Part shown: positions 1 to 64,000 of the stretch, one piece after another
Layout of the letters: each line of letters begins with the position of its first letter
How positions within the stretch are numbered: the first letter of the stretch is position 1
IMG/VR virus record: IMGVR_UViG_3300009164_000071
Span: 1 to 64,000 of that record
Direction: 5' to 3' (one strand)
Length of the DNA stretch: 64,000 nt
Source of the DNA: a virus
Notes under the pieces: model-generated
The model's database searches: none
What the model was told of the DNA's origin: nothing
The model's input: the letters and a program-made list of their open reading frames with translations, nothing else
Translations under genes and position numbers: made by a program

Positions 1-86
1 ATTGCGTTGTCTCCACCGCCTGCGCTACCGGTGTTTTGTTGAGATGATGCTTGAAGTTTTGCGCGAATTTCTGCTAACGTTGCCAT
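1..86 (-). CDS. Probable gp32-like ssDNA-binding protein, N-terminal fragment
   Basis: Only the first 28 codons are in the window, and the gene runs off the left edge. The start is the ATG at 84-86, preceded by AAGGAAA. The visible protein begins MATLAEIRAKLQ and then has a short Gly/Ser/Gln-rich stretch ending GGGDNA. From memory, this resembles the beginning of gp32 ssDNA-binding proteins of some uncultured aquatic T4-like phages, where a short helix and Gly-rich linker precede a segment like IYPFW. The zinc-binding and OB-fold core lies outside the window, so the call rests on very little. The gene is separated from the upstream operon by a strong terminator, which fits a protein with its own expression timing. 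Confidence 0.45.
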   Translation of the reverse strand, partial: MATLAEIRAKLQASSQQNTGSAGGGDNA

Positions 87-140
87 AATGTTTTTCCTTA
101 ATGTTGATTTATTATGCCTCTTCTTTAAAGCCCACTGACT

Positions 141-180
141 AAAAAGAAAAATGTGTGCATACAGTTAAGTATACACACAT
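141..180 (-). terminator. Intrinsic terminator after the 737-aa gene
   Basis: On the minus strand a 12-bp stem (151-162 with 169-180, one G-U wobble) closes a 6-base loop. It is followed by a U-rich tract (141-150, ten bases with one interruption). It lies 41 bases beyond the stop of the 737-aa gene and isolates the gp32-like gene from readthrough. Confidence 0.85.
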
Positions 181-220
181 CTATTTATACATGCAACCTA
201 AAAGGCTGCAATATTATGAT

Positions 221-2434
221 TTATTTTGCCAATCCGGCCAACTTCATAATATCTTCAAAAGCGGCTACATCCTCTTTCTTCAATTTACCAGTTCTTTCTA
301 AATCTTTCAACATAGCAACACGATCTTGATACCCCTTGATACCTGGTTTGATATCTTGAGCTGTTGCACGTTGTTGGTATGTTGGATTGTCAGCATGTTT
401 CATTGTAGTTTTAGTTTGATGGCTTGCTTCCTCTTCAGCTGACATAATATTAGTGTTGAAATCTTTACCACCATGGCCTTGATCACCGATGCCTTCAACT
501 TTTTGTTTAATGTTGCCTACTAGTTCTTTTAGTCTTGCCAATCCATCATCGCCTACATTACCATGACGGTGTTCCCAGTCTTTGGAAAGTTTTTCCATAA
601 ATTGTTTGGCAATTTCTTCAGCCTGTTGACCCGCAGATTCTCCGAATTTTTCACTTATCTTTTTACCAACTTCAATAGCTATGCCTTCTTCACCTCTGAA
701 TGGGCCTACTTCTGGATTGTCTTTGTTGTAGTATGATTTTACACATTTTGCAATCTCGCGGATCATTTCACTAGAGTCGTTGCCTTCGCGCATGCCTAAT
801 TCTGCCTTTTTACGATCTAATCCTGCTGAGCTGGTTGGGCTATTTGTTTTTTCTTTTTCTAGATCTTTAGTTGTCATTTTCCAATCATCGCCTTGTTCCT
901 TGCGTTTGTATGCAGGTACTTGACTCTTATCTGGGCCGCCCTCGACAGTTGGTTGTTCAGCACCGGGTGCTGGAGCTGCCGCTGGATCAACAGGCTCTTC
1001 TGGTGAGGCTGCCGGATCAGCTTCAGGTTGTGCTGGCTCTGTGCCGCTCATACCTAATGCTACCAACAATTCTGGATATGACTCTTGCGCCCATGCTTGG
1101 AATACATCTAGAGGATTTGTAGAATCATCAATATTAGCCATGTCTTTTAATTTGTCTTCTAAGTCTGTGTCGTCGATGCCTAGTTCATTAAAAAATTGCC
1201 AAGCTGTTTGTCCTTCTGGGCCTAATTGTAGTCCTTGACCACTAGTTTCTAATTCGTCTAATGCTTGTTTTAGTTCAGAAATTTCATCGTCTGTTAATTT
1301 GTTTTGTTCAACAGCTTCTGCCCATTCTGAAAATTCACTGAACGCATCTTCTTTGACATCTGTGCCACATTCGCAAGGATCTTCTTTACAATCTGGGCAA
1401 ATATCTGTTTCTTCGCTGACATAATCTTCTAAATTGATTTCGTTTTCTTCACTCATAATGCTGTGAATTAACGGAAAGAATTGCGATAGTTCTTCTTTGA
1501 AATTTGTTTGTGTGAATTTCTGTTTGTATGTTTCCATAGTGACAGGATCTAGTTCTAACATAGGTTGTTCGCTAGGTCCTGCATCTAATTCGTTGACCCA
1601 TGATTCATAATGGTGTCTTTTGCCTAGAGATTCAACTCGAGCTTTGAGTTCTTGTAAACGGCCGTGAGCACGTTCGCCAATTTGCATGGCATCGTCATGT
1701 AGACTAGCGTGATTAATTTGACGACTAAATTCTTGTAGTTGTGCAATCTGCTCGCTCATACGAACAATGGCTTTACCAGCTGGATCATGTGGAACGCCAC
1801 CGTGATCAACATGCTGTGCCATAGCAAATGCACCTGCTGGGTGAATGAATGGATATTTGAAACGTTCACCGTCTCTATTTTGTATAAAAATAGCCCTGAT
1901 GTTTTTCTTCTGGCTACGGCTTCCTAAAAATTCTTCATCAACTGCCTTGTGATGACGTACAATAACTTCGGTTGCGCCACGTACAGCACGGCTAGTTTTT
2001 TTAGAACTCTTTTGGTTCCAACGAGATTCGTTCATACTCATACTTTCTTCCTTGTTAGCGCCTTTGGCAGCCAAATATTGAAAATCATTTTTATCTAGGT
2101 TAGTCTTGGCAATATCGCGAGTATCAAATCGTAGTAGACGACGCATGGCAAATAGGCGCATTTCTTTTAAAAACGAATACCATAATTTTTTAGCGGGATC
2201 ATCTTGATTTTCCGTTATACCTTGACTGTAATAAACTTTTAAACTACCAGCGTCATTTAAACTAATGCTAACGCGGCCTAAATTTATGCCCTCATTGACA
2301 AAATCAAAATCAAAGAAACGTGCAGTTGCCGGATCAATGGTCACAGCACCCGTTTCGTCGCCCATTTCTAAATTTTGAAAACGACTGCGTATTTTGTCAA
2401 ATACATCTTGGCTGATAATTTGTATAGGTTTCAT
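221..2434 (-). CDS. Conserved T4-like phage protein of unknown function, zinc-knuckle motif
   Basis: A 737-residue acidic protein of unknown function next to the large terminase. Residues 1-300 look globular. Residues 346-356 hold C-PD-C-KEDP-C-E-C, a compact four-cysteine cluster that probably binds zinc. About residues 465-497 form a Pro/Ala/Glu linker. The C-terminal third is helical and ends EDIMKLAGLAK. The neighbouring 275-residue protein has the same CxxCxxDPCxC pattern and the same type of C-terminal LAGL ending, so the two probably share a partner. The ATG at 2434 has no Shine-Dalgarno sequence. A late-promoter-like CTAAATA lies six bases upstream of it, so the mRNA may be leaderless. 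The position within a packaging block suggests a head or packaging role, but that is inference. Confidence 0.8.
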   Translation of the reverse strand: MKPIQIISQDVFDKIRSRFQNLEMGDETGAVTIDPATARFFDFDFVNEGINLGRVSISLNDAGSLKVYYSQGITENQDDPAKKLWYSFLKEMRLFAMRRLLRFDTRDIAKTNLDKNDFQYLAAKGANKEESMSMNESRWNQKSSKKTSRAVRGATEVIVRHHKAVDEEFLGSRSQKKNIRAIFIQNRDGERFKYPFIHPAGAFAMAQHVDHGGVPHDPAGKAIVRMSEQIAQLQEFSRQINHASLHDDAMQIGERAHGRLQELKARVESLGKRHHYESWVNELDAGPSEQPMLELDPVTMETYKQKFTQTNFKEELSQFFPLIHSIMSEENEINLEDYVSEETDICPDCKEDPCECGTDVKEDAFSEFSEWAEAVEQNKLTDDEISELKQALDELETSGQGLQLGPEGQTAWQFFNELGIDDTDLEDKLKDMANIDDSTNPLDVFQAWAQESYPELLVALGMSGTEPAQPEADPAASPEEPVDPAAAPAPGAEQPTVEGGPDKSQVPAYKRKEQGDDWKMTTKDLEKEKTNSPTSSAGLDRKKAELGMREGNDSSEMIREIAKCVKSYYNKDNPEVGPFRGEEGIAIEVGKKISEKFGESAGQQAEEIAKQFMEKLSKDWEHRHGNVGDDGLARLKELVGNIKQKVEGIGDQGHGGKDFNTNIMSAEEEASHQTKTTMKHADNPTYQQRATAQDIKPGIKGYQDRVAMLKDLERTGKLKKEDVAAFEDIMKLAGLAK

Positions 2435-2440
2435 AATATG

Positions 2441-2447
2441 TATTTAG
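2441..2447 (-). promoter_or_regulatory. Late-promoter-like CTAAATA abutting the start of the 737-aa gene
   Basis: CTAAATA on the minus strand lies six bases before the ATG at 2434. It matches the T4 late -10 element TATAAATA with one substitution and a shortened first position. T4 spacing would place transcription start at about the first base of the ORF. It lies just before the terminase stop codon, so chance occurrence in AT-rich sequence is possible. Confidence 0.4.
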
Positions 2448-4034
2448 TTAGAATGTGTTGATATAGATAGGCATGGGTAATATTAAATCGTCCCGAGTAT
2501 CTTCACGCATTTTATCGTAGATTGCGGGATCCCAGTCTTGAAGTAGCATAATCATACGTATAGCCAACAGTAAACTGCTGACTAGATCGTCGTGTGCTCC
2601 TACTTTGCCCTCAAAACTAACACCCTTGGCAATAAAAGTTTTAAGTTCTGAAATTAACGCTTTGCTGTGAATCTCAATCTTTTTAGTTTCTATTAGTTGT
2701 TTTAATTTAGCACAAACTGCAATTTTGCTAGTATGCGTGGTATTAAATCCTTTGCGGAATCTACGAACATGCCCTTTTTTAATGGGTTCGCTAAGGAATA
2801 ATCCGGGTATATTAGCTTCGTCAAGTTCGCTGATTGCTACTAGAGCGGCTTCACCTACCGTATTGTTTTCTACTGAATAATATATGCTAGGTTGCACTCC
2901 TAGTGCTAGGCATTCGTCACTGATGTGCTTGCAAATATCTCTAAGTATTCTAGCTTGATGTTGCACTGGACTTAGATTATGATGCCACTCTGCAACCTGT
3001 ATAAATCCCGGAACTTCAATAACCTGTAAAGCTGAAGGATCACCGCCTGTTCCTAAACTAGGGTCTAGAGCAACAATATAAGTGCTCTTAGGATTAATTT
3101 TTTTATACCAACGAACTTGCCCCATTTTTAAAATAGGTTCAGTGCCCGACATGTCTGCCAATGTTAATGAACTAATTAAAGTTTCATCAAATACCAAGAA
3201 CTCACATTCGTGTTCTCGGCGGAATCGTTCTTCGCCAATGCGTGATCTTTCTGTATTTGCCCAGTCTTCGTCACGCTCAGGATGCTCGCTCCAGTGTGCT
3301 CTAAATGGAAAGAATCCGTTCTTGCCCACAGCGGCTTCGTTGCCAAACTCGTCAAATCGTCTATTTGCTTCGTGCCAAATTTGTGCAAATTGGTCCTCGT
3401 CACTGTTAGGTGTAGACGTTATAATTGCCTTACCACCAGTAGCCAGTGTAGGTGAAATTGAAGTCCAAAATTCACTGGCAACGTTAGGTGGCACGAATGC
3501 AAACTCGTCAGCATATAGCATTGATAATGACATACCACGACCAGTTGTTTCTGTGGTTGTCTGCGCTACAATACGTGATCCGTTATCAAATTCTATACTT
3601 TGTTTGTTATAACTTGTGACTCCACAACGAATGTGATCTGGACACAATTCATAGGCATATCTAATACGATTCATAATCTCTTGAGCGCCTGTGTATTTGT
3701 GCGCGGCAATTAGAATAGTTGAGTCTGGTACAAACATAGCATACCATAATAGATATCCTGCGGCTGTGGTTGTCTTACCTGTTTGACGAGGAAGTAAATT
3801 AACATTAAATCGATGATCGTGATAACTGTCTATAAGTCGTCGCTGATACTCAAATGCCTCGTATCGCAATTTACCTTTGACCGGGTGTTGAATATAGAAA
3901 AAATTATCTAAAAAATGGTGAGGCCCTGCAATCTGATCTTGACATTTAATTAAGTCTTCGATGTCTTGTTCAGTAAACCGCTGAGTTGAATGAGCAGTTT
4001 TTACTAGTTTGCCGTCTAAGTTTTTTGATCCCAT
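2448..4034 (-). CDS. 17: Terminase large subunit (T4 gp17)
   Basis: This is the DNA-packaging motor ATPase and headful nuclease, which docks on the portal and pumps DNA into the prohead. The N-terminal ATPase has Walker A PRQTGKTT (82-89), Walker B MLYADEF with the catalytic Glu (172-178) and motif III TSTPN (206-210). The C-terminal RNase H-like nuclease has its acidic triad in VALDPS (D324), VEN (E389) and HDD (D482/D483). At 528 residues it is shorter than T4 gp17 (610), mostly at the N-terminus. The ATG at 4034 is preceded by TTAAATA five bases upstream and by a terminator just beyond that. It has no clear ribosome binding site. The small subunit gp16 lies two genes upstream rather than adjacent as in T4. 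Confidence 0.97.
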   Translation of the reverse strand: MGSKNLDGKLVKTAHSTQRFTEQDIEDLIKCQDQIAGPHHFLDNFFYIQHPVKGKLRYEAFEYQRRLIDSYHDHRFNVNLLPRQTGKTTTAAGYLLWYAMFVPDSTILIAAHKYTGAQEIMNRIRYAYELCPDHIRCGVTSYNKQSIEFDNGSRIVAQTTTETTGRGMSLSMLYADEFAFVPPNVASEFWTSISPTLATGGKAIITSTPNSDEDQFAQIWHEANRRFDEFGNEAAVGKNGFFPFRAHWSEHPERDEDWANTERSRIGEERFRREHECEFLVFDETLISSLTLADMSGTEPILKMGQVRWYKKINPKSTYIVALDPSLGTGGDPSALQVIEVPGFIQVAEWHHNLSPVQHQARILRDICKHISDECLALGVQPSIYYSVENNTVGEAALVAISELDEANIPGLFLSEPIKKGHVRRFRKGFNTTHTSKIAVCAKLKQLIETKKIEIHSKALISELKTFIAKGVSFEGKVGAHDDLVSSLLLAIRMIMLLQDWDPAIYDKMREDTRDDLILPMPIYINTF

Positions 4035-4039
4035 ACTTC

Positions 4040-4046
4040 TATTTAA
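4040..4046 (-). promoter_or_regulatory. Late-promoter-like TTAAATA abutting the terminase start
   Basis: TTAAATA on the minus strand lies between the terminator at 4049-4076 and the terminase ATG, with five bases (GAAGT) before the ATG. Because the terminator blocks upstream transcripts, a promoter is needed here, and this is the only candidate in the 14-base gap. T4-like spacing puts transcription start at the A of the ATG. Confidence 0.55.
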
Positions 4047-4048
4047 TG

Positions 4049-4076
4049 AAAAAAATAGCTCCCAAAGGAGCTATTT
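4049..4076 (-). terminator. Intrinsic terminator upstream of terminase
   Basis: A perfect 10-bp stem (4053-4062 with 4067-4076) closes a 4-base loop. On the minus strand it is followed by a run of U (A7 at 4049-4055 on the plus strand, part of it within the stem). It ends the transcript of the 275-aa gene and its upstream operon. Confidence 0.9.
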
Positions 4077-4090
4077 GGAGTAAAGGTTAA

Positions 4091-4918
4091 TTATTTTAAA
4101 CCTGCTAATCTTAGAATATCCAAACTTTCAGTAGCAGACTCTTCTGTGTTTTCGCATCCACACGGGTCTTTATGACATGTAGAGCAAGTACCTTCTTCAA
4201 GTTCTTCCTCTTCTGCGGCCTCATCCATTTCTTCCTCTTCTGCTTCATTAATGAACTGTTTGTATTCTTTCATTAGAGATTCAAAAGTTGCAGTTGGCAT
4301 GTTGCTTTGGCGTTTTTTACCATTGCTGTCATTGCCGCCGCCTGGCTGGTTTTCATGGTGAGCAAATTCTTCAGCATCAAATTCTGGAGCATTTTTTGGA
4401 TCTGCAGGACTATTGTCATATTGACCTTCGTCTGTTTCTTCATCTCCGGATAATGCAGAACCGGCCGCATTACCTAAGGCGCCGCCAACAGCACCACCAA
4501 CCGGGCCACCCAATGCTGTGCCAGCCACGGAACCAAGAGCTTGACCAGCCATAGATGCTATGCCCTCGTCTGCTTCTTCGTCGCCGTCGCCGTGCATTTT
4601 GTCAATAACAGAACGCATTGAATCGCCTGCAGTCATAGCTGGCTCCATGCTAATTACTGCGGGTGGAGTTTCACCTCCCATATGCTCATCGCCAACTTTA
4701 TGTACACCGGCTAATTGCATAATAGTAGCTAACATGTCGCTGAGTTCTTCTCCGCTACCTGCTGTCATATTGATGCTAGCAGGAGTTGATGGTCTTTCCA
4801 TAGACATGCCCATCTCTGGCATCATGCCACATTCTGCCAAGTCGGCATTTTCCTTAACGATATTTGGATTTTGTGCGTCTAACTCGGCTAGACGTTTTAA
4901 TACGTTAATCATTTGCAT
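4091..4918 (-). CDS. Probable head-associated protein with glycine-zipper and zinc-knuckle motifs
   Basis: A 275-residue, very acidic protein with no family I can name. Residues 121-157 form an Ala/Gly-rich segment with repeated GxxxG spacing, like a glycine zipper that packs helices or lipid. Residues 245-255 are C-ST-C-HKDP-C-G-C, and the C-terminus is LDILRLAGLK. Both features are shared with the 737-residue protein at 221-2434. A further IMQLAGV lies at 66-72. Residues 216-226, MKEYKQFINEA, resemble the T4 capsid-targeting sequence MKTYQEFIAEA and include an IxE-type site such as the gp21 prohead protease cuts. That points to an internal head or scaffold-associated protein, but the motif is internal rather than N-terminal. 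The ATG at 4918 has AAGGAAA eight bases upstream. The second Met (residue 3) is an alternative start. Confidence 0.75.
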   Translation of the reverse strand: MQMINVLKRLAELDAQNPNIVKENADLAECGMMPEMGMSMERPSTPASINMTAGSGEELSDMLATIMQLAGVHKVGDEHMGGETPPAVISMEPAMTAGDSMRSVIDKMHGDGDEEADEGIASMAGQALGSVAGTALGGPVGGAVGGALGNAAGSALSGDEETDEGQYDNSPADPKNAPEFDAEEFAHHENQPGGGNDSNGKKRQSNMPTATFESLMKEYKQFINEAEEEEMDEAAEEEELEEGTCSTCHKDPCGCENTEESATESLDILRLAGLK

Positions 4919-4921
4919 AAT

Positions 4922-5512
4922 TTATTTCCTTAGATCTTGTGCCTGAAACTTTAGAAGACTTTCTTGTTTGACTTCTGTGTCAGTATTAAATTTGGCGGCA
5001 CCTTCTGTTGGAATTTCTTCTCCGCGGGCCTTGCGTTGTAGTTTTAAAATATCGTTTAATTCTTTAACAAATCCAGTATTGTATTTGTCGCCATAGTAAT
5101 CTTCAAATTGAGGACTACCTGCTTCTTTGTAATCCGGATCGTTTAGTAGAGCACCTTCACGCTTGGGTTCGTCGTGTTGATATTCCTCAGTGGGTTCGCC
5201 TGGACGGCGAACTGCTAGATTATTTTTACTAACTCCTAACTCAGTGCTGATGTATTCTGTTAACTCTTGTTGAGTTGACGGATAATCTAGTGTGACTTCG
5301 TAAATGCTAACTTCACAATTTTTTAATTGAGGAAAATCTAAAGGAAGTTCCTGAACTGGAGTTGTTGTGACTTTTTTAAATTCAGAGACAGTGTATTTTC
5401 CTAGCACTGATTTTAGCAAAGTTTCTTGTTCAGAGGAAACCTGACCGGCTATCTTGACACGAAACGGATACTGTTTCTTTGATTCTGAGAGATATTGTTT
5501 GAAGGTTGTCAT
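4922..5512 (-). CDS. Probable internal head protein with N-terminal capsid-targeting-like sequence
   Basis: A 196-residue charged protein. Its first residues, MTTFKQYLSESKK, closely follow the T4 capsid-targeting sequence found on IPI, IPII and IPIII (MKTYQEFIAEA). LSE at 8-10 fits the (L/I)xE consensus of prohead protease gp21, so the mature protein would start at about residue 11. Residues 10-105 look like a small alpha/beta domain, and the rest is polar and probably extended. I infer that it is packaged in the prohead core and processed. The alternative is a scaffold-related protein. It lies three bases upstream of the 275-aa gene and just after gp16, in a packaging operon. The ATG at 5512 lacks a ribosome binding site, and an ATAAATA lies seven bases upstream. 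Confidence 0.7.
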   Translation of the reverse strand: MTTFKQYLSESKKQYPFRVKIAGQVSSEQETLLKSVLGKYTVSEFKKVTTTPVQELPLDFPQLKNCEVSIYEVTLDYPSTQQELTEYISTELGVSKNNLAVRRPGEPTEEYQHDEPKREGALLNDPDYKEAGSPQFEDYYGDKYNTGFVKELNDILKLQRKARGEEIPTEGAAKFNTDTEVKQESLLKFQAQDLRK

Positions 5513-5518
5513 AGTGTA

Positions 5519-5992
5519 TTATTTATTCATATTCTTAAGTTTTTCTAGGATACTATTACGGTCTGTTAGTATGTATCCTTCCCCCTGCACAGTGTCAGCT
5601 TCTCCGTGCTTTTTATCTATTGCTAGCTTCTTAAGCTGTAGATCAACCATCTTTAACTTCTTATCAATCTTGTTAGTTTTAGCAGTTATAGCGGCATTCA
5701 TCATATTTGCGGCTACTTCAAACATTCTAGCACCATATCTTGCTTCTACACTCATACCTAGATCCATTAAGTCGTCATAGGCTTGTTCAGCTTTGGCAGC
5801 CAGTGCATCTAGCTCTGCATCACTAATATCACCGAGGCCTTTTACTCTAGGCAAGGCAGCCGCAATTTTATCAAATTCTTCTAGTTTTTCTTCAAGGCTA
5901 ATAGTTGGTACAGATACTGTACTAGTCTCGGGTTCTACCAGCGGCTCTGTTGCAGGCCCCAGGTCTAACAATTCTTCAAGTTTCTTAGTCAT
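5519..5992 (-). CDS. 16: Terminase small subunit (T4 gp16-like)
   Basis: A 157-residue helical protein. The region at about 70-130 (AEQAYDDLMDLG, then RMFEVAANMMNAA and a Lys-rich coiled-coil segment) follows the pattern of T4 gp16 small terminases, where a helical repeat around HPRAYEVVANLI precedes KLMDLQKK. Length is close to T4 gp16 (164). In T4, gp16 forms a ring that regulates gp17 ATPase and nuclease activity and recognises DNA for packaging. The N-terminal 40 residues are acidic and Pro-rich, probably flexible. Here two unrelated genes separate it from gp17. The gene starts 8 bases after the gp4 stop. The identification is by pattern and context, not by a catalytic motif. Confidence 0.72.
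   Translation of the reverse strand: MTKKLEELLDLGPATEPLVEPETSTVSVPTISLEEKLEEFDKIAAALPRVKGLGDISDAELDALAAKAEQAYDDLMDLGMSVEARYGARMFEVAANMMNAAITAKTNKIDKKLKMVDLQLKKLAIDKKHGEADTVQGEGYILTDRNSILEKLKNMNK
5520..5526 (-). promoter_or_regulatory. ATAAATA element seven bases before the 196-aa gene
   Basis: ATAAATA on the minus strand overlaps the gp16 stop codon and lies seven bases before the next ATG. It matches the T4 late -10 core. No terminator precedes it, so it may be a coincidence of the TAA stop in AT-rich sequence. Confidence 0.3.
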
Positions 5993-6000
5993 AATATTAC

Positions 6001-6444
6001 TTATTTCCTTTTGGAACCATTGTGGAAAATATCTGTTTCGTTGATGATACGAAATGATATGTTTTGTTGCTTACACCAATTTCCGGCAGCGGCCCACTTG
6101 GCTTGATTTTTAACAAACTGTGCTTGATTATAGGGATTTTTACCAACTTTTTCTCTCAGCATCTGATTTGAAGGTTTAATCTCGATCATTTCTACATGAC
6201 GTCTAGTATTTTTATCTATATAAACAATTAAAAAATCTGGCACATATACTGTTTGTTTACCTGTCAGTGGATCTCTGTAAGGTATTCTAACAGGTTCACT
6301 GCTCCATTGTTGTATTGAAGGATTATTATCACAGAACATCATAAAGGTCATTTCCCAACTTGATCGATATCGAGGAGATCCTGCTCCTACATATTTTTCT
6401 GGGTTTTTTATTTTATAAACGCCCTGACTGAATTTAAGACTCAT
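6001..6444 (-). CDS. 4: Head completion protein (T4 gp4/gp50 family)
   Basis: A 147-residue protein that matches T4 gp4 in length (150) and motifs: NPEKYVG, then YRSSWEMTFM (26-35), IPYRDP, VPDFLIVY (68-75) and EMIEIKPS (85-92). The set E31, D70 and E88-I-K90 is the order expected of a TnsA/restriction-endonuclease-like active site, as described for this family. In T4 the protein acts after packaging to make heads competent for tail joining. Its start ATG overlaps the TGA of the upstream 122-aa gene (ATGA), so translation is probably coupled. Confidence 0.93.
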   Translation of the reverse strand: MSLKFSQGVYKIKNPEKYVGAGSPRYRSSWEMTFMMFCDNNPSIQQWSSEPVRIPYRDPLTGKQTVYVPDFLIVYIDKNTRRHVEMIEIKPSNQMLREKVGKNPYNQAQFVKNQAKWAAAGNWCKQQNISFRIINETDIFHNGSKRK

Positions 6445-6809
6445 GCCACTATATTTCTCAATATTTCTTCACTAGGTTTAAATTTTGCCGCATAGCCAAG
6501 CTGGCTGGTATTCAGTCGATTATAATTTAAAATTTCGCTGACTAATGCACTAACTTCAATGTTGCTAAGACCTTTGAGATTATCTAATACAGACATAGGA
6601 TTGAATCCATCTTGCTTAGCCTGTTTGATTACAATGACTGCTATTGTTTCAGCTGACGTTTTAGAAAATCCTCGAGATTCAAAGAATCCCTGAATAGCCG
6701 CAAAGGTAGTTGCATCTAATTCTAACGGCTTAGAATAATAAGTGTCAAATGCCTGAAGGGTTGATTCTTTTTTACTAACCTGTGTAGGCAGATTGCTTTG
6801 AATGGTCAT
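6441..6809 (-). CDS. Conserved T4-like phage protein, probable virion structural
   Basis: A 122-residue, mostly helical protein. The phrases YYSKPLELDA (24-33), FFESRGF (43-49), QAKQDGFNPMSVLDNLKGL and EILNYNR are familiar to me from a small conserved protein that sits near gp4 and tail genes in aquatic T4-like phages, annotated there as a virion structural or hypothetical protein. No enzymatic motif is visible. It overlaps gp4 by four bases (ATGA) and has AGGAA upstream of its ATG, so it is probably co-translated with gp4. The exact role is unknown. A baseplate or tail-associated role is plausible because the upstream gene is a tube-like protein. Confidence 0.7.
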   Translation of the reverse strand: MTIQSNLPTQVSKKESTLQAFDTYYSKPLELDATTFAAIQGFFESRGFSKTSAETIAVIVIKQAKQDGFNPMSVLDNLKGLSNIEVSALVSEILNYNRLNTSQLGYAAKFKPSEEILRNIVA

Positions 6810-6828
6810 AATTTAAATTCCTAAATTT

Positions 6829-7923
6829 TTATGGGCCAAAGTCTACAGGAGTTGCAACGGTGCTGATACCATTGTTAGATCCGGAAAACGGATTAATTGG
6901 AAGATTACCTAGGTCACTAGTAGACGGAGCAGTTAATTGAGCGTTAATTGCAGAGTTAACATCTCCAGGAAGAGCACCTGAGCTTTGTAGTGCATCTAAT
7001 GCTCCGTTGCTCATAGATTCTCCGGATTTATTTAATTGGCCTATACTAGGTCTTGCTTGAATAGTTGTTGTTCCGTTGTTTATTCGATCTATTGGGTTCT
7101 CATTTTGCTGAGTTCCCGGTAGTGTACCAAATACATCACTTGCCCCCATCGGAGTATCCGCTCCATTACTTTTCCCAGAGACTGCGATTGAACTAGGTTG
7201 GGAGTCGTAGTATACTGCCGCAAATCCGTCAGGGCTACTACCTTTGACAATTTTTCCCTTATTGTACAAAACATTTTCATAGGCTGTGGTCATTTTATTA
7301 GTTAAAGTCTTATTTCCACTATCTTGATCTAAGCTGTCATGAACCCAGTCGGTGACCATGGGATTGACTAAAGTATACTGAGTAAAATTTTGTTGATGTA
7401 ATACATATATTGTTATACTGTCAAAGAACGGTTCTATTTGCTGACCGTCTAGGCCGTAGGCATAATCATTTTCTCCGTACTTGGTATTTTTATATTGATT
7501 AGGAATTTCACCATTAGCTCCGGTACCGTAATTGCTGTCTACAAAATAATATCTATAATAATTGGTCCATAGATCTCTTGTTGTATTGCTGTTATCGTCG
7601 TGGAATTCAATGTTAATATTTTGATAAGATATACCTGTTTGAATAATTGTTTTTCTGTTATATTGATTAACAATTTCTGTTTTAGGTTGAAACTTTGGAA
7701 GATCTATTTTTCTAACCAATAGCCCAACTTCTTTTTTTCCTGTATTCTCCCATTCATCATCTAATGGTATTGTAGGATTGATTGAAAAACTGACAAAGTA
7801 TAGGAATCCTACCTTGGGAGCTTTGGCATAGTTATTACTTCTATATAATAAACTAGCATGCTGGTAATCTCTGAGTTTAGTATCTCCTGTATTACCTAAG
7901 AACTGTGTAAAGGCTTGGCTCAT
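6829..7923 (-). CDS. Tail-tube-like baseplate protein (gp54/gp19 family)
   Basis: A 364-residue protein. Residues 30-240 carry a tail-tube-like beta domain: FLYFVSFSINP, KIDLPKFQPKTEIVNQYNRK, then NIEFHDDNSNTTRDLWTNYY and ITIYVLHQQ. It is about twice the length of T4 gp19 and close to T4 gp54 (320), the baseplate protein that starts tube polymerisation and shares the gp19 fold. I therefore favour a gp54-like tube initiator. A second tube or hub protein is the alternative. Residues 245-364 are Gly/Ser/Asn-rich and low complexity. Its ATG at 7923 lies five bases after ATAAATA, which itself directly follows a terminator, and there is no Shine-Dalgarno sequence. The gp19 gene is immediately upstream. 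Confidence 0.65.
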   Translation of the reverse strand: MSQAFTQFLGNTGDTKLRDYQHASLLYRSNNYAKAPKVGFLYFVSFSINPTIPLDDEWENTGKKEVGLLVRKIDLPKFQPKTEIVNQYNRKTIIQTGISYQNINIEFHDDNSNTTRDLWTNYYRYYFVDSNYGTGANGEIPNQYKNTKYGENDYAYGLDGQQIEPFFDSITIYVLHQQNFTQYTLVNPMVTDWVHDSLDQDSGNKTLTNKMTTAYENVLYNKGKIVKGSSPDGFAAVYYDSQPSSIAVSGKSNGADTPMGASDVFGTLPGTQQNENPIDRINNGTTTIQARPSIGQLNKSGESMSNGALDALQSSGALPGDVNSAINAQLTAPSTSDLGNLPINPFSGSNNGISTVATPVDFGP

Positions 7924-7928
7924 AACAA

Positions 7929-7935
7929 TATTTAT
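7929..7935 (-). promoter_or_regulatory. Late promoter ATAAATA abutting the gp54-like gene
   Basis: ATAAATA on the minus strand lies six bases downstream of the terminator tract and five bases (TTGTT) before the ATG. It is the only promoter-like element between the terminator and the gene. T4 late spacing would start the transcript at the A of the ATG. Confidence 0.6.
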
Positions 7936-7940
7936 GCCAT

Positions 7941-7970
7941 AAAAAAACCCGAAAATTAATCCGGGCTTTT
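7941..7970 (-). terminator. Intrinsic terminator after gp19
   Basis: An 8-bp stem (7944-7951 with 7962-7969, one G-U pair) closes a 10-base loop. A run of seven U on the minus strand (7941-7947) follows. It lies 20 bases after the gp19 stop and would end the gp18-gp19 transcript. Confidence 0.85.
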
Positions 7971-7989
7971 AGATAACAGTTAAAAACTA

Positions 7990-8625
7990 TTAGCCTGTGG
8001 CTGTTTGGCCGTTGAAGCCTAGACGATAACCAGGACCACCAACGCCAGGACCAACGTTGCCAATTGGGTCTACCTGTAGTGCATTATCATATGTTATATC
8101 TATTGCAACATCGACTGGTGTTGTGCCTTCGTTGTAATCAACATTTGAGTAGGTAGCAACTTTAATATAGCAACCTAGTAATTCCCATGTTTCTAGTACC
8201 TGTGGCTCGTATGCACCGTTGCCACCGTCTAGAATTTGAATATAAGTTTGGAACTTATAATCAATGGCTGCTGGAGCCGAAGCTTGTTCAAAGAAATCAA
8301 ACTGTTTCTGTAGTTGTTGACCAACTAGTGCTGATACATTTCCATTGATATCATCACGCAGAGTTAATTTAACATCACTCCAAGAATGTTTACCCGCTAT
8401 TTTAATTGTACTGTTGTAAATTGGCAATTTGATTTCATCAAATGTCACAACAGGGCGAGTGCAGTTCATAACTTGTTTTGTTAGTTCTGTTGCAGGCACA
8501 CCGTTAACGCCAAAATTGCTTAACACAACACGAAAGCGATATTTTAATTTTGGCATTAGCATGCCTTGACCGCCAGCTCCAGCTCCTGCTGGAACTGTTA
8601 GTCTACTTAAACTTGAAATTGCCAT
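7990..8625 (-). CDS. 19: Tail tube protein (T4 gp19)
   Basis: A 211-residue major tail tube subunit whose hexameric rings stack to form the inner tube inside the sheath. Seen directly: LKYRFRVVLSNFG (27-39), TRPVVTFDEIKLPIYNST, HSWSDVKLTLRDD and a C-terminal WELLGCYIKVATYSNVDY, the usual order of the gp19 beta-barrel. It is somewhat longer than T4 gp19 (163), mostly through a Gly-rich N-terminus and a Gly/Pro tail after residue 185. AAGGAG precedes the ATG at good spacing. It directly follows gp18, as T4 18-19 do. Confidence 0.92.
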   Translation of the reverse strand: MAISSLSRLTVPAGAGAGGQGMLMPKLKYRFRVVLSNFGVNGVPATELTKQVMNCTRPVVTFDEIKLPIYNSTIKIAGKHSWSDVKLTLRDDINGNVSALVGQQLQKQFDFFEQASAPAAIDYKFQTYIQILDGGNGAYEPQVLETWELLGCYIKVATYSNVDYNEGTTPVDVAIDITYDNALQVDPIGNVGPGVGGPGYRLGFNGQTATG

Positions 8626-8649
8626 TTATAGCTCCTTAATCTTTAATAT

Positions 8650-11600
8650 TTAATTGCCGGCTTTGATAGCACCAGTGTTTACTACACGCAATGGAATGTA
8701 AATAAACTCAACTGCTTTCACGGGTTCAATAGCAATATCTACCCATAATTCTGATCGATCAATACGAGTCGGTGTGTTATTTGTATTGTCACAAATAACA
8801 ACGTAATCGTATAAAGCACGTTGATTAACTAAATTAACTAGGAAACTATCCATGGAAGCTTTAATTTCTCTACGTGTCTGTGCATCATTAGGTTCAAACA
8901 AGTATGGTTTAGCAATAATTGCTAACTGTCTACGTAGATAGCAAATTAATCTAACTACATTGATACGATCTAATGCTGAAATACCCCTAGCACGAGTCTT
9001 TTGTCCGTATAGAACTAGACCAGAGCCCGGTAATGTTGCAATTGGATTAATATTAACTATACCTGTTGAGTCTTGTAGTACATCGCGTAGTCCCTGATAT
9101 AGACTTGCAGTACGATACTCACCTGTTTGTCCGTCAACATACCCAACTGAACTAGCATTATCAACACCGCCTCGGCGTATGCCTGCTGGTGCAAACCATG
9201 GATAGCTCTTATTGTCACTGTTGATAATTGTACGCAACATCATGTGGCTTGGTGGAACAACAATACCGTTGCCTGTGTTATCACTAGTGTATCCACTTGG
9301 GTAGAACATGGACAAATATTCGTCTCTAGTTGTTGCACCTTCGTCGCCGTTGTCTACAGCAAGTGCTGTGTTAGCACCCCAATTTAACAAACTAGTTGCA
9401 TCCGGAGTTAACCGGAATGGTGTATCACCAACAACCATCGATAACTGACCAATATCAACATTTAATGCTACCATCTCCTGAATTAATTCAGGATATCCTG
9501 GGCATGCCATTAAGTTATAAATTAACGTATCAGTATCACGTAATGTGGTATTTGATTGTACTAATGATTTTAGTGCTTTAACCACTGCACCGCGTTGTGC
9601 ATGACGTCCAAATTTAGCACTGCCGTCTGTGTTTAGTTCTACTGCTGTGACCCAACGACTAGCAAAATAAGGAGTCTCACCGTTCATTGTTTCGTTATCA
9701 TAGGCAAGGTTTTCTCCATCATTTGCGTTAATGTCAATGTATCCTGCTTGATATTTCTTAACATTCATACCAGAACGACGTAGGTTAAACAAACGCAGTC
9801 CTCTTGGATATAGTTTAGGATCAGGAGCATCTGGATCAAGGAAGTCACTGTCTAGTAATTCAGTGATACTAGCTGGCTCAAAGGAACTTAGAGTTCCGTC
9901 TCCACCAGTTGTTGACCAACGTGCATCTGCAAATAACCAACCTTCAGGTGATGTGTTATCTGCTACATCTGATAGTACCCATTTTGCTGCCGGGTCAGAT
10001 CCAGTGATTGTAGAATCATATACGTAGATTTCTTTGCCGTATAATTCCATGTTTGCTGTGCTAATCCAAATGTCACCAGTGACTAGGTCTGTTCCATCAC
10101 TTTGAGTCAATGGGGCCAAAGCCGCAATGCTAGGACCAGCAGGATCTGAGTCAGGGAAAACATTTAAGTAGCCCTTCCAATTAGTTCCATCATTGACCAT
10201 GATATCAGCTGTTAGGTTAACATCATACCATAATGTCCCGTCTGTAGGAGCTGTACTTGGTGTTTCAGACTGAGCAACATAACTCAAAGGAGTCCAGTTA
10301 GTGAGTACATAATCATAAGTATCGTCTGCAGGAGCATCAATCACTCGAGTCTGCGTTCCAAAACTACTGACTCCGTAGAACACTGAATTTAACGGAGTAT
10401 TCAAGCCATCTTTAATTTCAATGTCGCCACCTAGAGTGTGCTCTATTGTCATTTTATTTTTTACAGCATCATAAGTTGCAGTGACATTTGTTAATGTTGA
10501 TGCATTGATAGCTGTGGCTAAATTACTTGCTAGTGTGACAGCGTTATTTCCGGTAATTGAAATAACCAATGGTACATTCCATGCTCCATTGTTAGCCAGT
10601 GTTTCTCTAATAGTAAAATTAGTAGTTAGTCCTGTTGTGGCATTTGATGTATCAAATGTTATAGTTGTCTTACCAGCGTGGGCTCTGCGCCATAATTTAA
10701 AATTAGCTGTTGCGTTAGTGCCTGTTCCTTGATTGAAATTGGTTTCAACAAACACAGAATTAACAGGAATATTTTGACCACCACCGGATTTGTCTAGACT
10801 ATATTGAGCCTTGGCAAAGCTAGAATACAATGGTGCAGGTACTGTATCAAATGTTTTTGTGACACCGTTATAGTTTTTAACTAAGAAATGAGCGCCTTGA
10901 CCGGGTTGTGTTGTTTTAATCCATACGCTACCGGTGTCTGTAGAAGTTGTATACGTAGGATACTCGTAGTGTGGGCTAATAGTCAACGACTTGCCGCTAT
11001 CAAATCCTTCTTTAACTTCAGTCCAACCAGTTGTTGACTTGAACCAATATTGATTAGCTGTATTAGTAGTAAGTTGGGCAACAACTACTGCGTAGTCCCC
11101 TGCTTTACCATAAGACGCACTTGGCTGTTCAGCGTCTAAATATGTGTTTGCATTGCTGTCGTCAATAATTAGTGGAGTTTTTACAGTGAATTTTTGTGTA
11201 GTAGAATTCCACTCATTGATACCAAATAAACTATTAGCAGGTTGGAGCCAATGTGTACCGCTAGTTGCTGGGCCAGCTGGTGCATCAGTTGAATGAGTTA
11301 ACTGAGCAAGATCTAAGTCAGCACGTACAACATACGCTCTTGATGTGACACCTAGCAAACTATAAGCGGCTTGTAAACCGTATTCGTTTTGTTCGCCAGC
11401 ATGTACAGGATTGTTTTGAGAATCAGTGTAAAACTGTGGAATACCAAATGTGTCTACAAGGTCGCGTCGGCTGGTTATTAAATATACCTTGCCGGCATTT
11501 GCTGCCAGAGTCCCTTGTGCTATGCCAGTACCGCCACCGTTTTCTTTGTTAGACGCACTAGCGACAAAAATCATTGGAACTGTTCCGGGGGCTGCCGGGA

Positions 11601-11658
11601 CATAAAAACTTTCATCAATAATTGATACTGATACGCCTGGTGAATTTAGTTGAGCCAT
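8650..11658 (-). CDS. 18: Tail sheath protein (T4 gp18) with a large inserted region
   Basis: A 1002-residue contractile sheath subunit against 659 in T4. Residues 1-150 (LNSPGVSVSIIDES at the start, SRAYVVRADLDLA near 110) and about 600-1002 (GLRLFNLRRSG, TLIYNLMACPG, WFAPAGIRRG, VLYGQKTRA, LDRINVVRLICYLRR) form the conserved sheath core. The C-terminal region provides the strands that link neighbouring subunits. Residues of about 150-600 are an expanded outer region. They contain several short W-rich modules (near 133-160, 240-275, 468-502 and 526-563) resembling modules in the fibre, gp14-like and gp15 proteins of this phage. This would project from the tail surface. The gene has AAGGAG before its ATG and a CTAAATA late element about 35 bases upstream. 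Confidence 0.96.
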   Translation of the reverse strand: MAQLNSPGVSVSIIDESFYVPAAPGTVPMIFVASASNKENGGGTGIAQGTLAANAGKVYLITSRRDLVDTFGIPQFYTDSQNNPVHAGEQNEYGLQAAYSLLGVTSRAYVVRADLDLAQLTHSTDAPAGPATSGTHWLQPANSLFGINEWNSTTQKFTVKTPLIIDDSNANTYLDAEQPSASYGKAGDYAVVVAQLTTNTANQYWFKSTTGWTEVKEGFDSGKSLTISPHYEYPTYTTSTDTGSVWIKTTQPGQGAHFLVKNYNGVTKTFDTVPAPLYSSFAKAQYSLDKSGGGQNIPVNSVFVETNFNQGTGTNATANFKLWRRAHAGKTTITFDTSNATTGLTTNFTIRETLANNGAWNVPLVISITGNNAVTLASNLATAINASTLTNVTATYDAVKNKMTIEHTLGGDIEIKDGLNTPLNSVFYGVSSFGTQTRVIDAPADDTYDYVLTNWTPLSYVAQSETPSTAPTDGTLWYDVNLTADIMVNDGTNWKGYLNVFPDSDPAGPSIAALAPLTQSDGTDLVTGDIWISTANMELYGKEIYVYDSTITGSDPAAKWVLSDVADNTSPEGWLFADARWSTTGGDGTLSSFEPASITELLDSDFLDPDAPDPKLYPRGLRLFNLRRSGMNVKKYQAGYIDINANDGENLAYDNETMNGETPYFASRWVTAVELNTDGSAKFGRHAQRGAVVKALKSLVQSNTTLRDTDTLIYNLMACPGYPELIQEMVALNVDIGQLSMVVGDTPFRLTPDATSLLNWGANTALAVDNGDEGATTRDEYLSMFYPSGYTSDNTGNGIVVPPSHMMLRTIINSDNKSYPWFAPAGIRRGGVDNASSVGYVDGQTGEYRTASLYQGLRDVLQDSTGIVNINPIATLPGSGLVLYGQKTRARGISALDRINVVRLICYLRRQLAIIAKPYLFEPNDAQTRREIKASMDSFLVNLVNQRALYDYVVICDNTNNTPTRIDRSELWVDIAIEPVKAVEFIYIPLRVVNTGAIKAGN

Positions 11659-11692
11659 TCTTCCTATCTCCTTAATGGATGTTTCTTTGTTT

Positions 11693-11699
11693 TATTTAG
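11693..11699 (-). promoter_or_regulatory. Late promoter CTAAATA for gp18-gp19
   Basis: CTAAATA on the minus strand lies about 35 bases before the gp18 ATG, leaving a leader of roughly 30 bases that contains AAGGAG (11669-11674). It opens the sheath-tube operon, which ends at the terminator at 7941-7970. Confidence 0.6.
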
Positions 11700-11722
11700 C
11701 AACAAAAGTAAAAAAATCTTGG

Positions 11723-11729
11723 TTAAATA
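11723..11729 (+). promoter_or_regulatory. Possible late promoter TTAAATA for the zinc-ribbon gene
   Basis: TTAAATA on the plus strand lies 27 bases before the ATG at 11757, followed by AAGGAAAGG and AAAAGGG, which can serve as ribosome binding sites. It is divergent from the gp18 promoter 24 bases away. Confidence 0.4.
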
Positions 11730-11756
11730 CTAAGGAAAGGGCGGTGAAAAGGGCTT

Positions 11757-12092
11757 ATGAGAAAACTTTGTAAAACTTGTAGAGAACGACCAGTGGCTGT
11801 AAACTACCATAAAGAAGGCAGAACCTTCTATAGATCAAAATGTGATCATTGTAGCAAAGATCGAGGTATTGGACTTAGTAAATGGGAAGCGGCAGGATAT
11901 AAGAAAAAACCTCAATGCGATAGATGCGGGTTTAAATCACAGCATTCTGAAATTTTTAATGTATTCTATGTTGATGGAAAATTAAATAACAACCAACATA
12001 CTAATCTTAAGACAGTGTGTGCAAACTGTCAGAGAGTACTACACCAAGAAGGCGCAAAATGGACTAGAGGGGATTTGACACCAGATCTTTGA
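11757..12092 (+). CDS. Small zinc-ribbon / degenerate HNH-like protein
   Basis: A 111-residue basic protein with four CxxC pairs: C5/C8, C29/C32, C54/C57 and C88/C91. That is enough for two zinc ribbons. The last part, VDGKLNNNQHTNLKTVC, has the Asn-Leu and CxxC layout of an HNH nuclease beta-beta-alpha fold. The metal-activating His expected before VDG is Tyr71, and the residue after the last Cys is Gln instead of His. I therefore see an HNH-derived zinc protein that may bind DNA or RNA without cutting it. Similar small proteins accompany structural genes in T4-like cyanophages. Its 3' end overlaps the convergent dNMP kinase gene by 29 bases. Confidence 0.7.
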   Translation: MRKLCKTCRERPVAVNYHKEGRTFYRSKCDHCSKDRGIGLSKWEAAGYKKKPQCDRCGFKSQHSEIFNVFYVDGKLNNNQHTNLKTVCANCQRVLHQEGAKWTRGDLTPDL

Positions 12093-12687
12093 CCTGAACA
12101 AATAGGTCGTCAATGCTACCGTTGTTGTCAAAACTATGATCAAATCTAGTGCCGACCCACGATGTTTCGCTGGCGTGAATATTTTCTTCTTTTAACCACC
12201 TAACAGCTGATTCAACGCCCTTGTTCGCTTGAATAGCAACATCATACCAATGTGGGCGGATACCTCGTTCTACACTGACTATAATTCCACCAGCATCTTT
12301 AATTGATTTAATTTCATTAGGAAATCTGCAATCACTGATAACAACGTCGTCTTTACTTGTACGGAGTTTATTCTCTAGACTAGCAATCCACATATCATCG
12401 TGGAAGCCTTGCCGACATACTTCTGTGCCCCAGTATTGTAGAATCCAACGTGGAGTTAGGTGTGGCATACCTAAACGTTCTGCCCACCACGGATCTACTT
12501 GCTCTCGCCACTCGCGGGCCTGTTTTGTACGGCCTTCTAACATCATTCGGTCCCAACCAAACACAGCACTGACTGCGTCTTTTAAGCTGTTGGCAAAACT
12601 TTCTCGTCTAAAACCGTGGAAATTTGTAAGATAGTCAGCGACTGTATCTTTACCTGACCCAATAAATCCGCACACACCAATAATCAT
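12064..12687 (-). CDS. 1: Deoxynucleoside monophosphate kinase (T4 gp1)
   Basis: A 207-residue P-loop kinase that phosphorylates dNMPs to dNDPs for phage DNA synthesis. It has the P-loop GFIGSGKDT (7-15), a LID/substrate region with DPWW and WILQYWGTEVCR (81-92), and the second acidic motif DCRFPNE (119-125), the order seen in T4 gp1. Length is near T4 gp1 (241). It sits between structural genes, as T4 gene 1 does. Its Shine-Dalgarno GGAG is displayed in the loop of a 7-bp hairpin that ends exactly at the ATG, suggesting translational control. It overlaps the convergent zinc-ribbon gene at the 3' end. Confidence 0.92.
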   Translation of the reverse strand: MIIGVCGFIGSGKDTVADYLTNFHGFRRESFANSLKDAVSAVFGWDRMMLEGRTKQAREWREQVDPWWAERLGMPHLTPRWILQYWGTEVCRQGFHDDMWIASLENKLRTSKDDVVISDCRFPNEIKSIKDAGGIIVSVERGIRPHWYDVAIQANKGVESAVRWLKEENIHASETSWVGTRFDHSFDNNGSIDDLFVQVKDLVSNPL

Positions 12688-12708
12688 AGTATCTCTCCAG
12701 TAGATACT
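12688..12708 (-). promoter_or_regulatory. Hairpin presenting the gp1 ribosome binding site
   Basis: On the minus strand, AGTATCT and AGATACT (12702-12708 and 12688-12694) form a perfect 7-bp stem. The loop is ACTGGAG, with GGAG as the Shine-Dalgarno sequence. The stem's 3' side directly touches the ATG at 12687. This may modulate ribosome access to the dNMP kinase gene. Confidence 0.5.
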
Positions 12709-12746
12709 AAATTGTATGCGAAATAAATTATAATGTCAAGAAAAAC

Positions 12747-13505
12747 TTAGCCAATTACCCAAGTTAGCGGTGTGCCGCCTTCTTTGTAATTGATAAGATC
12801 TTGTTCTAACAGCTCAATTTCAGCTTTACCTTCTGATTTGAGAGCGGTGCCATTTAGTGATGTTGCACCCTGTGGGCTGGCAATTTGTCCAAATTTTTCA
12901 CGAGCTTCACCTAGCATAATCTTACAGGTTGCTAGAGTGTAGTCTCGTAGCCACTGGCCTGCAAAGGTGTCTGCCAATAAGTTAAAATTAGGTCGATGGT
13001 TATCTATCCATAATAATACTTCTTCGCTGCCTCGAGGGCGTTGATCTACGGTCAACGACTTGGTAGTTTTATTAAACATAAAATTAATTTCACTGCCAAA
13101 CATTTTACCAACTTGTTTCTGATAGCTAGCAAAAGCGTAGTATGTTGCTAGACCACCCATATTTGTACTTGTCAGCAAATATGTGTTAGAGTATGCTAGA
13201 TTAAATGGCTCGAATAAACTTCCGCCATCACCCCCGCCTGTTCTAGATCCTATGCTTCTTCTGTAGATTCTACGTACATTTTCAATTTCTGGCGCTAGCA
13301 CGTAAGTATTCACATCAGTTTCTAGAGTTAAAAATGCAAAGCTCTCTTCTACAGAATTTGAACTACGTTGGCGGAATTTACGAAATGCACGGTCTAATGC
13401 AGTTGTGTAGTGTGCAGGATCTAGCTCAATGTCAACCATGCCGCTACCTAGCATTAGTTTTACATAATCTATGACCTGTTGTTGTTGGTTATCGGAATCA
13501 CTCAT
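12747..13505 (-). CDS. 13: Neck protein (T4 gp13-like)
   Basis: A 252-residue protein. The run IDYVKLMLGSG, then ALDRAFRKFRQRSSNSVEES (32-51), later FEPFNLAYSNTY and, near the end, WLRDYTLATCKIMLGEAREK and ASPQGATSLNG, is the pattern I know from gp13 head-neck proteins of aquatic T4-like phages. In T4 gp13 and gp14 bind the portal after packaging to form the tail-joining collar. It is smaller than T4 gp13 (309). AAGGT precedes the ATG. It is divergent from the gp14-like gene 29 bases away, so the neck genes are split across strands, unlike the colinear 13-14-15 of T4. Confidence 0.72.
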   Translation of the reverse strand: MSDSDNQQQQVIDYVKLMLGSGMVDIELDPAHYTTALDRAFRKFRQRSSNSVEESFAFLTLETDVNTYVLAPEIENVRRIYRRSIGSRTGGGDGGSLFEPFNLAYSNTYLLTSTNMGGLATYYAFASYQKQVGKMFGSEINFMFNKTTKSLTVDQRPRGSEEVLLWIDNHRPNFNLLADTFAGQWLRDYTLATCKIMLGEAREKFGQIASPQGATSLNGTALKSEGKAEIELLEQDLINYKEGGTPLTWVIG

Positions 13506-13519
13506 ACATTTATTTACCT

Positions 13520-13527
13520 TATAAATA
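13520..13527 (+). promoter_or_regulatory. Perfect T4-type late promoter TATAAATA abutting the gp14-like gene
   Basis: TATAAATA is the exact T4 late consensus. It lies seven bases before the ATG at 13535, and no Shine-Dalgarno sequence is present. With T4 spacing the transcript would begin one or two bases before the ATG. It heads the gp14-like, gp15, NUDIX operon. Confidence 0.65.
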
Positions 13528-13534
13528 TAGTACT

Positions 13535-14740
13535 ATGCCAAGACTATCACTATACAAGCCAGAAAAAGGCGCGGATTTTAAATTCTTAGATCGTACTATA
13601 AACGAACAATTTCAGGTAGGTGGAACTGATATATTTGTACACAAGTATCTAGGACCAGTCAACCCTGAAGAAGGCACCAGCAGTCCTGCGGTTCCTAACA
13701 ATAATAACTCTACGCCCGAACTAGGCATACAAGATTTATTATTTTTAGAAAACCGAGATAGACACTACGATCCTGATATCTATATTATTCGTGGAATTTA
13801 TGACATGGTTGACATTGATTTTAATCTAAGTCAGTTTGGCATGTTCTTACAAAATGACACTATCTTTTTAATGTTTCATTTGCGAGGGCATTATGAAGCA
13901 TTGGGAAGAAAAATAATGTCGGGTGATGTTGTTGAACTGCCGCATCAAAAAGACGAGTATGCTCTTGATGATGCATCAGTGGCCCTAAAAAGATTTTACG
14001 TTGTACAAGACGTCACACGCCCTGCCAAAGGATATAGTCAAACATGGTATCCGCACCTTGTTCGTGCTAAATGCATACCGTTAGTTGACAGTCAAGAATT
14101 TAAAGAAATATTTGATCAGAGCAGTGGAGAAGAAGGTTCTGATAGTACCTTGCGAGACTTACTCAGTACCTATCAAAAGAACATTGAAATTAATGATCAG
14201 GTTGTGGCACAGGCTGAAGCAGATGCTCCTAAGAGCGGATATAATACCAAAGGGTTTTATGTTATACCTACAAGGTCATCTGGCCTAGTAGATGTTGCAG
14301 ATGCCAGCGATACATTAGATGACGCTAGTTTAGAAAATGCTAATTTAGATGCTAGTATGGTATTACATACTCCTAATGGTAATCTGTATATTGGGTACTT
14401 GACAGAGGATGGTATACCACCTAACGGGGCACCGTTTAGTTCAGGTATTGAATTTCCTGCACACCCTGTTATCGGAGAGTTTTATCTAAGAACAGACTAT
14501 ATGCCCAACAGACTTTTTAGATTCAGCGGGTCAAGTTGGTTCAAGTTTGAAGATAAAGTTAGAATGACATTGAGCAATACTGGATTTGATGATGCCGCAG
14601 GTAAGTATGCTGGAAAAGAAGTTAGCCAAACATTAAAAACAAGTTTTGTTAATAACAATACCACAGCGACTATAAATGGCAAGGTTATTAAACAGAAACA
14701 AGCATTAAGTAAAGTACTAAAACCTAAGGCGGATAATTAA
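13535..14740 (+). CDS. Neck-type virion structural protein (gp14-like)
   Basis: A 401-residue protein. Residues 1-200 resemble the T4 neck protein gp14 layout: IFVHKYLGP, ENRDRHYDPDIYIIRGIYDMV-type strands, then LSQFGMFLQNDTIFLMF followed by a loop with SGDVVELPH. It sits directly before gp15 and opposite gp13, which supports gp14 by position. T4 gp14 has 256 residues. Here about 150 extra C-terminal residues include HPVIGEFYLRTD followed by LFRFSGSSWFKFED, a W-type module like those in gp15, gp18 and the fibres. The start is unusual because no ribosome binding site exists and the perfect late promoter ends seven bases upstream. The call as gp14 rests partly on context. Confidence 0.6.
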   Translation: MPRLSLYKPEKGADFKFLDRTINEQFQVGGTDIFVHKYLGPVNPEEGTSSPAVPNNNNSTPELGIQDLLFLENRDRHYDPDIYIIRGIYDMVDIDFNLSQFGMFLQNDTIFLMFHLRGHYEALGRKIMSGDVVELPHQKDEYALDDASVALKRFYVVQDVTRPAKGYSQTWYPHLVRAKCIPLVDSQEFKEIFDQSSGEEGSDSTLRDLLSTYQKNIEINDQVVAQAEADAPKSGYNTKGFYVIPTRSSGLVDVADASDTLDDASLENANLDASMVLHTPNGNLYIGYLTEDGIPPNGAPFSSGIEFPAHPVIGEFYLRTDYMPNRLFRFSGSSWFKFEDKVRMTLSNTGFDDAAGKYAGKEVSQTLKTSFVNNNTTATINGKVIKQKQALSKVLKPKADN

Positions 14741-14741
14741 A

Positions 14742-16130
14742 ATGAGTGATCACTTCTACGACGGTCAAGTTAGACGCTATATCACACAATTTATACGTGT
14801 GATGAGTAATTTTAGTTATAAGAATGCCAGTGGTCAATTAGTACAAGTACCTGCACGATACGGTGACATGACTCGACAGGTTGCACAGATTGTAAAAAAG
14901 AATTCAGAAAACACAGTACCTACTGCACCATTTATCAGTTGCTATATTAAGGATCTACAATTTGATCGTCCTCGTTTACAAGACCCTACATTTGTCAGCA
15001 AAGTACAGATTAGAGAACGAGCATTTGACGATGATGCAGGTGAATACACCTATACACAAGGCGCTGGCTATACTGTAGAACGTATCATGCCTAGCCCGTA
15101 TCTAATAACATTTAATGCAGACATATGGTCTACAAACACTGAACAAAAATTACAGTTATGGGAACAGATTGCTGTGTTATTCAACCCCGCTCTTGAGTTT
15201 CAAAACTCAGACAACTATCTAGATTGGACTAGCCTAAGTGTGTTAAATTTAGATTCTATGGTATGGTCAAGTCGTCAAATACCCCAAGGATTGGATCAAG
15301 ATATTGATATTCTAAGCATGAGTTTCAAAGCACCAATTTGGATAACGCCCCCTGCTAAGGTTAAAAAATTAGATATCATAACTAAAATTATTGCCAACGT
15401 ACATGAGCTAGCGCAAGGATCAGTAAAGAATGATTATTCTGATCCCGGAGCAATATATTCGTTTGACGGTACTCCGAGTCGTGTAGTACTAACTCCTGGA
15501 AATTTTGATCTTTTAGTTTTAGATAATGTAGCTTCTTTGATCCACAATACCGCAGAAGAAGCACAATATTTAGACACTCACCCAGACGGCAGTCCTAACT
15601 GGCATACTTTGTTAGATATATACCCTGGACAATTCCGTGCAGGACTAAGTCAACTACGTTTGACTAAACCTAATGGTTTAGAAATTGTTGCTTATATTAG
15701 TTTAGATCCTGTTGATGATAGACGGGTTGTTTTAAATATTGATCCAGAAACCATTCCTCCTAACGATACCATAGGCGGGCGCACTACTGTAGATGCTATT
15801 ATTAATCCTGAAACATTTAATCCTAAATCTCCCAGTGTAGGTACAACGTATCTAATTTTAGAAAGTATCAACGCTGATACTAATTATCCTAACTATCAAG
15901 GTCCTGTTGCATGGCAGAATAGCAATGGCGACGACTTTACTGCATCTGCCAATGACATAATTCAATGGGATGGCAGTGCCTGGCAGATTGTTTTCAATTC
16001 ACTAACAACTGAAGAAGTTGTCTACATAACTAATACATATACTGGGATACAGTATAAGTGGGATGGAGAACAGTGGATGAAGAGTTATGAAGGTGTGTAC
16101 AGACGCAAGGATTGGCGCATAATTCTATGA
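14742..16130 (+). CDS. 15: Proximal tail sheath stabiliser / tail completion protein (T4 gp15)
   Basis: A 462-residue protein that caps the tail and links it to the neck. The N-terminal 240 residues match T4 gp15 in order: HFYDGQVRRYITQFIRVMSN (3-22), VPARYGDM, then SPYLITFNADIWSTNTEQKL (about 115-134), a long strand with FNPALEF, and SMSFKAPIWITPPAKVKK. T4 gp15 has 272 residues, so residues of about 260-462 are an extension. It contains IIQWDGSAWQIVF and YKWDGEQWMKSYEGVYRRK, W-type modules shared with other virion proteins here. It starts one base after the gp14-like stop and its TGA overlaps the ATG of the NUDIX gene, so the three genes form one operon. Confidence 0.85.
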   Translation: MSDHFYDGQVRRYITQFIRVMSNFSYKNASGQLVQVPARYGDMTRQVAQIVKKNSENTVPTAPFISCYIKDLQFDRPRLQDPTFVSKVQIRERAFDDDAGEYTYTQGAGYTVERIMPSPYLITFNADIWSTNTEQKLQLWEQIAVLFNPALEFQNSDNYLDWTSLSVLNLDSMVWSSRQIPQGLDQDIDILSMSFKAPIWITPPAKVKKLDIITKIIANVHELAQGSVKNDYSDPGAIYSFDGTPSRVVLTPGNFDLLVLDNVASLIHNTAEEAQYLDTHPDGSPNWHTLLDIYPGQFRAGLSQLRLTKPNGLEIVAYISLDPVDDRRVVLNIDPETIPPNDTIGGRTTVDAIINPETFNPKSPSVGTTYLILESINADTNYPNYQGPVAWQNSNGDDFTASANDIIQWDGSAWQIVFNSLTTEEVVYITNTYTGIQYKWDGEQWMKSYEGVYRRKDWRIIL

Positions 16131-16552
16131 GTCAAATAATTTGCAGTGGGGGAATATTCCTTGCCCGCGATACCAAACGATTTTTATTTCTATTAAGAAC
16201 TCAGGGAAAGACAGCAGGAACCTGGGGATTAGTTGGCGGGAGAAAAGAACCATCTGATACCACACCCTATGATACCTTAACTAGAGAAATAGAAGAGGAA
16301 GTTGGCAAATGCCCTGCAATAACTAAAGCAATACCTTTAGAATTGTTTACTAGTACAGATCAAAAGTTTCAATATAATACCTATGTATTAATTGTTGACA
16401 ATGAATTTATTCCTAGCTTGAACAACGAGCACAGCGGATATGCTTGGTGCGGTTTTGAATCTTGGCCAAAACCATTGCACCAGGGTGTTAAAAATAGTTT
16501 AACTAATCGTGTTAATAAAGCTAAACTAGGTTTGTTATTAGAATTATTTTAA
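16127..16552 (+). CDS. NUDIX hydrolase-like protein
   Basis: A 141-residue protein starting at the ATG that overlaps the gp15 stop (ATGA). An upstream TTG start is less likely. The NUDIX region is GLVGGRKEPSD (34-44), then REIEEEVG (53-60). R53, E54, E57 and E58 fit the box G-x5-E-x7-RE-U-x-EE-x-G. The spacing is one residue longer than canonical, and the first conserved Glu is replaced near D44/T45, so activity is likely but the metal site may be altered. Family members cleave nucleoside diphosphates linked to another moiety, such as nucleotide sugars, ADP-ribose or dinucleoside polyphosphates. The substrate is not predictable here. It overlaps the convergent glycosyltransferase gene by nine bases. 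Confidence 0.8.
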   Translation: MSQIICSGGIFLARDTKRFLFLLRTQGKTAGTWGLVGGRKEPSDTTPYDTLTREIEEEVGKCPAITKAIPLELFTSTDQKFQYNTYVLIVDNEFIPSLNNEHSGYAWCGFESWPKPLHQGVKNSLTNRVNKAKLGLLLELF

Positions 16553-17200
16553 TAAATCTGGACCAAACGCCCAAGTGCCTAAGTGGCGTAATTCATTACT
16601 CAATACAGTGTCTACTTTAATGGTATAGCCTGCCTTGGTTATTTTTTGACAAAGACGCATGTCTTCACCTAACCAATCATTATGCTCAGGAGTCCACTCA
16701 AAGTCGAACCAGGGTCTAGGTAGCTCATCAAGTATGCCGGTTTTCATCATGAAACACCCCATGCCTATTCCTGCAATAGGAACTAGTGTGTCTCGAGGCT
16801 CAAAAGACAGTGGATTTTGCCACTCACCAATAGCCTCGTAGGCTACTCCCTTGGCAGGTAGTTGGCGTCGAACATAGTTAGCGGCAACTACTGGTTCGTT
16901 GTGAGCTAGTAGTCGAAGTGCGGTGGTTGCAGGGAACACCATGTCGCTGTCGATCCACAACATATATTCGGCTCCGACATTTTTTGCTTCTAATGCCAGT
17001 CTTTCTCTCTGTGTTAATAGTACTGTGCTAGCATCCATGATTACGTGCGTGTCAATGTTATTCATTATGTTTAATTTAACTAACTCAGTTAGACATAAAG
17101 CTGTTGCCGAATGCATGGTATCTCGCACAGGCAATAATACTGCTAGTTTACTTTTTTTGATAGCCCATTGGCTGGTGTTGAATACTGAATTCTTTTTCAT
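16544..17200 (-). CDS. Family 2-type glycosyltransferase (GT-A fold)
   Basis: A 218-residue enzyme with LAVLLPVRD (19-27), Arg/Leu-rich RERLALEAKN (65-74), and AEYMLWIDSDMVFP (77-90). In this last motif D84-S-D86 is the DxD motif that binds the sugar nucleotide and metal. A later GEDMRLCQKITKAGY gives the acidic catalytic position typical of GT2 proteins. No membrane segment is visible, so it is a soluble enzyme. It could glycosylate phage DNA bases, a virion protein or a host glycan. The acceptor is unknown. The ATG overlaps the TGA of the upstream 154-aa gene, and its end overlaps the convergent NUDIX gene. Confidence 0.8.
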   Translation of the reverse strand: MKKNSVFNTSQWAIKKSKLAVLLPVRDTMHSATALCLTELVKLNIMNNIDTHVIMDASTVLLTQRERLALEAKNVGAEYMLWIDSDMVFPATTALRLLAHNEPVVAANYVRRQLPAKGVAYEAIGEWQNPLSFEPRDTLVPIAGIGMGCFMMKTGILDELPRPWFDFEWTPEHNDWLGEDMRLCQKITKAGYTIKVDTVLSNELRHLGTWAFGPDLLK

Positions 17201-17661
17201 GCTCCGGCCACTTCCTTGCTTAATGTTTCGCCCTGGATAACTAATTCGTGTATTGAATTAATTAAATCTTGTGTGCGTTTAGCTGTTAAAATAAAATCTT
17301 GTGGGGGGAGTTTGCACATAGTTGACATGCTTTCAAAGCTAGCACGTTCTTTAGTTATAATTTCTATGGCACTAATTCTTGCTAAATTTTCAATAAACAG
17401 TTGACGAGATTGGTCTTCGTCTAAATTTAACAACTCAATGCATTCATCTTCGTCCATTTCTGAGGCCAATTCTTCTAGAATTTTTAATTCTGCTAGCTCT
17501 AATGGATTAGTTGAACCTTGCAGTTCTTTAATTCTTTTTAAGAAATCTAACAAAGATACAGGGCTAGTAGTACGATCTGCCCATGTTATGTTATCCAATT
17601 CCCATTTGCTCAGTTGAGCAGATTTGAGTATCTTGTCAATGTTTAGTTTTTTAGCTTTCAT
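17197..17661 (-). CDS. Helical protein of unknown function
   Basis: A 154-residue acidic, largely helical protein that I do not recognise. It has three Leu/Glu-rich helices (for example ELAELKILEELASEMDEDE near 54-72) and no catalytic motif or membrane segment. AGGATAAATC precedes its ATG, and an ATAAATA late element lies about 21 bases further upstream. Its stop overlaps the glycosyltransferase start (ATGA), so the two are co-expressed and may form a complex, for instance as an adaptor or regulatory partner. That is inference from context only. Confidence 0.65.
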   Translation of the reverse strand: MKAKKLNIDKILKSAQLSKWELDNITWADRTTSPVSLLDFLKRIKELQGSTNPLELAELKILEELASEMDEDECIELLNLDEDQSRQLFIENLARISAIEIITKERASFESMSTMCKLPPQDFILTAKRTQDLINSIHELVIQGETLSKEVAGA

Positions 17662-17681
17662 GATTTATCCTATTAACGTGG

Positions 17682-17688
17682 TATTTAT
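17682..17688 (-). promoter_or_regulatory. Late promoter ATAAATA before the 154-aa / glycosyltransferase operon
   Basis: ATAAATA on the minus strand lies 20 bases before the ATG at 17661, leaving a short leader that contains AGGAT. It matches the T4 late core and precedes an ORF with a normal ribosome binding site. Confidence 0.55.
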
Positions 17689-17722
17689 TGAGTCCACTGT
17701 CCTTGGGATAAATTTATTGATT

Positions 17723-17968
17723 TTATGGCCGTGTGCGGCCCCCAAATGTCATTTGCAATCCTGATCCGTACGGTGCAAATGGTGCTGGTCGTCCGCCAAA
17801 TGCATTAGAGAATTGTATAGTTGTGCCAGGAGACCTTCCAAGAAATAAATTTCCCAAAGTGCCGCTTAGACGAATATTACTAGCAGAACCGGTCCCTGGT
17901 GAGGTGTTAGTGAATGCACGAAACACCTTTCCCATTGATATTGTTGAACCGGTTGCTGGAACTGTCAT
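17723..17968 (-). CDS. Small Gly/Ser-rich protein, probable virion-associated
   Basis: An 81-residue protein. A longer version from a TTG at 18001 is possible, but the ATG at 17968 has AGGAAA at good spacing and lies about 35 bases after an ATAAATA late promoter, so I choose it. The sequence alternates short hydrophobic strands with Gly/Ser/Pro turns: STISMGKVFRAF, then IRLSGTLGNLFLG, then TTIQFSNAFGGRP. This resembles short beta modules (SGxISLSxV) found in many aquatic phage tail proteins. The C-terminus is basic. The function is unknown. A small fibre or tail accessory is likely because it is expressed late. Confidence 0.6.
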   Translation of the reverse strand: MTVPATGSTISMGKVFRAFTNTSPGTGSASNIRLSGTLGNLFLGRSPGTTIQFSNAFGGRPAPFAPYGSGLQMTFGGRTRP

Positions 17969-18002
17969 AAATTTTCCTGTAGATAGTTGTGGATTGACCA
18001 AC

Positions 18003-18009
18003 TATTTAT
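18003..18009 (-). promoter_or_regulatory. Late promoter ATAAATA for the small Gly/Ser-rich gene
   Basis: GATAAATAG on the minus strand lies 34 bases before the ATG at 17968. Choosing the upstream TTG start would place the promoter on top of the start codon, so the promoter supports the ATG. Confidence 0.5.
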
Positions 18010-18078
18010 CGTTTTTCTTAGTCTGCAAAAAATTTGCATAACTGTATTCAGGAAAAATATTCTCTATTTTTACTGTCA

Positions 18079-18085
18079 ATAAATA
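18079..18085 (+). promoter_or_regulatory. Late promoter ATAAATA for the carbamoyltransferase-GT9 operon
   Basis: ATAAATA on the plus strand lies 30 bases before the ATG at 18116, followed by AAGGA at 18104-18108. It is divergent from the promoter at 18003-18009. It implies that this sugar-modifying operon is expressed with the structural genes. Confidence 0.6.
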
Positions 18086-18115
18086 AGTGCGTAGATAATA
18101 TTTAAGGAATAGCAC

Positions 18116-19957
18116 ATGGCACTTTGGATTGCAGGCATAACTCGAGGACATAATGCTGGAGTATGTTTATTAAAAGACGGTGAAATAGTTTTTGCTCTCG
18201 AAGAAGAACGATTAAGCCGTCAAAAGTACGACGGCGGCCCGTATGCGTCAATGATTAAAATATTAGAATATACAGATCGACTTGATTATATTGTTATAGC
18301 ACACACGCAACCATTAAAAGAATCTGCCGGGCAAGTTGATTTTACTGGTGAGGATGTTTATACAGGCTTGGCCCGAAAACTTGGATTAATTGACCGTAAG
18401 GCCGATTTACAGAATCACCCGCAGGTTGTTGATATGTCGTTTATTCATCATAAATTACATGCGGCATGTGCATTTTATCGCTCAGGATTTAAAGAAGCAA
18501 CCGCCCTCATTGTTGACGGTGCGGGAACATTTATTCCTATGGTGCTTAATAATAGTATTCCTAATCCACAATCTGACATGACATGGGAATTAGAAAGTAT
18601 ATTCACATGCAAATATCCAAATAATTTTAAAACTATATACAAGCACCAAGGTGGTCGTGGCCCGTTTACAGCATTACATTTTTTAGAAATTAGCAGTAAA
18701 AGGGAAGGCGAAAACGGAACCCATGAATTAATTGTAGACGAAACTGCCGGCATTGTTAAGGCGTATGAAGCAGTGACACAATACTGCGGGTGGCCGCCGA
18801 TTGAAGCCGGCAAGACTATGGGCCTATTTCCGTACGGAAAACCTAATTTAAAGATTCCTAAAATTTATGACGACGGGGGCGGTGGGACTTGGAGAACAGC
18901 TAACAGAAATTTAATTATCCCTACATATCCTAATGGAGCAGTAGTCAACCAATTACGCTACGAGGAATTAAAAACTCCGATTGAAATTTATGAAAATAAA
19001 GAAGACATTACATTACTTCAAAATCGTAGAGATTTAGCCTATGCTGTGCAAACACAAAGTCAGGCAGAAGTATTAAATTTAATTCGGAAAGCAGTTGATA
19101 AAACAGGAAATAAAAATGTTGTTTTATCAGGGGGTTATGGATTAAACTGTGTGGCTAATTATTTTTATTTAGATCAATTAAAAGATGAAGGTATTAATCT
19201 TTATGTAGAACCGATTAGCAATGATGCTGGCACTTGTATCGGCGCCGCATTGTTAATGCATTATACCATAACAAAAGATAAAAATATTAAACCTTATGCT
19301 GAAAGTTTATACCTTGGTCCGGAATACACGTATACAGATGAAGAAATAGAAGCTGTTGCAGAAAAATATTCAGCAGAAATATATTCAGCGGACAATAAAC
19401 TCATTGTTGAACTTTTAAGAAATAGACACATTGTGACTCTGTTCCAGGGTCGATCGGAAAGCGGCCCCAGGGCATTAGGGAATCGAAGCATATTATTTGA
19501 TCCGACATTTGCAGATGGCAAAGATTTTGTTAATATGGTTAAACACAGAGAATACTTCCGGCCATTTGCAGGAAGTATTTTATATGAACATGCGCACAAT
19601 TGGTTTGACCTTAGAGGTATGGATCAAAGCCCTCATATGATGTATGCTGTTAATTGCCAACCAGGTGTGGAAGAAAAGATTCCTTCAATAATACACATAG
19701 ACGGTACATGTAGAATACAAACCGTAAAAAGAAATCAAAATCCTCATTACTATGATTTAATTAATGAATTTTATCAGGCCACCGGCATTCCAATATTGTT
19801 CAATACTAGCTTTAATCTAGGTGGCGAACCATTGGTCGAAACTCTCGATGATGCTGTTAGAACACTGGCTAATAGTCTCATGGAATATCTATATCTTCCA
19901 GAATACGAAATAATAATTGTTGTAAAAAATAAAGGAGAATCTAATGCCGAGATCTAA
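18116..19957 (+). CDS. O-carbamoyltransferase (NodU/CmcH/TobZ family)
   Basis: A 613-residue enzyme that transfers a carbamoyl group from carbamoyl phosphate, via carbamoyl-AMP, to a hydroxyl, usually on a sugar. The N-terminal Kae1-like ASKHA domain has GITRGHNAGVCLL (7-19), HHKLHAACAF (111-120) with metal-ligand histidines, and LIVDGAG (131-137). The C-terminal carbamoyltransferase domain has GRSESGPRALGNRSILFDP near 444-462 and FNTSFNLGGEP near 560-570. All family signatures look intact and the length is typical, so it is probably active. It is co-transcribed with the downstream glycosyltransferase, whose start overlaps its end by 14 bases. The acceptor is unknown. A capsule, LPS or virion glycan is plausible. 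Confidence 0.93.
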   Translation: MALWIAGITRGHNAGVCLLKDGEIVFALEEERLSRQKYDGGPYASMIKILEYTDRLDYIVIAHTQPLKESAGQVDFTGEDVYTGLARKLGLIDRKADLQNHPQVVDMSFIHHKLHAACAFYRSGFKEATALIVDGAGTFIPMVLNNSIPNPQSDMTWELESIFTCKYPNNFKTIYKHQGGRGPFTALHFLEISSKREGENGTHELIVDETAGIVKAYEAVTQYCGWPPIEAGKTMGLFPYGKPNLKIPKIYDDGGGGTWRTANRNLIIPTYPNGAVVNQLRYEELKTPIEIYENKEDITLLQNRRDLAYAVQTQSQAEVLNLIRKAVDKTGNKNVVLSGGYGLNCVANYFYLDQLKDEGINLYVEPISNDAGTCIGAALLMHYTITKDKNIKPYAESLYLGPEYTYTDEEIEAVAEKYSAEIYSADNKLIVELLRNRHIVTLFQGRSESGPRALGNRSILFDPTFADGKDFVNMVKHREYFRPFAGSILYEHAHNWFDLRGMDQSPHMMYAVNCQPGVEEKIPSIIHIDGTCRIQTVKRNQNPHYYDLINEFYQATGIPILFNTSFNLGGEPLVETLDDAVRTLANSLMEYLYLPEYEIIIVVKNKGESNAEI

Positions 19958-21053
19958 AGCATATTTTATAAATGGGGGCGCTGGCCGTGTACTTAGCTCA
20001 ATTCCGGCTTTTGAAAAATTAGCAGAAACTGACAATGATTTCCTCGTTATCTGCGAGGGAGGCAGCGATCTACTACGTGGGCATCCTATATTAGACAAAA
20101 GGTCATTTGATCATTGGCACAAGGGGTTATTTAATGATCATTTAAAAAATCGTGATTTATACACTCCGGAGCCGTATCGTGTTTGGGAATATTTTAATCA
20201 AAAATGTAGTATATCCCAAGCATTTGACATTGCAATTAATAATCAAGGAGTGAGAGAGTTGCCCCCTCCATCTCTACACCTAAGCAAAATGGAAATTTCA
20301 GAAGCCTATAAGATAGTGCAGGAAATTAAGGCCAAATCAGGATTTGATAAGATGTTAGTTATACAACCATTCGGGCGAGGAGTACAAAACAACGGAGGGC
20401 TTATTGTTGATCCAGGTTCTCGTAGTCTAGCACAACAAGATTTAATTGACATTATTAATGCTCTTAAAAAAGAATATGCTATTATAATTATGACTGAATT
20501 TGGTATTCCGTTGGGTGAGGACGATTCTGTTAAATTTAAAATACCACAACCTAGAATTCCTAATTTAAGAATATGGGCGGCAGTTATTGAATTAGCAGAT
20601 CATTTCTTAGGTTGCGATAGTGTAGGTCAGCATATTGCTAAATCTTTAGAAAAAACCGCCACTGTTATAACAGGCTCAACATTTCCTATAAATATCAGTT
20701 ATCCTACTGATCCTAATTTTGATATTATTGATGTAGGATTTGGACTAAGAACATACAGCCCTATACGAATTAGCATGGATGATTCTGTTGAAAGAAGCAA
20801 CGAAAAATGCATGGAATTAACCGACGAACACCGATCACAAATTTTAAAATCTGTGCGTAAACGATTAGGAAAATCTGTTAAATCTAAATTACAGATTATG
20901 AATATTGATCCAAGCAAGACTGCCGAAGCTGAAAAAAAATCTCAAATTGAAAAACCAGATTTTCCTATGAGTGCTGTGGCAAAAATTTTATCAGATAATA
21001 AATCCACTGACGACTTGTCCGGACAACCAACAAATATTTTTGGTACTAATTAG
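19944..21053 (+). CDS. GT9-like glycosyltransferase (GT-B fold)
   Basis: A 369-residue protein with features of ADP-heptose:LPS-type (GT9) transferases. The N-terminus AYFINGGAGRVLSSIPAFEK is a nucleotide-fold loop preceding the first helix. The middle has MLVIQPFGRG (residues of about 135-144). The C-terminal half has FLGCDSVGQHIAKSLEKTA (near 217-235), matching the GT9 donor-binding pattern GxDSGxxHIAAAL with Val in place of Gly. The last 60 residues are charged and probably flexible. AAAGGAG precedes the ATG. It overlaps the carbamoyltransferase by 14 bases and the next, convergent gene by eight. It probably builds the sugar that its neighbour carbamoylates, but donor and acceptor are unknown. 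Confidence 0.72.
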   Translation: MPRSKAYFINGGAGRVLSSIPAFEKLAETDNDFLVICEGGSDLLRGHPILDKRSFDHWHKGLFNDHLKNRDLYTPEPYRVWEYFNQKCSISQAFDIAINNQGVRELPPPSLHLSKMEISEAYKIVQEIKAKSGFDKMLVIQPFGRGVQNNGGLIVDPGSRSLAQQDLIDIINALKKEYAIIIMTEFGIPLGEDDSVKFKIPQPRIPNLRIWAAVIELADHFLGCDSVGQHIAKSLEKTATVITGSTFPINISYPTDPNFDIIDVGFGLRTYSPIRISMDDSVERSNEKCMELTDEHRSQILKSVRKRLGKSVKSKLQIMNIDPSKTAEAEKKSQIEKPDFPMSAVAKILSDNKSTDDLSGQPTNIFGTN

Positions 21054-21732
21054 ACCACTGTTGAGATCTGCGTATAAGGACTTCGTTAGAAAATACTGTA
21101 GCGTTTGGAGATACGTAAGTTGATTGTACAGTAATGTAAGTAGCAAAGATTCCGGACCCTTGGGCATTTGTCACGTTAGAATTTAATGCAAATTCTAAAG
21201 ATCCTACTATCTTTGGAGGTTGGAAACACATAAATGTAATTGGAATAGCAAGATTATATACGCTAGTTGATCTATTCAGCACAGTAAAATCAACTTCGGC
21301 AAAACTTAATGCATCACGCTCGCCGTCGAATCCAGGAGTTGACGTTCGGCCAACCTGAGTAAATCCGTCAGTTTGTAAGTAGGCTAAATTATTTGCTCTG
21401 GCAATTTGACCAGACATTTCAAAATCAAACGGAAGTCCTCTATTTTGTACAATTTGGTTAGTACCTGTAGTTCCTACTACCGGAAATTTTGTTGCCGGCG
21501 ACGTGCTAATAGAAAAATCTAACCAAGACGACCGATTGGGCGAAGCAGGGACATAACTCGAAGCTGTTGTCAATCCTATTGTTGAAGTTGATAGATAATG
21601 ATTCCCTGTTTGAAACTCAAATGGTGCCCCGTTATTTGAAACAAGATACGTTCCGGAATTATTAAATCTAGAACTTCCAGAAGGTTGTGTTCCGTCTATG
21701 GAAAATATTATTTCAGCCGGGGTATAAGCCAT
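21046..21732 (-). CDS. Beta-rich virion-associated protein, unknown
   Basis: A 228-residue Ser/Thr/Asn-rich protein that I do not recognise. It has alternating beta-strand character throughout, no membrane segment, no signal peptide and no cysteine pair. A segment near 140-190 (FAEVDFTVLNRS, VYNLAIPITFMCFQPPKI) looks like a compact beta-sandwich core. It is the last gene of the long minus-strand fibre cluster and follows the Cys-rich protein with an 11-base gap, so it is probably a fibre tip, chaperone or accessory. The ribosome binding site is weak, so translation may depend on the upstream gene. Its 3' end overlaps the convergent GT9 gene by eight bases. Confidence 0.65.
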   Translation of the reverse strand: MAYTPAEIIFSIDGTQPSGSSRFNNSGTYLVSNNGAPFEFQTGNHYLSTSTIGLTTASSYVPASPNRSSWLDFSISTSPATKFPVVGTTGTNQIVQNRGLPFDFEMSGQIARANNLAYLQTDGFTQVGRTSTPGFDGERDALSFAEVDFTVLNRSTSVYNLAIPITFMCFQPPKIVGSLEFALNSNVTNAQGSGIFATYITVQSTYVSPNATVFSNEVLIRRSQQWSN

Positions 21733-21743
21733 GGTAGTTAAAA

Positions 21744-23885
21744 TTAAGTTTGATTAACTGTTCCGATAATCTTAGCTTGAGCACTAGAAATCAACTGTAT
21801 AGCAACACTAGTATCTGTAGATGTTGAACTTGTTATTACAGTACTGTATGTACCACCGGCAAATGCTATACCAGGAGTAGCAGTAGCACCAATAACGTTC
21901 AATGTGACACTTTGTGCTAATCTATTACCTAGATAATCAAACACATTAACTAGAATATTGCCGTTGATTGTTGTTCCAGTGTATACAAACGTAGTTGTAC
22001 TTGCTGAAATAAGTAATGTACTACCAACGTTAGTTGACAAGATGTCTATGTAATTTGAAGTCACACTGTTTGCCACAATTGTATTATCAAAGACTTGTAC
22101 GGCCCAACGACCACTGTAATCTTGGAATAATCTAGAAGCGTTATATTGTTGAGTACTTTGGTATTGATATAATCCCGTGCCGGCATTTAGTACATAGATA
22201 ACATCGTTGCTAAAAGTCGAACCAGAGTATATAATGGTCCAATTAGAGTTTAGCGGACAGAAGTACCTCGGTCCATAAGCGGCAGTGCTAAGAGAGCCAA
22301 GATAAGCGGCGGCGAATGTACTGTCATTTAACGACCAACTGTAAATTTGGAACATGCTTCCGCGGCCGCCTGGTAAATTAAATGTATTAGCTATTGAGAC
22401 AAGTCCAGTACCGTTGGTATTATATACACCCAAATGTAAACGTTTAACACCGTTGGCATCAACACTGTACCAAACACGATTAACAGTCTGTCTACGGAAA
22501 TTACTGTCAGTATAGACGCTATTACCAGTATTATCGTGGCCAGCATTAACATAAATCTGTCGCTGTGAACTTGTAGACATACTAGACAGGTCGTACTTGA
22601 TCAATGCAGTAGTTGAACCGCTTAATAAGTTTAATTCCATTCTAAAAATAGAAATAGTTTGACTTAATGTACTATTTGTAAAAATATCAGAACCGTTAAA
22701 ACTCATCATGTAGAATCTATAACCAGTACTACTGTCTAAGTCGGGATTACTTGGAATGAGTACTCCACTTAGCCCTTTCTTAAATGTTTGAACTACAGTT
22801 GTGGTACTGTTAGCGGCATTGAATAGTCGCAAACTTAACCTAGCTGACAACGCAGTTGATGTTGTGTCGGCGCCTTGAATGCCACCCACCTGAGAATTAT
22901 GTAGGAAGTAATATCTATACTGATTTCTATTGACTAAGAATGTACGTACTCCATAATCAACACTGCCAAATGGTGCGTTATACTGTAAGTATGCACCATT
23001 ATTAAGTTGAGTAGTTGCAGTATTAATTACCATGCCACTAGGATTCCACGCTATTATATTTGAACTACAGGTACCACCAAAGAATAAATTGTCTGGTACT
23101 TGAATGGTAGAATAACGACCATAAACACAGCAACCACTATGAACCCAAGTACAATTAATGCACATGTAGCAATTACAGTTAACATTACAGCTACCGGTGA
23201 CACCATTGCTGCCACCAGGTGCCCCTTGATAAGTAGTACATGTATCACCAAATGTTGATTCGTTTACTGGACCACTGTAGCAATAACAGGCCAAGCAACA
23301 CCAAGCTGTACATTGTGCTTGAGTCAATGAGCTATACGGAGCAAAACAAGTAAAGGATCCCGCAGGACTTTCTACCACAAGATAATTAGTGATTGCAGAA
23401 TTTACAACAGTATAATTAGTACCGGCTTGTGGAACATAACATATTTGGGCGGTAGCAGTGAAGGCAGCGCAGGTACTACCCGGTAAAACACAACCTTGTA
23501 GGCATGCTGTATTACTGCTGGTGTTTATGTTAAAACAAACCGCTGGGGTATTTCCAAGATTTTTAAAAGACGTGTTGTAATTAGAATCTAGTGCCGTGCC
23601 GTAGCTTTGGAAACAACCAGCCGCATACTCTCCACTGAATCGACTGCCTGTTAGGTCAAAAGAATTGGCTATATAACCGGGTTCAAATGTACATGCGGCA
23701 ACAATAGGCGAAATTTGTAGGCCAGCATCAGTACAGGCCGGTGATCCCTGATAGTTATTAATCATTTCTAAATTATTTGAACCATTATAGAACTGACCAT
23801 TGACTACATAATTTTGGCCGGCATAGCCATATTGCACCAAAGTCTGTGTTGGAGGTGGTAAGTATCTCTGATAAAATTTTGCCAT
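21744..23885 (-). CDS. Cys-rich adhesin-like fibre protein with Ig-like C-terminus
   Basis: A 713-residue protein that I cannot assign to a family. Residues 51-273 contain 23 cysteines in doublets and short CxC/CxxC spacings (for example CxxxCC-LAC-YC near 192-202 and CNVNCNCYMCINC near 233-245). The remaining 440 residues contain one. This is exceptional for a cytoplasmically assembled phage protein and suggests metal clusters or disulphides formed after lysis. Residues of about 290-620 are beta-rich with repeated aromatic strands. The last 90 residues (TFVYTGTTINGNILVNVFDY at the start) look like an Ig-like fold, similar to the C-termini of the three paralogues at 44.7-50.3 kb. AGGAAA precedes the ATG. 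It may be a receptor-binding protein. Confidence 0.65.
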   Translation of the reverse strand: MAKFYQRYLPPPTQTLVQYGYAGQNYVVNGQFYNGSNNLEMINNYQGSPACTDAGLQISPIVAACTFEPGYIANSFDLTGSRFSGEYAAGCFQSYGTALDSNYNTSFKNLGNTPAVCFNINTSSNTACLQGCVLPGSTCAAFTATAQICYVPQAGTNYTVVNSAITNYLVVESPAGSFTCFAPYSSLTQAQCTAWCCLACYCYSGPVNESTFGDTCTTYQGAPGGSNGVTGSCNVNCNCYMCINCTWVHSGCCVYGRYSTIQVPDNLFFGGTCSSNIIAWNPSGMVINTATTQLNNGAYLQYNAPFGSVDYGVRTFLVNRNQYRYYFLHNSQVGGIQGADTTSTALSARLSLRLFNAANSTTTVVQTFKKGLSGVLIPSNPDLDSSTGYRFYMMSFNGSDIFTNSTLSQTISIFRMELNLLSGSTTALIKYDLSSMSTSSQRQIYVNAGHDNTGNSVYTDSNFRRQTVNRVWYSVDANGVKRLHLGVYNTNGTGLVSIANTFNLPGGRGSMFQIYSWSLNDSTFAAAYLGSLSTAAYGPRYFCPLNSNWTIIYSGSTFSNDVIYVLNAGTGLYQYQSTQQYNASRLFQDYSGRWAVQVFDNTIVANSVTSNYIDILSTNVGSTLLISASTTTFVYTGTTINGNILVNVFDYLGNRLAQSVTLNVIGATATPGIAFAGGTYSTVITSSTSTDTSVAIQLISSAQAKIIGTVNQT

Positions 23886-23897
23886 GTTAATTTCCTA

Positions 23898-24191
23898 TTA
23901 TAAAGTTCCTGTATTATTCTCAGTTGAATTATTTTCAACGGGCTCTTCACTTGTTCCAGGTGCCGGCTCTATTGTGGGCGGCACATCATAATCTGGAATT
24001 CTATCTTCCAAGTGATGATTAAAATTTACCTGTGTCCATTCATAAGCTTCGTCTCTACTAGCCCAAGGTTGTGGTATAGACCCTTGATTGGCATCTAGGG
24101 GCTTAAAAGGTTGGTGCAATACAACTTGACCAGTGTCTACCTCGTATACCTCTGCTACTCCATTTAAAAATCTAAATTCATATCTGTACAT
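23898..24191 (-). CDS. Small fibre-associated protein
   Basis: A 97-residue protein starting at the ATG at 24191, which has GGAG six bases upstream. A TTG twelve bases earlier is less likely. It begins MYRYEFRFLNGVAEVYEV, continues with PQPWASRDEAYEWTQ near 45-58, and ends in an acidic, Pro/Asn/Thr-rich tail of about 30 residues. The globular part resembles small conserved proteins that sit between fibre genes in aquatic phages and carry a W-S-x-x-E-A-x-x-W motif. Their function is unknown to me. It may cap or chaperone a fibre. It lies between two fibre genes with gaps of 12-14 bases. Confidence 0.6.
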   Translation of the reverse strand: MYRYEFRFLNGVAEVYEVDTGQVVLHQPFKPLDANQGSIPQPWASRDEAYEWTQVNFNHHLEDRIPDYDVPPTIEPAPGTSEEPVENNSTENNTGTL

Positions 24192-24205
24192 TCTAATCTC
24201 CAAAT

Positions 24206-25051
24206 TTATATATAATTAAATGACACATACATATCGGCAGCATACAATCCTGTATTAGTCACAATTACTGTGATATAATCGTTGCTAGATGTTGTGGCAA
24301 TTCCTGTGGAAGTTGTATAAGCATTAGTTCCTGTCCACGCCAAGCTAACAGCGGTATTATCATTAATGTTAATATTTATGCCTACAGCTTGAGTTCCTGC
24401 TGTTAGAACCCTAGCAGTTATTTGGTTAACTGATATAGGGTTAATTGGGTACCAACGAGTAGTATAACTGCTATATCCGACTGTCAAGCTGCCAGGAGTA
24501 TACGATGTGGTCACCTTAGGTGTTTGACTTAGAGCTGAAATTGCACCAGTAGTTGTACTGATTGAGTAAATTTTGCCACCAACGTATAAATCTCGGCCGA
24601 TGCCGACACCGCCCTGTACAACCAAGGATCCTGTACTAGTTGATGTTGCGTTTGTGTTGTTCTGAATAATCAGCGGATTTGTTATAGTTCCACCAAAGAA
24701 ATTCGCTGGTCCTGTAGGTCCTTCGGGGCCCGATGGCCCGCCATATACGGCAGCACCGGTAGGTCCGCTAACACCTGATGGTCCGCTAACTCCGCTGGCA
24801 CCGCTAGGTCCTTGTGGTCCTGTTCCGCTAGGTCCTTGTGGTCCTCTAGGACCACTAGTACCGCCACCTGCGCCAACAAGACCACCTGTGCTGTAAATTG
24901 AACCCGCTACATACAAATCTTTTGCAATGCCAACTCCGCCTGCAACCTGTAGTGACGCTCCAGCAACCGACGATGTTGACGTTGCTGTAGACGGTACTAC
25001 AACAGTACCTGTGTTATCTTGTAAGAACGATAAATTACTGGCTATTGTCAT
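24206..25051 (-). CDS. Short collagen-like tail fibre protein
   Basis: A 281-residue fibre with this order: a short N-terminus (SNLSFLQDN), one [18 protein letters not shown] repeat, a collagen-like Gly-X-Y stalk rich in GPS/GPQ (about 62-112), a second SLVVQGGVGIGRDLYVGG repeat, and a C-terminal beta domain (from about 185, with TRWYPINPISVNQITARV). The C-terminal domain resembles that of the 1439-residue fibre at 50.3-54.6 kb. Collagen-like triplets and parallel beta repeats imply a trimer. AAGGAA precedes the ATG. It is probably a short tail fibre or fibre tip that contacts the host. Confidence 0.8.
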   Translation of the reverse strand: MTIASNLSFLQDNTGTVVVPSTATSTSSVAGASLQVAGGVGIAKDLYVAGSIYSTGGLVGAGGGTSGPRGPQGPSGTGPQGPSGASGVSGPSGVSGPTGAAVYGGPSGPEGPTGPANFFGGTITNPLIIQNNTNATSTSTGSLVVQGGVGIGRDLYVGGKIYSISTTTGAISALSQTPKVTTSYTPGSLTVGYSSYTTRWYPINPISVNQITARVLTAGTQAVGINININDNTAVSLAWTGTNAYTTSTGIATTSSNDYITVIVTNTGLYAADMYVSFNYI

Positions 25052-25061
25052 TGATTATTCC

Positions 25062-28000
25062 TTAGGCCTGCGCTTCATTCCAACGTAAAACCAAGTTAGT
25101 TTGTAGTGGAGGTCCTGATGTTAAGTAAACATTGACAAACAAAGTGTCCGGGCCGTTGGGGAATGTACCACGGCCGCCTAGTGGCGTATTTGATAATTCT
25201 TTCAATTGCCCTAATTCTAGCTGGTCTTTGTTAGCCGGTGAAGAGATGAACGAGAAAATTGTTTCACCTGGAACAGCCCACTGGTTTCTATAGAATGTTA
25301 AACTTGTTGCAGTGTTAATTTGACTCAATGCAGGCTGTGTTAAGAATATAACTCCGTCACCAACTGATTGTATCAGAGTATTTCCCGCAAGACCAGTGCC
25401 GCCAGTGATTGGATTAACAGTAGTTGTCACAGCATCTCCAACTTGCATACTAGCAGTTGACGCTACAAAAACTTGATTACTATTAGCGGGAGTTGCATTA
25501 AAAATACTAACTGTTGTCACATAAGTTGCCGAACCGTCAAATTGCACAGCACCAGCTGGCGCAACTTGTGTAAAACTTGGTTGACCCGAGCCTAATGGAT
25601 TACCGTTTTGTACAGTACCTTGTAGACCGTACCACGTGACCCTGTCTGCGTTCAGCGGGTAGTTTGCAGGATTTAAAACTCCTTCAATAACCACCGCCTG
25701 TTGTCCCCCTGATCCGCCACCAACGGTGTTTTCAATAGATGTCAACAATAACTGCGCTCGATTAATAAGATCACGCACACCTAAGTCACCAATAATAGCG
25801 TTAGAAACACTAGGTGCTAGACGAATGGCAAACGCAGTCTTTTTAACCACCGATGCAATAACGTTAGGCGCTTGATAGCTAAAAATGTATCCACGGTCTT
25901 CATCGAAACCGCCGTCTTGTAAGAAAGCTGACCCCCAATGGCTAATTGTTGGACTAGCCGTTATACCCACAGGAATAAGCCCTGTGCCTGCGGCGTGGGA
26001 GGCAGCCGGTCCAGCTGTGTATGCTCTCAATGCTCCGCAAACATATTGTCTTAGAGGAATACTTCGAGTTAAATTCAACAAAGAACCTAAACCAGTTGCT
26101 GTACTCTTACCGTTATATCCAATCAATTCGTTGTCTACGTAAACTGTACCCGAAGTTGCATAATAGGTTAGGTCGTTGACAATCACTGACGTATCTGAGG
26201 GACCCATGCTTAAGAATATTGATGTACGCTGTCCTTCATTCATGACCTCATAGCGCACAGGTTGATTTCCTGAACGCATATAGGCTTCTGCCCTATTGTT
26301 TGAATTTTTTAGTCTATGTATAACTATGTAATTACCATCTGGACCACGTAGCATCCATTCAATAAATCCAGCACCGTACCAAGTCCATTGCATACCTATC
26401 ATCTGCATTCTACTAGGATTTAACAGGTATCCGCTAGGATTGAATACGCTATTACTTCCGTCGCATCGGTCAGTGTTCCATTGAAATTGCGGAACAAGAA
26501 TATCTATGGTCTTGGCAGCTTTGACAACGGTCGTAGATGTAGTACCCCGCCATGGTGGAACAACATACAACCATGTTGAACTAGATACTGCTGAGACTAC
26601 GTGTGACATACCTTTGATAACAATTCGATCCCCTGCAACTAATTGGTAATCAAAACGAGTATTATTGCCTGTGACCAGTGTACTACCTACAGTGACGTTT
26701 AATGTTCCTGCAATTTGTGCAGTACTTTGACGCAGACCGCAGGCCATTAGGGTGCCGTCAAACTGCATGAAAATGCCGTTTTGATCGTCAAAAGTTCCTG
26801 CACGTACTGTTGCTCCATACCAGCTAACATGCGACATAAATGACGGAACAGTTAATGCCGGAGCAGTACTAGACAATACATTAGTTGCTGTGACTATAAT
26901 TGTGCGTTCATCCAGAATTCGTGCCACAGGATACGTTCCTGTAAATCCATTGCTAGTGCTCATACCCGTTAAACTGATCGTTGCTCCTGCTTGTAGACCA
27001 TGTTCTATTTCGTCTGTGGTTATGTATATTTCCGCACCAATGATTGTATCTGTTGCTGTCACAGCTCGCAGGTCATAGTTGGGAGCAAAAAGTGCGGCAG
27101 TGTTATAGTTAATACTTTTACCTGATTGATAACGAACATATTTCTTACTCATACGTGCTGAGTGAGCTCCGTATTGCGGACCTCCAGTGCCTAAACTAAC
27201 CCCGCCGTCAACAGGTCTGTGTACAAAGAATGAATCACAACGACTGTAGATAATTCCCACAGGAGTGCCTGATATAGTTCCCCACTGTCGTGCCTGAAAT
27301 GTCAATGTAGTCAGTGTTGGTACTGTGCTAATAAAGAATGGTCCATTGACAAAACCGTGGTTATTAACACCGTTGTCACTGCTGATAGCAGATATAAACG
27401 CATCTCCCGGTATGTATCCGTGATTGGTAGCAAATGTCAATGTGATTGTGGCAAAACTTGTGGGGCCGCCGCCTGCAACTGAGAAAGTAGGAGTTTGTCC
27501 TGTTCCTGAATAAAATCCACCTTTACGTAAAATACTGTAGGGCGTACTAATTTGCTGATTAGAAGTGGTTCCTACTTGAGCCTTGGCATAATAAGTAAAC
27601 CTATTTGGATTAATAACTGCATTTACAATTAATTCTCCCTGAGCTCGGGAAAATCCCGAAGTTGTTGGGTCTAGGTTAGTGACCACAATAGGCTGGCCTG
27701 CTAGAAGATAGTGCGGAACAACTGTGGTCACAGTGATTAAACTTGCAATATCAACACCTTGAGCATTACTAGCATCTGTGGTTATTGACTGTATAGCAAA
27801 GTCACTTCCTGGAATTTCAAAAATACCCGGTTGTGCCCTAACCATACTCAAGGTCTGCCACTTAGTTGGTTGTAGACCGTATTCAAAGTCAGCATCAAGC
27901 ATGGATACTGGAGCGGCCATACGCATACGTTCGAAGCCGTCTGTGCCTGCAGGCCATGGTCGTATAATAGTCTCTGTTCTTTCTACAAATATACTAAGGT

Positions 28001-28283
28001 TGTCTGCGGCTAATTGTCCTACCGTGGCCACAGCAATGGTTATGATTGTAGTACCGTCTCCATTTTGAATAGCAGTAGGGAAGGCCGCTGAGTTGCCTCT
28101 ACTAAATGATACCGTAGTTCCAAAATATGTACTATCGGCAAAATTGTATAAAATAACATTACGAGTGACGTTGGTTATAATAGTGATCTGATTTAGATCC
28201 CACTTTCCCGGAATTTCTATGGTAGCTTTAGTAGAGCCTACTGCCGGAGTAAAAGCATATTGTCTAATCTGTTGTTTTGCCAT
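25062..28283 (-). CDS. Large conserved virion structural protein of aquatic T4-like phages
   Basis: A 1073-residue protein. Residues near 115-145 hold GFERMRMAAPVSMLDADFEY followed by GLQPTKW, a signature I know from large structural proteins encoded beside baseplate and fibre genes in cyanophages and relatives. The rest is beta-rich, with repeated patterns around hydrophobic-TTVVPHYLLAGQPIVV (a nib-like domain with IVVTNLD) that recur near 210 and 420. It has no LamG or collagen segments, so it differs from its neighbours. The likely role is a baseplate-proximal fibre or adaptor. The ATG has only a weak AAGG about ten bases upstream. Confidence 0.75.
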   Translation of the reverse strand: MAKQQIRQYAFTPAVGSTKATIEIPGKWDLNQITIITNVTRNVILYNFADSTYFGTTVSFSRGNSAAFPTAIQNGDGTTIITIAVATVGQLAADNLSIFVERTETIIRPWPAGTDGFERMRMAAPVSMLDADFEYGLQPTKWQTLSMVRAQPGIFEIPGSDFAIQSITTDASNAQGVDIASLITVTTVVPHYLLAGQPIVVTNLDPTTSGFSRAQGELIVNAVINPNRFTYYAKAQVGTTSNQQISTPYSILRKGGFYSGTGQTPTFSVAGGGPTSFATITLTFATNHGYIPGDAFISAISSDNGVNNHGFVNGPFFISTVPTLTTLTFQARQWGTISGTPVGIIYSRCDSFFVHRPVDGGVSLGTGGPQYGAHSARMSKKYVRYQSGKSINYNTAALFAPNYDLRAVTATDTIIGAEIYITTDEIEHGLQAGATISLTGMSTSNGFTGTYPVARILDERTIIVTATNVLSSTAPALTVPSFMSHVSWYGATVRAGTFDDQNGIFMQFDGTLMACGLRQSTAQIAGTLNVTVGSTLVTGNNTRFDYQLVAGDRIVIKGMSHVVSAVSSSTWLYVVPPWRGTTSTTVVKAAKTIDILVPQFQWNTDRCDGSNSVFNPSGYLLNPSRMQMIGMQWTWYGAGFIEWMLRGPDGNYIVIHRLKNSNNRAEAYMRSGNQPVRYEVMNEGQRTSIFLSMGPSDTSVIVNDLTYYATSGTVYVDNELIGYNGKSTATGLGSLLNLTRSIPLRQYVCGALRAYTAGPAASHAAGTGLIPVGITASPTISHWGSAFLQDGGFDEDRGYIFSYQAPNVIASVVKKTAFAIRLAPSVSNAIIGDLGVRDLINRAQLLLTSIENTVGGGSGGQQAVVIEGVLNPANYPLNADRVTWYGLQGTVQNGNPLGSGQPSFTQVAPAGAVQFDGSATYVTTVSIFNATPANSNQVFVASTASMQVGDAVTTTVNPITGGTGLAGNTLIQSVGDGVIFLTQPALSQINTATSLTFYRNQWAVPGETIFSFISSPANKDQLELGQLKELSNTPLGGRGTFPNGPDTLFVNVYLTSGPPLQTNLVLRWNEAQA

Positions 28284-28313
28284 TTTTCTTAACCTTACTT
28301 GTAATTATCTATT

Positions 28314-28796
28314 TTAGGAACCCAACGCTATAGTCATTGCTAAATTAATTCCCTGAATATTATTTAAACCAGTAGACGATAATCCTGCAACAACTCTAAT
28401 AGTATCACCGGCGTTTCTGCCTTGAGTTAGTATAACCTGTGTACCATTACTTGCTATAAAATCTGATGATCCTAGAGCTATTCCATTGGCAAATACCTGT
28501 ACAGTATTTACAGTATATCCTGTTGATATAGTAAACGCTGTTTGCCCTGCAGTAGCTGTAAATTCTTGAATAGCTGTTGGAATAACTTGTGCACCACCAG
28601 TATACAGGGCGCCACCAGCAGTTATTGATCCTACAGAAGATATTGTTGCGCCAGCACTGATATTTCCACTAGCCGCTAGTGTACTAGCACTGGGTACAGC
28701 AATTCTGGTCCAGCTGTTAGTAGAGACAGTATACCGATAAGTTGCATTATTAACAACTGCGGTTTGGTTATTTGTGGGCGACGTTGGAAATGCCAT
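28314..28796 (-). CDS. Small fibre protein with class-A N-terminus
   Basis: A 160-residue protein. Residues 1-32 (MAFPTSPTNNQTAVVNNATY, ending NSWTRI) are the class-A N-terminal segment shared with the proteins starting at 35646, 57186 and 62023. A short degenerate GG-repeat region follows (SAGATISSVGSITAGGALYT). The C-terminal 80 residues (EFTATAGQTAFTIS, VNTVQVFANGIALGSSDF, TQVILTQGRNAGDTIRVV) form a beta domain seen in many phage fibre and tail-spike tips. AAGGAA precedes the ATG, and CTAAATA lies about 30 bases upstream. It is probably a short fibre that attaches to the same site as its larger class-A paralogues. Confidence 0.8.
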   Translation of the reverse strand: MAFPTSPTNNQTAVVNNATYRYTVSTNSWTRIAVPSASTLAASGNISAGATISSVGSITAGGALYTGGAQVIPTAIQEFTATAGQTAFTISTGYTVNTVQVFANGIALGSSDFIASNGTQVILTQGRNAGDTIRVVAGLSSTGLNNIQGINLAMTIALGS

Positions 28797-28821
28797 TTTT
28801 TATCAAGATTCCTTTGTTGTG

Positions 28822-28828
28822 TATTTAG
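28822..28828 (-). promoter_or_regulatory. Late promoter CTAAATA before the 160-aa fibre gene
   Basis: CTAAATA on the minus strand, 25 bases before the ATG at 28796, with AAGGAA in between. It lies in the short gap after the 1743-aa gene. Confidence 0.5.
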
Positions 28829-28833
28829 CTCGT

Positions 28834-31800
28834 TTATACAATAGTAAAACTTCCTGCGCCAGTAAATGTCAGTATTGTGTTAGATCCGTAAACAGCTGAA
28901 CTTGGAGATCCTGTACTCGATACATATCGAGATGTTGGAATGCTGACTACAACTATTCCAGATCCGCCAGCATATCCGTTAACTAAATTGCTTCCACCAC
29001 CACCGCCACCCCCAGTATTAGCAGTGCCTGCAGATCCTGCAACACCTCCACCTGAATTTTGAGCTCTTCCGGCGCCTCCGCCACCTTGTCCGCCTAAACC
29101 GGCAGCCTGCGTTAATCCGTCTGCTTGTACGCCACCTCCTCCGCCGCCGGCAAAATAGTAATTTCCGTAGCCGTCTGACACCCCAGAAGTCGATCCCGGA
29201 ATTGGATTCAACAATCCTAGACCCCCGTCGCCGCCTTTTATACTGTCGATAACACCAACGGGCGTGCCTATGATACTACATGCTGATATAGCACCAACTC
29301 CTCCCGGAATATCAATCTCATCAACTCGAATGTTAATATCGTTAGTAGGGCTTGTGCCACCAAATAGTGTACCGTCCCATAGAACTATATCACCTACTAC
29401 ATAGTTAATACCACCCGAAGCGGTAGTTATACTAGTATAACTACCGGTAGCACCGTCTCGAACCACAGTTAATAGTGCATTAACTCCGGTACCTGTTGTT
29501 ATTGTTTGCGGAGTGTTGCTGTAAGTTGCTCCGATATTAATATTTCCATTACCGCCTGCACTAGCCGCACCTCCACCTCCACCGCCTGCTCTCAGTGAAT
29601 CAGTGCCTGCGGCTGTTGCATTACCTCCTGCATAACCTTGTAGAGATTGGCCAAGTCCACCCGCAACTCCTCGAGGGTTAGGTACAGATGTTCCAGGGCC
29701 TCCTGTAAATCCACCGCCACCTCCACTACCACCTGTTTGTGCGGCATTATTAATTCCGTCACCTCCTAGTCCACCTCCAAATGCAGTCAATGAAACAGAA
29801 TTTGGTCCTGATATACTAGAATTCGTGCCGTTGCCTGTGGTTCTTGATGTTTGTCCTGCTTGTCCTCCTGCTCCGACACCTACTAAAAACGTGCCTACAT
29901 AAGCGTTAATAACACCTGTTATCAATCCCCCAGCGCCGCCGCCCCCTCCAACACTGTTTGATAGTAAGCTACGTGTGCCCCCTCCTCCGCCACCAGCAAC
30001 TATTAAGAACATAACTGGAATATTACCTGTGTTAATATTATTAAACGGAGATATTCCTGTTGCTACTGTAAGAGCAGTAGGATTAGTTATTGACAAAAAG
30101 TTAGAAGATACATCTGTGGTAGTATTCACTGCTGATTGGCAGGTTAACAGTATGGTATTTGTTGCACTAGTTAGTGGAAAAATAGGTGCTGAGAAATTGG
30201 CATTATACAAAGAAATATCTTTAATTATTCGAAGGTTAGATATATAACCATTAAATGTATTGGCCAAACTACCCGATCCCCAAGTGCTGGCATAGTTTGA
30301 TCCTATGGATAGTCCGTTGTTGTTAGTTATTGGAGCTAGGGCCGTTGTTTGTGTAAAATTTAAAACGCCATTTAAGTATCCTCGATATACTCCACCCGAA
30401 CGTGACACTGCAATATGATACCATTGATTGACTACACATGATCCTAACCACCCTGCTGGGTTTCCTGCATCGCTGGTTCCAATTACATTGGTACTAGGGA
30501 ATGCGCGACCTGCACCCCATAATATTCTCACTGCGCCATTACCTCCAGGGCCGCTAAAGGTATTAAATCCATCATTACTACCACCACCACCACCGTATTC
30601 ACCACCATTTTCTGCGCCTTGACCCCCACCATTGGCACCACCTGAACCACCTCTGCCACCAACATCTCCACTTACACCAGGTCCTCCACTTGTACCTTGT
30701 CCCTGCAGGCCAACTCCACCTCCCCCACCTTGGCCATTATACCCTGTTCCTTGTATAAAACCACCACCCCCGCCACCGCCACTACCTGCGCCTGCATTAG
30801 GGCCAAATGTCCATCCTTGCCCGAGGCCACCGTCGCCAGAATAACCACCTGCACCACCGCCTGCTCCTAGACCACCTGATCCTGAGCCGCCGGCGCCGCC
30901 ATTACCGCCACCATCACCTACAAAGTTGCCACCTGAAAAATTACCGCTTGCACTACCACCACCGCCTTTAACAGTGGCAGCACTGATAAAATAACTGTCG
31001 CCACCTGCAGTCGGTGACCGACCAGCTAACGGAATTCCGCCTTGTTGTTGGCCATTACCACCACCACCTACAACTACGGTATAAGTTTGACCAGGTGTGA
31101 CCGCGATGTTATTTTTCCATCCCAGCCCGCCACCTCCACCAGCCCCTGGAGATCCACCTGAGCCAACAGTGCCACCACCACCACCACCACCGACGCAGAC
31201 TACACAGACCGATGTGACCCCAGTAGGCACTGTCCAGCTATAGGTTCCGGGAGTGGTGAATGATATAGATCCAAATCCTGGAGTACCGCTGGCACTATAG
31301 CCGCCTATGTCAGTGACTGAATTGTTAGAACTTGCCGCAAAAACAAAAGAATTATTAAGTCTTGATATTTCATAGCTTGAAAGGGCGGCACCTATGCCTC
31401 CTTTGTTGATCAACATACCAGTTCCGCTAACGCCTAATGTATATGCCCACAATTCGATGGTAAAATCACCGGTTAGATTTAATTTAGAATCTGAAGGTAG
31501 TAATAAATTACTACTTGCAAAATATGCAGAGCCACCCTGGAATGGATTACTGGTTGACGGAACCACCGATCCTATGTTGTTTACTGTAGCATTGATACTT
31601 GAATTATCTGTTAAAAATCCATCAGTTGCATATAATGTGTTTAATAGCAGTCCTGTACTAGTTGACGAAGCTAAAGGATTACTAGGTGGTTGAAAAGTTA
31701 TAGGTGTACCTATAGTTATGGATCCACTGGCAGTAAATGCGTATAACCGATTTCCAGCAACAGTTGTTGTTATAGGATTTCCTGATGTCACTGCGGCTGG

Positions 31801-34065
31801 GTAAAGAGACGCTGAATAACTAATGATTGCTACACCAGAACCACCATTACCTGGATAGTTATAAGTGCCGTAGCCGCTAGAAGCACCACCGCCACCACCT
31901 GTGTTGGTTAACCCGTGTGTACCTGTATTTGTACCGCCTGTTGTAATGCTAGAACTAGCGTTATATCCGCCACTGCCACCACCACCTTTACCACCAGCTC
32001 CCCCTGGATACCCACTTCCTGATATTGCACTTGATCCTCCGCCACCGCCCGCAAGATAATAACTTCCGTTATATAGTTCTCCTATAGTACTACCAGTAAA
32101 TGGGTTTACTTTACCAATACCCCCATCTCCTGCGGCTGTACTAACCGTGACATCCATACCTTGTGCTCCAGCACCACCACCGCCTGCACCTGATGTAGTT
32201 CCAACATTAGATCCTCCACGATTTCCTTGACTTTCAATTGCAGTGCCAGCACCGGGATTACTATTAACTCCATCATAGGCGGCGCCGCCGCCGCTTCCGC
32301 CCCAACCTCCTTTGGCCGTTATAGCACCTTGGTTGGCAAAACTACTGCCTCCACGACCGCCACCTACTGCTCTGGACGTTAAGAATGTCGATGCCGTACC
32401 ACTTGTTATTGAATCTGCAGATTGAGTTATAACTCCCTGTCCTCCTGACCCAACCACAATTGGATAAGATGATCCGTAGGTTAACAGTCCAGTATCAATA
32501 AGATATCCACCTGCGCCACCGCCACCACCAGATCCACCGCCGTAGTCGCTGGTTAGATCTACATTTGTGCTAGGGAACGCCCGTGTTATACCTGTACTAC
32601 CTGACCATAAAATACGAACCGCACCATTATATGCAACTCTATATTGATTACCGCTACTGCCATAACTTTGCCCTGATTGGCCACCGCCATATAATCCTAA
32701 TACTCCACCAGATCCTGGTCCACCGTTAGATGCGCCGTCAGCACCTTGACCGTATACGCCAACGCCACCGCCATAACCTATAGGACCAGGGTAAGAGCCA
32801 TAGCCGCCGCCTCCACCACCACCGGATCCAGCACCAGCAGGTACACGTATACTGGCACCACCGCCACCATCGAACCAGCCGCCAGCTCCGCCAGAACCGG
32901 TATAACCACCAGCACCACCTCCACCATAAGCATATCCGCTGACAAACTGTTGACCACGGTAGCTTCTGCCGCCATTGCCTCCTCCGGTGCCTACGTATCC
33001 GCCACCATAACCCATAGTATCAGGGTAGTACCCCGCTTTGGCTGCCTTACCTCCAAAGCCTGCTACAGTAGTTGCATCAATAAAATAGCTGTCGCCACCA
33101 TCAAACGGGGTTCCAAAATAATCTGTCGGTGTTGCAACACCCACAACTACATTGTATGTTTGTCCGGGAACTACTGTTATATTATTTTTCCAGCCTAACC
33201 CTCCACCTCCACCCCCACCATCTATACATCCGCCGGCACCGGCGCCAATACAGACTACACAAACTGAAGTGACGCCGGCAGGAGCTGTCCAACTACCTGA
33301 AGATGTAAAAAGCTGTGAACCAGGTTGGACGCCACCAACTGCTAGAGTAGTTCCAGGCGCGGGTTTGCCAGTTCCGCCCGCTCCGCCACCTGCAACCAGT
33401 AAATAATTTACAGTGGCTGTTGGTACACTTCCACCATACTGCGCGGTGCCTTTAGTCACACGAATATTAGAAATATAACCAGTTATATATGAACTGGCTA
33501 TAGCATCCCCGGCTGCCCCAATATACCAATTACTTCCAACTCCGTTTAATGCTCCGGAAAACGTATAATTGCCGCTGGCCGTGCCATTTATATACAAAGT
33601 TATAACACCGTTTAATCTAACCACAGCAAGGTGTGTCCATTGATTATAAGTTATAGGTATAGTACTAGAAATTACTGGAAATGCTACTCCGTTGATAGCA
33701 ACTTGATATTTTGTAGTATCACCACTGCTATGTCCGGCAAATAAAGATAAACTACCTGCGGTATAAGAGGTATAATTTGAAAAAATGCACGGTGTACTGT
33801 AATTTCTTGCAGTCAATAATGACCAACATTCTACGGTAAAGTCTCCAGTACCAAATTGCAAAGAACTATTAGTAGGTACGGTTAGATAATTAGCGCCAAA
33901 TTGCAGACTTCCCGATAAAATTCCTAGGGATAGACTACTTGAGCCGGCACGGGGCCAAGAAAAATTGTACCTAACATCATCTGCACTCCATAACCCGTTA
34001 GGCTGAGCAAGAGATGTTATAAGGTTTCTAGGACCAATAATTCCGCCGTTTAGTCTGCTTCTCAT
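28834..34065 (-). CDS. Giant Gly-rich/LamG fibre protein with nested domains
   Basis: A 1743-residue protein. The N-terminus (MRSRLNGGIIGP, then GLWSADDV) is a class-C segment shared with the gene at 34070-34495. A LamG-like concanavalin fold follows (GDFTVECW near 80, WTHLAVVRLNG, YIGAAGD). Several Gly-rich domains come next (VNYLLVAGGGAGG near 220, WTAPAGVTSVCVVC near 270). A second LamG starts near 870 and resumes near 1210. In between lies a Gly-rich cassette beginning WTVPTGVTSVCVVC and ending AVRILWGAGRAFPSTNV. The same cassette also interrupts the first Gly-rich domain. The C-terminus is another Gly-rich domain ending LTFTGAGSFTIV. It is probably an elongated host-binding fibre. Confidence 0.85.
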   Translation of the reverse strand: MRSRLNGGIIGPRNLITSLAQPNGLWSADDVRYNFSWPRAGSSSLSLGILSGSLQFGANYLTVPTNSSLQFGTGDFTVECWSLLTARNYSTPCIFSNYTSYTAGSLSLFAGHSSGDTTKYQVAINGVAFPVISSTIPITYNQWTHLAVVRLNGVITLYINGTASGNYTFSGALNGVGSNWYIGAAGDAIASSYITGYISNIRVTKGTAQYGGSVPTATVNYLLVAGGGAGGTGKPAPGTTLAVGGVQPGSQLFTSSGSWTAPAGVTSVCVVCIGAGAGGCIDGGGGGGGLGWKNNITVVPGQTYNVVVGVATPTDYFGTPFDGGDSYFIDATTVAGFGGKAAKAGYYPDTMGYGGGYVGTGGGNGGRSYRGQQFVSGYAYGGGGAGGYTGSGGAGGWFDGGGGASIRVPAGAGSGGGGGGGYGSYPGPIGYGGGVGVYGQGADGASNGGPGSGGVLGLYGGGQSGQSYGSSGNQYRVAYNGAVRILWSGSTGITRAFPSTNVDLTSDYGGGSGGGGGAGGYLIDTGLLTYGSSYPIVVGSGGQGVITQSADSITSGTASTFLTSRAVGGGRGGSSFANQGAITAKGGWGGSGGGAAYDGVNSNPGAGTAIESQGNRGGSNVGTTSGAGGGGAGAQGMDVTVSTAAGDGGIGKVNPFTGSTIGELYNGSYYLAGGGGGSSAISGSGYPGGAGGKGGGGSGGYNASSSITTGGTNTGTHGLTNTGGGGGASSGYGTYNYPGNGGSGVAIISYSASLYPAAVTSGNPITTTVAGNRLYAFTASGSITIGTPITFQPPSNPLASSTSTGLLLNTLYATDGFLTDNSSINATVNNIGSVVPSTSNPFQGGSAYFASSNLLLPSDSKLNLTGDFTIELWAYTLGVSGTGMLINKGGIGAALSSYEISRLNNSFVFAASSNNSVTDIGGYSASGTPGFGSISFTTPGTYSWTVPTGVTSVCVVCVGGGGGGGTVGSGGSPGAGGGGGLGWKNNIAVTPGQTYTVVVGGGGNGQQQGGIPLAGRSPTAGGDSYFISAATVKGGGGSASGNFSGGNFVGDGGGNGGAGGSGSGGLGAGGGAGGYSGDGGLGQGWTFGPNAGAGSGGGGGGGFIQGTGYNGQGGGGGVGLQGQGTSGGPGVSGDVGGRGGSGGANGGGQGAENGGEYGGGGGSNDGFNTFSGPGGNGAVRILWGAGRAFPSTNVIGTSDAGNPAGWLGSCVVNQWYHIAVSRSGGVYRGYLNGVLNFTQTTALAPITNNNGLSIGSNYASTWGSGSLANTFNGYISNLRIIKDISLYNANFSAPIFPLTSATNTILLTCQSAVNTTTDVSSNFLSITNPTALTVATGISPFNNINTGNIPVMFLIVAGGGGGGTRSLLSNSVGGGGGAGGLITGVINAYVGTFLVGVGAGGQAGQTSRTTGNGTNSSISGPNSVSLTAFGGGLGGDGINNAAQTGGSGGGGGFTGGPGTSVPNPRGVAGGLGQSLQGYAGGNATAAGTDSLRAGGGGGGAASAGGNGNINIGATYSNTPQTITTGTGVNALLTVVRDGATGSYTSITTASGGINYVVGDIVLWDGTLFGGTSPTNDINIRVDEIDIPGGVGAISACSIIGTPVGVIDSIKGGDGGLGLLNPIPGSTSGVSDGYGNYYFAGGGGGGVQADGLTQAAGLGGQGGGGAGRAQNSGGGVAGSAGTANTGGGGGGGSNLVNGYAGGSGIVVVSIPTSRYVSSTGSPSSAVYGSNTILTFTGAGSFTIV

Positions 34066-34069
34066 AATA

Positions 34070-34495
34070 TTAAAAAGTTATACTTCCTGTACCTGCTGTA
34101 AACGTGTATACCCAAAACCCTGGTCTAGATATTGTGTTTACTGTAAAAGTTAAGTTATTTACAATTCTTATAGCTGAAAATGTATTAGGGTAAACAATAA
34201 CTTGTATACCACTGCCAATGGTCATTGCTAGTGGAACATTATATTTTTGTACATATTGAGGAAAATAATTTACGGTTCCACCGTAGCCAACAATAGTGCC
34301 TGTTAGCCCATATGTAGCGTTGCTTCCGCTGGCCGCTGTGGCTGTGAGATATTCAAAATTTGGAGGACTGGCCAGCGGCCAACTGTTGGTACTTTGTCCT
34401 AATTCTTCGTCAACTATACTCCAAATGCCTGTGGCTGAGCTGATAGTATATGTAGTTGTTGTTCCAATTACGCCACCATTGATCCTTGTTCTCAC
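34070..34495 (-). CDS. Short fibre protein with class-C N-terminus
   Basis: A 141-residue beta-rich protein. The start is a GTG at 34495 that overlaps the TGA of the upstream 119-aa gene (GTGA), so translation is coupled. The N-terminus MRTRINGGVIG, followed by SSATGIWSIVDEE and WP, is the same class-C segment as in the 1743-residue protein, whose gene starts five bases after this stop. The C-terminus YTFTAGTGSITF resembles the ends of Gly-rich fibre domains. It is probably a truncated or minimal version of the giant neighbour, occupying the same attachment site, or a separate tip. No catalytic motif is seen. Confidence 0.75.
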   Translation of the reverse strand: MRTRINGGVIGTTTTYTISSATGIWSIVDEELGQSTNSWPLASPPNFEYLTATAASGSNATYGLTGTIVGYGGTVNYFPQYVQKYNVPLAMTIGSGIQVIVYPNTFSAIRIVNNLTFTVNTISRPGFWVYTFTAGTGSITF

Positions 34496-34851
34496 GATAT
34501 TGTTTCATATGAACAGACCGCTACCAACGATCCAGTGACACCACCATATACCCGAAGTGCATCTCCTTCTTGCAGATATATTGCTGTATCCTTACCAATA
34601 ACAACCAGTGAACTGTTTAACGGCACAGATACGTTAAAACTCACCGGATATGCCACAGCAGTTCTAAATATATCTACGTAAGAAGCTATATTGGTTGTGG
34701 TATTGATATTGCTAAAAATTAAATTGTTAACCCTCACAACTGTATTGCTACCTGCAGGATTACTAACTAATGACTGTGCAGAAGTTAATACGTTCTGTAC
34801 TGCGGTACTTCCGTACATTGTGCTTATGTTTACTATATTAGGTGCTGACAT
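34492..34851 (-). CDS. Conserved small fibre-associated beta protein
   Basis: A 119-residue protein beginning MSAPNIVNISTMYGSTAVQN, with SNTVVRVNNLIFSNI in the middle and VVIGKDTAIYLQEGDALRVY near 85-104, ending AVCSYETIS. This beta-sandwich pattern (GKDxPIYLEEGDSL and a terminal SYE-I-S) is familiar from small proteins encoded inside the fibre clusters of cyanophages and other aquatic T4-like phages. Their function is not established to my knowledge. A strong ribosome binding site, GGAGGAT, precedes the ATG, which suggests high expression and a structural role. It overlaps the next gene by four bases. Confidence 0.75.
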   Translation of the reverse strand: MSAPNIVNISTMYGSTAVQNVLTSAQSLVSNPAGSNTVVRVNNLIFSNINTTTNIASYVDIFRTAVAYPVSFNVSVPLNSSLVVIGKDTAIYLQEGDALRVYGGVTGSLVAVCSYETIS

Positions 34852-34854
34852 AGG

Positions 34855-35646
34855 TTATCCTCCAAAGAACAGCGAAAATACTATCATTTTATTTGTCGAT
34901 TGCGCAGTTATAGAAACTGCACTATATTCGTCTATCCAGTAATAAGACGTACCATCTGATGTCCATCTATACATAACATCAGTTGATGTGTTGTACCATA
35001 TATCCCCAATACCTGGATTTGCAGGAGGAGTTGGTGATGATGTATTACGAGTGCCGCCACCAGTAATTTGACCACTGACTACAACATCACCACCGATGCC
35101 AACTCCACCTTTGACCTGTAGGGCACCTGATGTAGTATTAAGTGAGTTTGTATTATTTAATACAACAAATGTAGAGGTAGTACCTGTAGTTGCAATACCA
35201 CCTGCATATTGACCAATAGTTGCTGTGGTTATAATCTGGGCGCCCGCAACAAAACTAGTGGTATTGACATACAATGCTCCGCCAATACCAACACCACCGT
35301 TGACAATTAATGCGCCTGTGACAGTTGACACAGCCAGAGTGGTATCATTAATAGTGGTAGCACCTGTTATAAGGCCGCCTGCAAATACGCTTCCGCTGCC
35401 TACCAATGTTCCATTAGAATAGATAAGATCCGCATATAGTGTACCACTGATACCAGCACCACCGCGAACAATTAATGCACCTGTGCTAGTAGATACTGAT
35501 GTACCTGTTCCACCTATAACCAGTGAAGATACTGTAGACGAATTTGTATAAACCCTAACCCATGAATTAGAAGCGGCCCTATATTGGTAGGTTATATTAT
35601 TAACTACTGCTGTTGCGCCATTTGAGGGGAAACTTGGAAATGCCAT
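34855..35646 (-). CDS. Tail fibre with class-A N-terminus
   Basis: A 263-residue fibre. It has a class-A N-terminal segment (MAFPSFPSNGATAVVNNITY, then SNSWVRV), three GALxVxGGVGIGG repeats (near 55-75, 110-130 and 175-200), and then a W-type module, PANPGIGDIWYNTSTDVMYR followed by SYYWIDEYSA, that ends 25 residues from the C-terminus. The last residues are hydrophobic (IVFSLFFGG). The GG repeats resemble the building blocks of the larger fibres here and suggest a trimeric beta-prism shaft. AAAGGAC precedes the ATG. It lies three bases upstream of the 119-aa gene and eleven bases after the 3019-aa gene. Confidence 0.8.
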   Translation of the reverse strand: MAFPSFPSNGATAVVNNITYQYRAASNSWVRVYTNSSTVSSLVIGGTGTSVSTSTGALIVRGGAGISGTLYADLIYSNGTLVGSGSVFAGGLITGATTINDTTLAVSTVTGALIVNGGVGIGGALYVNTTSFVAGAQIITTATIGQYAGGIATTGTTSTFVVLNNTNSLNTTSGALQVKGGVGIGGDVVVSGQITGGGTRNTSSPTPPANPGIGDIWYNTSTDVMYRWTSDGTSYYWIDEYSAVSITAQSTNKMIVFSLFFGG

Positions 35647-35657
35647 TTAATTGTCCT

Positions 35658-38600
35658 TTATGACCAATAACCTGCAACAGGTGAATTAGGTGAAATAATC
35701 TGATTAGTTGTACCAGGAATAACCACAGTGTATAGTGGTACAGCTTGTCCTAAAACTCTAACTCCGTTAAGTTGTACGTTCAGCATTATTGGTCCTGTGT
35801 CTTTTATATTTCTAATGTAAACCGGATTTGGTATTCTATACGCTCTAAGTTTTGTAATAACATTTACTACAGTACTTCTAGTTAGAACACGTGCCCCATT
35901 CAACTGTGTATTTAAAGTTTTTGGCCCAAGATCACTAAATCTACGTGCGATAGTAGGAATATGAACTCGATACACTATAGGTTTACGTACAACATTAACA
36001 GGTCCAGCATAAACAGTTGCCGGAATTCCCTGACGATTGTAGAAAGTTTTTGCACCACCGTCATTTAAGCGTTTTACAATAGGTCCTGGATATGGTATTG
36101 TATGCGGTATCATGTTGGCCTGCATGGTTGCAGTGGCAACATTTAGTGTTCTATTAAAAAACACAACATTTGTACTGTTAACTGTTATACCAAGTTTTAG
36201 TGTTGGATTTACTTGTGCTAGCCCTGATACTAATCCTGCAGTTGTTAACTGAAATGTACCAACAGAAACACCGTAAGGAATACTAGGATTAAATCGTGCT
36301 CTAACATTGGTGTCAATTAATACTGATGCACCTATGCCCGAGTAGCCTCTTATTTTAGGATTAACAATAACGCCGGTAGTTGTGGTTATCTGTGTACTAG
36401 TCAGTGAGGTCACAAACGGTGTTAGCGTATTGGTATAATTAATCGTTCCATTTCTAGTTAATATAAAGTTATTAAAGCTAGAGTCTGCAAACTGGCCATT
36501 GTCAGTGGCAGTCAACGTTAGCGGACCGTTTCTAACAGTTAGTAAAAGTTGTGTGCTTGTACCTGTGGTCAACGGTGCAACAGGTGCGTTGGTTGATGCA
36601 GTATAGAAACCAACACCTCTACTGATACGTAGATTTGTTAAAGATCCTGACAGAAATGTACTGGCATCCTGTCCACGCCCAATCCAAATTGCATTATTAC
36701 CGGTTGAATAGTTAACGGCATCCGCGGCAGAATAATATACAACACCGTTGACTAAAATTCTTAAAGTACCGTTAACTTTACTATAAACTACATGATACCA
36801 TGTGTTGATAGCGGGTGTTATTCCACTGGTTGCTCTGTGTGCAGTACCATCGTGTAATGTAAAAGAGTTTGCAGGAGTACCCGCCGCGCCAAATACGCTA
36901 AAGTAAGCAGGTACAGCAGTTGCACTACCACGTAGATCTAAGATAGTTGTCTGTGCAGGTAGTGCAGTAAAGTATGTCCAGAACTCTACAGTCCAATCTT
37001 GTACACCTAGAACCAAATTAGCATTACCGGTGAAGCTGAGGAAGTCTGTAGTTCCGTTAAATTGCAAACTACCAATGTTTAATGTATTGTAAACATAAGG
37101 TGTCGATGTAGACACCCATGTAGGTGTCCCAGCAAATGTTATTGCAGTATTATTAAGGCTGGTATCTCTGTAGGTTGTTGCAGATGTTTCAGTCTGTAAT
37201 AAGAACTGTGTATTAACAATCGGGTATGGTGGTAATGTTGGTATAGCATTAAACAAGTTAGTGGTATACAAAGCAGTACCATTGATAATACGCATACTGG
37301 TTATAAAACCTTGGAATGGACTAGCTAGGTCACGTGAGTCAGCACCAATTCTTGCTGGACCAATTGACGAGAAGTTAACAGCATTAGTTATAGTGATTGG
37401 ATTAGTTAAAATATTAACGCCGTCTACAAATATACGAATATTATTGCTAACATCTCTTGTCACAGCTACATGGCGCCATGTGTTCAACAAATTAGGAACA
37501 ATAACGTTTTGTAGTCCAAAAAGGTATGTAGGAGCTAGATAATATCCAGTTTGCATAACACTAATTGTAGTAGCACCAACATCAATTCTTAGTCCACCTG
37601 GGAAAGCACCTTGACTGTACAATGTACAAGCTGTGCTGGTAGTTAAATAAATCCAAGATTCAAATGTAAACTGTCCTGCTAGTTGCATTGCACCTGGATT
37701 AATAATAGTTAGATAATCAGTGTTGGTAGTAAACGGGTTGTTCTGACTGAATGTAGGTCCGCTAGCTGTGACACCAAATCCTAATGATCTGCTAACAACA
37801 AAACTACTTGTGCTAGAATCTACCAAATATGAAGTTGCAGAGGTGGCATTTAATAAGAATACTGTGCCAGTAGTTGCTAGTGATAGTGGTACCCTAGAAG
37901 GAGTAAACGCTGTTCCGCCTGGATATAATCCGTATCCTTTTAACACACGAATATTGTTAATATAACCCTGGAAGAAGTTTGCGGCAGTATTTCTTGTGTC
38001 ACCGGTATTGCCAATGATAAAGTCACTGCTAACACCGTAATCAGTGGCATCTGTATACGTCACACCAGTTTGAGTACCGTTGATGTACATTCTAGTACTA
38101 CCACTGTTTCTCGAAATAGCAAAATGATACCAGGTACTGCTGGTCAATGCACCAGTTATAATTCTTGGTACACCGCCTACATAATACGCATAGGTGTTGA
38201 CCGCAGTTTCTGACTTAAATGTAGGCTTGAGCTGGCTTGTACCAGCACTACTGGCTCTAAAATCAATGATACCTTGATTAACACCGGATTGAATTAATGG
38301 ATAGAACCAACCTTCGATGGTAAAGTCACCTGTACCAAATCCTAAATTGGTACTAGTTGACACTACAATAGCATCGTTAAGTGCATTGTTGAATAATAAA
38401 CTACCGCCTGCGGCTGGACTAACAGGAATACCACTGAATCTTAAGCTACCGTTAACCAATGGATACACTATAGATGTTGCCGTCGATGTTGTTATGCTAG
38501 ACTGTACTCGAATTGAGTTGTAAACACTTTCGCCAACGCTAAATCTCTCGTAGGTTGTCCTATTGATATTAGGTCTAGCTTCAGTTATAGCAGGTCCTTG

Positions 38601-41600
38601 CCGTAGGCCAAATTGCTTGTTAACATAAGGGTTAACTACCATTGGGAATGTCCAAGGAGTAGCACTATTATTAACACCATTGAGTGTTAAATTATATGTA
38701 GGTCTACTACGATTAGTTTTTATACCATTGGCTGCGCTAGTCACAAATACCGCGGCAGCAATACCATTTCCCTGTGGTCTAGGAGTTATAACAATACTAG
38801 AAGTTGTTATAACTCTAGTTGATGTTGTACCTACAATAAAAGGTGTTGATGTGCTGAAGCTAGGAGTACCAACTTGTCTAACACCTATATCAAATGCTGT
38901 GCTAGTTGCCGTGTTTGTCGGACTAGGTTGTAGCAAGAACTGTGTACTAGTTCCTAGGACAAACGGTGCTAGTGGGACTGATGTATTTGTAGTATACATA
39001 GCAACGCCACCAACAACACGGAAGTTAGTTATATAACCTTGCAAGAATCTTCTAGTATTACCATCTGATTCAGCACCAATAGTCAAAGGCGCTGCCGCAT
39101 AGTTAATAGTATCAAAATAGTTAATACCCTGTTGAACACCATTGACAAATAATCTTGTTATTCCCGAAGCACGAGACACAGCAATGTGTGTCCAAGTGTT
39201 GATGCTAGGAGTGTTTCCTGTGATGACAATTGCACCATTAGCATAGTATTTTAATTTACCAGCATCAGTGTTATCAACGTACAATGAACTAACAGCACCT
39301 GTAGGAACACCACTTCTAAAATCCCATACAAAGGTATTATTATCAGCGGCACCGTTGGCTACTCCGTTAGATGCTAGACGTTGTAGGTATGCCCAAGTTT
39401 CTACAGTAAAGTCTTGTAGACCAAGAGCAAAGTTAGTTGACGTTGTAGTACTTAGATAATCAGTAGTTCCGTTGAGCTGTACACTGCCAAATGTTGATGT
39501 AGTATAAACATACGGTGTTAGTGTAGAAACCCAGGTTGGAGTTCCAGAGAATATAATTGCATTATTACTAGTACTAGAATCTCTAAATGCTGTGGCCTGT
39601 GTTTCGTTGGTCAAATACAGATGCTGTAAAGGAGTAGGAGTGGTCACAGATGTTTGTAGTGTGCCACCACGAGTTATAATCGCTGATCCTGTACTGATAT
39701 CAGTAAATGTATTAAATGGTCCGTTTAAAGTCAACAATACTGTGGCAGTTGTTGCCGTGGTCAGTGGCATACTTGGTACTATAAAATTAGTACCAGTGTA
39801 TAACTGTAATCCTCTTGTTATACGTAGGTTGGAAATTGACCCCCAAGTAAAGTCTGTATAAACTGATCCGTTAAAATATGCACCAATGGCCAACGGAGAT
39901 CCAGCAATGTTTGTTATTGTGACAGCCGGTACAGTGAGTACAAGCGCACCATTAACATAGATTGATACGGTAAGGGCAGTTAAATTGTATACCCATGCAC
40001 AATGGCTCCAAGTATTCAATGGCAGTTGCACACCAGGCGCAACCCAAATAGTACTACCGTTAAAGAATCCAATCCATCCGTTGGTTATATTTAAAAACCC
40101 TTGATAACTGGTACCACCAGAACTACGTTTGGACCACAGTGTATTGTAGTTTGCATAGTTGCCCGAGGGGTTAACCAAACATTCTATGGTCCAGTTCCAT
40201 CCAGCAAGACCTAATGCAAATGAATCTGGCATGGTCAAGTAGCCAGTGGTTCCGTCAAATCTAGCATAACGATTTGGTGGATTGTCTGGTAATAGTGGCG
40301 GTTGTGTGTATGAGAACAATGTCGGGAACAGCGTTGCCCCGTTGATCATACGCAGACCTGTGACATATCCATTAAACGGATTTGCCAGGTCACGTGATTC
40401 AGCACCAATTCTAGATGGTCCAACAGCTGAAAAGTTAGTTGTTATACTTGCCACTGAAGTTGCAGTAGTGCCGTCTACATATAAACGTAATTGATTGCCT
40501 ACATCTCGAGTCACAGCAATATGACGCCAAGTATTTGTTAAATTAGGAACTGGGATACTTTGTAATCCAGGAATATACGTCGGCTGTGTAAAGCCATTTT
40601 GCATGATACTAATACTAGTAGGTGCAACGTCAATTCTTAGGCCTCCTGCAAAGGTACCTTGACTATAAAGTGTTCCACCACCGTTTGGTGGTAGATAGAC
40701 CCAAGCATCAAAACTAAATTGTGCTGTACCGGGTTGTAGCGGACCTGGATAAATTACACTTAGGTAATCTGTAGTGGTTGTAAAAGGATTATAATTACTA
40801 AAAGCAGGACCAGTAGCAATAAGTCCAAACCCTTGAGACCTATTAGTTGTGGTATTAACAGTACTAGAATCATTTAATGCTGTAATTGCAGATCTAGAAC
40901 CTAGCAAATATACAGTACCGGTAGTAGCCGTTGTTAGTGGACGAGTTGATGTATTAAATCCTGCAACGGTATAAAATGAAGTATTTGACAAACGTACATT
41001 GCTAAGATATCCATTGAAGTACAAATTAGTGCCAGCAACACCAGTTTGACCAATGTATAATGTGCCAGATGCTAGCGATGGTAGATTTTTAGCATTGGCT
41101 GTTGCAGATGCAATGCCGTTTATATATAATTTTGCACCGGCTGCAACACCAACTAGTGCCATGTGATACCAAGTTCCTACAACAAGAGTACTAGGTAGTG
41201 TAAATGTTGTATTGAGTGCCGCACCAAACACCACATTAGCGGTTGTAGAAGATATTTCTACAGTCCATCTATTAGTTGCATCTTGATATAAGGCTATTGC
41301 ACAACTGGCAGCGGCCACTGAATTTAAATTAAACCAAAATTCAACTGTGTAATTAGTAGTGGCACCTACATTTAAGTTTGCGCTGTACGGCATTGATAGG
41401 AATTGATTAGTACCATTGAATAATGATGACCCACCGAGTACCATAGTAGAAGGAACTAAAACATTAGGGAATGGTGACAGCCCGGATGCTACTGCAGAAT
41501 TATTGTTTGTAATTGCAAATGCATTTACACTTGCGTCAACAATTGATGATTTCAATTGTGCGGTTAATAGTTGAGTGTCATTAATTGCAGTTAGTGGGGT

Positions 41601-44600
41601 TGTAGGAACTGCAAAATTTGAAGTGTAAACAGCAGTTCCTCTGACAAATCGAACGTTTGATATATATCCCGGGAATGTGAATGTTAAATTACTAATTCTA
41701 ACACTGGTTATAGATCCTAATGATGCAATATTAGATGTTTTACTGTCTACAGCAACACCATTGATATAAAATGTTGCTACTCCATTTACCCTTGAAAATG
41801 CTAAATGTGTCCATGTATTCAATATTGTAGTTGCTGTGTATGATGCATTTTGAAATACTGAATTAAGTACATCTGTTCCGAATACTATTTGAACCCTGTA
41901 ATTGGATCCAGAGTTTCCTATTCTTAATGTTAATTCATTTGTACTATCACTAATCGAGAACAAGTACGCATAATTAGTGGGCGCCGTTGTTAGCCACGCC
42001 CATAATTCGATAGTGAAGTTATCACCTGCTCCAATAGAAAATGCAGAATTATTTGTGGGTACAGTCAAAGATTGGCCTGCGCTAAAAAACACTGAACCAC
42101 CACCAAATGGGTTCGACGTGTCTCCTATTGTTGTACCAACATTGGTTATTGCAAATGCATTTATACTTGCGTCAACAATTGTTGATGTTGACTGCGCAGT
42201 TAATAGACTTGTCCCGCTGATTGCAGTCAGTGGATTTAAAGGTACTGAAAATGCTGAAGTATAGACCGCAGTACCTTTGACAATGCGCAGATTAGAAACA
42301 TATCCTTGGCCATAAATTGCTGGGTTTATACTGGAGTTAAATATTCTATTTGGAGTACCTGATCCAATTGATCCACTAACTGTTGCGAAGGCCTTTAGCA
42401 CTCCATTAGAATATACTCTTAGTGTAGTTCCGCTTCTAACATAGGCAAGGTGTGTCCAGGCATTTGCAGATACATCATTACTAGTACCACTGACTACGTT
42501 GTTTGTTCCGTCATAGACTAAAACTTGTCCAACTGAACCAATATAGAAAAGGTAAGCACTTGAGAAAATAGGTACATACGTTCCGGGATTTAAACTAGTT
42601 AAATAAACCCAAGCTTCTACAGTAAAGTCTCCTGTGCCAAAATCAAATGCAGTATTGTTGGGCACAGTTAAGTATTGACTTGTTCCATTAAACTTTACTG
42701 AACCAGTGGCGATCATAGCTGACACTGCGGAAACAAAAGGAGTTGCCGTGGTTTGTACAACTGTGCCAACATTGGTTATGACATTATTGTTAGCAGAATA
42801 ATCTATTGTGACGCTAGATGTTGACTGGGCAGTTAGTAATTGTGTTGTTCCTAGTGTAGCTGATAATGGAACAACTGGAACATTGGCAGCTGCCCCATAC
42901 AATCCATAGCCTTTCAATATACGGACATTAGTTATATATCCTTGAAAAAAGTTAGCGGCTGTGCTCCTTGTATCTCCTGTATTGCCAATGATGAAGTCAC
43001 TGCTAGCACCATAATCAGTGGCGTCTGCATAAGTCACACCTGTTTGAGCACCATTGATATACATTCTAGTATTACTGCTAACTCTCGAAATAGCAAAATG
43101 ATACCAGGTACTGGTATTCAATGGACCTGTGGTTATTCTTGATACACCTGCTGTATAATATGAATACCAAGATGCAGTAGTATCTGACTTAAATGTAGGT
43201 TTGGTCTGGCTCGCACCTAACCCACTGGTTCTAAAATCAATAATACCTTGATTGACACCAGTTTGCAATAGTGGGTAGAACCAGCCTTCAACCGTAAAGT
43301 CTCCAGTACCAAATCCGTAGTTAGTGCTTGTTGATACTACAACAGCATCATTGCCGGAGTTATTGAATAATAAGCTGCCGCCGTCTGCTGACGGTACCTG
43401 TGTACCGCTGAATCTCAAACTACCACTGACACTAGGATAAACTAGAGATGTCACCGTGTTCGATGCAGTAGTAGTTATCACATAAGGATTGGTATTGACC
43501 ACTACGTTATATTGTACATCTTCATAGACTGTGCGGTTATACTTGCTTTCCCAAGTTGGTATTGGTACTCTAGCAGTTATGCCAGGACTATTTGATTTGG
43601 CTATTAATGGATTAATTACTGGAAATTGAGGTGATAGAGACACTCCGGGTATAGTACTGTTGTTGAACGCACTATTGAAATTATTAACATTCAATAAGAA
43701 ATTGTTTTTGGGTCTACTAGCTGTTTGATTGATAACAACTGTGGCTCCTAGACCACTGACACCTCTAGTTATCTTTGGTGCGGCAATTTGCCCGACACCT
43801 ACATTAACAATTTGTGTGCTAGTAGCTGTGGTATAAGTGTATAGAGGTGTTCTAATATCATAGACTGAAACATTATTATTGGTGATTGTTTGATTGTTTA
43901 CGCTTGAATCTGTTAGAAAAGTAGTTGCACTTGATACATTGAGCAATAATGACGCTGTAAAAATACCCGCAGTGCCCGTAGACAGTGGTGATATTGGTGC
44001 TGTAAAGTTATTGGTGTATTGCGCAAAGCCATTGATTATTCTAAAGTTAGTGACTAATCCAGATAGAAAACTACCACCACCAGCTTGCCCAATATAGTCA
44101 ATGTTAGTTGCACCTGTAGTAGCACCTGTATAAACGTTTACAGAACTTGCAGTTTGTACTCCGTTTCTAAATATACGGAATATGTTGCCTTGGCGTGTTA
44201 TGGCGTAGTGATTCCATCCTACTGGTGGAAGACCAAATCCTAGAGTACCTTCATGCAACAATGCCGCGCCAGTGCTGTACGATCCAAACCACACAGACAT
44301 AGCACCCGCATGGGTTGTATGCTTACCTATGAAGATGTTATTAGCACCAAATGCGCCGTTATAATTTCCATAGACAGCACGAGTAGAGTTAGTTTGTGCA
44401 TCATTAAAGAGGACCCAAAACTCTATAGTAAAGTCGTTGCTTTGTAATGCTGTGAATGCATTAGAAGGTGTAGTAAGAAATTGATTAGTACCGTTAAACG
44501 ATACACTACCACCGATTGGTGCATTTTGCAACAATGTAGTTGTTATAACAGTCCCGGTGGTATACTGAGGTATAGGACCGTTGGTAGCTACAGTTTGAAA

Positions 44601-44717
44601 TCCATATGGATTATAAACAACCCTATTAAATGAGCTATCCCATTTTTGTACCGGTGGCGGTGTTGATACATTAACTACCAGTACAGCGATTGGTTCAAAT
44701 TTAGCTAAGATTGTCAT
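35658..44717 (-). CDS. 3019-residue giant adhesin with eleven LamG-like modules
   Basis: The largest gene in the window. Eleven LamG/concanavalin-like modules are seen as F-T-(V/I/F)-E-x-W strands near residues 92, 472, 697, 902, 1122, 1335, 1509, 1772, 2135, 2352 and 2577. Each has a following WxHxAxxR strand and an (I/L)GxxxD/xxxYxxGxISNxR strand. Three longer super-blocks begin with W-x-S-x-(Y/F)NRxVY-type linkers (near 25, 400 and 2070) and share a Pro/Asn-rich connector. The C-terminal 140 residues are three 43-residue repeats around D-x-G-x-K-T-L-N. LamG modules bind glycans or proteins, so a multivalent receptor-binding fibre is likely. No clear ribosome binding site precedes the ATG. 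Confidence 0.9.
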   Translation of the reverse strand: MTILAKFEPIAVLVVNVSTPPPVQKWDSSFNRVVYNPYGFQTVATNGPIPQYTTGTVITTTLLQNAPIGGSVSFNGTNQFLTTPSNAFTALQSNDFTIEFWVLFNDAQTNSTRAVYGNYNGAFGANNIFIGKHTTHAGAMSVWFGSYSTGAALLHEGTLGFGLPPVGWNHYAITRQGNIFRIFRNGVQTASSVNVYTGATTGATNIDYIGQAGGGSFLSGLVTNFRIINGFAQYTNNFTAPISPLSTGTAGIFTASLLLNVSSATTFLTDSSVNNQTITNNNVSVYDIRTPLYTYTTATSTQIVNVGVGQIAAPKITRGVSGLGATVVINQTASRPKNNFLLNVNNFNSAFNNSTIPGVSLSPQFPVINPLIAKSNSPGITARVPIPTWESKYNRTVYEDVQYNVVVNTNPYVITTTASNTVTSLVYPSVSGSLRFSGTQVPSADGGSLLFNNSGNDAVVVSTSTNYGFGTGDFTVEGWFYPLLQTGVNQGIIDFRTSGLGASQTKPTFKSDTTASWYSYYTAGVSRITTGPLNTSTWYHFAISRVSSNTRMYINGAQTGVTYADATDYGASSDFIIGNTGDTRSTAANFFQGYITNVRILKGYGLYGAAANVPVVPLSATLGTTQLLTAQSTSSVTIDYSANNNVITNVGTVVQTTATPFVSAVSAMIATGSVKFNGTSQYLTVPNNTAFDFGTGDFTVEAWVYLTSLNPGTYVPIFSSAYLFYIGSVGQVLVYDGTNNVVSGTSNDVSANAWTHLAYVRSGTTLRVYSNGVLKAFATVSGSIGSGTPNRIFNSSINPAIYGQGYVSNLRIVKGTAVYTSAFSVPLNPLTAISGTSLLTAQSTSTIVDASINAFAITNVGTTIGDTSNPFGGGSVFFSAGQSLTVPTNNSAFSIGAGDNFTIELWAWLTTAPTNYAYLFSISDSTNELTLRIGNSGSNYRVQIVFGTDVLNSVFQNASYTATTILNTWTHLAFSRVNGVATFYINGVAVDSKTSNIASLGSITSVRISNLTFTFPGYISNVRFVRGTAVYTSNFAVPTTPLTAINDTQLLTAQLKSSIVDASVNAFAITNNNSAVASGLSPFPNVLVPSTMVLGGSSLFNGTNQFLSMPYSANLNVGATTNYTVEFWFNLNSVAAASCAIALYQDATNRWTVEISSTTANVVFGAALNTTFTLPSTLVVGTWYHMALVGVAAGAKLYINGIASATANAKNLPSLASGTLYIGQTGVAGTNLYFNGYLSNVRLSNTSFYTVAGFNTSTRPLTTATTGTVYLLGSRSAITALNDSSTVNTTTNRSQGFGLIATGPAFSNYNPFTTTTDYLSVIYPGPLQPGTAQFSFDAWVYLPPNGGGTLYSQGTFAGGLRIDVAPTSISIMQNGFTQPTYIPGLQSIPVPNLTNTWRHIAVTRDVGNQLRLYVDGTTATSVASITTNFSAVGPSRIGAESRDLANPFNGYVTGLRMINGATLFPTLFSYTQPPLLPDNPPNRYARFDGTTGYLTMPDSFALGLAGWNWTIECLVNPSGNYANYNTLWSKRSSGGTSYQGFLNITNGWIGFFNGSTIWVAPGVQLPLNTWSHCAWVYNLTALTVSIYVNGALVLTVPAVTITNIAGSPLAIGAYFNGSVYTDFTWGSISNLRITRGLQLYTGTNFIVPSMPLTTATTATVLLTLNGPFNTFTDISTGSAIITRGGTLQTSVTTPTPLQHLYLTNETQATAFRDSSTSNNAIIFSGTPTWVSTLTPYVYTTSTFGSVQLNGTTDYLSTTTSTNFALGLQDFTVETWAYLQRLASNGVANGAADNNTFVWDFRSGVPTGAVSSLYVDNTDAGKLKYYANGAIVITGNTPSINTWTHIAVSRASGITRLFVNGVQQGINYFDTINYAAAPLTIGAESDGNTRRFLQGYITNFRVVGGVAMYTTNTSVPLAPFVLGTSTQFLLQPSPTNTATSTAFDIGVRQVGTPSFSTSTPFIVGTTSTRVITTSSIVITPRPQGNGIAAAVFVTSAANGIKTNRSRPTYNLTLNGVNNSATPWTFPMVVNPYVNKQFGLRQGPAITEARPNINRTTYERFSVGESVYNSIRVQSSITTSTATSIVYPLVNGSLRFSGIPVSPAAGGSLLFNNALNDAIVVSTSTNLGFGTGDFTIEGWFYPLIQSGVNQGIIDFRASSAGTSQLKPTFKSETAVNTYAYYVGGVPRIITGALTSSTWYHFAISRNSGSTRMYINGTQTGVTYTDATDYGVSSDFIIGNTGDTRNTAANFFQGYINNIRVLKGYGLYPGGTAFTPSRVPLSLATTGTVFLLNATSATSYLVDSSTSSFVVSRSLGFGVTASGPTFSQNNPFTTNTDYLTIINPGAMQLAGQFTFESWIYLTTSTACTLYSQGAFPGGLRIDVGATTISVMQTGYYLAPTYLFGLQNVIVPNLLNTWRHVAVTRDVSNNIRIFVDGVNILTNPITITNAVNFSSIGPARIGADSRDLASPFQGFITSMRIINGTALYTTNLFNAIPTLPPYPIVNTQFLLQTETSATTYRDTSLNNTAITFAGTPTWVSTSTPYVYNTLNIGSLQFNGTTDFLSFTGNANLVLGVQDWTVEFWTYFTALPAQTTILDLRGSATAVPAYFSVFGAAGTPANSFTLHDGTAHRATSGITPAINTWYHVVYSKVNGTLRILVNGVVYYSAADAVNYSTGNNAIWIGRGQDASTFLSGSLTNLRISRGVGFYTASTNAPVAPLTTGTSTQLLLTVRNGPLTLTATDNGQFADSSFNNFILTRNGTINYTNTLTPFVTSLTSTQITTTTGVIVNPKIRGYSGIGASVLIDTNVRARFNPSIPYGVSVGTFQLTTAGLVSGLAQVNPTLKLGITVNSTNVVFFNRTLNVATATMQANMIPHTIPYPGPIVKRLNDGGAKTFYNRQGIPATVYAGPVNVVRKPIVYRVHIPTIARRFSDLGPKTLNTQLNGARVLTRSTVVNVITKLRAYRIPNPVYIRNIKDTGPIMLNVQLNGVRVLGQAVPLYTVVIPGTTNQIISPNSPVAGYWS
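37921..38470 (-). repeat. Internal duplication, copy 1 (LamG 9)
   Basis: This segment codes LamG module 9 of the 3019-aa protein. It closely matches the segment at 42895-43445, which codes module 2, at both DNA and protein level. Shared protein stretches include NQGIIDFR, TWYHFAISR, SSDFIIGNTGDTR and AANFFQGYI. The two lie about 5 kb apart in the same gene. Confidence 0.8.
42895..43445 (-). repeat. Internal duplication, copy 2 (LamG 2)
   Basis: Paired with 37921-38470 (see there). Differences are mostly at third codon positions and in the loops, so the copies are recent or kept similar by gene conversion. Confidence 0.8.
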
Positions 44718-44732
44718 GCTATATAATCAGAG

Positions 44733-46616
44733 TTAGATTGCGGCTCCTACAAGAATATTATTAATACCACCGCCTGAAATGGTTAGGTTAATGTTCGTAC
44801 TTGTAGTTGCGTTGGTTGTATAAGTTTGATTAACTGTTCCATTGTCAGTGAATACCATGCTATTACCTTGTATGGTTAGATATACAGTGGCTGTGATTGC
44901 ATCACCTGCATAATTATAGGCAAACAAACTAGCTGTGGTTAGGATGTTTGTTCCTGTATATAAAAGATTCTGCGTTGGCATGACCACACTGACCTGTGAC
45001 GGTAGGTCAAGTGTTAACAGGTGTACTGTATAATTACCTAGTTCACGCCCTTGCATCCATAAACGTCCTCGTGCATCTAAGCCACAGTAAGACATTTCAT
45101 AGGGATATACTGAGCTAATATACCAACCACTGGTTGTTGAGAATCTCATAAAATTAGTTTTAGTATAGGTAGGAACTACCATCATATCGCCTATAGCGTT
45201 GAGTGGTAGCCAATCACGTGGCATGTTATAGTTATCTTGGAAAGTAAACCTACTGTGATAAGTTAGTGTACTATCAGTGGCAGTATTGATAGTAAATGTC
45301 AACATGGTACGCTGTGTACTGGTGTTCCAACGTGTTGGAGCACTACCTTGATGATTAGATTTGTCGCTTAACCAGAAAGTTATGTACCACAGGCCGTTGG
45401 GCACCGGTTGGAATTGCCATGGTTGAATATGCCATGCGTCTTGACTACTCTGTGCTACTGCCGATCCGCCGGTAATACCATACTTACCTGCATAGTTGAA
45501 CAATGCGTAAGCACCCACGCTACTGGTACTACCATAGACCATGGTACAGGTACTTGTGGTTATTGGTGGTGGAATTGATGCACCAGTGGCTGTGATGTTC
45601 AATGGATCCCAACGGAATACCACAGGTGCTAGATTTCCCTGAAAGTCAAAGTGACTGGAATAGAACACACGTTTGTTGCTGGCATCATATCTAATATTGC
45701 TGGGACGCGAATGTAGATTCCATTCTAGTGAAGCTACAAACGCATTAATATTAGTTGATGTAGTCATGGTTGAATTAGTACCAGCCCAACTAATTCTAGT
45801 TAACGTATAAGGATTACCGGCGGTGTTATCTTTCATGGTACACCAAACAGTGGCACTGGTTGCAGGCTCTACTCCAACAAAGAATGTTGTTTGCTGAGTT
45901 TGATCCATGGCAGACAAGAAACTAATAGGTCCATTAGTTGCATCATCCCAACGATTTATCAAAGTGACTTCGTCGTGTGGTGCATTGTTAGTAGCCAAGC
46001 CCCATAGACGCTTCCAACGACGTTGCCCGTCAAGTCCCGTGGCAGTCATATCTTGGAAAGTGTCTTCCCAGAAATAATTTTGAGGAAGTGCCGCGCCACT
46101 ATTACCGACAGATCCTCTGGTTGTATTGTAGATATAACCCTGTGTTATATCCGGACCAAATATGCCAAATTGTCCAAAATGCTGTCCAGCAGTTCCACCG
46201 ATATTAACACCATCATTTGAAAACGGCCAAGTCATCCATGCTCTTTGCGTACTGGTGTTATACCAAGAAACTTTGGCAGGAAAGTTAACCGGATCTAAAC
46301 TGCGATGGAATGAAGAATAGGCATCTCTATCTGCGTTTGTGCCTGTATCACCTGCGGCTCCGGAACACTGAATCGAATTCCCTATAAGTCTTAGACTTCC
46401 ATAATATGTTCCCGACCCGTTCCAAGGACTTGGACTCAACGGATTAATCAATAATGAAAAATCTTGATAGTGAAAATATGAGTTAAACTGTGGGGTTAGG
46501 AATGTGGCATCGTGAGCCAGACTAGAAAGATACAGTCTGTTTGTTGCTGTATTTGGATCTTCGATCAAGGGATATATCGCCTGCCCTAAATTTCCGCTGA
46601 TGTGTACTAAAGCCAT
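44733..46616 (-). CDS. Tandem adhesin-like paralogue 3 of 3
   Basis: A 627-residue protein of a family that I do not recognise. It has the class-D N-terminus MALVHISG, then PLIEDPN, NRLYLSSLAHDATFL and FHYQ. Shared internal signatures are SNIRYDASNKRVFYSSHFD, CTMVYG, WQFQP, TRW-(N)TSTQRTMLTF, MPRDWLPLN and YPYEMSYCGLDARGRLW. The C-terminal 90 residues (LLYTGTNILTTASLF onward, GNSMVFTDNGT, GGGINNILVGA) form an Ig-like domain. Strand pattern and repeated WD-like turns suggest a beta-propeller or similar host-binding head, but that is inference. AGGAGAA precedes the ATG. Compared with paralogue 2 it carries small insertions in the first 250 residues. Confidence 0.75.
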   Translation of the reverse strand: MALVHISGNLGQAIYPLIEDPNTATNRLYLSSLAHDATFLTPQFNSYFHYQDFSLLINPLSPSPWNGSGTYYGSLRLIGNSIQCSGAAGDTGTNADRDAYSSFHRSLDPVNFPAKVSWYNTSTQRAWMTWPFSNDGVNIGGTAGQHFGQFGIFGPDITQGYIYNTTRGSVGNSGAALPQNYFWEDTFQDMTATGLDGQRRWKRLWGLATNNAPHDEVTLINRWDDATNGPISFLSAMDQTQQTTFFVGVEPATSATVWCTMKDNTAGNPYTLTRISWAGTNSTMTTSTNINAFVASLEWNLHSRPSNIRYDASNKRVFYSSHFDFQGNLAPVVFRWDPLNITATGASIPPPITTSTCTMVYGSTSSVGAYALFNYAGKYGITGGSAVAQSSQDAWHIQPWQFQPVPNGLWYITFWLSDKSNHQGSAPTRWNTSTQRTMLTFTINTATDSTLTYHSRFTFQDNYNMPRDWLPLNAIGDMMVVPTYTKTNFMRFSTTSGWYISSVYPYEMSYCGLDARGRLWMQGRELGNYTVHLLTLDLPSQVSVVMPTQNLLYTGTNILTTASLFAYNYAGDAITATVYLTIQGNSMVFTDNGTVNQTYTTNATTSTNINLTISGGGINNILVGAAI

Positions 46617-46655
46617 TTTATTCTCCTAAATTTCCTGTTAAATTTTTCATTAGAT
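46603..46655. repeat. 53-base identical junction repeat, copy 1
   Basis: A 53-base sequence identical to 48439-48491. It covers the last codons and stop region of the upstream paralogue, the intergenic spacer with AGGAG, and the first codons of the next paralogue. It marks the junction of the tandem duplication. Confidence 0.9.
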
Positions 46656-48452
46656 GTTTGCTCCAACTACAATATTGTTGACACCACCACCGAATATAGT
46701 CAAGTTAACTGTGGTCCCTGTTAAGGTGTTAGTTGTTGTGGTCAAACTAGTTGTTCCGTTATCAGTGAACAACATGCTATTACCGTTGATGCTCAAGTTT
46801 GTGACCATGCTGGCCAGTGAGCCTTGTGCATCGAAGACAGATACTGTGGCACTGGTCAAGATGTTTGTGCCAGTGTATGTATAAGTTGAGCTGGACATAA
46901 CCACACTGACTGTGTATGGGACCGTTGGTGTTATTAAGTGTATGGCAAAGTTTCCAATTTCAGTGCTTTGTCCCCATAACCGATTCTGTGAATCTAAGCC
47001 CAGTGTTCGCATTTCATAGGGATAGCTGTTGGTCAATCCCCAACCCAGTGTTGGGTTAAATGTAAAAAAGTTAACCTTACTGTAGACTGGCACAGCCATT
47101 TGTGTTCCTTCTGCGTTGATTGGTAAGAATTCTCTTGGAATTTCAAAAACGCTGGGGAATGTGTAAGAACTGTGATAGGTCAAAAATGCAGTTGATGTTG
47201 TATCAGTTGTTGTATTGATACTGTAGGTCATCATGGTACGACGTAGTGGGTTATCCCATCGCGTTGGCGCATTTCCGCCATAGCCTGCAATTTTGTCAAT
47301 GGGCCAGAATGTTAGATACCATGTTGTAGTATTTGCCGGGCGGAACTGCCATGGATGCATACGCCATGAATCAGCGGCAATGGTTGTTTGGAATGCAGTA
47401 TTCTGATACAGTTGACTGTAGTTAGTAAAAGTCCCCACTGCATAGACCATGGTGCAGGTTGTTGCTGTGAATAGGCCGTCTGTTCTAGTTGGATCCCAGG
47501 TAAATCTCTGTGGCTTCAATTCGTTCATACCGTCAAAGTGACTGGAGTAGAACACCCGAGCGGTAGCACTGTCATATCGAATATTACTAGGAGTGGTATG
47601 ACGATAGGTATAGCCTCCACCGCTAGCACCTACACTACGATCACCTGTACCAAATATTGTAGTTTTTACAGGAGTTATAGGTGCAGGAGTTGCTGAATAT
47701 CTATAAATGAAGAAAGGTTCGCCGGTTTGAGTTGGTCTTGATTCAACCATATAAACATTATTAGCAACATCTGCTCCTATAAACCAAGAGTTAAGTGCTA
47801 CATCGGCAGCAATACCAGTAAAACCAATATTTGTTGGATTGTCGTAGTTGGTCACACCAATGACGTTGTTGTAGTATGAATTGGCTTGTTGCACTCCCCA
47901 AAGTCTTTGATTAACTGCATCTTCAAAGTATAAAGTGGTTGGCGCATAAACGTTATTATTACTAATATACAATGCGCCTGTTGTTATGTCTGAGGGATAT
48001 ATTAGATAATTACCTGAACCTTGGGCAGTGGTCCCAACATCTTGCCAGGGGTAGGTCATAATAACTCTGTTGTTGACAGTGTACCAGTTTCTTTTTGCAG
48101 GGTAGTTAACGGGATCTAAACTTGAATGAAATGCCGCCCAATTATCTCGTTGGTTGTTATCAACGCTGGTTTCACTTGTTGTATAACAATTAACAGTGGC
48201 CTTGATCAATGACATACTTCCGAAACCATTGGCCGGGACAACTGGCAAATTACCAAATGTGTAGGCACTTTGGAACGGGGTGTTGCCTGTATGATAGTGG
48301 AACTGGCTACCAAAAATTGGATTTAGGAAAGTGCCGTCATGCCCTTGTGCTGTAAAAAACAAACGATTTTGAGTGGGATTGGGATCCTCGATCAACGGTG
48401 TTATATTGGCGTAGACCCGAGCCACTGTTCCACTTATATGTACTAAAGCCAT
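46650..48452 (-). CDS. Tandem adhesin-like paralogue 2 of 3
   Basis: A 600-residue paralogue with the class-D start MALVHISG, PLIEDPNPTQNRLFF, GHDGTFL and FHY. It shares SNIRYDSATARVFYSSHFDG, CTMVY, HPWQFRPANTTTWYLTFW, TRWDNPLRRTMMTYSINT, PREFLPIN, YPYEM and the C-terminal Ig-like region with GNSMLFTDNGT and GGGVNNIVVGANI. It differs from its neighbours mainly in residues 80-280, where the receptor-facing loops would be expected. The 53-base junction on both sides is identical, so duplication is recent or converted. The ATG has AGGAGAA upstream. Function unknown, probably a fibre tip protein. Confidence 0.75.
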   Translation of the reverse strand: MALVHISGTVARVYANITPLIEDPNPTQNRLFFTAQGHDGTFLNPIFGSQFHYHTGNTPFQSAYTFGNLPVVPANGFGSMSLIKATVNCYTTSETSVDNNQRDNWAAFHSSLDPVNYPAKRNWYTVNNRVIMTYPWQDVGTTAQGSGNYLIYPSDITTGALYISNNNVYAPTTLYFEDAVNQRLWGVQQANSYYNNVIGVTNYDNPTNIGFTGIAADVALNSWFIGADVANNVYMVESRPTQTGEPFFIYRYSATPAPITPVKTTIFGTGDRSVGASGGGYTYRHTTPSNIRYDSATARVFYSSHFDGMNELKPQRFTWDPTRTDGLFTATTCTMVYAVGTFTNYSQLYQNTAFQTTIAADSWRMHPWQFRPANTTTWYLTFWPIDKIAGYGGNAPTRWDNPLRRTMMTYSINTTTDTTSTAFLTYHSSYTFPSVFEIPREFLPINAEGTQMAVPVYSKVNFFTFNPTLGWGLTNSYPYEMRTLGLDSQNRLWGQSTEIGNFAIHLITPTVPYTVSVVMSSSTYTYTGTNILTSATVSVFDAQGSLASMVTNLSINGNSMLFTDNGTTSLTTTTNTLTGTTVNLTIFGGGVNNIVVGANI

Positions 48453-48491
48453 TTTATTCTCCTAAATTTCCTGTTAAATTTTTCATTAGAT
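48439..48491. repeat. 53-base identical junction repeat, copy 2
   Basis: The second copy of the 53-base junction sequence (see 46603-46655). The corresponding junction at 50.28 kb, before the first paralogue, has a different spacer, so the copied unit spans one gene plus its 3' spacer. Confidence 0.9.
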
Positions 48492-50291
48492 ATTTGCTCC
48501 TACCGCAATATTATTCATTCCCGCACCGGTTATGGTTAATTTAACCACTGCGCCCGATACCGCATTAGTAGTGGTAGTATAAGTTTTTGTACCACTATCT
48601 GTAAAAATCATGCTATTACCCACCACAGTCAATGTTAGTGTTGATGCAACTAACACCCCACTTGAATTGAACGCAGTTATGTATGCATTCGTATTTATGT
48701 TAGTTCCAATGTAGGTATAACTAGCACTGTCATATCTTATGTTAATTGTCATCGGAGTTGATGTTGTTAACATGTGTACTGAGTAATAACCCGAGCCGTC
48801 TTTGCCAACTCCCCATACTCTGTTCTGATTATCCAATCCCACTGATACCATTTCATAGGGATAAACATTAGTCAGTGTCCATCCCTGTGTGGCATCAAAC
48901 TGATAGAAGTTAGTCTGTCCTGTTGCAGGCGCTACAACCTGTGTGCCGTCACTGTTTATTGGTAAAAAGTCACGTGGCATGTTGGTTGTGGTATTAAATG
49001 TAAAGACGCTATGAAAAGTCAGTGTACTATCTGTAGCAGTATTAATAGAATACGTCATCATAGTTCTTGTAGCAGGTGTACCCCAACGTGTTAATGCATT
49101 GGCGTTATTATGTCCCTTGTCTGTTAACCAATAAGTTATGTACCAAGTTGTGGTATTAGCAGGACGGAATTGCCATGGTTTAATATGCCAAGCACCACCT
49201 GTGTTTGCGCCGCCAGTATTTGGATACTTGGCTGCTCTAGATGTATAGCCATTTGCGGCGGTCACACCACTGTAGACCATGGTGCAGGTTGTTGCTGTAA
49301 AGCAGGTACTGGTATTAAGATCAGTAGGGTTCCACTGATATCGTATGGGCAATAATTCGTTGCTACCGTTAAAGTGACTTGAATAAAATACACGAGAAGT
49401 TGCACTGTCGTATCTAACATTGCTAGGGCGGCAATAATTAAAAGCCACGCTGTTCCATCCGTAGCCTAGCAGGCCTGTGGCCAACGGCGCACCTAGTGTA
49501 GATACATAAGAGATAACACCCGCAGGACTGATACGATGAATAGCATAAGGATCACCTACTGTGGCATCTTTATTTCTAACCCACCATGCATTATTACCTG
49601 TGTCAACTCCGAGGAAGAATGTTGTACCGTCATTGTTGTTTGACAGATGTGTGACGTTAGCGGCCAATACGTTATCATAGTTAGTCACATAACTGACATT
49701 GTCCATCTGTCCATTAGATGTCTGTAAGCCCCATAATCTAACGTTGGCCACATCTTCATAGAACATGAGATTTGGAAAGTTATTATTACTCTGTGCTGTA
49801 GAAGTAAAAATAGCACCTGTTGAACTAGTTATGTCTGAGGTATAGATCATGTAGGTATTGAAAGGACCAGTAGCATTATACAAATCCTGTTGTGGATAAG
49901 TTATAATAGCTCTGTTGTTAACTGTGTACCATGAACGCTTGGCAGGATAGTTAACAGGATCTAAACTACGATGGTATCCACCCCATCCATCTTTATCAGC
50001 ATTTGAGCTAGAGTCAGCCGCACGAGGTGTCCAAATTGCAGCCTTGTTAGTTAATAAATTTCCACCAAATAGAGTTGTACCTGCACCTTGTGGATTTCCA
50101 TAACCTGTTGACGATAATTGATTAATGTTAATTAAAGATTGATAGTGAAAAGTTTGGTTGAATTGAGGAGTTAGATAATTAGCTTCATGTGCAACTCCGC
50201 TGAGAAAAATTCTGTTAGCAGAAGGATTTGGGTCCTCAATCATAGGGGTGCATTGCAATCCTAAAGTTGAACTAATATGTACTAAAGCCAT
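48486..50291 (-). CDS. Tandem adhesin-like paralogue 1 of 3
   Basis: A 601-residue paralogue and the first in transcription order. The class-D start is MALVHISSTLG, followed by PMIEDPNPSANRIFLSGVAH and FHYQ. Shared signatures are SNVRYDSATSRVFYSSHFNG, CTMVYSG, HIKPWQFRPANTTTWYITYW, TRWGTPATRTMMTYSINT, MPRDFLPIN and YPYEMVSVGLDNQNRVW. It ends with the Ig-like domain (YTYIGTNINTNAYITAFN, GNSMIFTDSGT, GAGMNNIAVGANI). AAGGAAT precedes the ATG. It follows the 1439-aa fibre with one base between the ORFs, so the three paralogues belong to the same operon and probably form part of one fibre complex. Confidence 0.75.
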   Translation of the reverse strand: MALVHISSTLGLQCTPMIEDPNPSANRIFLSGVAHEANYLTPQFNQTFHYQSLININQLSSTGYGNPQGAGTTLFGGNLLTNKAAIWTPRAADSSSNADKDGWGGYHRSLDPVNYPAKRSWYTVNNRAIITYPQQDLYNATGPFNTYMIYTSDITSSTGAIFTSTAQSNNNFPNLMFYEDVANVRLWGLQTSNGQMDNVSYVTNYDNVLAANVTHLSNNNDGTTFFLGVDTGNNAWWVRNKDATVGDPYAIHRISPAGVISYVSTLGAPLATGLLGYGWNSVAFNYCRPSNVRYDSATSRVFYSSHFNGSNELLPIRYQWNPTDLNTSTCFTATTCTMVYSGVTAANGYTSRAAKYPNTGGANTGGAWHIKPWQFRPANTTTWYITYWLTDKGHNNANALTRWGTPATRTMMTYSINTATDSTLTFHSVFTFNTTTNMPRDFLPINSDGTQVVAPATGQTNFYQFDATQGWTLTNVYPYEMVSVGLDNQNRVWGVGKDGSGYYSVHMLTTSTPMTINIRYDSASYTYIGTNINTNAYITAFNSSGVLVASTLTLTVVGNSMIFTDSGTKTYTTTTNAVSGAVVKLTITGAGMNNIAVGANI

Positions 50292-50292
50292 T

Positions 50293-53200
50293 TTACAAAT
50301 TCCTTGTGTATAAAAAAGTCACCGCTAAATTTGATCCAGCTAATGCAGTACCAACTGTTCCTACATTAACTCCAAAATAATCCCCTGTGGCGGCAGTTAT
50401 AGGAACAGTATAAGCTGTAGAAGTTAACTGCATATTAGGTACAGTTAATGATGCAACTTGTATTCCATTCTTGGTTATTGAAAGAATGATCCCTGATCCT
50501 ATTGGTGCTATATTTACCCGTGCTACAATGTTGAAGATACTGATGTTGGTTGCCGCATACCAAAACATTGCGGCATTGGCTATACTTAATTGACCTGGTA
50601 TAGAATATTGTTTTTCAAATATTGTACCTGTGCTAGATGTAGCTGTACCACTGCCACCACTACCTGCACCCCCGTATACTGATCCAGCTCCAATAGCACT
50701 GCTGTTATCAAACCAAAAATTACTATTTCCGTCGTAGGTATAACGTAATAATACATCGTTGGTAGTATCATACCACCAATCACCTACTGTAGGATTTGTT
50801 GGTGCAGTGGGGCTAGACGTAGATCTAACACCGCCACCAACAATATTTCCACCTACATTTAAGTTTCCATTAATGCCTGCACCGCCAGTGACAAGTAATG
50901 CACCACTGTTAGTACCTGTTGACTGCGTAGGATTTGTAAACCGTGCTACTCCAGGAATCTCACCAAATCGTAGGCCGGCTCCAATAAACACATCGCCGCC
51001 GATACCAACACCGCCTCTAACTATCAATGCACCCGTTGTGGTAGACACCGATGTGGCGCTAGATGTAATATTCAACGTATTTGGTATTAGGCCGCCTGAG
51101 AACGTAGCTGAAGTATTAACCACACTGCCATTTGAATAAATGACGCCGGCAACATGCAGATCTCGACCAAATGAACCACCACCAACAACGCTTAATGCAC
51201 CTGTTGTGGTTGAAATAGCATTCGAAGAACTGGTTATAACTAAAGTATTAAATGTACCAGTGGTTGCGCTAAAGTCAATAATGCTGGCACTGGCAGTTAG
51301 GTTAATTATTCCGCCAATATTAATGTTTCCGCCGAGCCAAATATCTCCGCCAAAAGACGCACCACCTGCAACAATTAAAGCGCCAGTGGTAGTGCTTGTG
51401 CTGTTTGTTGTGGTATTAATATACAATGGTGATGTTATTGTCCCGCCATTAAATCCGCCAACGCCACCCCCGCCTCCACCACTACCAGCACCACCAGTAA
51501 ATAATACACCGTTCTGATAGATGTTTCCGTTGAAATTAATGTCGCCGCCAACGTTAATGCCGCCATTGGGTACAGTTATAGCAGTTGATGCCGAAGATAG
51601 CGCAACTAAATTAATAAATGTCCCAGTGCTACTACCAAATTTTTGACCGCCTACATATACTGTGCCGCCTACATACAAATCTTGAGCAACACCAACTCCG
51701 CCCGATACAATTAATGCACCGCTGGTAGTACCTGTTGAATTTGTTGTGTTGCTTGTGCGTAGTGTGCTAGTTGTTATAACACCAAACCCGCCACCTGCAG
51801 AAAGATTTATATCTGCTGAACTTGATATAACAGCAGATCCTGTTCCAACATTTATCGTTCCGCCAACAGTTAAGTCTTTACCTACACCAATACCGCCTAC
51901 AACTGTCAATGCTCCTGTATTGGTGCTAGTGCTGGTTTCCGGTCCAGTTATTTTAATATTGTTAAATGTACCTGTACTAGCAGTAAAATCAGTAAAACTA
52001 CTGCTACCTATTAGATTAAGTGTTCCAGCAAGATTAATATTTCCGCCAACAAACAGATCTTTACCAAACGCGCCGCCACCTGGAATGACCAATGCTCCTG
52101 TTGTAGAAGTAGTCGGTAATGAATTAAGTGTACTGGTTGACTTAATAAGTGTTATTGTTGCTGTGTTTGCACTAAGGCTAGTAAAAGTGACAGCGTTAGT
52201 TTGGAAAAAAGTTCCTACAAGATTAAGATTCCCACCAACATACAAATCTCCACCAATACCTGTACCGCCGGTGACCTGCAAGGCACCCATTGCATAGGTA
52301 TTAGCTGATCCAGCTGAGCTGTTGGTTAACTGTACTATCTGATTAGTTGATCCCGCAAATGTTCCGGTTGGACCTTGAGGTCCTTGAGCGCCAGTATTAC
52401 CTTGACTTCCTTGAGGTCCTTGTGGACCAGTTGCGCCAGTTGGTCCTTGAGGACCTGTTGCACCTAATGTTCCTTGTACTCCTGAAGCACCACTTGGTCC
52501 AGTTGGTCCTGTGACTCCGGCCCCGCTAGGTCCTTGAGGTCCGGTGACTCCGACTCCGCTAGGTCCTTGAGGTCCGGCATCTCCTTGACCTCCCTGCGGT
52601 CCTTGTGGTCCTTGGGCGCCTTGTGGTCCTTGAGCACCTGTGGCACCTGTGACACCAGATGGCCCTAAATTAGCATAGGCCGCAATAGTAGCTGTTGTAA
52701 TAATAACAGATCCACCAATTGTAGAAGTTTGCTCAATATTAACAGACCCACCAAACCCTGCACCACCTGCAACAATCAATGCGCCTGTGGTAGTCGATGT
52801 TGACTCAGCATTGTTTGAAGTTTGAATAACATCATCAGTTTGTACCAATGTAGTAGTGACCGTGGTATATTGAATTGTTAACTTCTGAGCAACAATTTCT
52901 CCGCCGACGTACAAGTTTCCGCCAATACCAACCCCACCGGCAACTACTAACGCACCTGTGATTGTTGAACTTGACTCAGTGTTAGCCACAACACTGACTT
53001 TTCCAGTGTTATCAATAGTAAGGCTAGATGTAGCACTTGCTCCTATTGTACCAATATCGAATGACGAACCATTAACAGTAAATGGTGCGTAGGCATTACC
53101 GGCACTGTTAAGACTGGTTATGTTATTGTTTCCAGCAGTACTTCCTACTGTGAATGCCCACTGGTCTCCTGCGCCAGAACCTTTCATCTGCAGGGCGTAT

Positions 53201-54612
53201 TGATTTCCTGAACCTATTTCTGTTATAACCAGTGATGAGGCATTTAATGAGCCACCGGCATATAAGCTGCCGCCAATTCCTACTCCACCTGCAACTACCA
53301 AACTACCAGTCGATGTGCTGTTTGAATTTGTTGTATTGCTTAAACGTAGTGTACTAGTTGACAATATTCCATAGCCGCCACCTGCAGAAAAGTTTATATC
53401 TCCCGTACTTGCTAGTGTAGATACTCCTGGGCCTTGTGCTGAAATTGTACCGCCAACATTAAGGTCGCCGCCAACACCAACTCCGCCTAGTACAGTTAAC
53501 GCACCACTGGTAGTTCCAGTTGATAGTGTAGCATTATTAATAAAAATTGTAGAAGTAGTTGTGCCTGTTATTGCACCAGATGGACCTGCTGGACCTGTAG
53601 TACCAATAGATCCCTGTGCGCCAACTCCAGTTGGTCCAGTAGGACCTGTATAACCTTGAGCACCTTGCGGTCCTGTGACACCCTGTGGTCCTTCATCGCC
53701 TTGAACTCCTTGTGGTCCCTGAGGTCCTGTGACACCCTGAGGTCCTGTGACGCCTTGTACTCCCTGTGGTCCTTGAGGTCCAGTGACGCCTTGTGGTCCG
53801 CTAGGACCCTGTGGTCCAGTGACTCCTTGAACTCCTTGAGGGCCTTGTGGTCCTTTGGGGCCGCTTGGTCCACTTGGACCTAAATAAGCAAATTGTGCAA
53901 TTGTTGCTGTTGTTATTACAACAGCACCCGCAATAGTTGATGTTTGACCTACATTGATTGCGCCACCAATACCAACGCCGCCTGTGACTACTAACGCACC
54001 TGCTGTTGTGCTAGTTGAAGATGTGGTATTTGTTATTGATACAGCATTATCAGTGGTTGCGCCTCTATTTGTTATACTCTGTAATGTACTTGTATTCCAA
54101 ATAGTTATTGCGCCTGTACTGGTGTTAACAGCAGTATCAGTTCCTGCAAATATAGTAGTTGTTTGATTTATTAAATCTTGTAAATATTGACTAACTGTAG
54201 CAGTTGTTAATATTAAAGCACCGCCAACATATGACGATGTACCAACATACAATGCGCCACCAATGCCGACGCCTCCTGCAACTTTTAATGCACCTGTAAT
54301 TGTAGAAGTTGAGGAACCGGTACTGTTAACAAGTATTGTTTGAAACGTGCCGGTGGTTGCAGTAAAGTCAGTAAAACTAGTACTAGCAGTTAGATTTAGT
54401 GCTCCAACAAGGTTAATGTTTCCACCAACCCAAAGATCTCCGCCAATACCGGATCCGCCTTTGACAATTAAGGCGCCGGTAGCGGTCGAAGTGCTGGCAT
54501 CGGCAGTATTAATTGATACACTGCCTGGTACAGTAAAGTTGCCGTTAGCATCGATGATCGCATTATCGCCAACGCTGAGGCCATTCTTTACTTCAAAATT
54601 CTTGTTTGACAT
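50293..54612 (-). CDS. 1439-residue collagen/GG-repeat tail fibre
   Basis: A long fibre with the class-B N-terminus [14 protein letters not shown]. It has 15 clear copies of the GALxVxGGVGIGGxLYVGG repeat and two collagen-like Gly-X-Y stalks (residues of about 244-344 and 649-751) rich in GPQGPQ and GPSG. Near the end a W-type module, [20 protein letters not shown], is followed by WFDNSSA. The C-terminal 110 residues are a beta domain resembling that of the 281-aa fibre. Collagen triplets and repeated beta turns imply a trimeric rod, and the last domain is the likely receptor contact. GGGGAA precedes the ATG, and a CTAAATA late element lies about 28 bases upstream. Confidence 0.85.
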
Positions 54613-54639
54613 TGGTTCATTTTCCCCAAATTCTAACTA

Positions 54640-54646
54640 TATTTAG
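54640..54646 (-). promoter_or_regulatory. Late promoter CTAAATA before the 1439-aa fibre gene
   Basis: CTAAATA on the minus strand lies 27 bases before the ATG at 54612, with GGGGAA between. It lies in the 69-base gap after the 834-aa gene and would serve the fibre and the three adhesin paralogues. Confidence 0.5.
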
Positions 54647-54681
54647 CCCTTAGAGTAAAATGTTGGTAAACCGGTCTAGAA

Positions 54682-57186
54682 TTATATGTTGTTTAATAAC
54701 GTTTTTACAAACAGCACTGTGGTAGTTCCTGTTGACTGCGGAGACATTGCTATTTGTACAGTGCCACTACTAACCACAGAAGTAAACGTACCTACTGTAG
54801 TTCCCATTTTAATATCGCCAAACTGTATGCAATCACTGGTTATTCCGTTATGGATAACATTTAGCGTACATACATGGTAGCCTAGCGGGCTAGTCATTTG
54901 TATGGTATAGCTGGCACTGCGGAAACTTGCTGTTGAAAAACTATCTAAGATAATCTGCGAAGTTCCTGTTGTAGTATATACACCAGAATCTGTTTGGTAG
55001 CTAGTCCCTGAAATTGTACCAGAGAACACACCGACAAAGTTTGTAGCATTTACAGTTCCACCAACACTCAATGATCCGCCAATGCCAACACCACCTGTGA
55101 CCACTAACGCACCTGTTGTTGTGCTAGTTGAAGATGAAGTATTTGTTATTGATACAACATTATTAGTGGCTGAGCCTCTATTTGTTATACTTTGTAATGT
55201 ACTTGTATTCCAAACAGTTATTACGCCTGTACTAGTACTAATAGCAGTATCAGTACCTGCAAAGATACTTGTTTGATTAGAGTATTGGTTAATAGTAGCA
55301 GTGGTCAGTATCTGCTGATTACCTTGATATAAAGTGCCGCCTAGATATAAATCACCACCAATTCCAAGGCCGCCACCTATAGTTAATGCACCTGTTGTTA
55401 TGCTAGTTGAAGACGACGTGTTTGTTATCGATATGGCATTATTAGTAGAAGATCCTCTATTTGTTATACTCTGTAATGTACTTGTATTCCAAATAGTTAT
55501 TGCGCCTGTGCTGGTGTTAACAGCAGTATCAGTTCCCGCAGATATAACTGTTGGAGTAAAACCTGTATATAGTCCAACAGTAGCGGTTGTTAGTATTTCT
55601 GCGCCACCAATAAATGACGTTTCCCCTAAATATAGTGCGCCACCGATGCCGACTCCACCGCGAACTTGTAAAGCACCTGTGTTGGTTGATATAGAAGTTG
55701 CTGTATAGTTGATGGTCAAACTAGTAGAAGTAAACACTGCTCCTTGAGTTGACCAATACTGACCACCTGGTGCTATCTGAAGCTGATAATTCTCACTATA
55801 TATGGTATTGTTTGCGGCTCCGCCTACTATCCATACACGATCGCCAACAGTCCCGAAAGAAGCAACAGATCCGCTAACATCTGTTGCAAATCTAACTTGT
55901 CCAGTTGAAGATATATTTGTAGCGGTTATTATGCCATCTACAAATACATTTCCACCAATGCCAACCCCACCAGCGACTTGTAGGGCACCCGAAGTGGCAT
56001 TATGAACGCTTGCACTACTTGCTAACTTAATAGATCCAGTTTTAAATGTACCGTAGGTTGCGCTGGTAAATGTACCTGTGTTAGATTCAGCACCCGAATT
56101 ATACCAATGTAGTTCTTTTGTAGTATTATCTAAAACTAGAGCCGCATTGGTATCAGTGCTAGCAGTATAGTAATGGAATCTAAATCCAATATCTTTACCG
56201 TCATTGGATGTCCACTGGCTGTCTACTCCTCCGGGAGGTGCGTGAATTTCAATAAGATTATCAGTGTAAACAGTGTTTGTACTAAGAACATAGGTTGCTG
56301 TACCGTTAAATGTGACTACTCCACCTAATGTTAAATTACCTTTAAGTTCTAGATCAGTGCCATCAAATAGTAAATTATTTGTACTAGTTGCCAAGCCACC
56401 GCTGTTATATAATACTTGTCCGCTAGTTCCACCTACAGGTCCTGTAGGGCCAACAACCCCTTGTGGTCCTTCAATACCTTGAGGTCCTTGTGGTCCTTCA
56501 ATACCTTGCGGTCCTTGAACGCCTTGTGGTCCTTCAATACCTTGCGGTCCTTGAGGTCCTTCCGGACCCATTTCGCCTTGAGGTCCTTGAGGTCCTTCAA
56601 TGCCTTGTGGTCCTTGAGGTCCTTCCGGACCCATTTCGCCTTGAGGTCCTTGCACCCCTTGTGGTCCTTCAATGCCTTGAGGTCCTTGAGGTCCTTGCAC
56701 CCCTTGTGGACCACTTGGTCCCAGATAAGCAAATTCTGCTATTGTTGCGGTGGTTATTATTTGTGATCCAGCAACAAAACTTATTTCATTAACATATAGT
56801 GCGCCACCAATTCCCACGCCGCCGACAACAGTCAACGCACCCGTGTCAGTTGATGACGATACTGTAGCATTTGTAGTTTTGATTATGTCATCAGTAGTGA
56901 CCAATGTTGTTGTGACTGTAGTTAACTCAACGGTTAACTTTTGAGCAAAAATTTCCCCGCCAACATATAAATTTCCGCCAATTCCTGCCCCACCAGCAAC
57001 AGTCAACGCACCAGAATTAGTTGAAGTAGAATTTGCAGTTCCTATAACATTAACTCGATTTGCAGTTAATGTATTAACACTGGTTAGGGCAACACGCACC
57101 CAAGCGGTCAGACTATCGGACCATCGATAGGATATATTATTAACTATTTCTATTTGTCCGTTAGCGGGCGATGAAGGAAACGACAT
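54682..57186 (-). CDS. 834-residue collagen-like fibre with class-A N-terminus
   Basis: The class-A N-terminus ([20 protein letters not shown], then WVRV) is followed by two GG repeats, a collagen-like stalk (about 150-249) with GPQG triplets and acidic EGPQGP/EMGPEGP units, then a 95-residue domain ([19 protein letters not shown], then [11 protein letters not shown]) also found in the 1036-aa fibre. Four more GG repeats follow, with an [16 protein letters not shown] linker occurring twice. The C-terminal 105 residues ([15 protein letters not shown] onward) form a variant of the tip domain seen in the 1036- and 285-aa fibres. AAGGATT precedes the ATG. It is probably a trimeric receptor-binding fibre. 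Confidence 0.85.
56546..56653 (-). repeat. Perfect tandem repeat in the collagen stalk
   Basis: A 45-base unit at 56546-56590 recurs exactly at 56609-56653 with a 63-base period (21 codons, seven Gly-X-Y triplets). It lies in the stalk of the 834-aa fibre. It is a likely site of slippage or unequal recombination that would change stalk length in frame. Confidence 0.85.
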
Positions 57187-57196
57187 TCTCTAATCC

Positions 57197-57586
57197 TTAA
57201 GTTAGTTCAACCCAATTGGTTGTTTCTTCATTCCACACATAAGGCTTACCGTCAGTGGGCATGGCAACAGGAGGATTCCATAAACAAGTTTCCTCGTCTA
57301 GTATCCATGATGTGTAGGGTTGGGGAGGAATAAATGCATCACGTTGCAAATCATAGGTATACCCAATTCCTGCATAATTTTTACGTAGCGCAACACCGCC
57401 ATCTGGCTGGCCGTCTGGTCCAAGATGAACACCGCCTTGTGTGTTGTAGCTAGTCTTAATCCATGTACCACCAATTAGATTTCGACAAAACATTGCTCCT
57501 ACTTCTTCAGTAGGTTCTTCGTTATTGTGTACTACAATAACCCTTAGAACAATATTATTTTTATCAATTTCTGCGTAATGTGCCAT
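57197..57586 (-). CDS. Conserved small fibre-cluster protein
   Basis: A 129-residue protein starting MAHYAEIDKNNIVLRVIVVH, with FCRNLIGGTWIKTSYNT, KNYAGIGYTYD and, at the end, PTDGKPYVWNEETTNWVE. This is a widespread small protein in aquatic phages, usually encoded within the fibre cluster. From memory it is annotated as hypothetical or tail-associated. It contains the W-rich ending (W-x-E-E-T-x-x-W-V-E) that recalls the W-type modules of the other structural proteins. AAGGAAT precedes the ATG. It lies ten bases after the start codon region of the 834-aa gene, on the same strand, and is probably co-transcribed. Function unknown. Confidence 0.8.
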   Translation of the reverse strand: MAHYAEIDKNNIVLRVIVVHNNEEPTEEVGAMFCRNLIGGTWIKTSYNTQGGVHLGPDGQPDGGVALRKNYAGIGYTYDLQRDAFIPPQPYTSWILDEETCLWNPPVAMPTDGKPYVWNEETTNWVELT

Positions 57587-57598
57587 TTTATTCCTTGA

Positions 57599-57922
57599 TC
57601 ATCTAAAATTATATATTGGCCCAGACATGTCTATCCAATTGGTGTTCTCACCGTCAAAAGTATATCTAAAGACAATATCAAGAGTAGGGTGATACCAGAT
57701 ATCACCGGGAGTTGCATTTTGTGGAGCAGTTGATGTTGTGGTAGTTCTAATACTACCGCCGACTACGGTGCCGCCTATATTAACATCGCCAACGATGCCA
57801 ACGCCACCTGAAACTAGGAGTGCACCTGTGTCAGTGCTGGTTGAAACGGTATCGCCTAGAACCGTAGCTGTGGTTGAGACCACAAGGCCATGTTTGACCC
57901 TAAAATCATTATTAACTGCCAT
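57599..57922 (-). CDS. Minimal fibre protein with class-B N-terminus
   Basis: A 107-residue protein. The start is the ATG at 57922 with GGAAAGGGAAG upstream. A TTG 18 bases earlier is rejected. It consists of the class-B segment (NNDFRVKHGLVVS), a single GALLVSGGVGIVGDVNIGG repeat, and a W-type module (NATPGDIWYHPTLDIVFRYT, then NWIDMSG). It therefore has the first and last parts of the larger fibres without the shaft. It might act as a competitor or cap for the same attachment site, or be a remnant of a deleted fibre. It has its own ATAAATA late promoter after a terminator. Confidence 0.75.
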   Translation of the reverse strand: MAVNNDFRVKHGLVVSTTATVLGDTVSTSTDTGALLVSGGVGIVGDVNIGGTVVGGSIRTTTTSTAPQNATPGDIWYHPTLDIVFRYTFDGENTNWIDMSGPIYNFR

Positions 57923-57964
57923 TAGCTTCCCTTTCCACAAAACGGCTCTAAATTGTATTATGAA

Positions 57965-57971
57965 TATTTAT
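57965..57971 (-). promoter_or_regulatory. Late promoter ATAAATA before the 107-aa gene
   Basis: GATAAATATT on the minus strand, about 42 bases before the ATG at 57922 and ten bases after the terminator at 57981-58011. It opens the operon from 57.9 kb leftward. Confidence 0.6.
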
Positions 57972-57980
57972 CAATTGTAC

Positions 57981-58011
57981 AAAAACAAATGGAGCCTTTC
58001 GAGCTCCATTT
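57981..58011 (-). terminator. Intrinsic terminator after the 1036-aa fibre gene
   Basis: A 9-bp stem (57987-57995 with 58003-58011) closes a 7-base loop and is followed by a U-rich tract on the minus strand (57981-57986). It lies 29 bases after the stop of the 1036-aa gene and divides the fibre cluster into transcription units. Confidence 0.85.
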
Positions 58012-58039
58012 AGTTTTAAGACTGCGTTAAAGTTTTAAA

Positions 58040-61000
58040 TTATGCAGTTATACCTAGTCGGACAACTTTAATTGTCATAGCAGTTGCACTATTTGGTGTA
58101 AACGTTAGTGTCACAATACCAGCTCCAATAGAAGCATCAAATGTTCCAAGTGATCCGTTGTTTGTATTAATTCCGTACTCACTTAGGTATACGCTGGTAC
58201 CTATCCAGAACATGCTTATTTCTGTGACATAAACACTGCCGCTGTCTATAATCTGTATTAGATACTTAGATGTTCTATACTCTGACGAATTGTAGGTATC
58301 TAGAGACACTTGTCCCGAACCGCTGATTGCCGCGCTTGTATAGCTAGCTAATACAATGTCATTGCTGTAAATTGCTGGAACTACTTGAGAACTTACAACA
58401 GTGCCAATAGTTAATGCGTTGGTAAATGTTCCTCGTCCAGTGACTTTGATGTCATTAAACTCAGCGACTCCCGTAGAGTCTATTTTATTAGCGTAGATTG
58501 TACCTGTAGACCGGATGTCAACAAATGTACCAGTACTACCACTAATTGTATCAATGCCGGTTAAACTTGCGCCTTTTACGTAGATAGTTCCTTCAACATA
58601 CAAGTCAGCATTAATAGTTGTGTCAGAATCAACAAACAGAGTTCCACCAATATTAACGGCGCCGCCAATACCAGCACCGCCTACAACTGTTAAAGCACCA
58701 CTTGTTGTGCCAGTACTGGAAGTTGCACTATTGGAAACAATATTACCAGCCACTGTCCAGTTGCCAACACCACTTAGACTTGCTACTTCAGTTTCGGCAC
58801 CATACCATTTAAACTTAAACGAGTCGCCGTATTCCGGAATGCTGGACCACATTGTGGCAGCATTAATACCCATAGCGTAATCAACTGTAGCACCAGTTAG
58901 TGAAGGATACAATACAAGTTTAGTACCTTCACTGCGGGTAGTAAATGCCGGAGCACCTGTACCTACAGCGGCCCAATCAATTCTATTGCTTGTGGCGCCG
59001 TTTAAATATACTTGGCTTTGTCCGCTAACTGCGCTACCTGCCGCAGTTGAAATCAATGTGCCACCTATTGTAGCAGTTGTGCCAACATACAAGTCTTTGG
59101 CAATTTTAGTTCCGCCGGATACTTTTAATGCACCGTCGTCAACGCCACCGTTTGTAGCGGCAGTACCCGAAACATTAACTTTTGTTGTTGCTGTAAAAAC
59201 TTCAGTTGTAATGTTTTTAGCATATAGTTGACTACCAGCAACATCGAATGTAAAATCTGCATTGTCAGTTAGTCTAAGGCTGCTATTAGCAAATGTGACA
59301 CGGCCGGCGACTAAGCTTCTTAATCTTGCAGTATTAGCTTCAATGTATGTGTTGCTACTTAATTCCACAGTTCCTGTATTACTAAATTTAAATGTATCAG
59401 CTCCAACAGTTAGTGTTATACCGGTAGCATCAGCTGTGACATAATTTGTATTGCTATAATTTAATTTAACACTAGTGTCACTCCATAGACCAATACTTTT
59501 CCCTGAGGCAGATGCAACTGCATTGTCGGAACCGTAAGTTCCGGAGTTGTTGCCGCCAGCACGGACATCAACACCGTCAACATGGAAAATAAGATTGTCG
59601 TAATTATACAACAAGTGGTTTGTTAGTGTACTTGTACTAGTATTGAGTTGATACGGAATGTAGTACTTTTCACCACCACGTATGTTGGGTGCATTATTAG
59701 CAGACGCTAATACCCACTCAAGTGTGCCGTTGCTAGCATTATAAGCTAAAACTTGGTCTTGTGCTGTAGGGGCTGCAATGAACGCTGTAGTGTTTACCGC
59801 TGATTGATATGCAATCCTAAGATTGGCGCCGCCTGCTAAGTTTGTAGAAGTATTTGCAAAAGCAATACGGCCTTCAACCTGACTTAATGATGGGTTCCAG
59901 GCTAAACTACTATCAACTAACTTGTGATCTGCATCAGAAAATACAATACGGTTTTCGTGTAAAGTAGTGACTTTAACATCTGCACCTTGTACCGTAGTTG
60001 ACGCCGTGACATTAGTTGCGGAGAATGTTGTGCCATCCCAAGTTAAACTTGCGCTGTCAACTAAATTATGACCAGCATCAGAAAATACTAAACGTGTATT
60101 AGATAACGATCTAACATGCATTGTTTGAGCACTAACATCAACGCCTGCATATAAACTTAGACCAATACCAGCTCCGCCTGCTACCTGTAGAGCACCTGAA
60201 GTTGTATTTGATGCATCTGTCGTACTAGTTAATTCAGATGAAAGAGATTTTGTTCCTGCATAGGCAGAGCCTGAAAAAGATGTTGTCCCTTCAGCACCGT
60301 TTGCATAGAATGAAAATACACCCGTATCTTGCGTTAACACAAGTGCCGCATTTTTATCAGCACCGCCATTGTAATAGTGGAAACGTAATCCAATGTCCTT
60401 GCCGTCTGTACTTGACCATGTTGCACCTACTCCGCCAGGAGGGGTGTGCAGTTCAAGAATGTTATCAGTGTAAACTGTGTTTGTAGAATATACGTATGTT
60501 GCAGGACCGTTAAATATCACATCGTTATTAAAGACTGCTGGTCCATTAACTGTTAAATTTTGACCAATACCAACACCGCCAGCTACATATAATGCGTTGG
60601 TAGCAGTAGTAGAAGTGCTAGATACCGAACTGTTAACAATTAAGTTATCGCCAACGTATACTCCACCTGTGACTTTTAATGCTCCTGAGCCACCACCTGC
60701 GCTGGCAGCGGTAGTATTGTTTGTTATCTGTGTAATTCCGGCTACGTCTAACGTAGAACCAAAATCTACAGCACCGCTAACTGATAACTTATTTGATCCT
60801 GTGACAATAATTGCACCAGTAAATGTATTCAGTGCGCCTTCAAAATTACTGTTCTGACCTACATTCAGTGTACTTAATAATTTTGTAGCACCAGTTGCTG
60901 TAAATTTTCCACCAACGGTTGCATCTAAACTAATGTAGGCATTATTACTTGCTATTACATCACCTAACAGATTAGTTTTTCCGTAGATTGTTGCAGTTGA

Positions 61001-61150
61001 TCCAACTAATATGTCTTTAGCAAAACCCGCCCCACCGTTGACCTGTAGTGTACCAACGTTGTTGGTGCTAGTGGTTATCGGGCTTGAAGTCCCTTGTACA
61101 TTAAGACCTGATTTTACAATAAAGTCTTGAGTGATTGATGTTAGTGCCAT
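58040..61150 (-). CDS. 1036-residue fibre with class-B N-terminus
   Basis: The class-B N-terminus (TQDFIVKSGLNVQG) is followed by several GG repeats (six clear copies), a 95-residue domain ([19 protein letters not shown], then GKDIGLRFHYY) shared with the 834-aa fibre, and a long middle of short beta repeats of the type LV(F/V)SDA-x-H-x-LVDS. The C-terminus (SSEYRTSKYLIQI, EYGINTNNGSLGTFDA, LTFTPNSATAMTIKVVRLG) is the tip domain also present in the 285-aa fibre. No collagen stalk is seen. The ATG has AGGAAA upstream. It is likely a trimeric fibre, expressed from the operon ending at the terminator at 57981-58011. Confidence 0.85.
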   Translation of the reverse strand: MALTSITQDFIVKSGLNVQGTSSPITTSTNNVGTLQVNGGAGFAKDILVGSTATIYGKTNLLGDVIASNNAYISLDATVGGKFTATGATKLLSTLNVGQNSNFEGALNTFTGAIIVTGSNKLSVSGAVDFGSTLDVAGITQITNNTTAASAGGGSGALKVTGGVYVGDNLIVNSSVSSTSTTATNALYVAGGVGIGQNLTVNGPAVFNNDVIFNGPATYVYSTNTVYTDNILELHTPPGGVGATWSSTDGKDIGLRFHYYNGGADKNAALVLTQDTGVFSFYANGAEGTTSFSGSAYAGTKSLSSELTSTTDASNTTSGALQVAGGAGIGLSLYAGVDVSAQTMHVRSLSNTRLVFSDAGHNLVDSASLTWDGTTFSATNVTASTTVQGADVKVTTLHENRIVFSDADHKLVDSSLAWNPSLSQVEGRIAFANTSTNLAGGANLRIAYQSAVNTTAFIAAPTAQDQVLAYNASNGTLEWVLASANNAPNIRGGEKYYIPYQLNTSTSTLTNHLLYNYDNLIFHVDGVDVRAGGNNSGTYGSDNAVASASGKSIGLWSDTSVKLNYSNTNYVTADATGITLTVGADTFKFSNTGTVELSSNTYIEANTARLRSLVAGRVTFANSSLRLTDNADFTFDVAGSQLYAKNITTEVFTATTKVNVSGTAATNGGVDDGALKVSGGTKIAKDLYVGTTATIGGTLISTAAGSAVSGQSQVYLNGATSNRIDWAAVGTGAPAFTTRSEGTKLVLYPSLTGATVDYAMGINAATMWSSIPEYGDSFKFKWYGAETEVASLSGVGNWTVAGNIVSNSATSSTGTTSGALTVVGGAGIGGAVNIGGTLFVDSDTTINADLYVEGTIYVKGASLTGIDTISGSTGTFVDIRSTGTIYANKIDSTGVAEFNDIKVTGRGTFTNALTIGTVVSSQVVPAIYSNDIVLASYTSAAISGSGQVSLDTYNSSEYRTSKYLIQIIDSGSVYVTEISMFWIGTSVYLSEYGINTNNGSLGTFDASIGAGIVTLTFTPNSATAMTIKVVRLGITA

Positions 61151-61165
61151 TTTGTTTTCCTAATT

Positions 61166-62023
61166 TTACGTCGCCATTCCGGTGCGCATCACGCTTATTA
61201 CCTTATTTGAGGCCATGTACGGAGTAAAATATAGTCTAACTGTATTACTTTGTACATCGGCCGCAAACACTCCTAATTCCCCATTTGTTGTTAAAACCCC
61301 GTATTCTGTTGCAAATACTGTTCCTATGTTATCTACTAACAACAAGATTTCAATAACTTGAAACTTTGCTCCTGGGCCAGTATCATCATCAATTTGTATA
61401 AGATACTTTGCCGCTCTAAATTCTAATACCGAATACGTGTCAACAACAACTGTCGCTGTGGTATTTATGCTGACCAGCGTAGAATCGAAGACTGTATCTG
61501 CTATTTTAATGCTTTCTGCATTAAGTCGACCACCAATTCCTACTCCACCTGTGACTACTAATGCTCCAGTTATAGTTGATACTGAAGTAGTAGTATTTGA
61601 TATATATAGGGCTTGATTGGTAGTTGCACCACGCACTGTCAGTGATTGCAAGGTTGAAGTATTGTTTATTGTTAAAACACCAGTGCTGGTATTAGCTACA
61701 ATACTAATGTCTACTCCAGGAAGTACATAAGTTCCTAGACTAGAAGTAGTTAAAATTGACCTACCTTGTTGCGTTATTGAGCCACCGACATTTAAATCTC
61801 TTCCAATTCCAACGCCTCCGGTGACTACTACAGCGCCTGAAGTAGTTGATGTTGAATTAGTTGAAGTAGATACAAATAATTGTTGTGTTGCTGTTATAAC
61901 AGCACTGATCACCCCGCCACTTATTGCAGGTCTTACCCACGCATATCCATTCCAATTGTATGTCACTGATCCAATGACAACTGTTTGGTTAGGCGTTGGG
62001 TTTGTCGGAAATAATGTTGCCAT
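61166..62023 (-). CDS. Short fibre with class-A N-terminus and tip domain
   Basis: A 285-residue fibre: class-A segment (MATLFPTNPTPNQTVVIG, then YNWNGYAWVRP), two GG repeats separated by the linker LTINNTSTLQSLTVRGATTN, then a 110-residue tip (STLVSINTTATVVVDTYSVL, FRAAKYLIQID, ATEYGVLTTNGELGVFAADV, RLYFTPYMASNKVISVMRTG). The tip is the same domain as in the 1036-aa fibre, and the linker occurs also in the 834- and 1439-aa fibres. GAGAA precedes the ATG. It reads as a compact version of the large fibres and fits a short tail fibre. Confidence 0.82.
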   Translation of the reverse strand: MATLFPTNPTPNQTVVIGSVTYNWNGYAWVRPAISGGVISAVITATQQLFVSTSTNSTSTTSGAVVVTGGVGIGRDLNVGGSITQQGRSILTTSSLGTYVLPGVDISIVANTSTGVLTINNTSTLQSLTVRGATTNQALYISNTTTSVSTITGALVVTGGVGIGGRLNAESIKIADTVFDSTLVSINTTATVVVDTYSVLEFRAAKYLIQIDDDTGPGAKFQVIEILLLVDNIGTVFATEYGVLTTNGELGVFAADVQSNTVRLYFTPYMASNKVISVMRTGMAT

Positions 62024-62035
62024 GTTCTTTTCTCT

Positions 62036-62953
62036 TTATGCTAAGGCAGTAAATTGTATCCATACAGTACTAGTACCGTCTTGTACATATTGTAGGGCCG
62101 CACCTATACTAGGAATAATCCAAACTTCTCCTACCTTAGGGTCAGTTGGTTCGACACCAGGAGGGTCTCCAAAATATACATTAGGGCTATACAATAATCC
62201 GCCTAAATTACTATTACCGTCTGCACTATGTACACTTCCTCGAGTTCCTATACCACCGTAGACAGTCAAGGCGCCGGTAGTAGTTGAAGTAGATACAGTA
62301 CTACTTGTTATTGCCATGACAGGCACCGATAAAGTTCCTGTTGGATTATTATAATTAAACGAATAACTGCTACTAGCAGTGGTATATTCCCCAATTTGTT
62401 TAGTCATCATGGGATAATATATGCTAGACGACGTTAAACTAACAAATAAATTATCTGAATTAGTTGCGGTCGTAGCACGACTGGCTGAGAATGATCCCAC
62501 TGACAGCCACGCAGGAGCGGTTCCGGTAGATACTAGAACATACCCGCTAGTTGAAATTCCTAGAAAAGTTGTTCTTCCTGCCGCAGTCTGATAAGGTATA
62601 CTTCCTTGGGCGCCGCCTGTTATATTAGTTGATGTGCTAACAGTTCCGGTAATAGTATTTGTTGCAGTCATTGCACCTGTTAGATACAAATCTCCTCTAA
62701 TAGATACCACAGCCGATCCTGTTGTAGCAATAACAATATTCTGTGATGCAACTTGATTTGATATTGTTCCACTGGTAAACAGTAAATTACCTAAACTTGA
62801 ACTGTAAGTAGCGGTTCTAGTACTGTCAACAATGAGAGTATAACCAGTAGCAGTGGTAGCAGTTGGAGGGAAACTAGGTTGAGCAGTGCTCAACTTGATA
62901 AAAGTTCCGCTACCGTATGGTCTAAGTTGTGATCCGCTTAATAAACTAGGCAT
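62036..62953 (-). CDS. Conserved fibre-cluster structural protein
   Basis: A 305-residue protein beginning MPSLLSGSQLRPYGSGTFIK, followed by AQPSFPPTATTATGYTLIVD and SSLGNLLFTSGTI. I know this N-terminal sequence type from virion structural proteins in aquatic T4-like phage fibre clusters. It has one GG-type repeat (GALTVYGGIGTRGSVHSA) and a W-type module near the end (EPTDPKVGEVWIIPSIG, then TVWIQFTALA). The middle contains GGAQGSIPYQTAAGRTTFLG, a fibre shaft linker. It lies between two fibre-type genes with 12-base gaps. It is a likely baseplate-to-fibre adaptor or a short fibre. The ribosome binding site is weak (GAGA). Confidence 0.8.
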   Translation of the reverse strand: MPSLLSGSQLRPYGSGTFIKLSTAQPSFPPTATTATGYTLIVDSTRTATYSSSLGNLLFTSGTISNQVASQNIVIATTGSAVVSIRGDLYLTGAMTATNTITGTVSTSTNITGGAQGSIPYQTAAGRTTFLGISTSGYVLVSTGTAPAWLSVGSFSASRATTATNSDNLFVSLTSSSIYYPMMTKQIGEYTTASSSYSFNYNNPTGTLSVPVMAITSSTVSTSTTTGALTVYGGIGTRGSVHSADGNSNLGGLLYSPNVYFGDPPGVEPTDPKVGEVWIIPSIGAALQYVQDGTSTVWIQFTALA

Positions 62954-62965
62954 GTTTAATCTCTA

Positions 62966-63349
62966 TTATTCGTTGGCTGTTTCTAGAACACTTAGTGTTA
63001 GTTGCATCGAACCATTACTAGTCCCGTAGCAGATGATACTATCTGATGTTTCTACAATCATTTTACCAAAAATTGGGTTAGCCGCATCGTTGGCAGGGAT
63101 TTGAAATTCCTTTACTAAGTATGTGCCTACTCCTCCGGGCTGTGCGCCATTTCCTTGAGGATCGGCTAGTATTGCTCTATTACGATAGTGCATAAACGTC
63201 ACAGTTTGTGTGGCTGTGGAGATATTACTAACCTGCGCCATCAATATAACCGCTGTCACTCCACTTGGTGCTGTATATACTTTTGTAGTTGTCACAGTTG
63301 ATACTGCAGATGTTTTTGTTTTAAATGTGTTTAATGGAATTAATGCCAT
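62966..63349 (-). CDS. Conserved small beta protein of fibre clusters
   Basis: A 127-residue protein starting MALIPLNTFKTKTS, with KVYTAPSGVTAVILMAQVSN near 24-43 and MIVETSDSIICYGTSNGSMQ near 95-114, ending LSVLETANE. The pattern (T-x-Y-T-A-P-x-G-x-T-A-x-I-L, and a terminal L-S-V-L-E) is common in small tail-associated proteins of aquatic T4-like phages and predicts a beta-sandwich. No function is established to my knowledge. AAGGAAA precedes the ATG. It lies directly after the partial large structural protein and before the 305-aa protein, in the same operon. Confidence 0.78.
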   Translation of the reverse strand: MALIPLNTFKTKTSAVSTVTTTKVYTAPSGVTAVILMAQVSNISTATQTVTFMHYRNRAILADPQGNGAQPGGVGTYLVKEFQIPANDAANPIFGKMIVETSDSIICYGTSNGSMQLTLSVLETANE

Positions 63350-63360
63350 AATTTTTCCTT

Positions 63361-64000
63361 TTATCCTCCGATAGCCAATATGAACGGTGTTAAGTAATTT
63401 AACAAACTCTTTTGGAATGTTCTTCCGCTAAGTAATCCAGTGGCTTGGCTGATTACAAGTCCTGTACCAATACGGAAGTCTCCGTTTTGGTCAGTTGATG
63501 TAAAGAATACTTTACCATTATCTAATTGCAGTGTTTCTTTACTTTGAATCGGATCTCTACGACCTACTTGTGGTAATGCTCCGTAGTTAGTTCCAGCACC
63601 CACGTACTCGAATACATAACTAGATGCACTAATATAACTGCGTTGATAGAAATTTATAGTAGCACCATCTGGGAACAATGAAGTATCTGTCACATTTTCT
63701 CCTAGCGACACAATATGATGTGTGCCGTTGCGTGACCAATAGCTCAACCCTGACATGACCATATTATAATTTCCGCCAGTTTCTATATCATAGATTAATC
63801 TTTGTAAAGTTAATTTAACATCTCGACGACATTTAGCATTATCATAAGCACCTATAGTTGGGCCAAAAACACTGTTAACATACGCTGATATTTCTTCTGC
63901 AAGGAAGTCAATGTTAGCTGTTATAAGGTCAACGGCACTGCCAGCACCTGGAACAAGATTTCCTGTTTTCTTTCTGTTATTAGTAGAAACTACGGCATTG
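63361..64000 (-). CDS. Large virion structural protein, C-terminal part (runs off right edge)
   Basis: The reading frame is open from the window edge to the stop at 63361, about 213 codons. An internal Met at 63762 is not the likely start, because the frame continues upstream with coding sequence (KTGNLVPGAGSAVDLI, then DNAKCRRDVKLTLQRLIYDI, ETGGNYNMVMSGLSYWS). The CRRDVxxxxxRLIYDIETGGN pattern resembles repeats (RDVGYIVDALLYDLTYGGN type) in very large structural proteins of aquatic T4-like phages. Only the last part is visible. The C-terminus (RTFQKSLLNYLTPFILAIGG) has a helix that could pack in a trimer. Confidence 0.7.
   Translation of the reverse strand, partial: NAVVSTNNRKKTGNLVPGAGSAVDLITANIDFLAEEISAYVNSVFGPTIGAYDNAKCRRDVKLTLQRLIYDIETGGNYNMVMSGLSYWSRNGTHHIVSLGENVTDTSLFPDGATINFYQRSYISASSYVFEYVGAGTNYGALPQVGRRDPIQSKETLQLDNGKVFFTSTDQNGDFRIGTGLVISQATGLLSGRTFQKSLLNYLTPFILAIGG

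Follow-up and report, generated by a model that had tools for sequence, protein, structure and literature searches.

Three anciently diverged tandem copies of a putative virion adhesin gene joined by identical 53-bp junctions in the tail-fibre cluster of a predicted jumbo myophage

Jumbo phages are carriers of many adhesins that look unrelated to one another. Homologues of the C-terminal region of the protein family described here are encoded by jumbo Bacillus phages (AR9 gp192, PBS1 gp83, BpSp gp253 and Goe21 02090, PHROG 22549; family HMM E 3e-21 to 8e-18). AR9 gp192, which is related via BpSp gp253, is annotated as a virion protein and encoded soon after the tail spike and endolysin genes; BpSp gp253 is absent from the published list of BpSp virion proteins (PMC4870245). 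The jumbo phage phiKp24 (PMC9700779) and the Ackermannviridae, with their branched tail-spike complexes (PMC11414711), are reported to have several adhesins present at once on one virion.

The stretch of DNA analysed, referred to below as the window, comprises 64,000 of the 65,289 bases of one IMG/VR record (IMGVR_UViG_3300009164_000071), a single metagenome assembly. The terminase of this record is 54% identical to those of the jumbo Pseudomonas phages PA5oct and MIJ3, and 49-52% identical to those of Sinorhizobium phage Phosso and Agrobacterium phage Atu_ph07; the source virus is evidently a jumbo myophage related to PA5oct and Atu_ph07. Family scans located a structural cluster in the window (tail sheath, tail tube, head-tail adaptor, T4 gp15-type sheath stabiliser, terminase and several collagen-like fibres). 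On its minus strand, a collagen-like fibre gene that ends 1 nt before g3 is followed by the three tandem genes g3, g2 and g1 and by the gene of a protein with LamG-like lectin domains (Table 1). The three genes are thus found in a tail-fibre cluster beside fibre and lectin genes, the setting of a phage virion adhesin or receptor-binding protein. The LamG open reading frame contains an internal 270-nt repeat (37923-38192 and 42897-43166, 80% identity), and a Nol-like carbamoyltransferase gene (PHROG 1601, Pfam Carbam_trans) is present in the phage structural region at 18116-19957.

Table 1. Coordinates of the tandem genes, their junctions and related features in the window.
Feature	Position	Strand	Basis
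3019-aa protein with 11 LamG-like (Laminin_G_3) lectin domains, downstream of g1	35658..44717	-	Pfam E 3e-153, 11 stretches
g1, third in transcription order, 627 aa, intact	44733..46616	-	ORF; 43-45% identity to the other two copies; signature alignment with L004/L005
53-bp junction repeat, g2/g1 copy: last codon and stop (ATCTAA), then a 33-nt spacer carrying the ribosome site AGGAG, then ATGGCTTTAGTACA	46603..46655	-	unique pair in the window
33-nt non-coding spacer, g2/g1 junction	46617..46649	-	sequence
g2, middle copy, 600 aa, intact, flanked by the two identical 53-bp repeats	46650..48452	-	ORF; homology to g1/g3
53-bp junction repeat, g3/g2 copy, identical to the g2/g1 copy	48439..48491	-	unique pair in the window
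33-nt spacer, g3/g2 junction, identical to the g2/g1 spacer	48453..48485	-	sequence
g3, first in transcription order, 601 aa, intact	48486..50291	-	ORF; homology to g1/g2
18-nt start-region match TAAAATGGCTTTAGTACA at g3, without spacer	50278..50295	-	sequence comparison
Collagen-like phage tail fibre, 1439 aa, upstream of g3	50293..54612	-	PHROG tail fiber matches E 1.5e-41; Pfam Collagen
Fourth, distant homologue, 713 aa, Cys-rich (3.4% Cys)	21744..23885	-	phrog_20698 match at 21786-22106, E 1e-7; family HMM E 1.8e-6 to 3e-8; composition

The products of g1, g2 and g3 are full-length homologues (43-48% amino acid identity), and ORF and alignment analyses bore out a preliminary description of this DNA, which had reported three tandem homologous genes of 600-627 residues sharing the signatures RVFYSSHF, CTMVY, WQFxP, TRW and YPYEM. 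A start codon, a ribosome site and an open frame are present in every copy, and the three form one string of genes. The N-terminal half of the fourth homologue in the window contains CC and CxC motifs. No significant internal repeat was detected by hhalign self-comparison, and an alignment of eight family members was too diverse for a pattern scan. A metagenome search for the family, as suggested in the preliminary description, recovered single-copy relatives in five IMG/VR contigs: L004 and four contigs (L005, L006, L007 and L008) that represent the same phage in four samples and are nearly identical over 21 kb. No family member was found in 48 contigs of tail-sheath relatives, which are fragments and hence uninformative, and tblastn against phages with g3, the 713-aa homologue and the C-terminus of g2 as queries yielded nothing useful, as did scans of genome contigs. 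Searches of IMG/VR returned no close relative of the three-gene array, so recent exchange is not directly visible.

None of the three proteins has a match in Pfam. A match to phrog_20698, confined to the C-terminus, was obtained for g3 (E 5e-11, profile positions 410-554 of 561) and, weakly, for g2 (E 1.2e-8), and not for g1. Against the PHROG 22549 profile, g1-g3 fell short of E 0.1, and the C-terminal 140-170 residues of the L004 and L005 proteins gave matches (E 2e-17 and 3e-16); by BLAST, the latter two proteins are 27-31% identical to the BpSp protein over 121-140 residues. For g1-g3, neither PHROG 22549 nor PHROG 20698 gave an HMM match over most of the protein. Neither PHROG has an assigned function, and AR9 gp192 is annotated as a virion protein; the family, which had been called unrecognised, was nearly so. 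Two AlphaFold models were of low confidence (mean pLDDT 43 and 48, the latter for g2; pTM 0.48 and 0.56). Foldseek matches of both weak models in the PDB were mostly beta-propellers (TM 0.1-0.5), the lectin PHL among them, with the phi11 host-recognition device among the matches of the first model; their best viral matches included an uncultured phage protein (TM 0.52), two proteins of Ralstonia phage RP12 (A0A1L7N0W6 and A0A1L7N0Y1), both strong structural matches, and protein S5WKN9 of phage PaBG. The models offer a hint of a beta-propeller plus Ig-like fold. The three proteins are probable virion adhesins of this predicted architecture, and an adhesin role is plausible; we infer their location on the virion, their binding role and their co-expression, as well as recent exchange, from the features described here.

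The coding sequences have diverged throughout. Where residues are conserved, 36-46% of fourfold sites agree between the copies, and identical residues share the same codon in 118, 120 and 123 cases, whereas codon usage by itself would predict 99, 92 and 87. Codon identity is as low at the ends as elsewhere (10/20, 9/22 and 11/23 in the first 40 residues; 20/44, 16/39 and 24/46 in the last 91), and synonymous sites are near saturation over the full length of all three genes, with no region outstanding. Trees of four segments, with L004 and L005 as the outgroup, showed no significant difference in topology and did not settle the branching order of g1, g2 and g3. Because synonymous sites are near saturation everywhere and the trees do not conflict, the coding sequences are old, and no conversion from one copy to another is detectable in them; the junction alone has a young appearance. 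The near-saturated synonymous codons at both ends led to rejection of the gene conversion that the preliminary description had proposed for the ends of the genes, and mosaic copies were rejected because no segment has raised synonymous identity and no significant topology conflict was seen.

At the amino acid level, identity among the copies is 20-48% at residues 80-280 and 43-66% at residues 281-601. The copies had been said to differ at about residues 80-280; these residues are indeed less conserved, but as part of a gradient rather than in sharp contrast to the remainder. Divergence along the genes, uniformity of which had been named as the outcome that would count against conversion and diversification, is uniform at synonymous sites and graded at the amino acid level. 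N-terminal and C-terminal halves differ significantly in the g3/g2 (p=0.008) and g2/g1 (p=0.0006) comparisons; the g3/g1 comparison shows no significant difference (p=0.25). Since the N-terminal half is likewise less conserved between the single-copy proteins of L004 and L005 (p=0.017), weaker conservation of this half appears to be a property of the protein and not of the array, and a special diversification of the middle finds no support. Comparison of the window genes with L005 gave 18-22% identity at residues 80-280 and 38-55% after residue 281.

The two junctions between the genes, 1836 bases apart, are identical in 53 of 53 bases including the spacer, exactly as had been noted. Each consists of the last codon and stop of one gene, a 33-nt spacer, a ribosome site and the first 14 coding bases of the next gene, and past both edges of the block identity falls immediately to coding-level divergence, synonymous positions included. 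With up to 3 mismatches allowed, a 37-base core of the junction occurs 2 times in the whole window (shuffle mean 0.00). Among exact direct repeats in the window, the junction is the second longest, after one of 56 bp in the neighbouring fibre genes. The first 14 coding bases and the 4 bases preceding them are identical in g1, g2 and g3; because the start of g3 has these 18 junction bases and no spacer, part of the junction identity, that of the start region, reflects ordinary constraint. For comparison, the 60-base gene-start regions of L004 and L005, the divergence of which is comparable to or below that of the copies (family proteins about 76% identical), are 72-82% identical with exact runs of no more than 21 nt. 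The junction is therefore more similar than expected from common ancestry alone, and recent recombination or homogenisation there is the likeliest cause, in partial support of the preliminary description, since identity in 53 of 53 bases far exceeds the conservation of the L004 and L005 gene starts. Recombination between the 53-bp repeats in silico deleted 1836 bp and left g3 and g1 unchanged.

The 11-mer GGAAATTTAGG is limited to the two spacers (46625-46635 and 48461-48471) and codons 8-11 of g1 (46585-46595), and the small frame of the spacer (MKNLTGNLGE) resembles the N-terminal ISGNLGQ of g1, as if the spacer derived from a gene start. The 56-bp exact repeat (54062-54117 and 55454-55509), common to two adjacent collagen-like fibre genes, sits within 170-nt copies that are 87-89% alike and is another sign of recent segment exchange, in this case between adjoining fibre genes.

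The account that we favour, with some reservation, is that of an anciently duplicated multi-adhesin array in a late structural (tail-fibre) cluster, the identical junctions of which reflect recent recombination or homogenisation. One virion adhesin gene, encoding a predicted beta-propeller with an Ig-like domain after it, would have been duplicated twice in tandem long ago, after the lineage split from its single-copy relatives L004 and L005. Divergence of the copies would then have gone on almost to saturation of synonymous sites, with retention of the fold and the conserved C-terminal half. The three proteins are probably all produced from a single late transcript and displayed side by side on the particle as binding proteins, which would provide several specificities at once with no switching. 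The 53-bp junctions could act as short homology blocks, and a crossover between them would cause the loss or gain of exactly one gene and one spacer (1,836 bp), leaving the neighbouring frames intact. The simplest explanation of their perfect identity is that recombination or homogenisation took place at the junction recently, such as unequal crossing-over or acquisition of an entire unit from a related array. The anatomy of the locus permits exchange of units, and the identity of the blocks suggests that it has occurred. It is doubtful that the junctions are working crossover sites at which whole adhesin genes are acquired, lost and exchanged in the phage population, as in a modular multi-adhesin magazine whose homology blocks are in frame and run from stop to start.

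Selection could instead have kept the junction identical as a translation signal (a ribosome site and a start region, perhaps together with a 10-codon minicistron for coupling) with no recombination. The start regions are evidently constrained, being alike in all three genes including the spacer-less g3, and the L004 and L005 gene starts keep runs of up to 16-21 nt; the spacer, besides its AGGAG, can be read as a 10-codon frame ATGAAAAATTTAACAGGAAATTTAGGAGAATAA (ATG...TAA) overlapping the upstream stop (TAATG). Yet g3 manages without the spacer, which precedes no other gene in the window, spacers elsewhere being unrelated, and constraint on all 33 bases would be unusual beside the 72-82% identity of the L004 and L005 starts. 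Consideration of the spacer as an RNA element led to its rejection, with no structure above shuffles and no match in Rfam, and a promoter or terminator at the junctions was rejected likewise, as sigma-70-like matches were no more frequent than in shuffles and no terminator was detected there. An explanation by translation alone is on the whole somewhat unlikely. Capture of g2 or another copy, as an already divergent paralogue recently acquired from a related phage by a single crossover of a circle or unit at the spacer, in place of duplication within this lineage, is close to the favoured model of an old array with recombining junctions. It would account both for near-saturated coding divergence and for identical junctions at the two ends of g2, and the unsettled branching order is compatible with it; but the viral contigs searched contained no donor, and the GC and GC3 of g2 are only slightly above those of g3 and g1. 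Capture is on the whole unlikely.

A diversity-generating system, in which conversion keeps the ends alike, the middle diversifies and recombination between copies alters the receptor, is very unlikely. The identical junctions, the somewhat lower conservation of the N-terminal half in two of the three pairs and a single 26-nt exact word common to the g3 and g2 coding sequences might be taken to favour it, but synonymous sites are near saturation at ends and middle alike, the segment trees lack significant conflict, and the single-copy relatives show the same gradient of conservation. Among the family-scanned genes of the window (a subset of the ORFs of a 65-kb record), neither a reverse transcriptase nor an invertase was detected. 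The related reading of the genes as switch cassettes, made in the preliminary description, did not survive: since all three copies have a start, a ribosome site and an open frame, with no silent or partial donor among them, a silent-cassette switch is rejected. That short reads joined variants at the repeated 53-mer is conceivable in a virus contig from a metagenome with a repeat of about k-mer size, but such an assembly artefact is extremely improbable, as the copies are far too different for strain variants (43-48% amino acid identity) and each is intact, with spacing and frames kept.

A gene family without a named function is now linked to virion proteins of the AR9/PBS1 type. An old tandem set retains identical stop-to-start junctions, a design that would allow the loss, gain or swap of a whole copy without breaking the others; because the loss of one unit leaves a predictable junction, gain and loss of units are directly testable from metagenome reads.

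Like the window genes, the full-length homologues in L004 and L005-L008 (31-36% identical) lie in fibre-gene clusters, but they occur as one copy each with other neighbours, and their N-terminal halves are less conserved without any array. The homologues of the jumbo Bacillus phages are of similar length (644-653 aa) and likewise belong to a late structural cluster, but they are single-copy, their N-terminal part lies outside the family HMM match, and they adjoin a tail spike and an endolysin, whereas the window genes adjoin collagen fibres and a LamG protein. Pseudomonas phage PaBG also encodes a row of proteins of about 590-635 aa (00264-00266 and 00268; L104:2720-10447). Of these, 264-266 lie in tandem, are paralogous to one another (21-23% identity, E 3e-19 to 4e-6) and have no function assigned in databases; 268 has a C-terminal match to PHROG 22549. 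PaBG 264-266 are far more divergent than g1-g3 and do not match the family HMM; they are evidently another example of tandemly encoded proteins that are related to one another and alike in length. The likeness to phiKp24 and the Ackermannviridae is one of working principle only, theirs being tail fibres or tail spikes in branched complexes. The array is thus of an ordinary kind for a phage, made of a rare kind of gene that is ordinary for phage tails, and it is the junction that is unusual.
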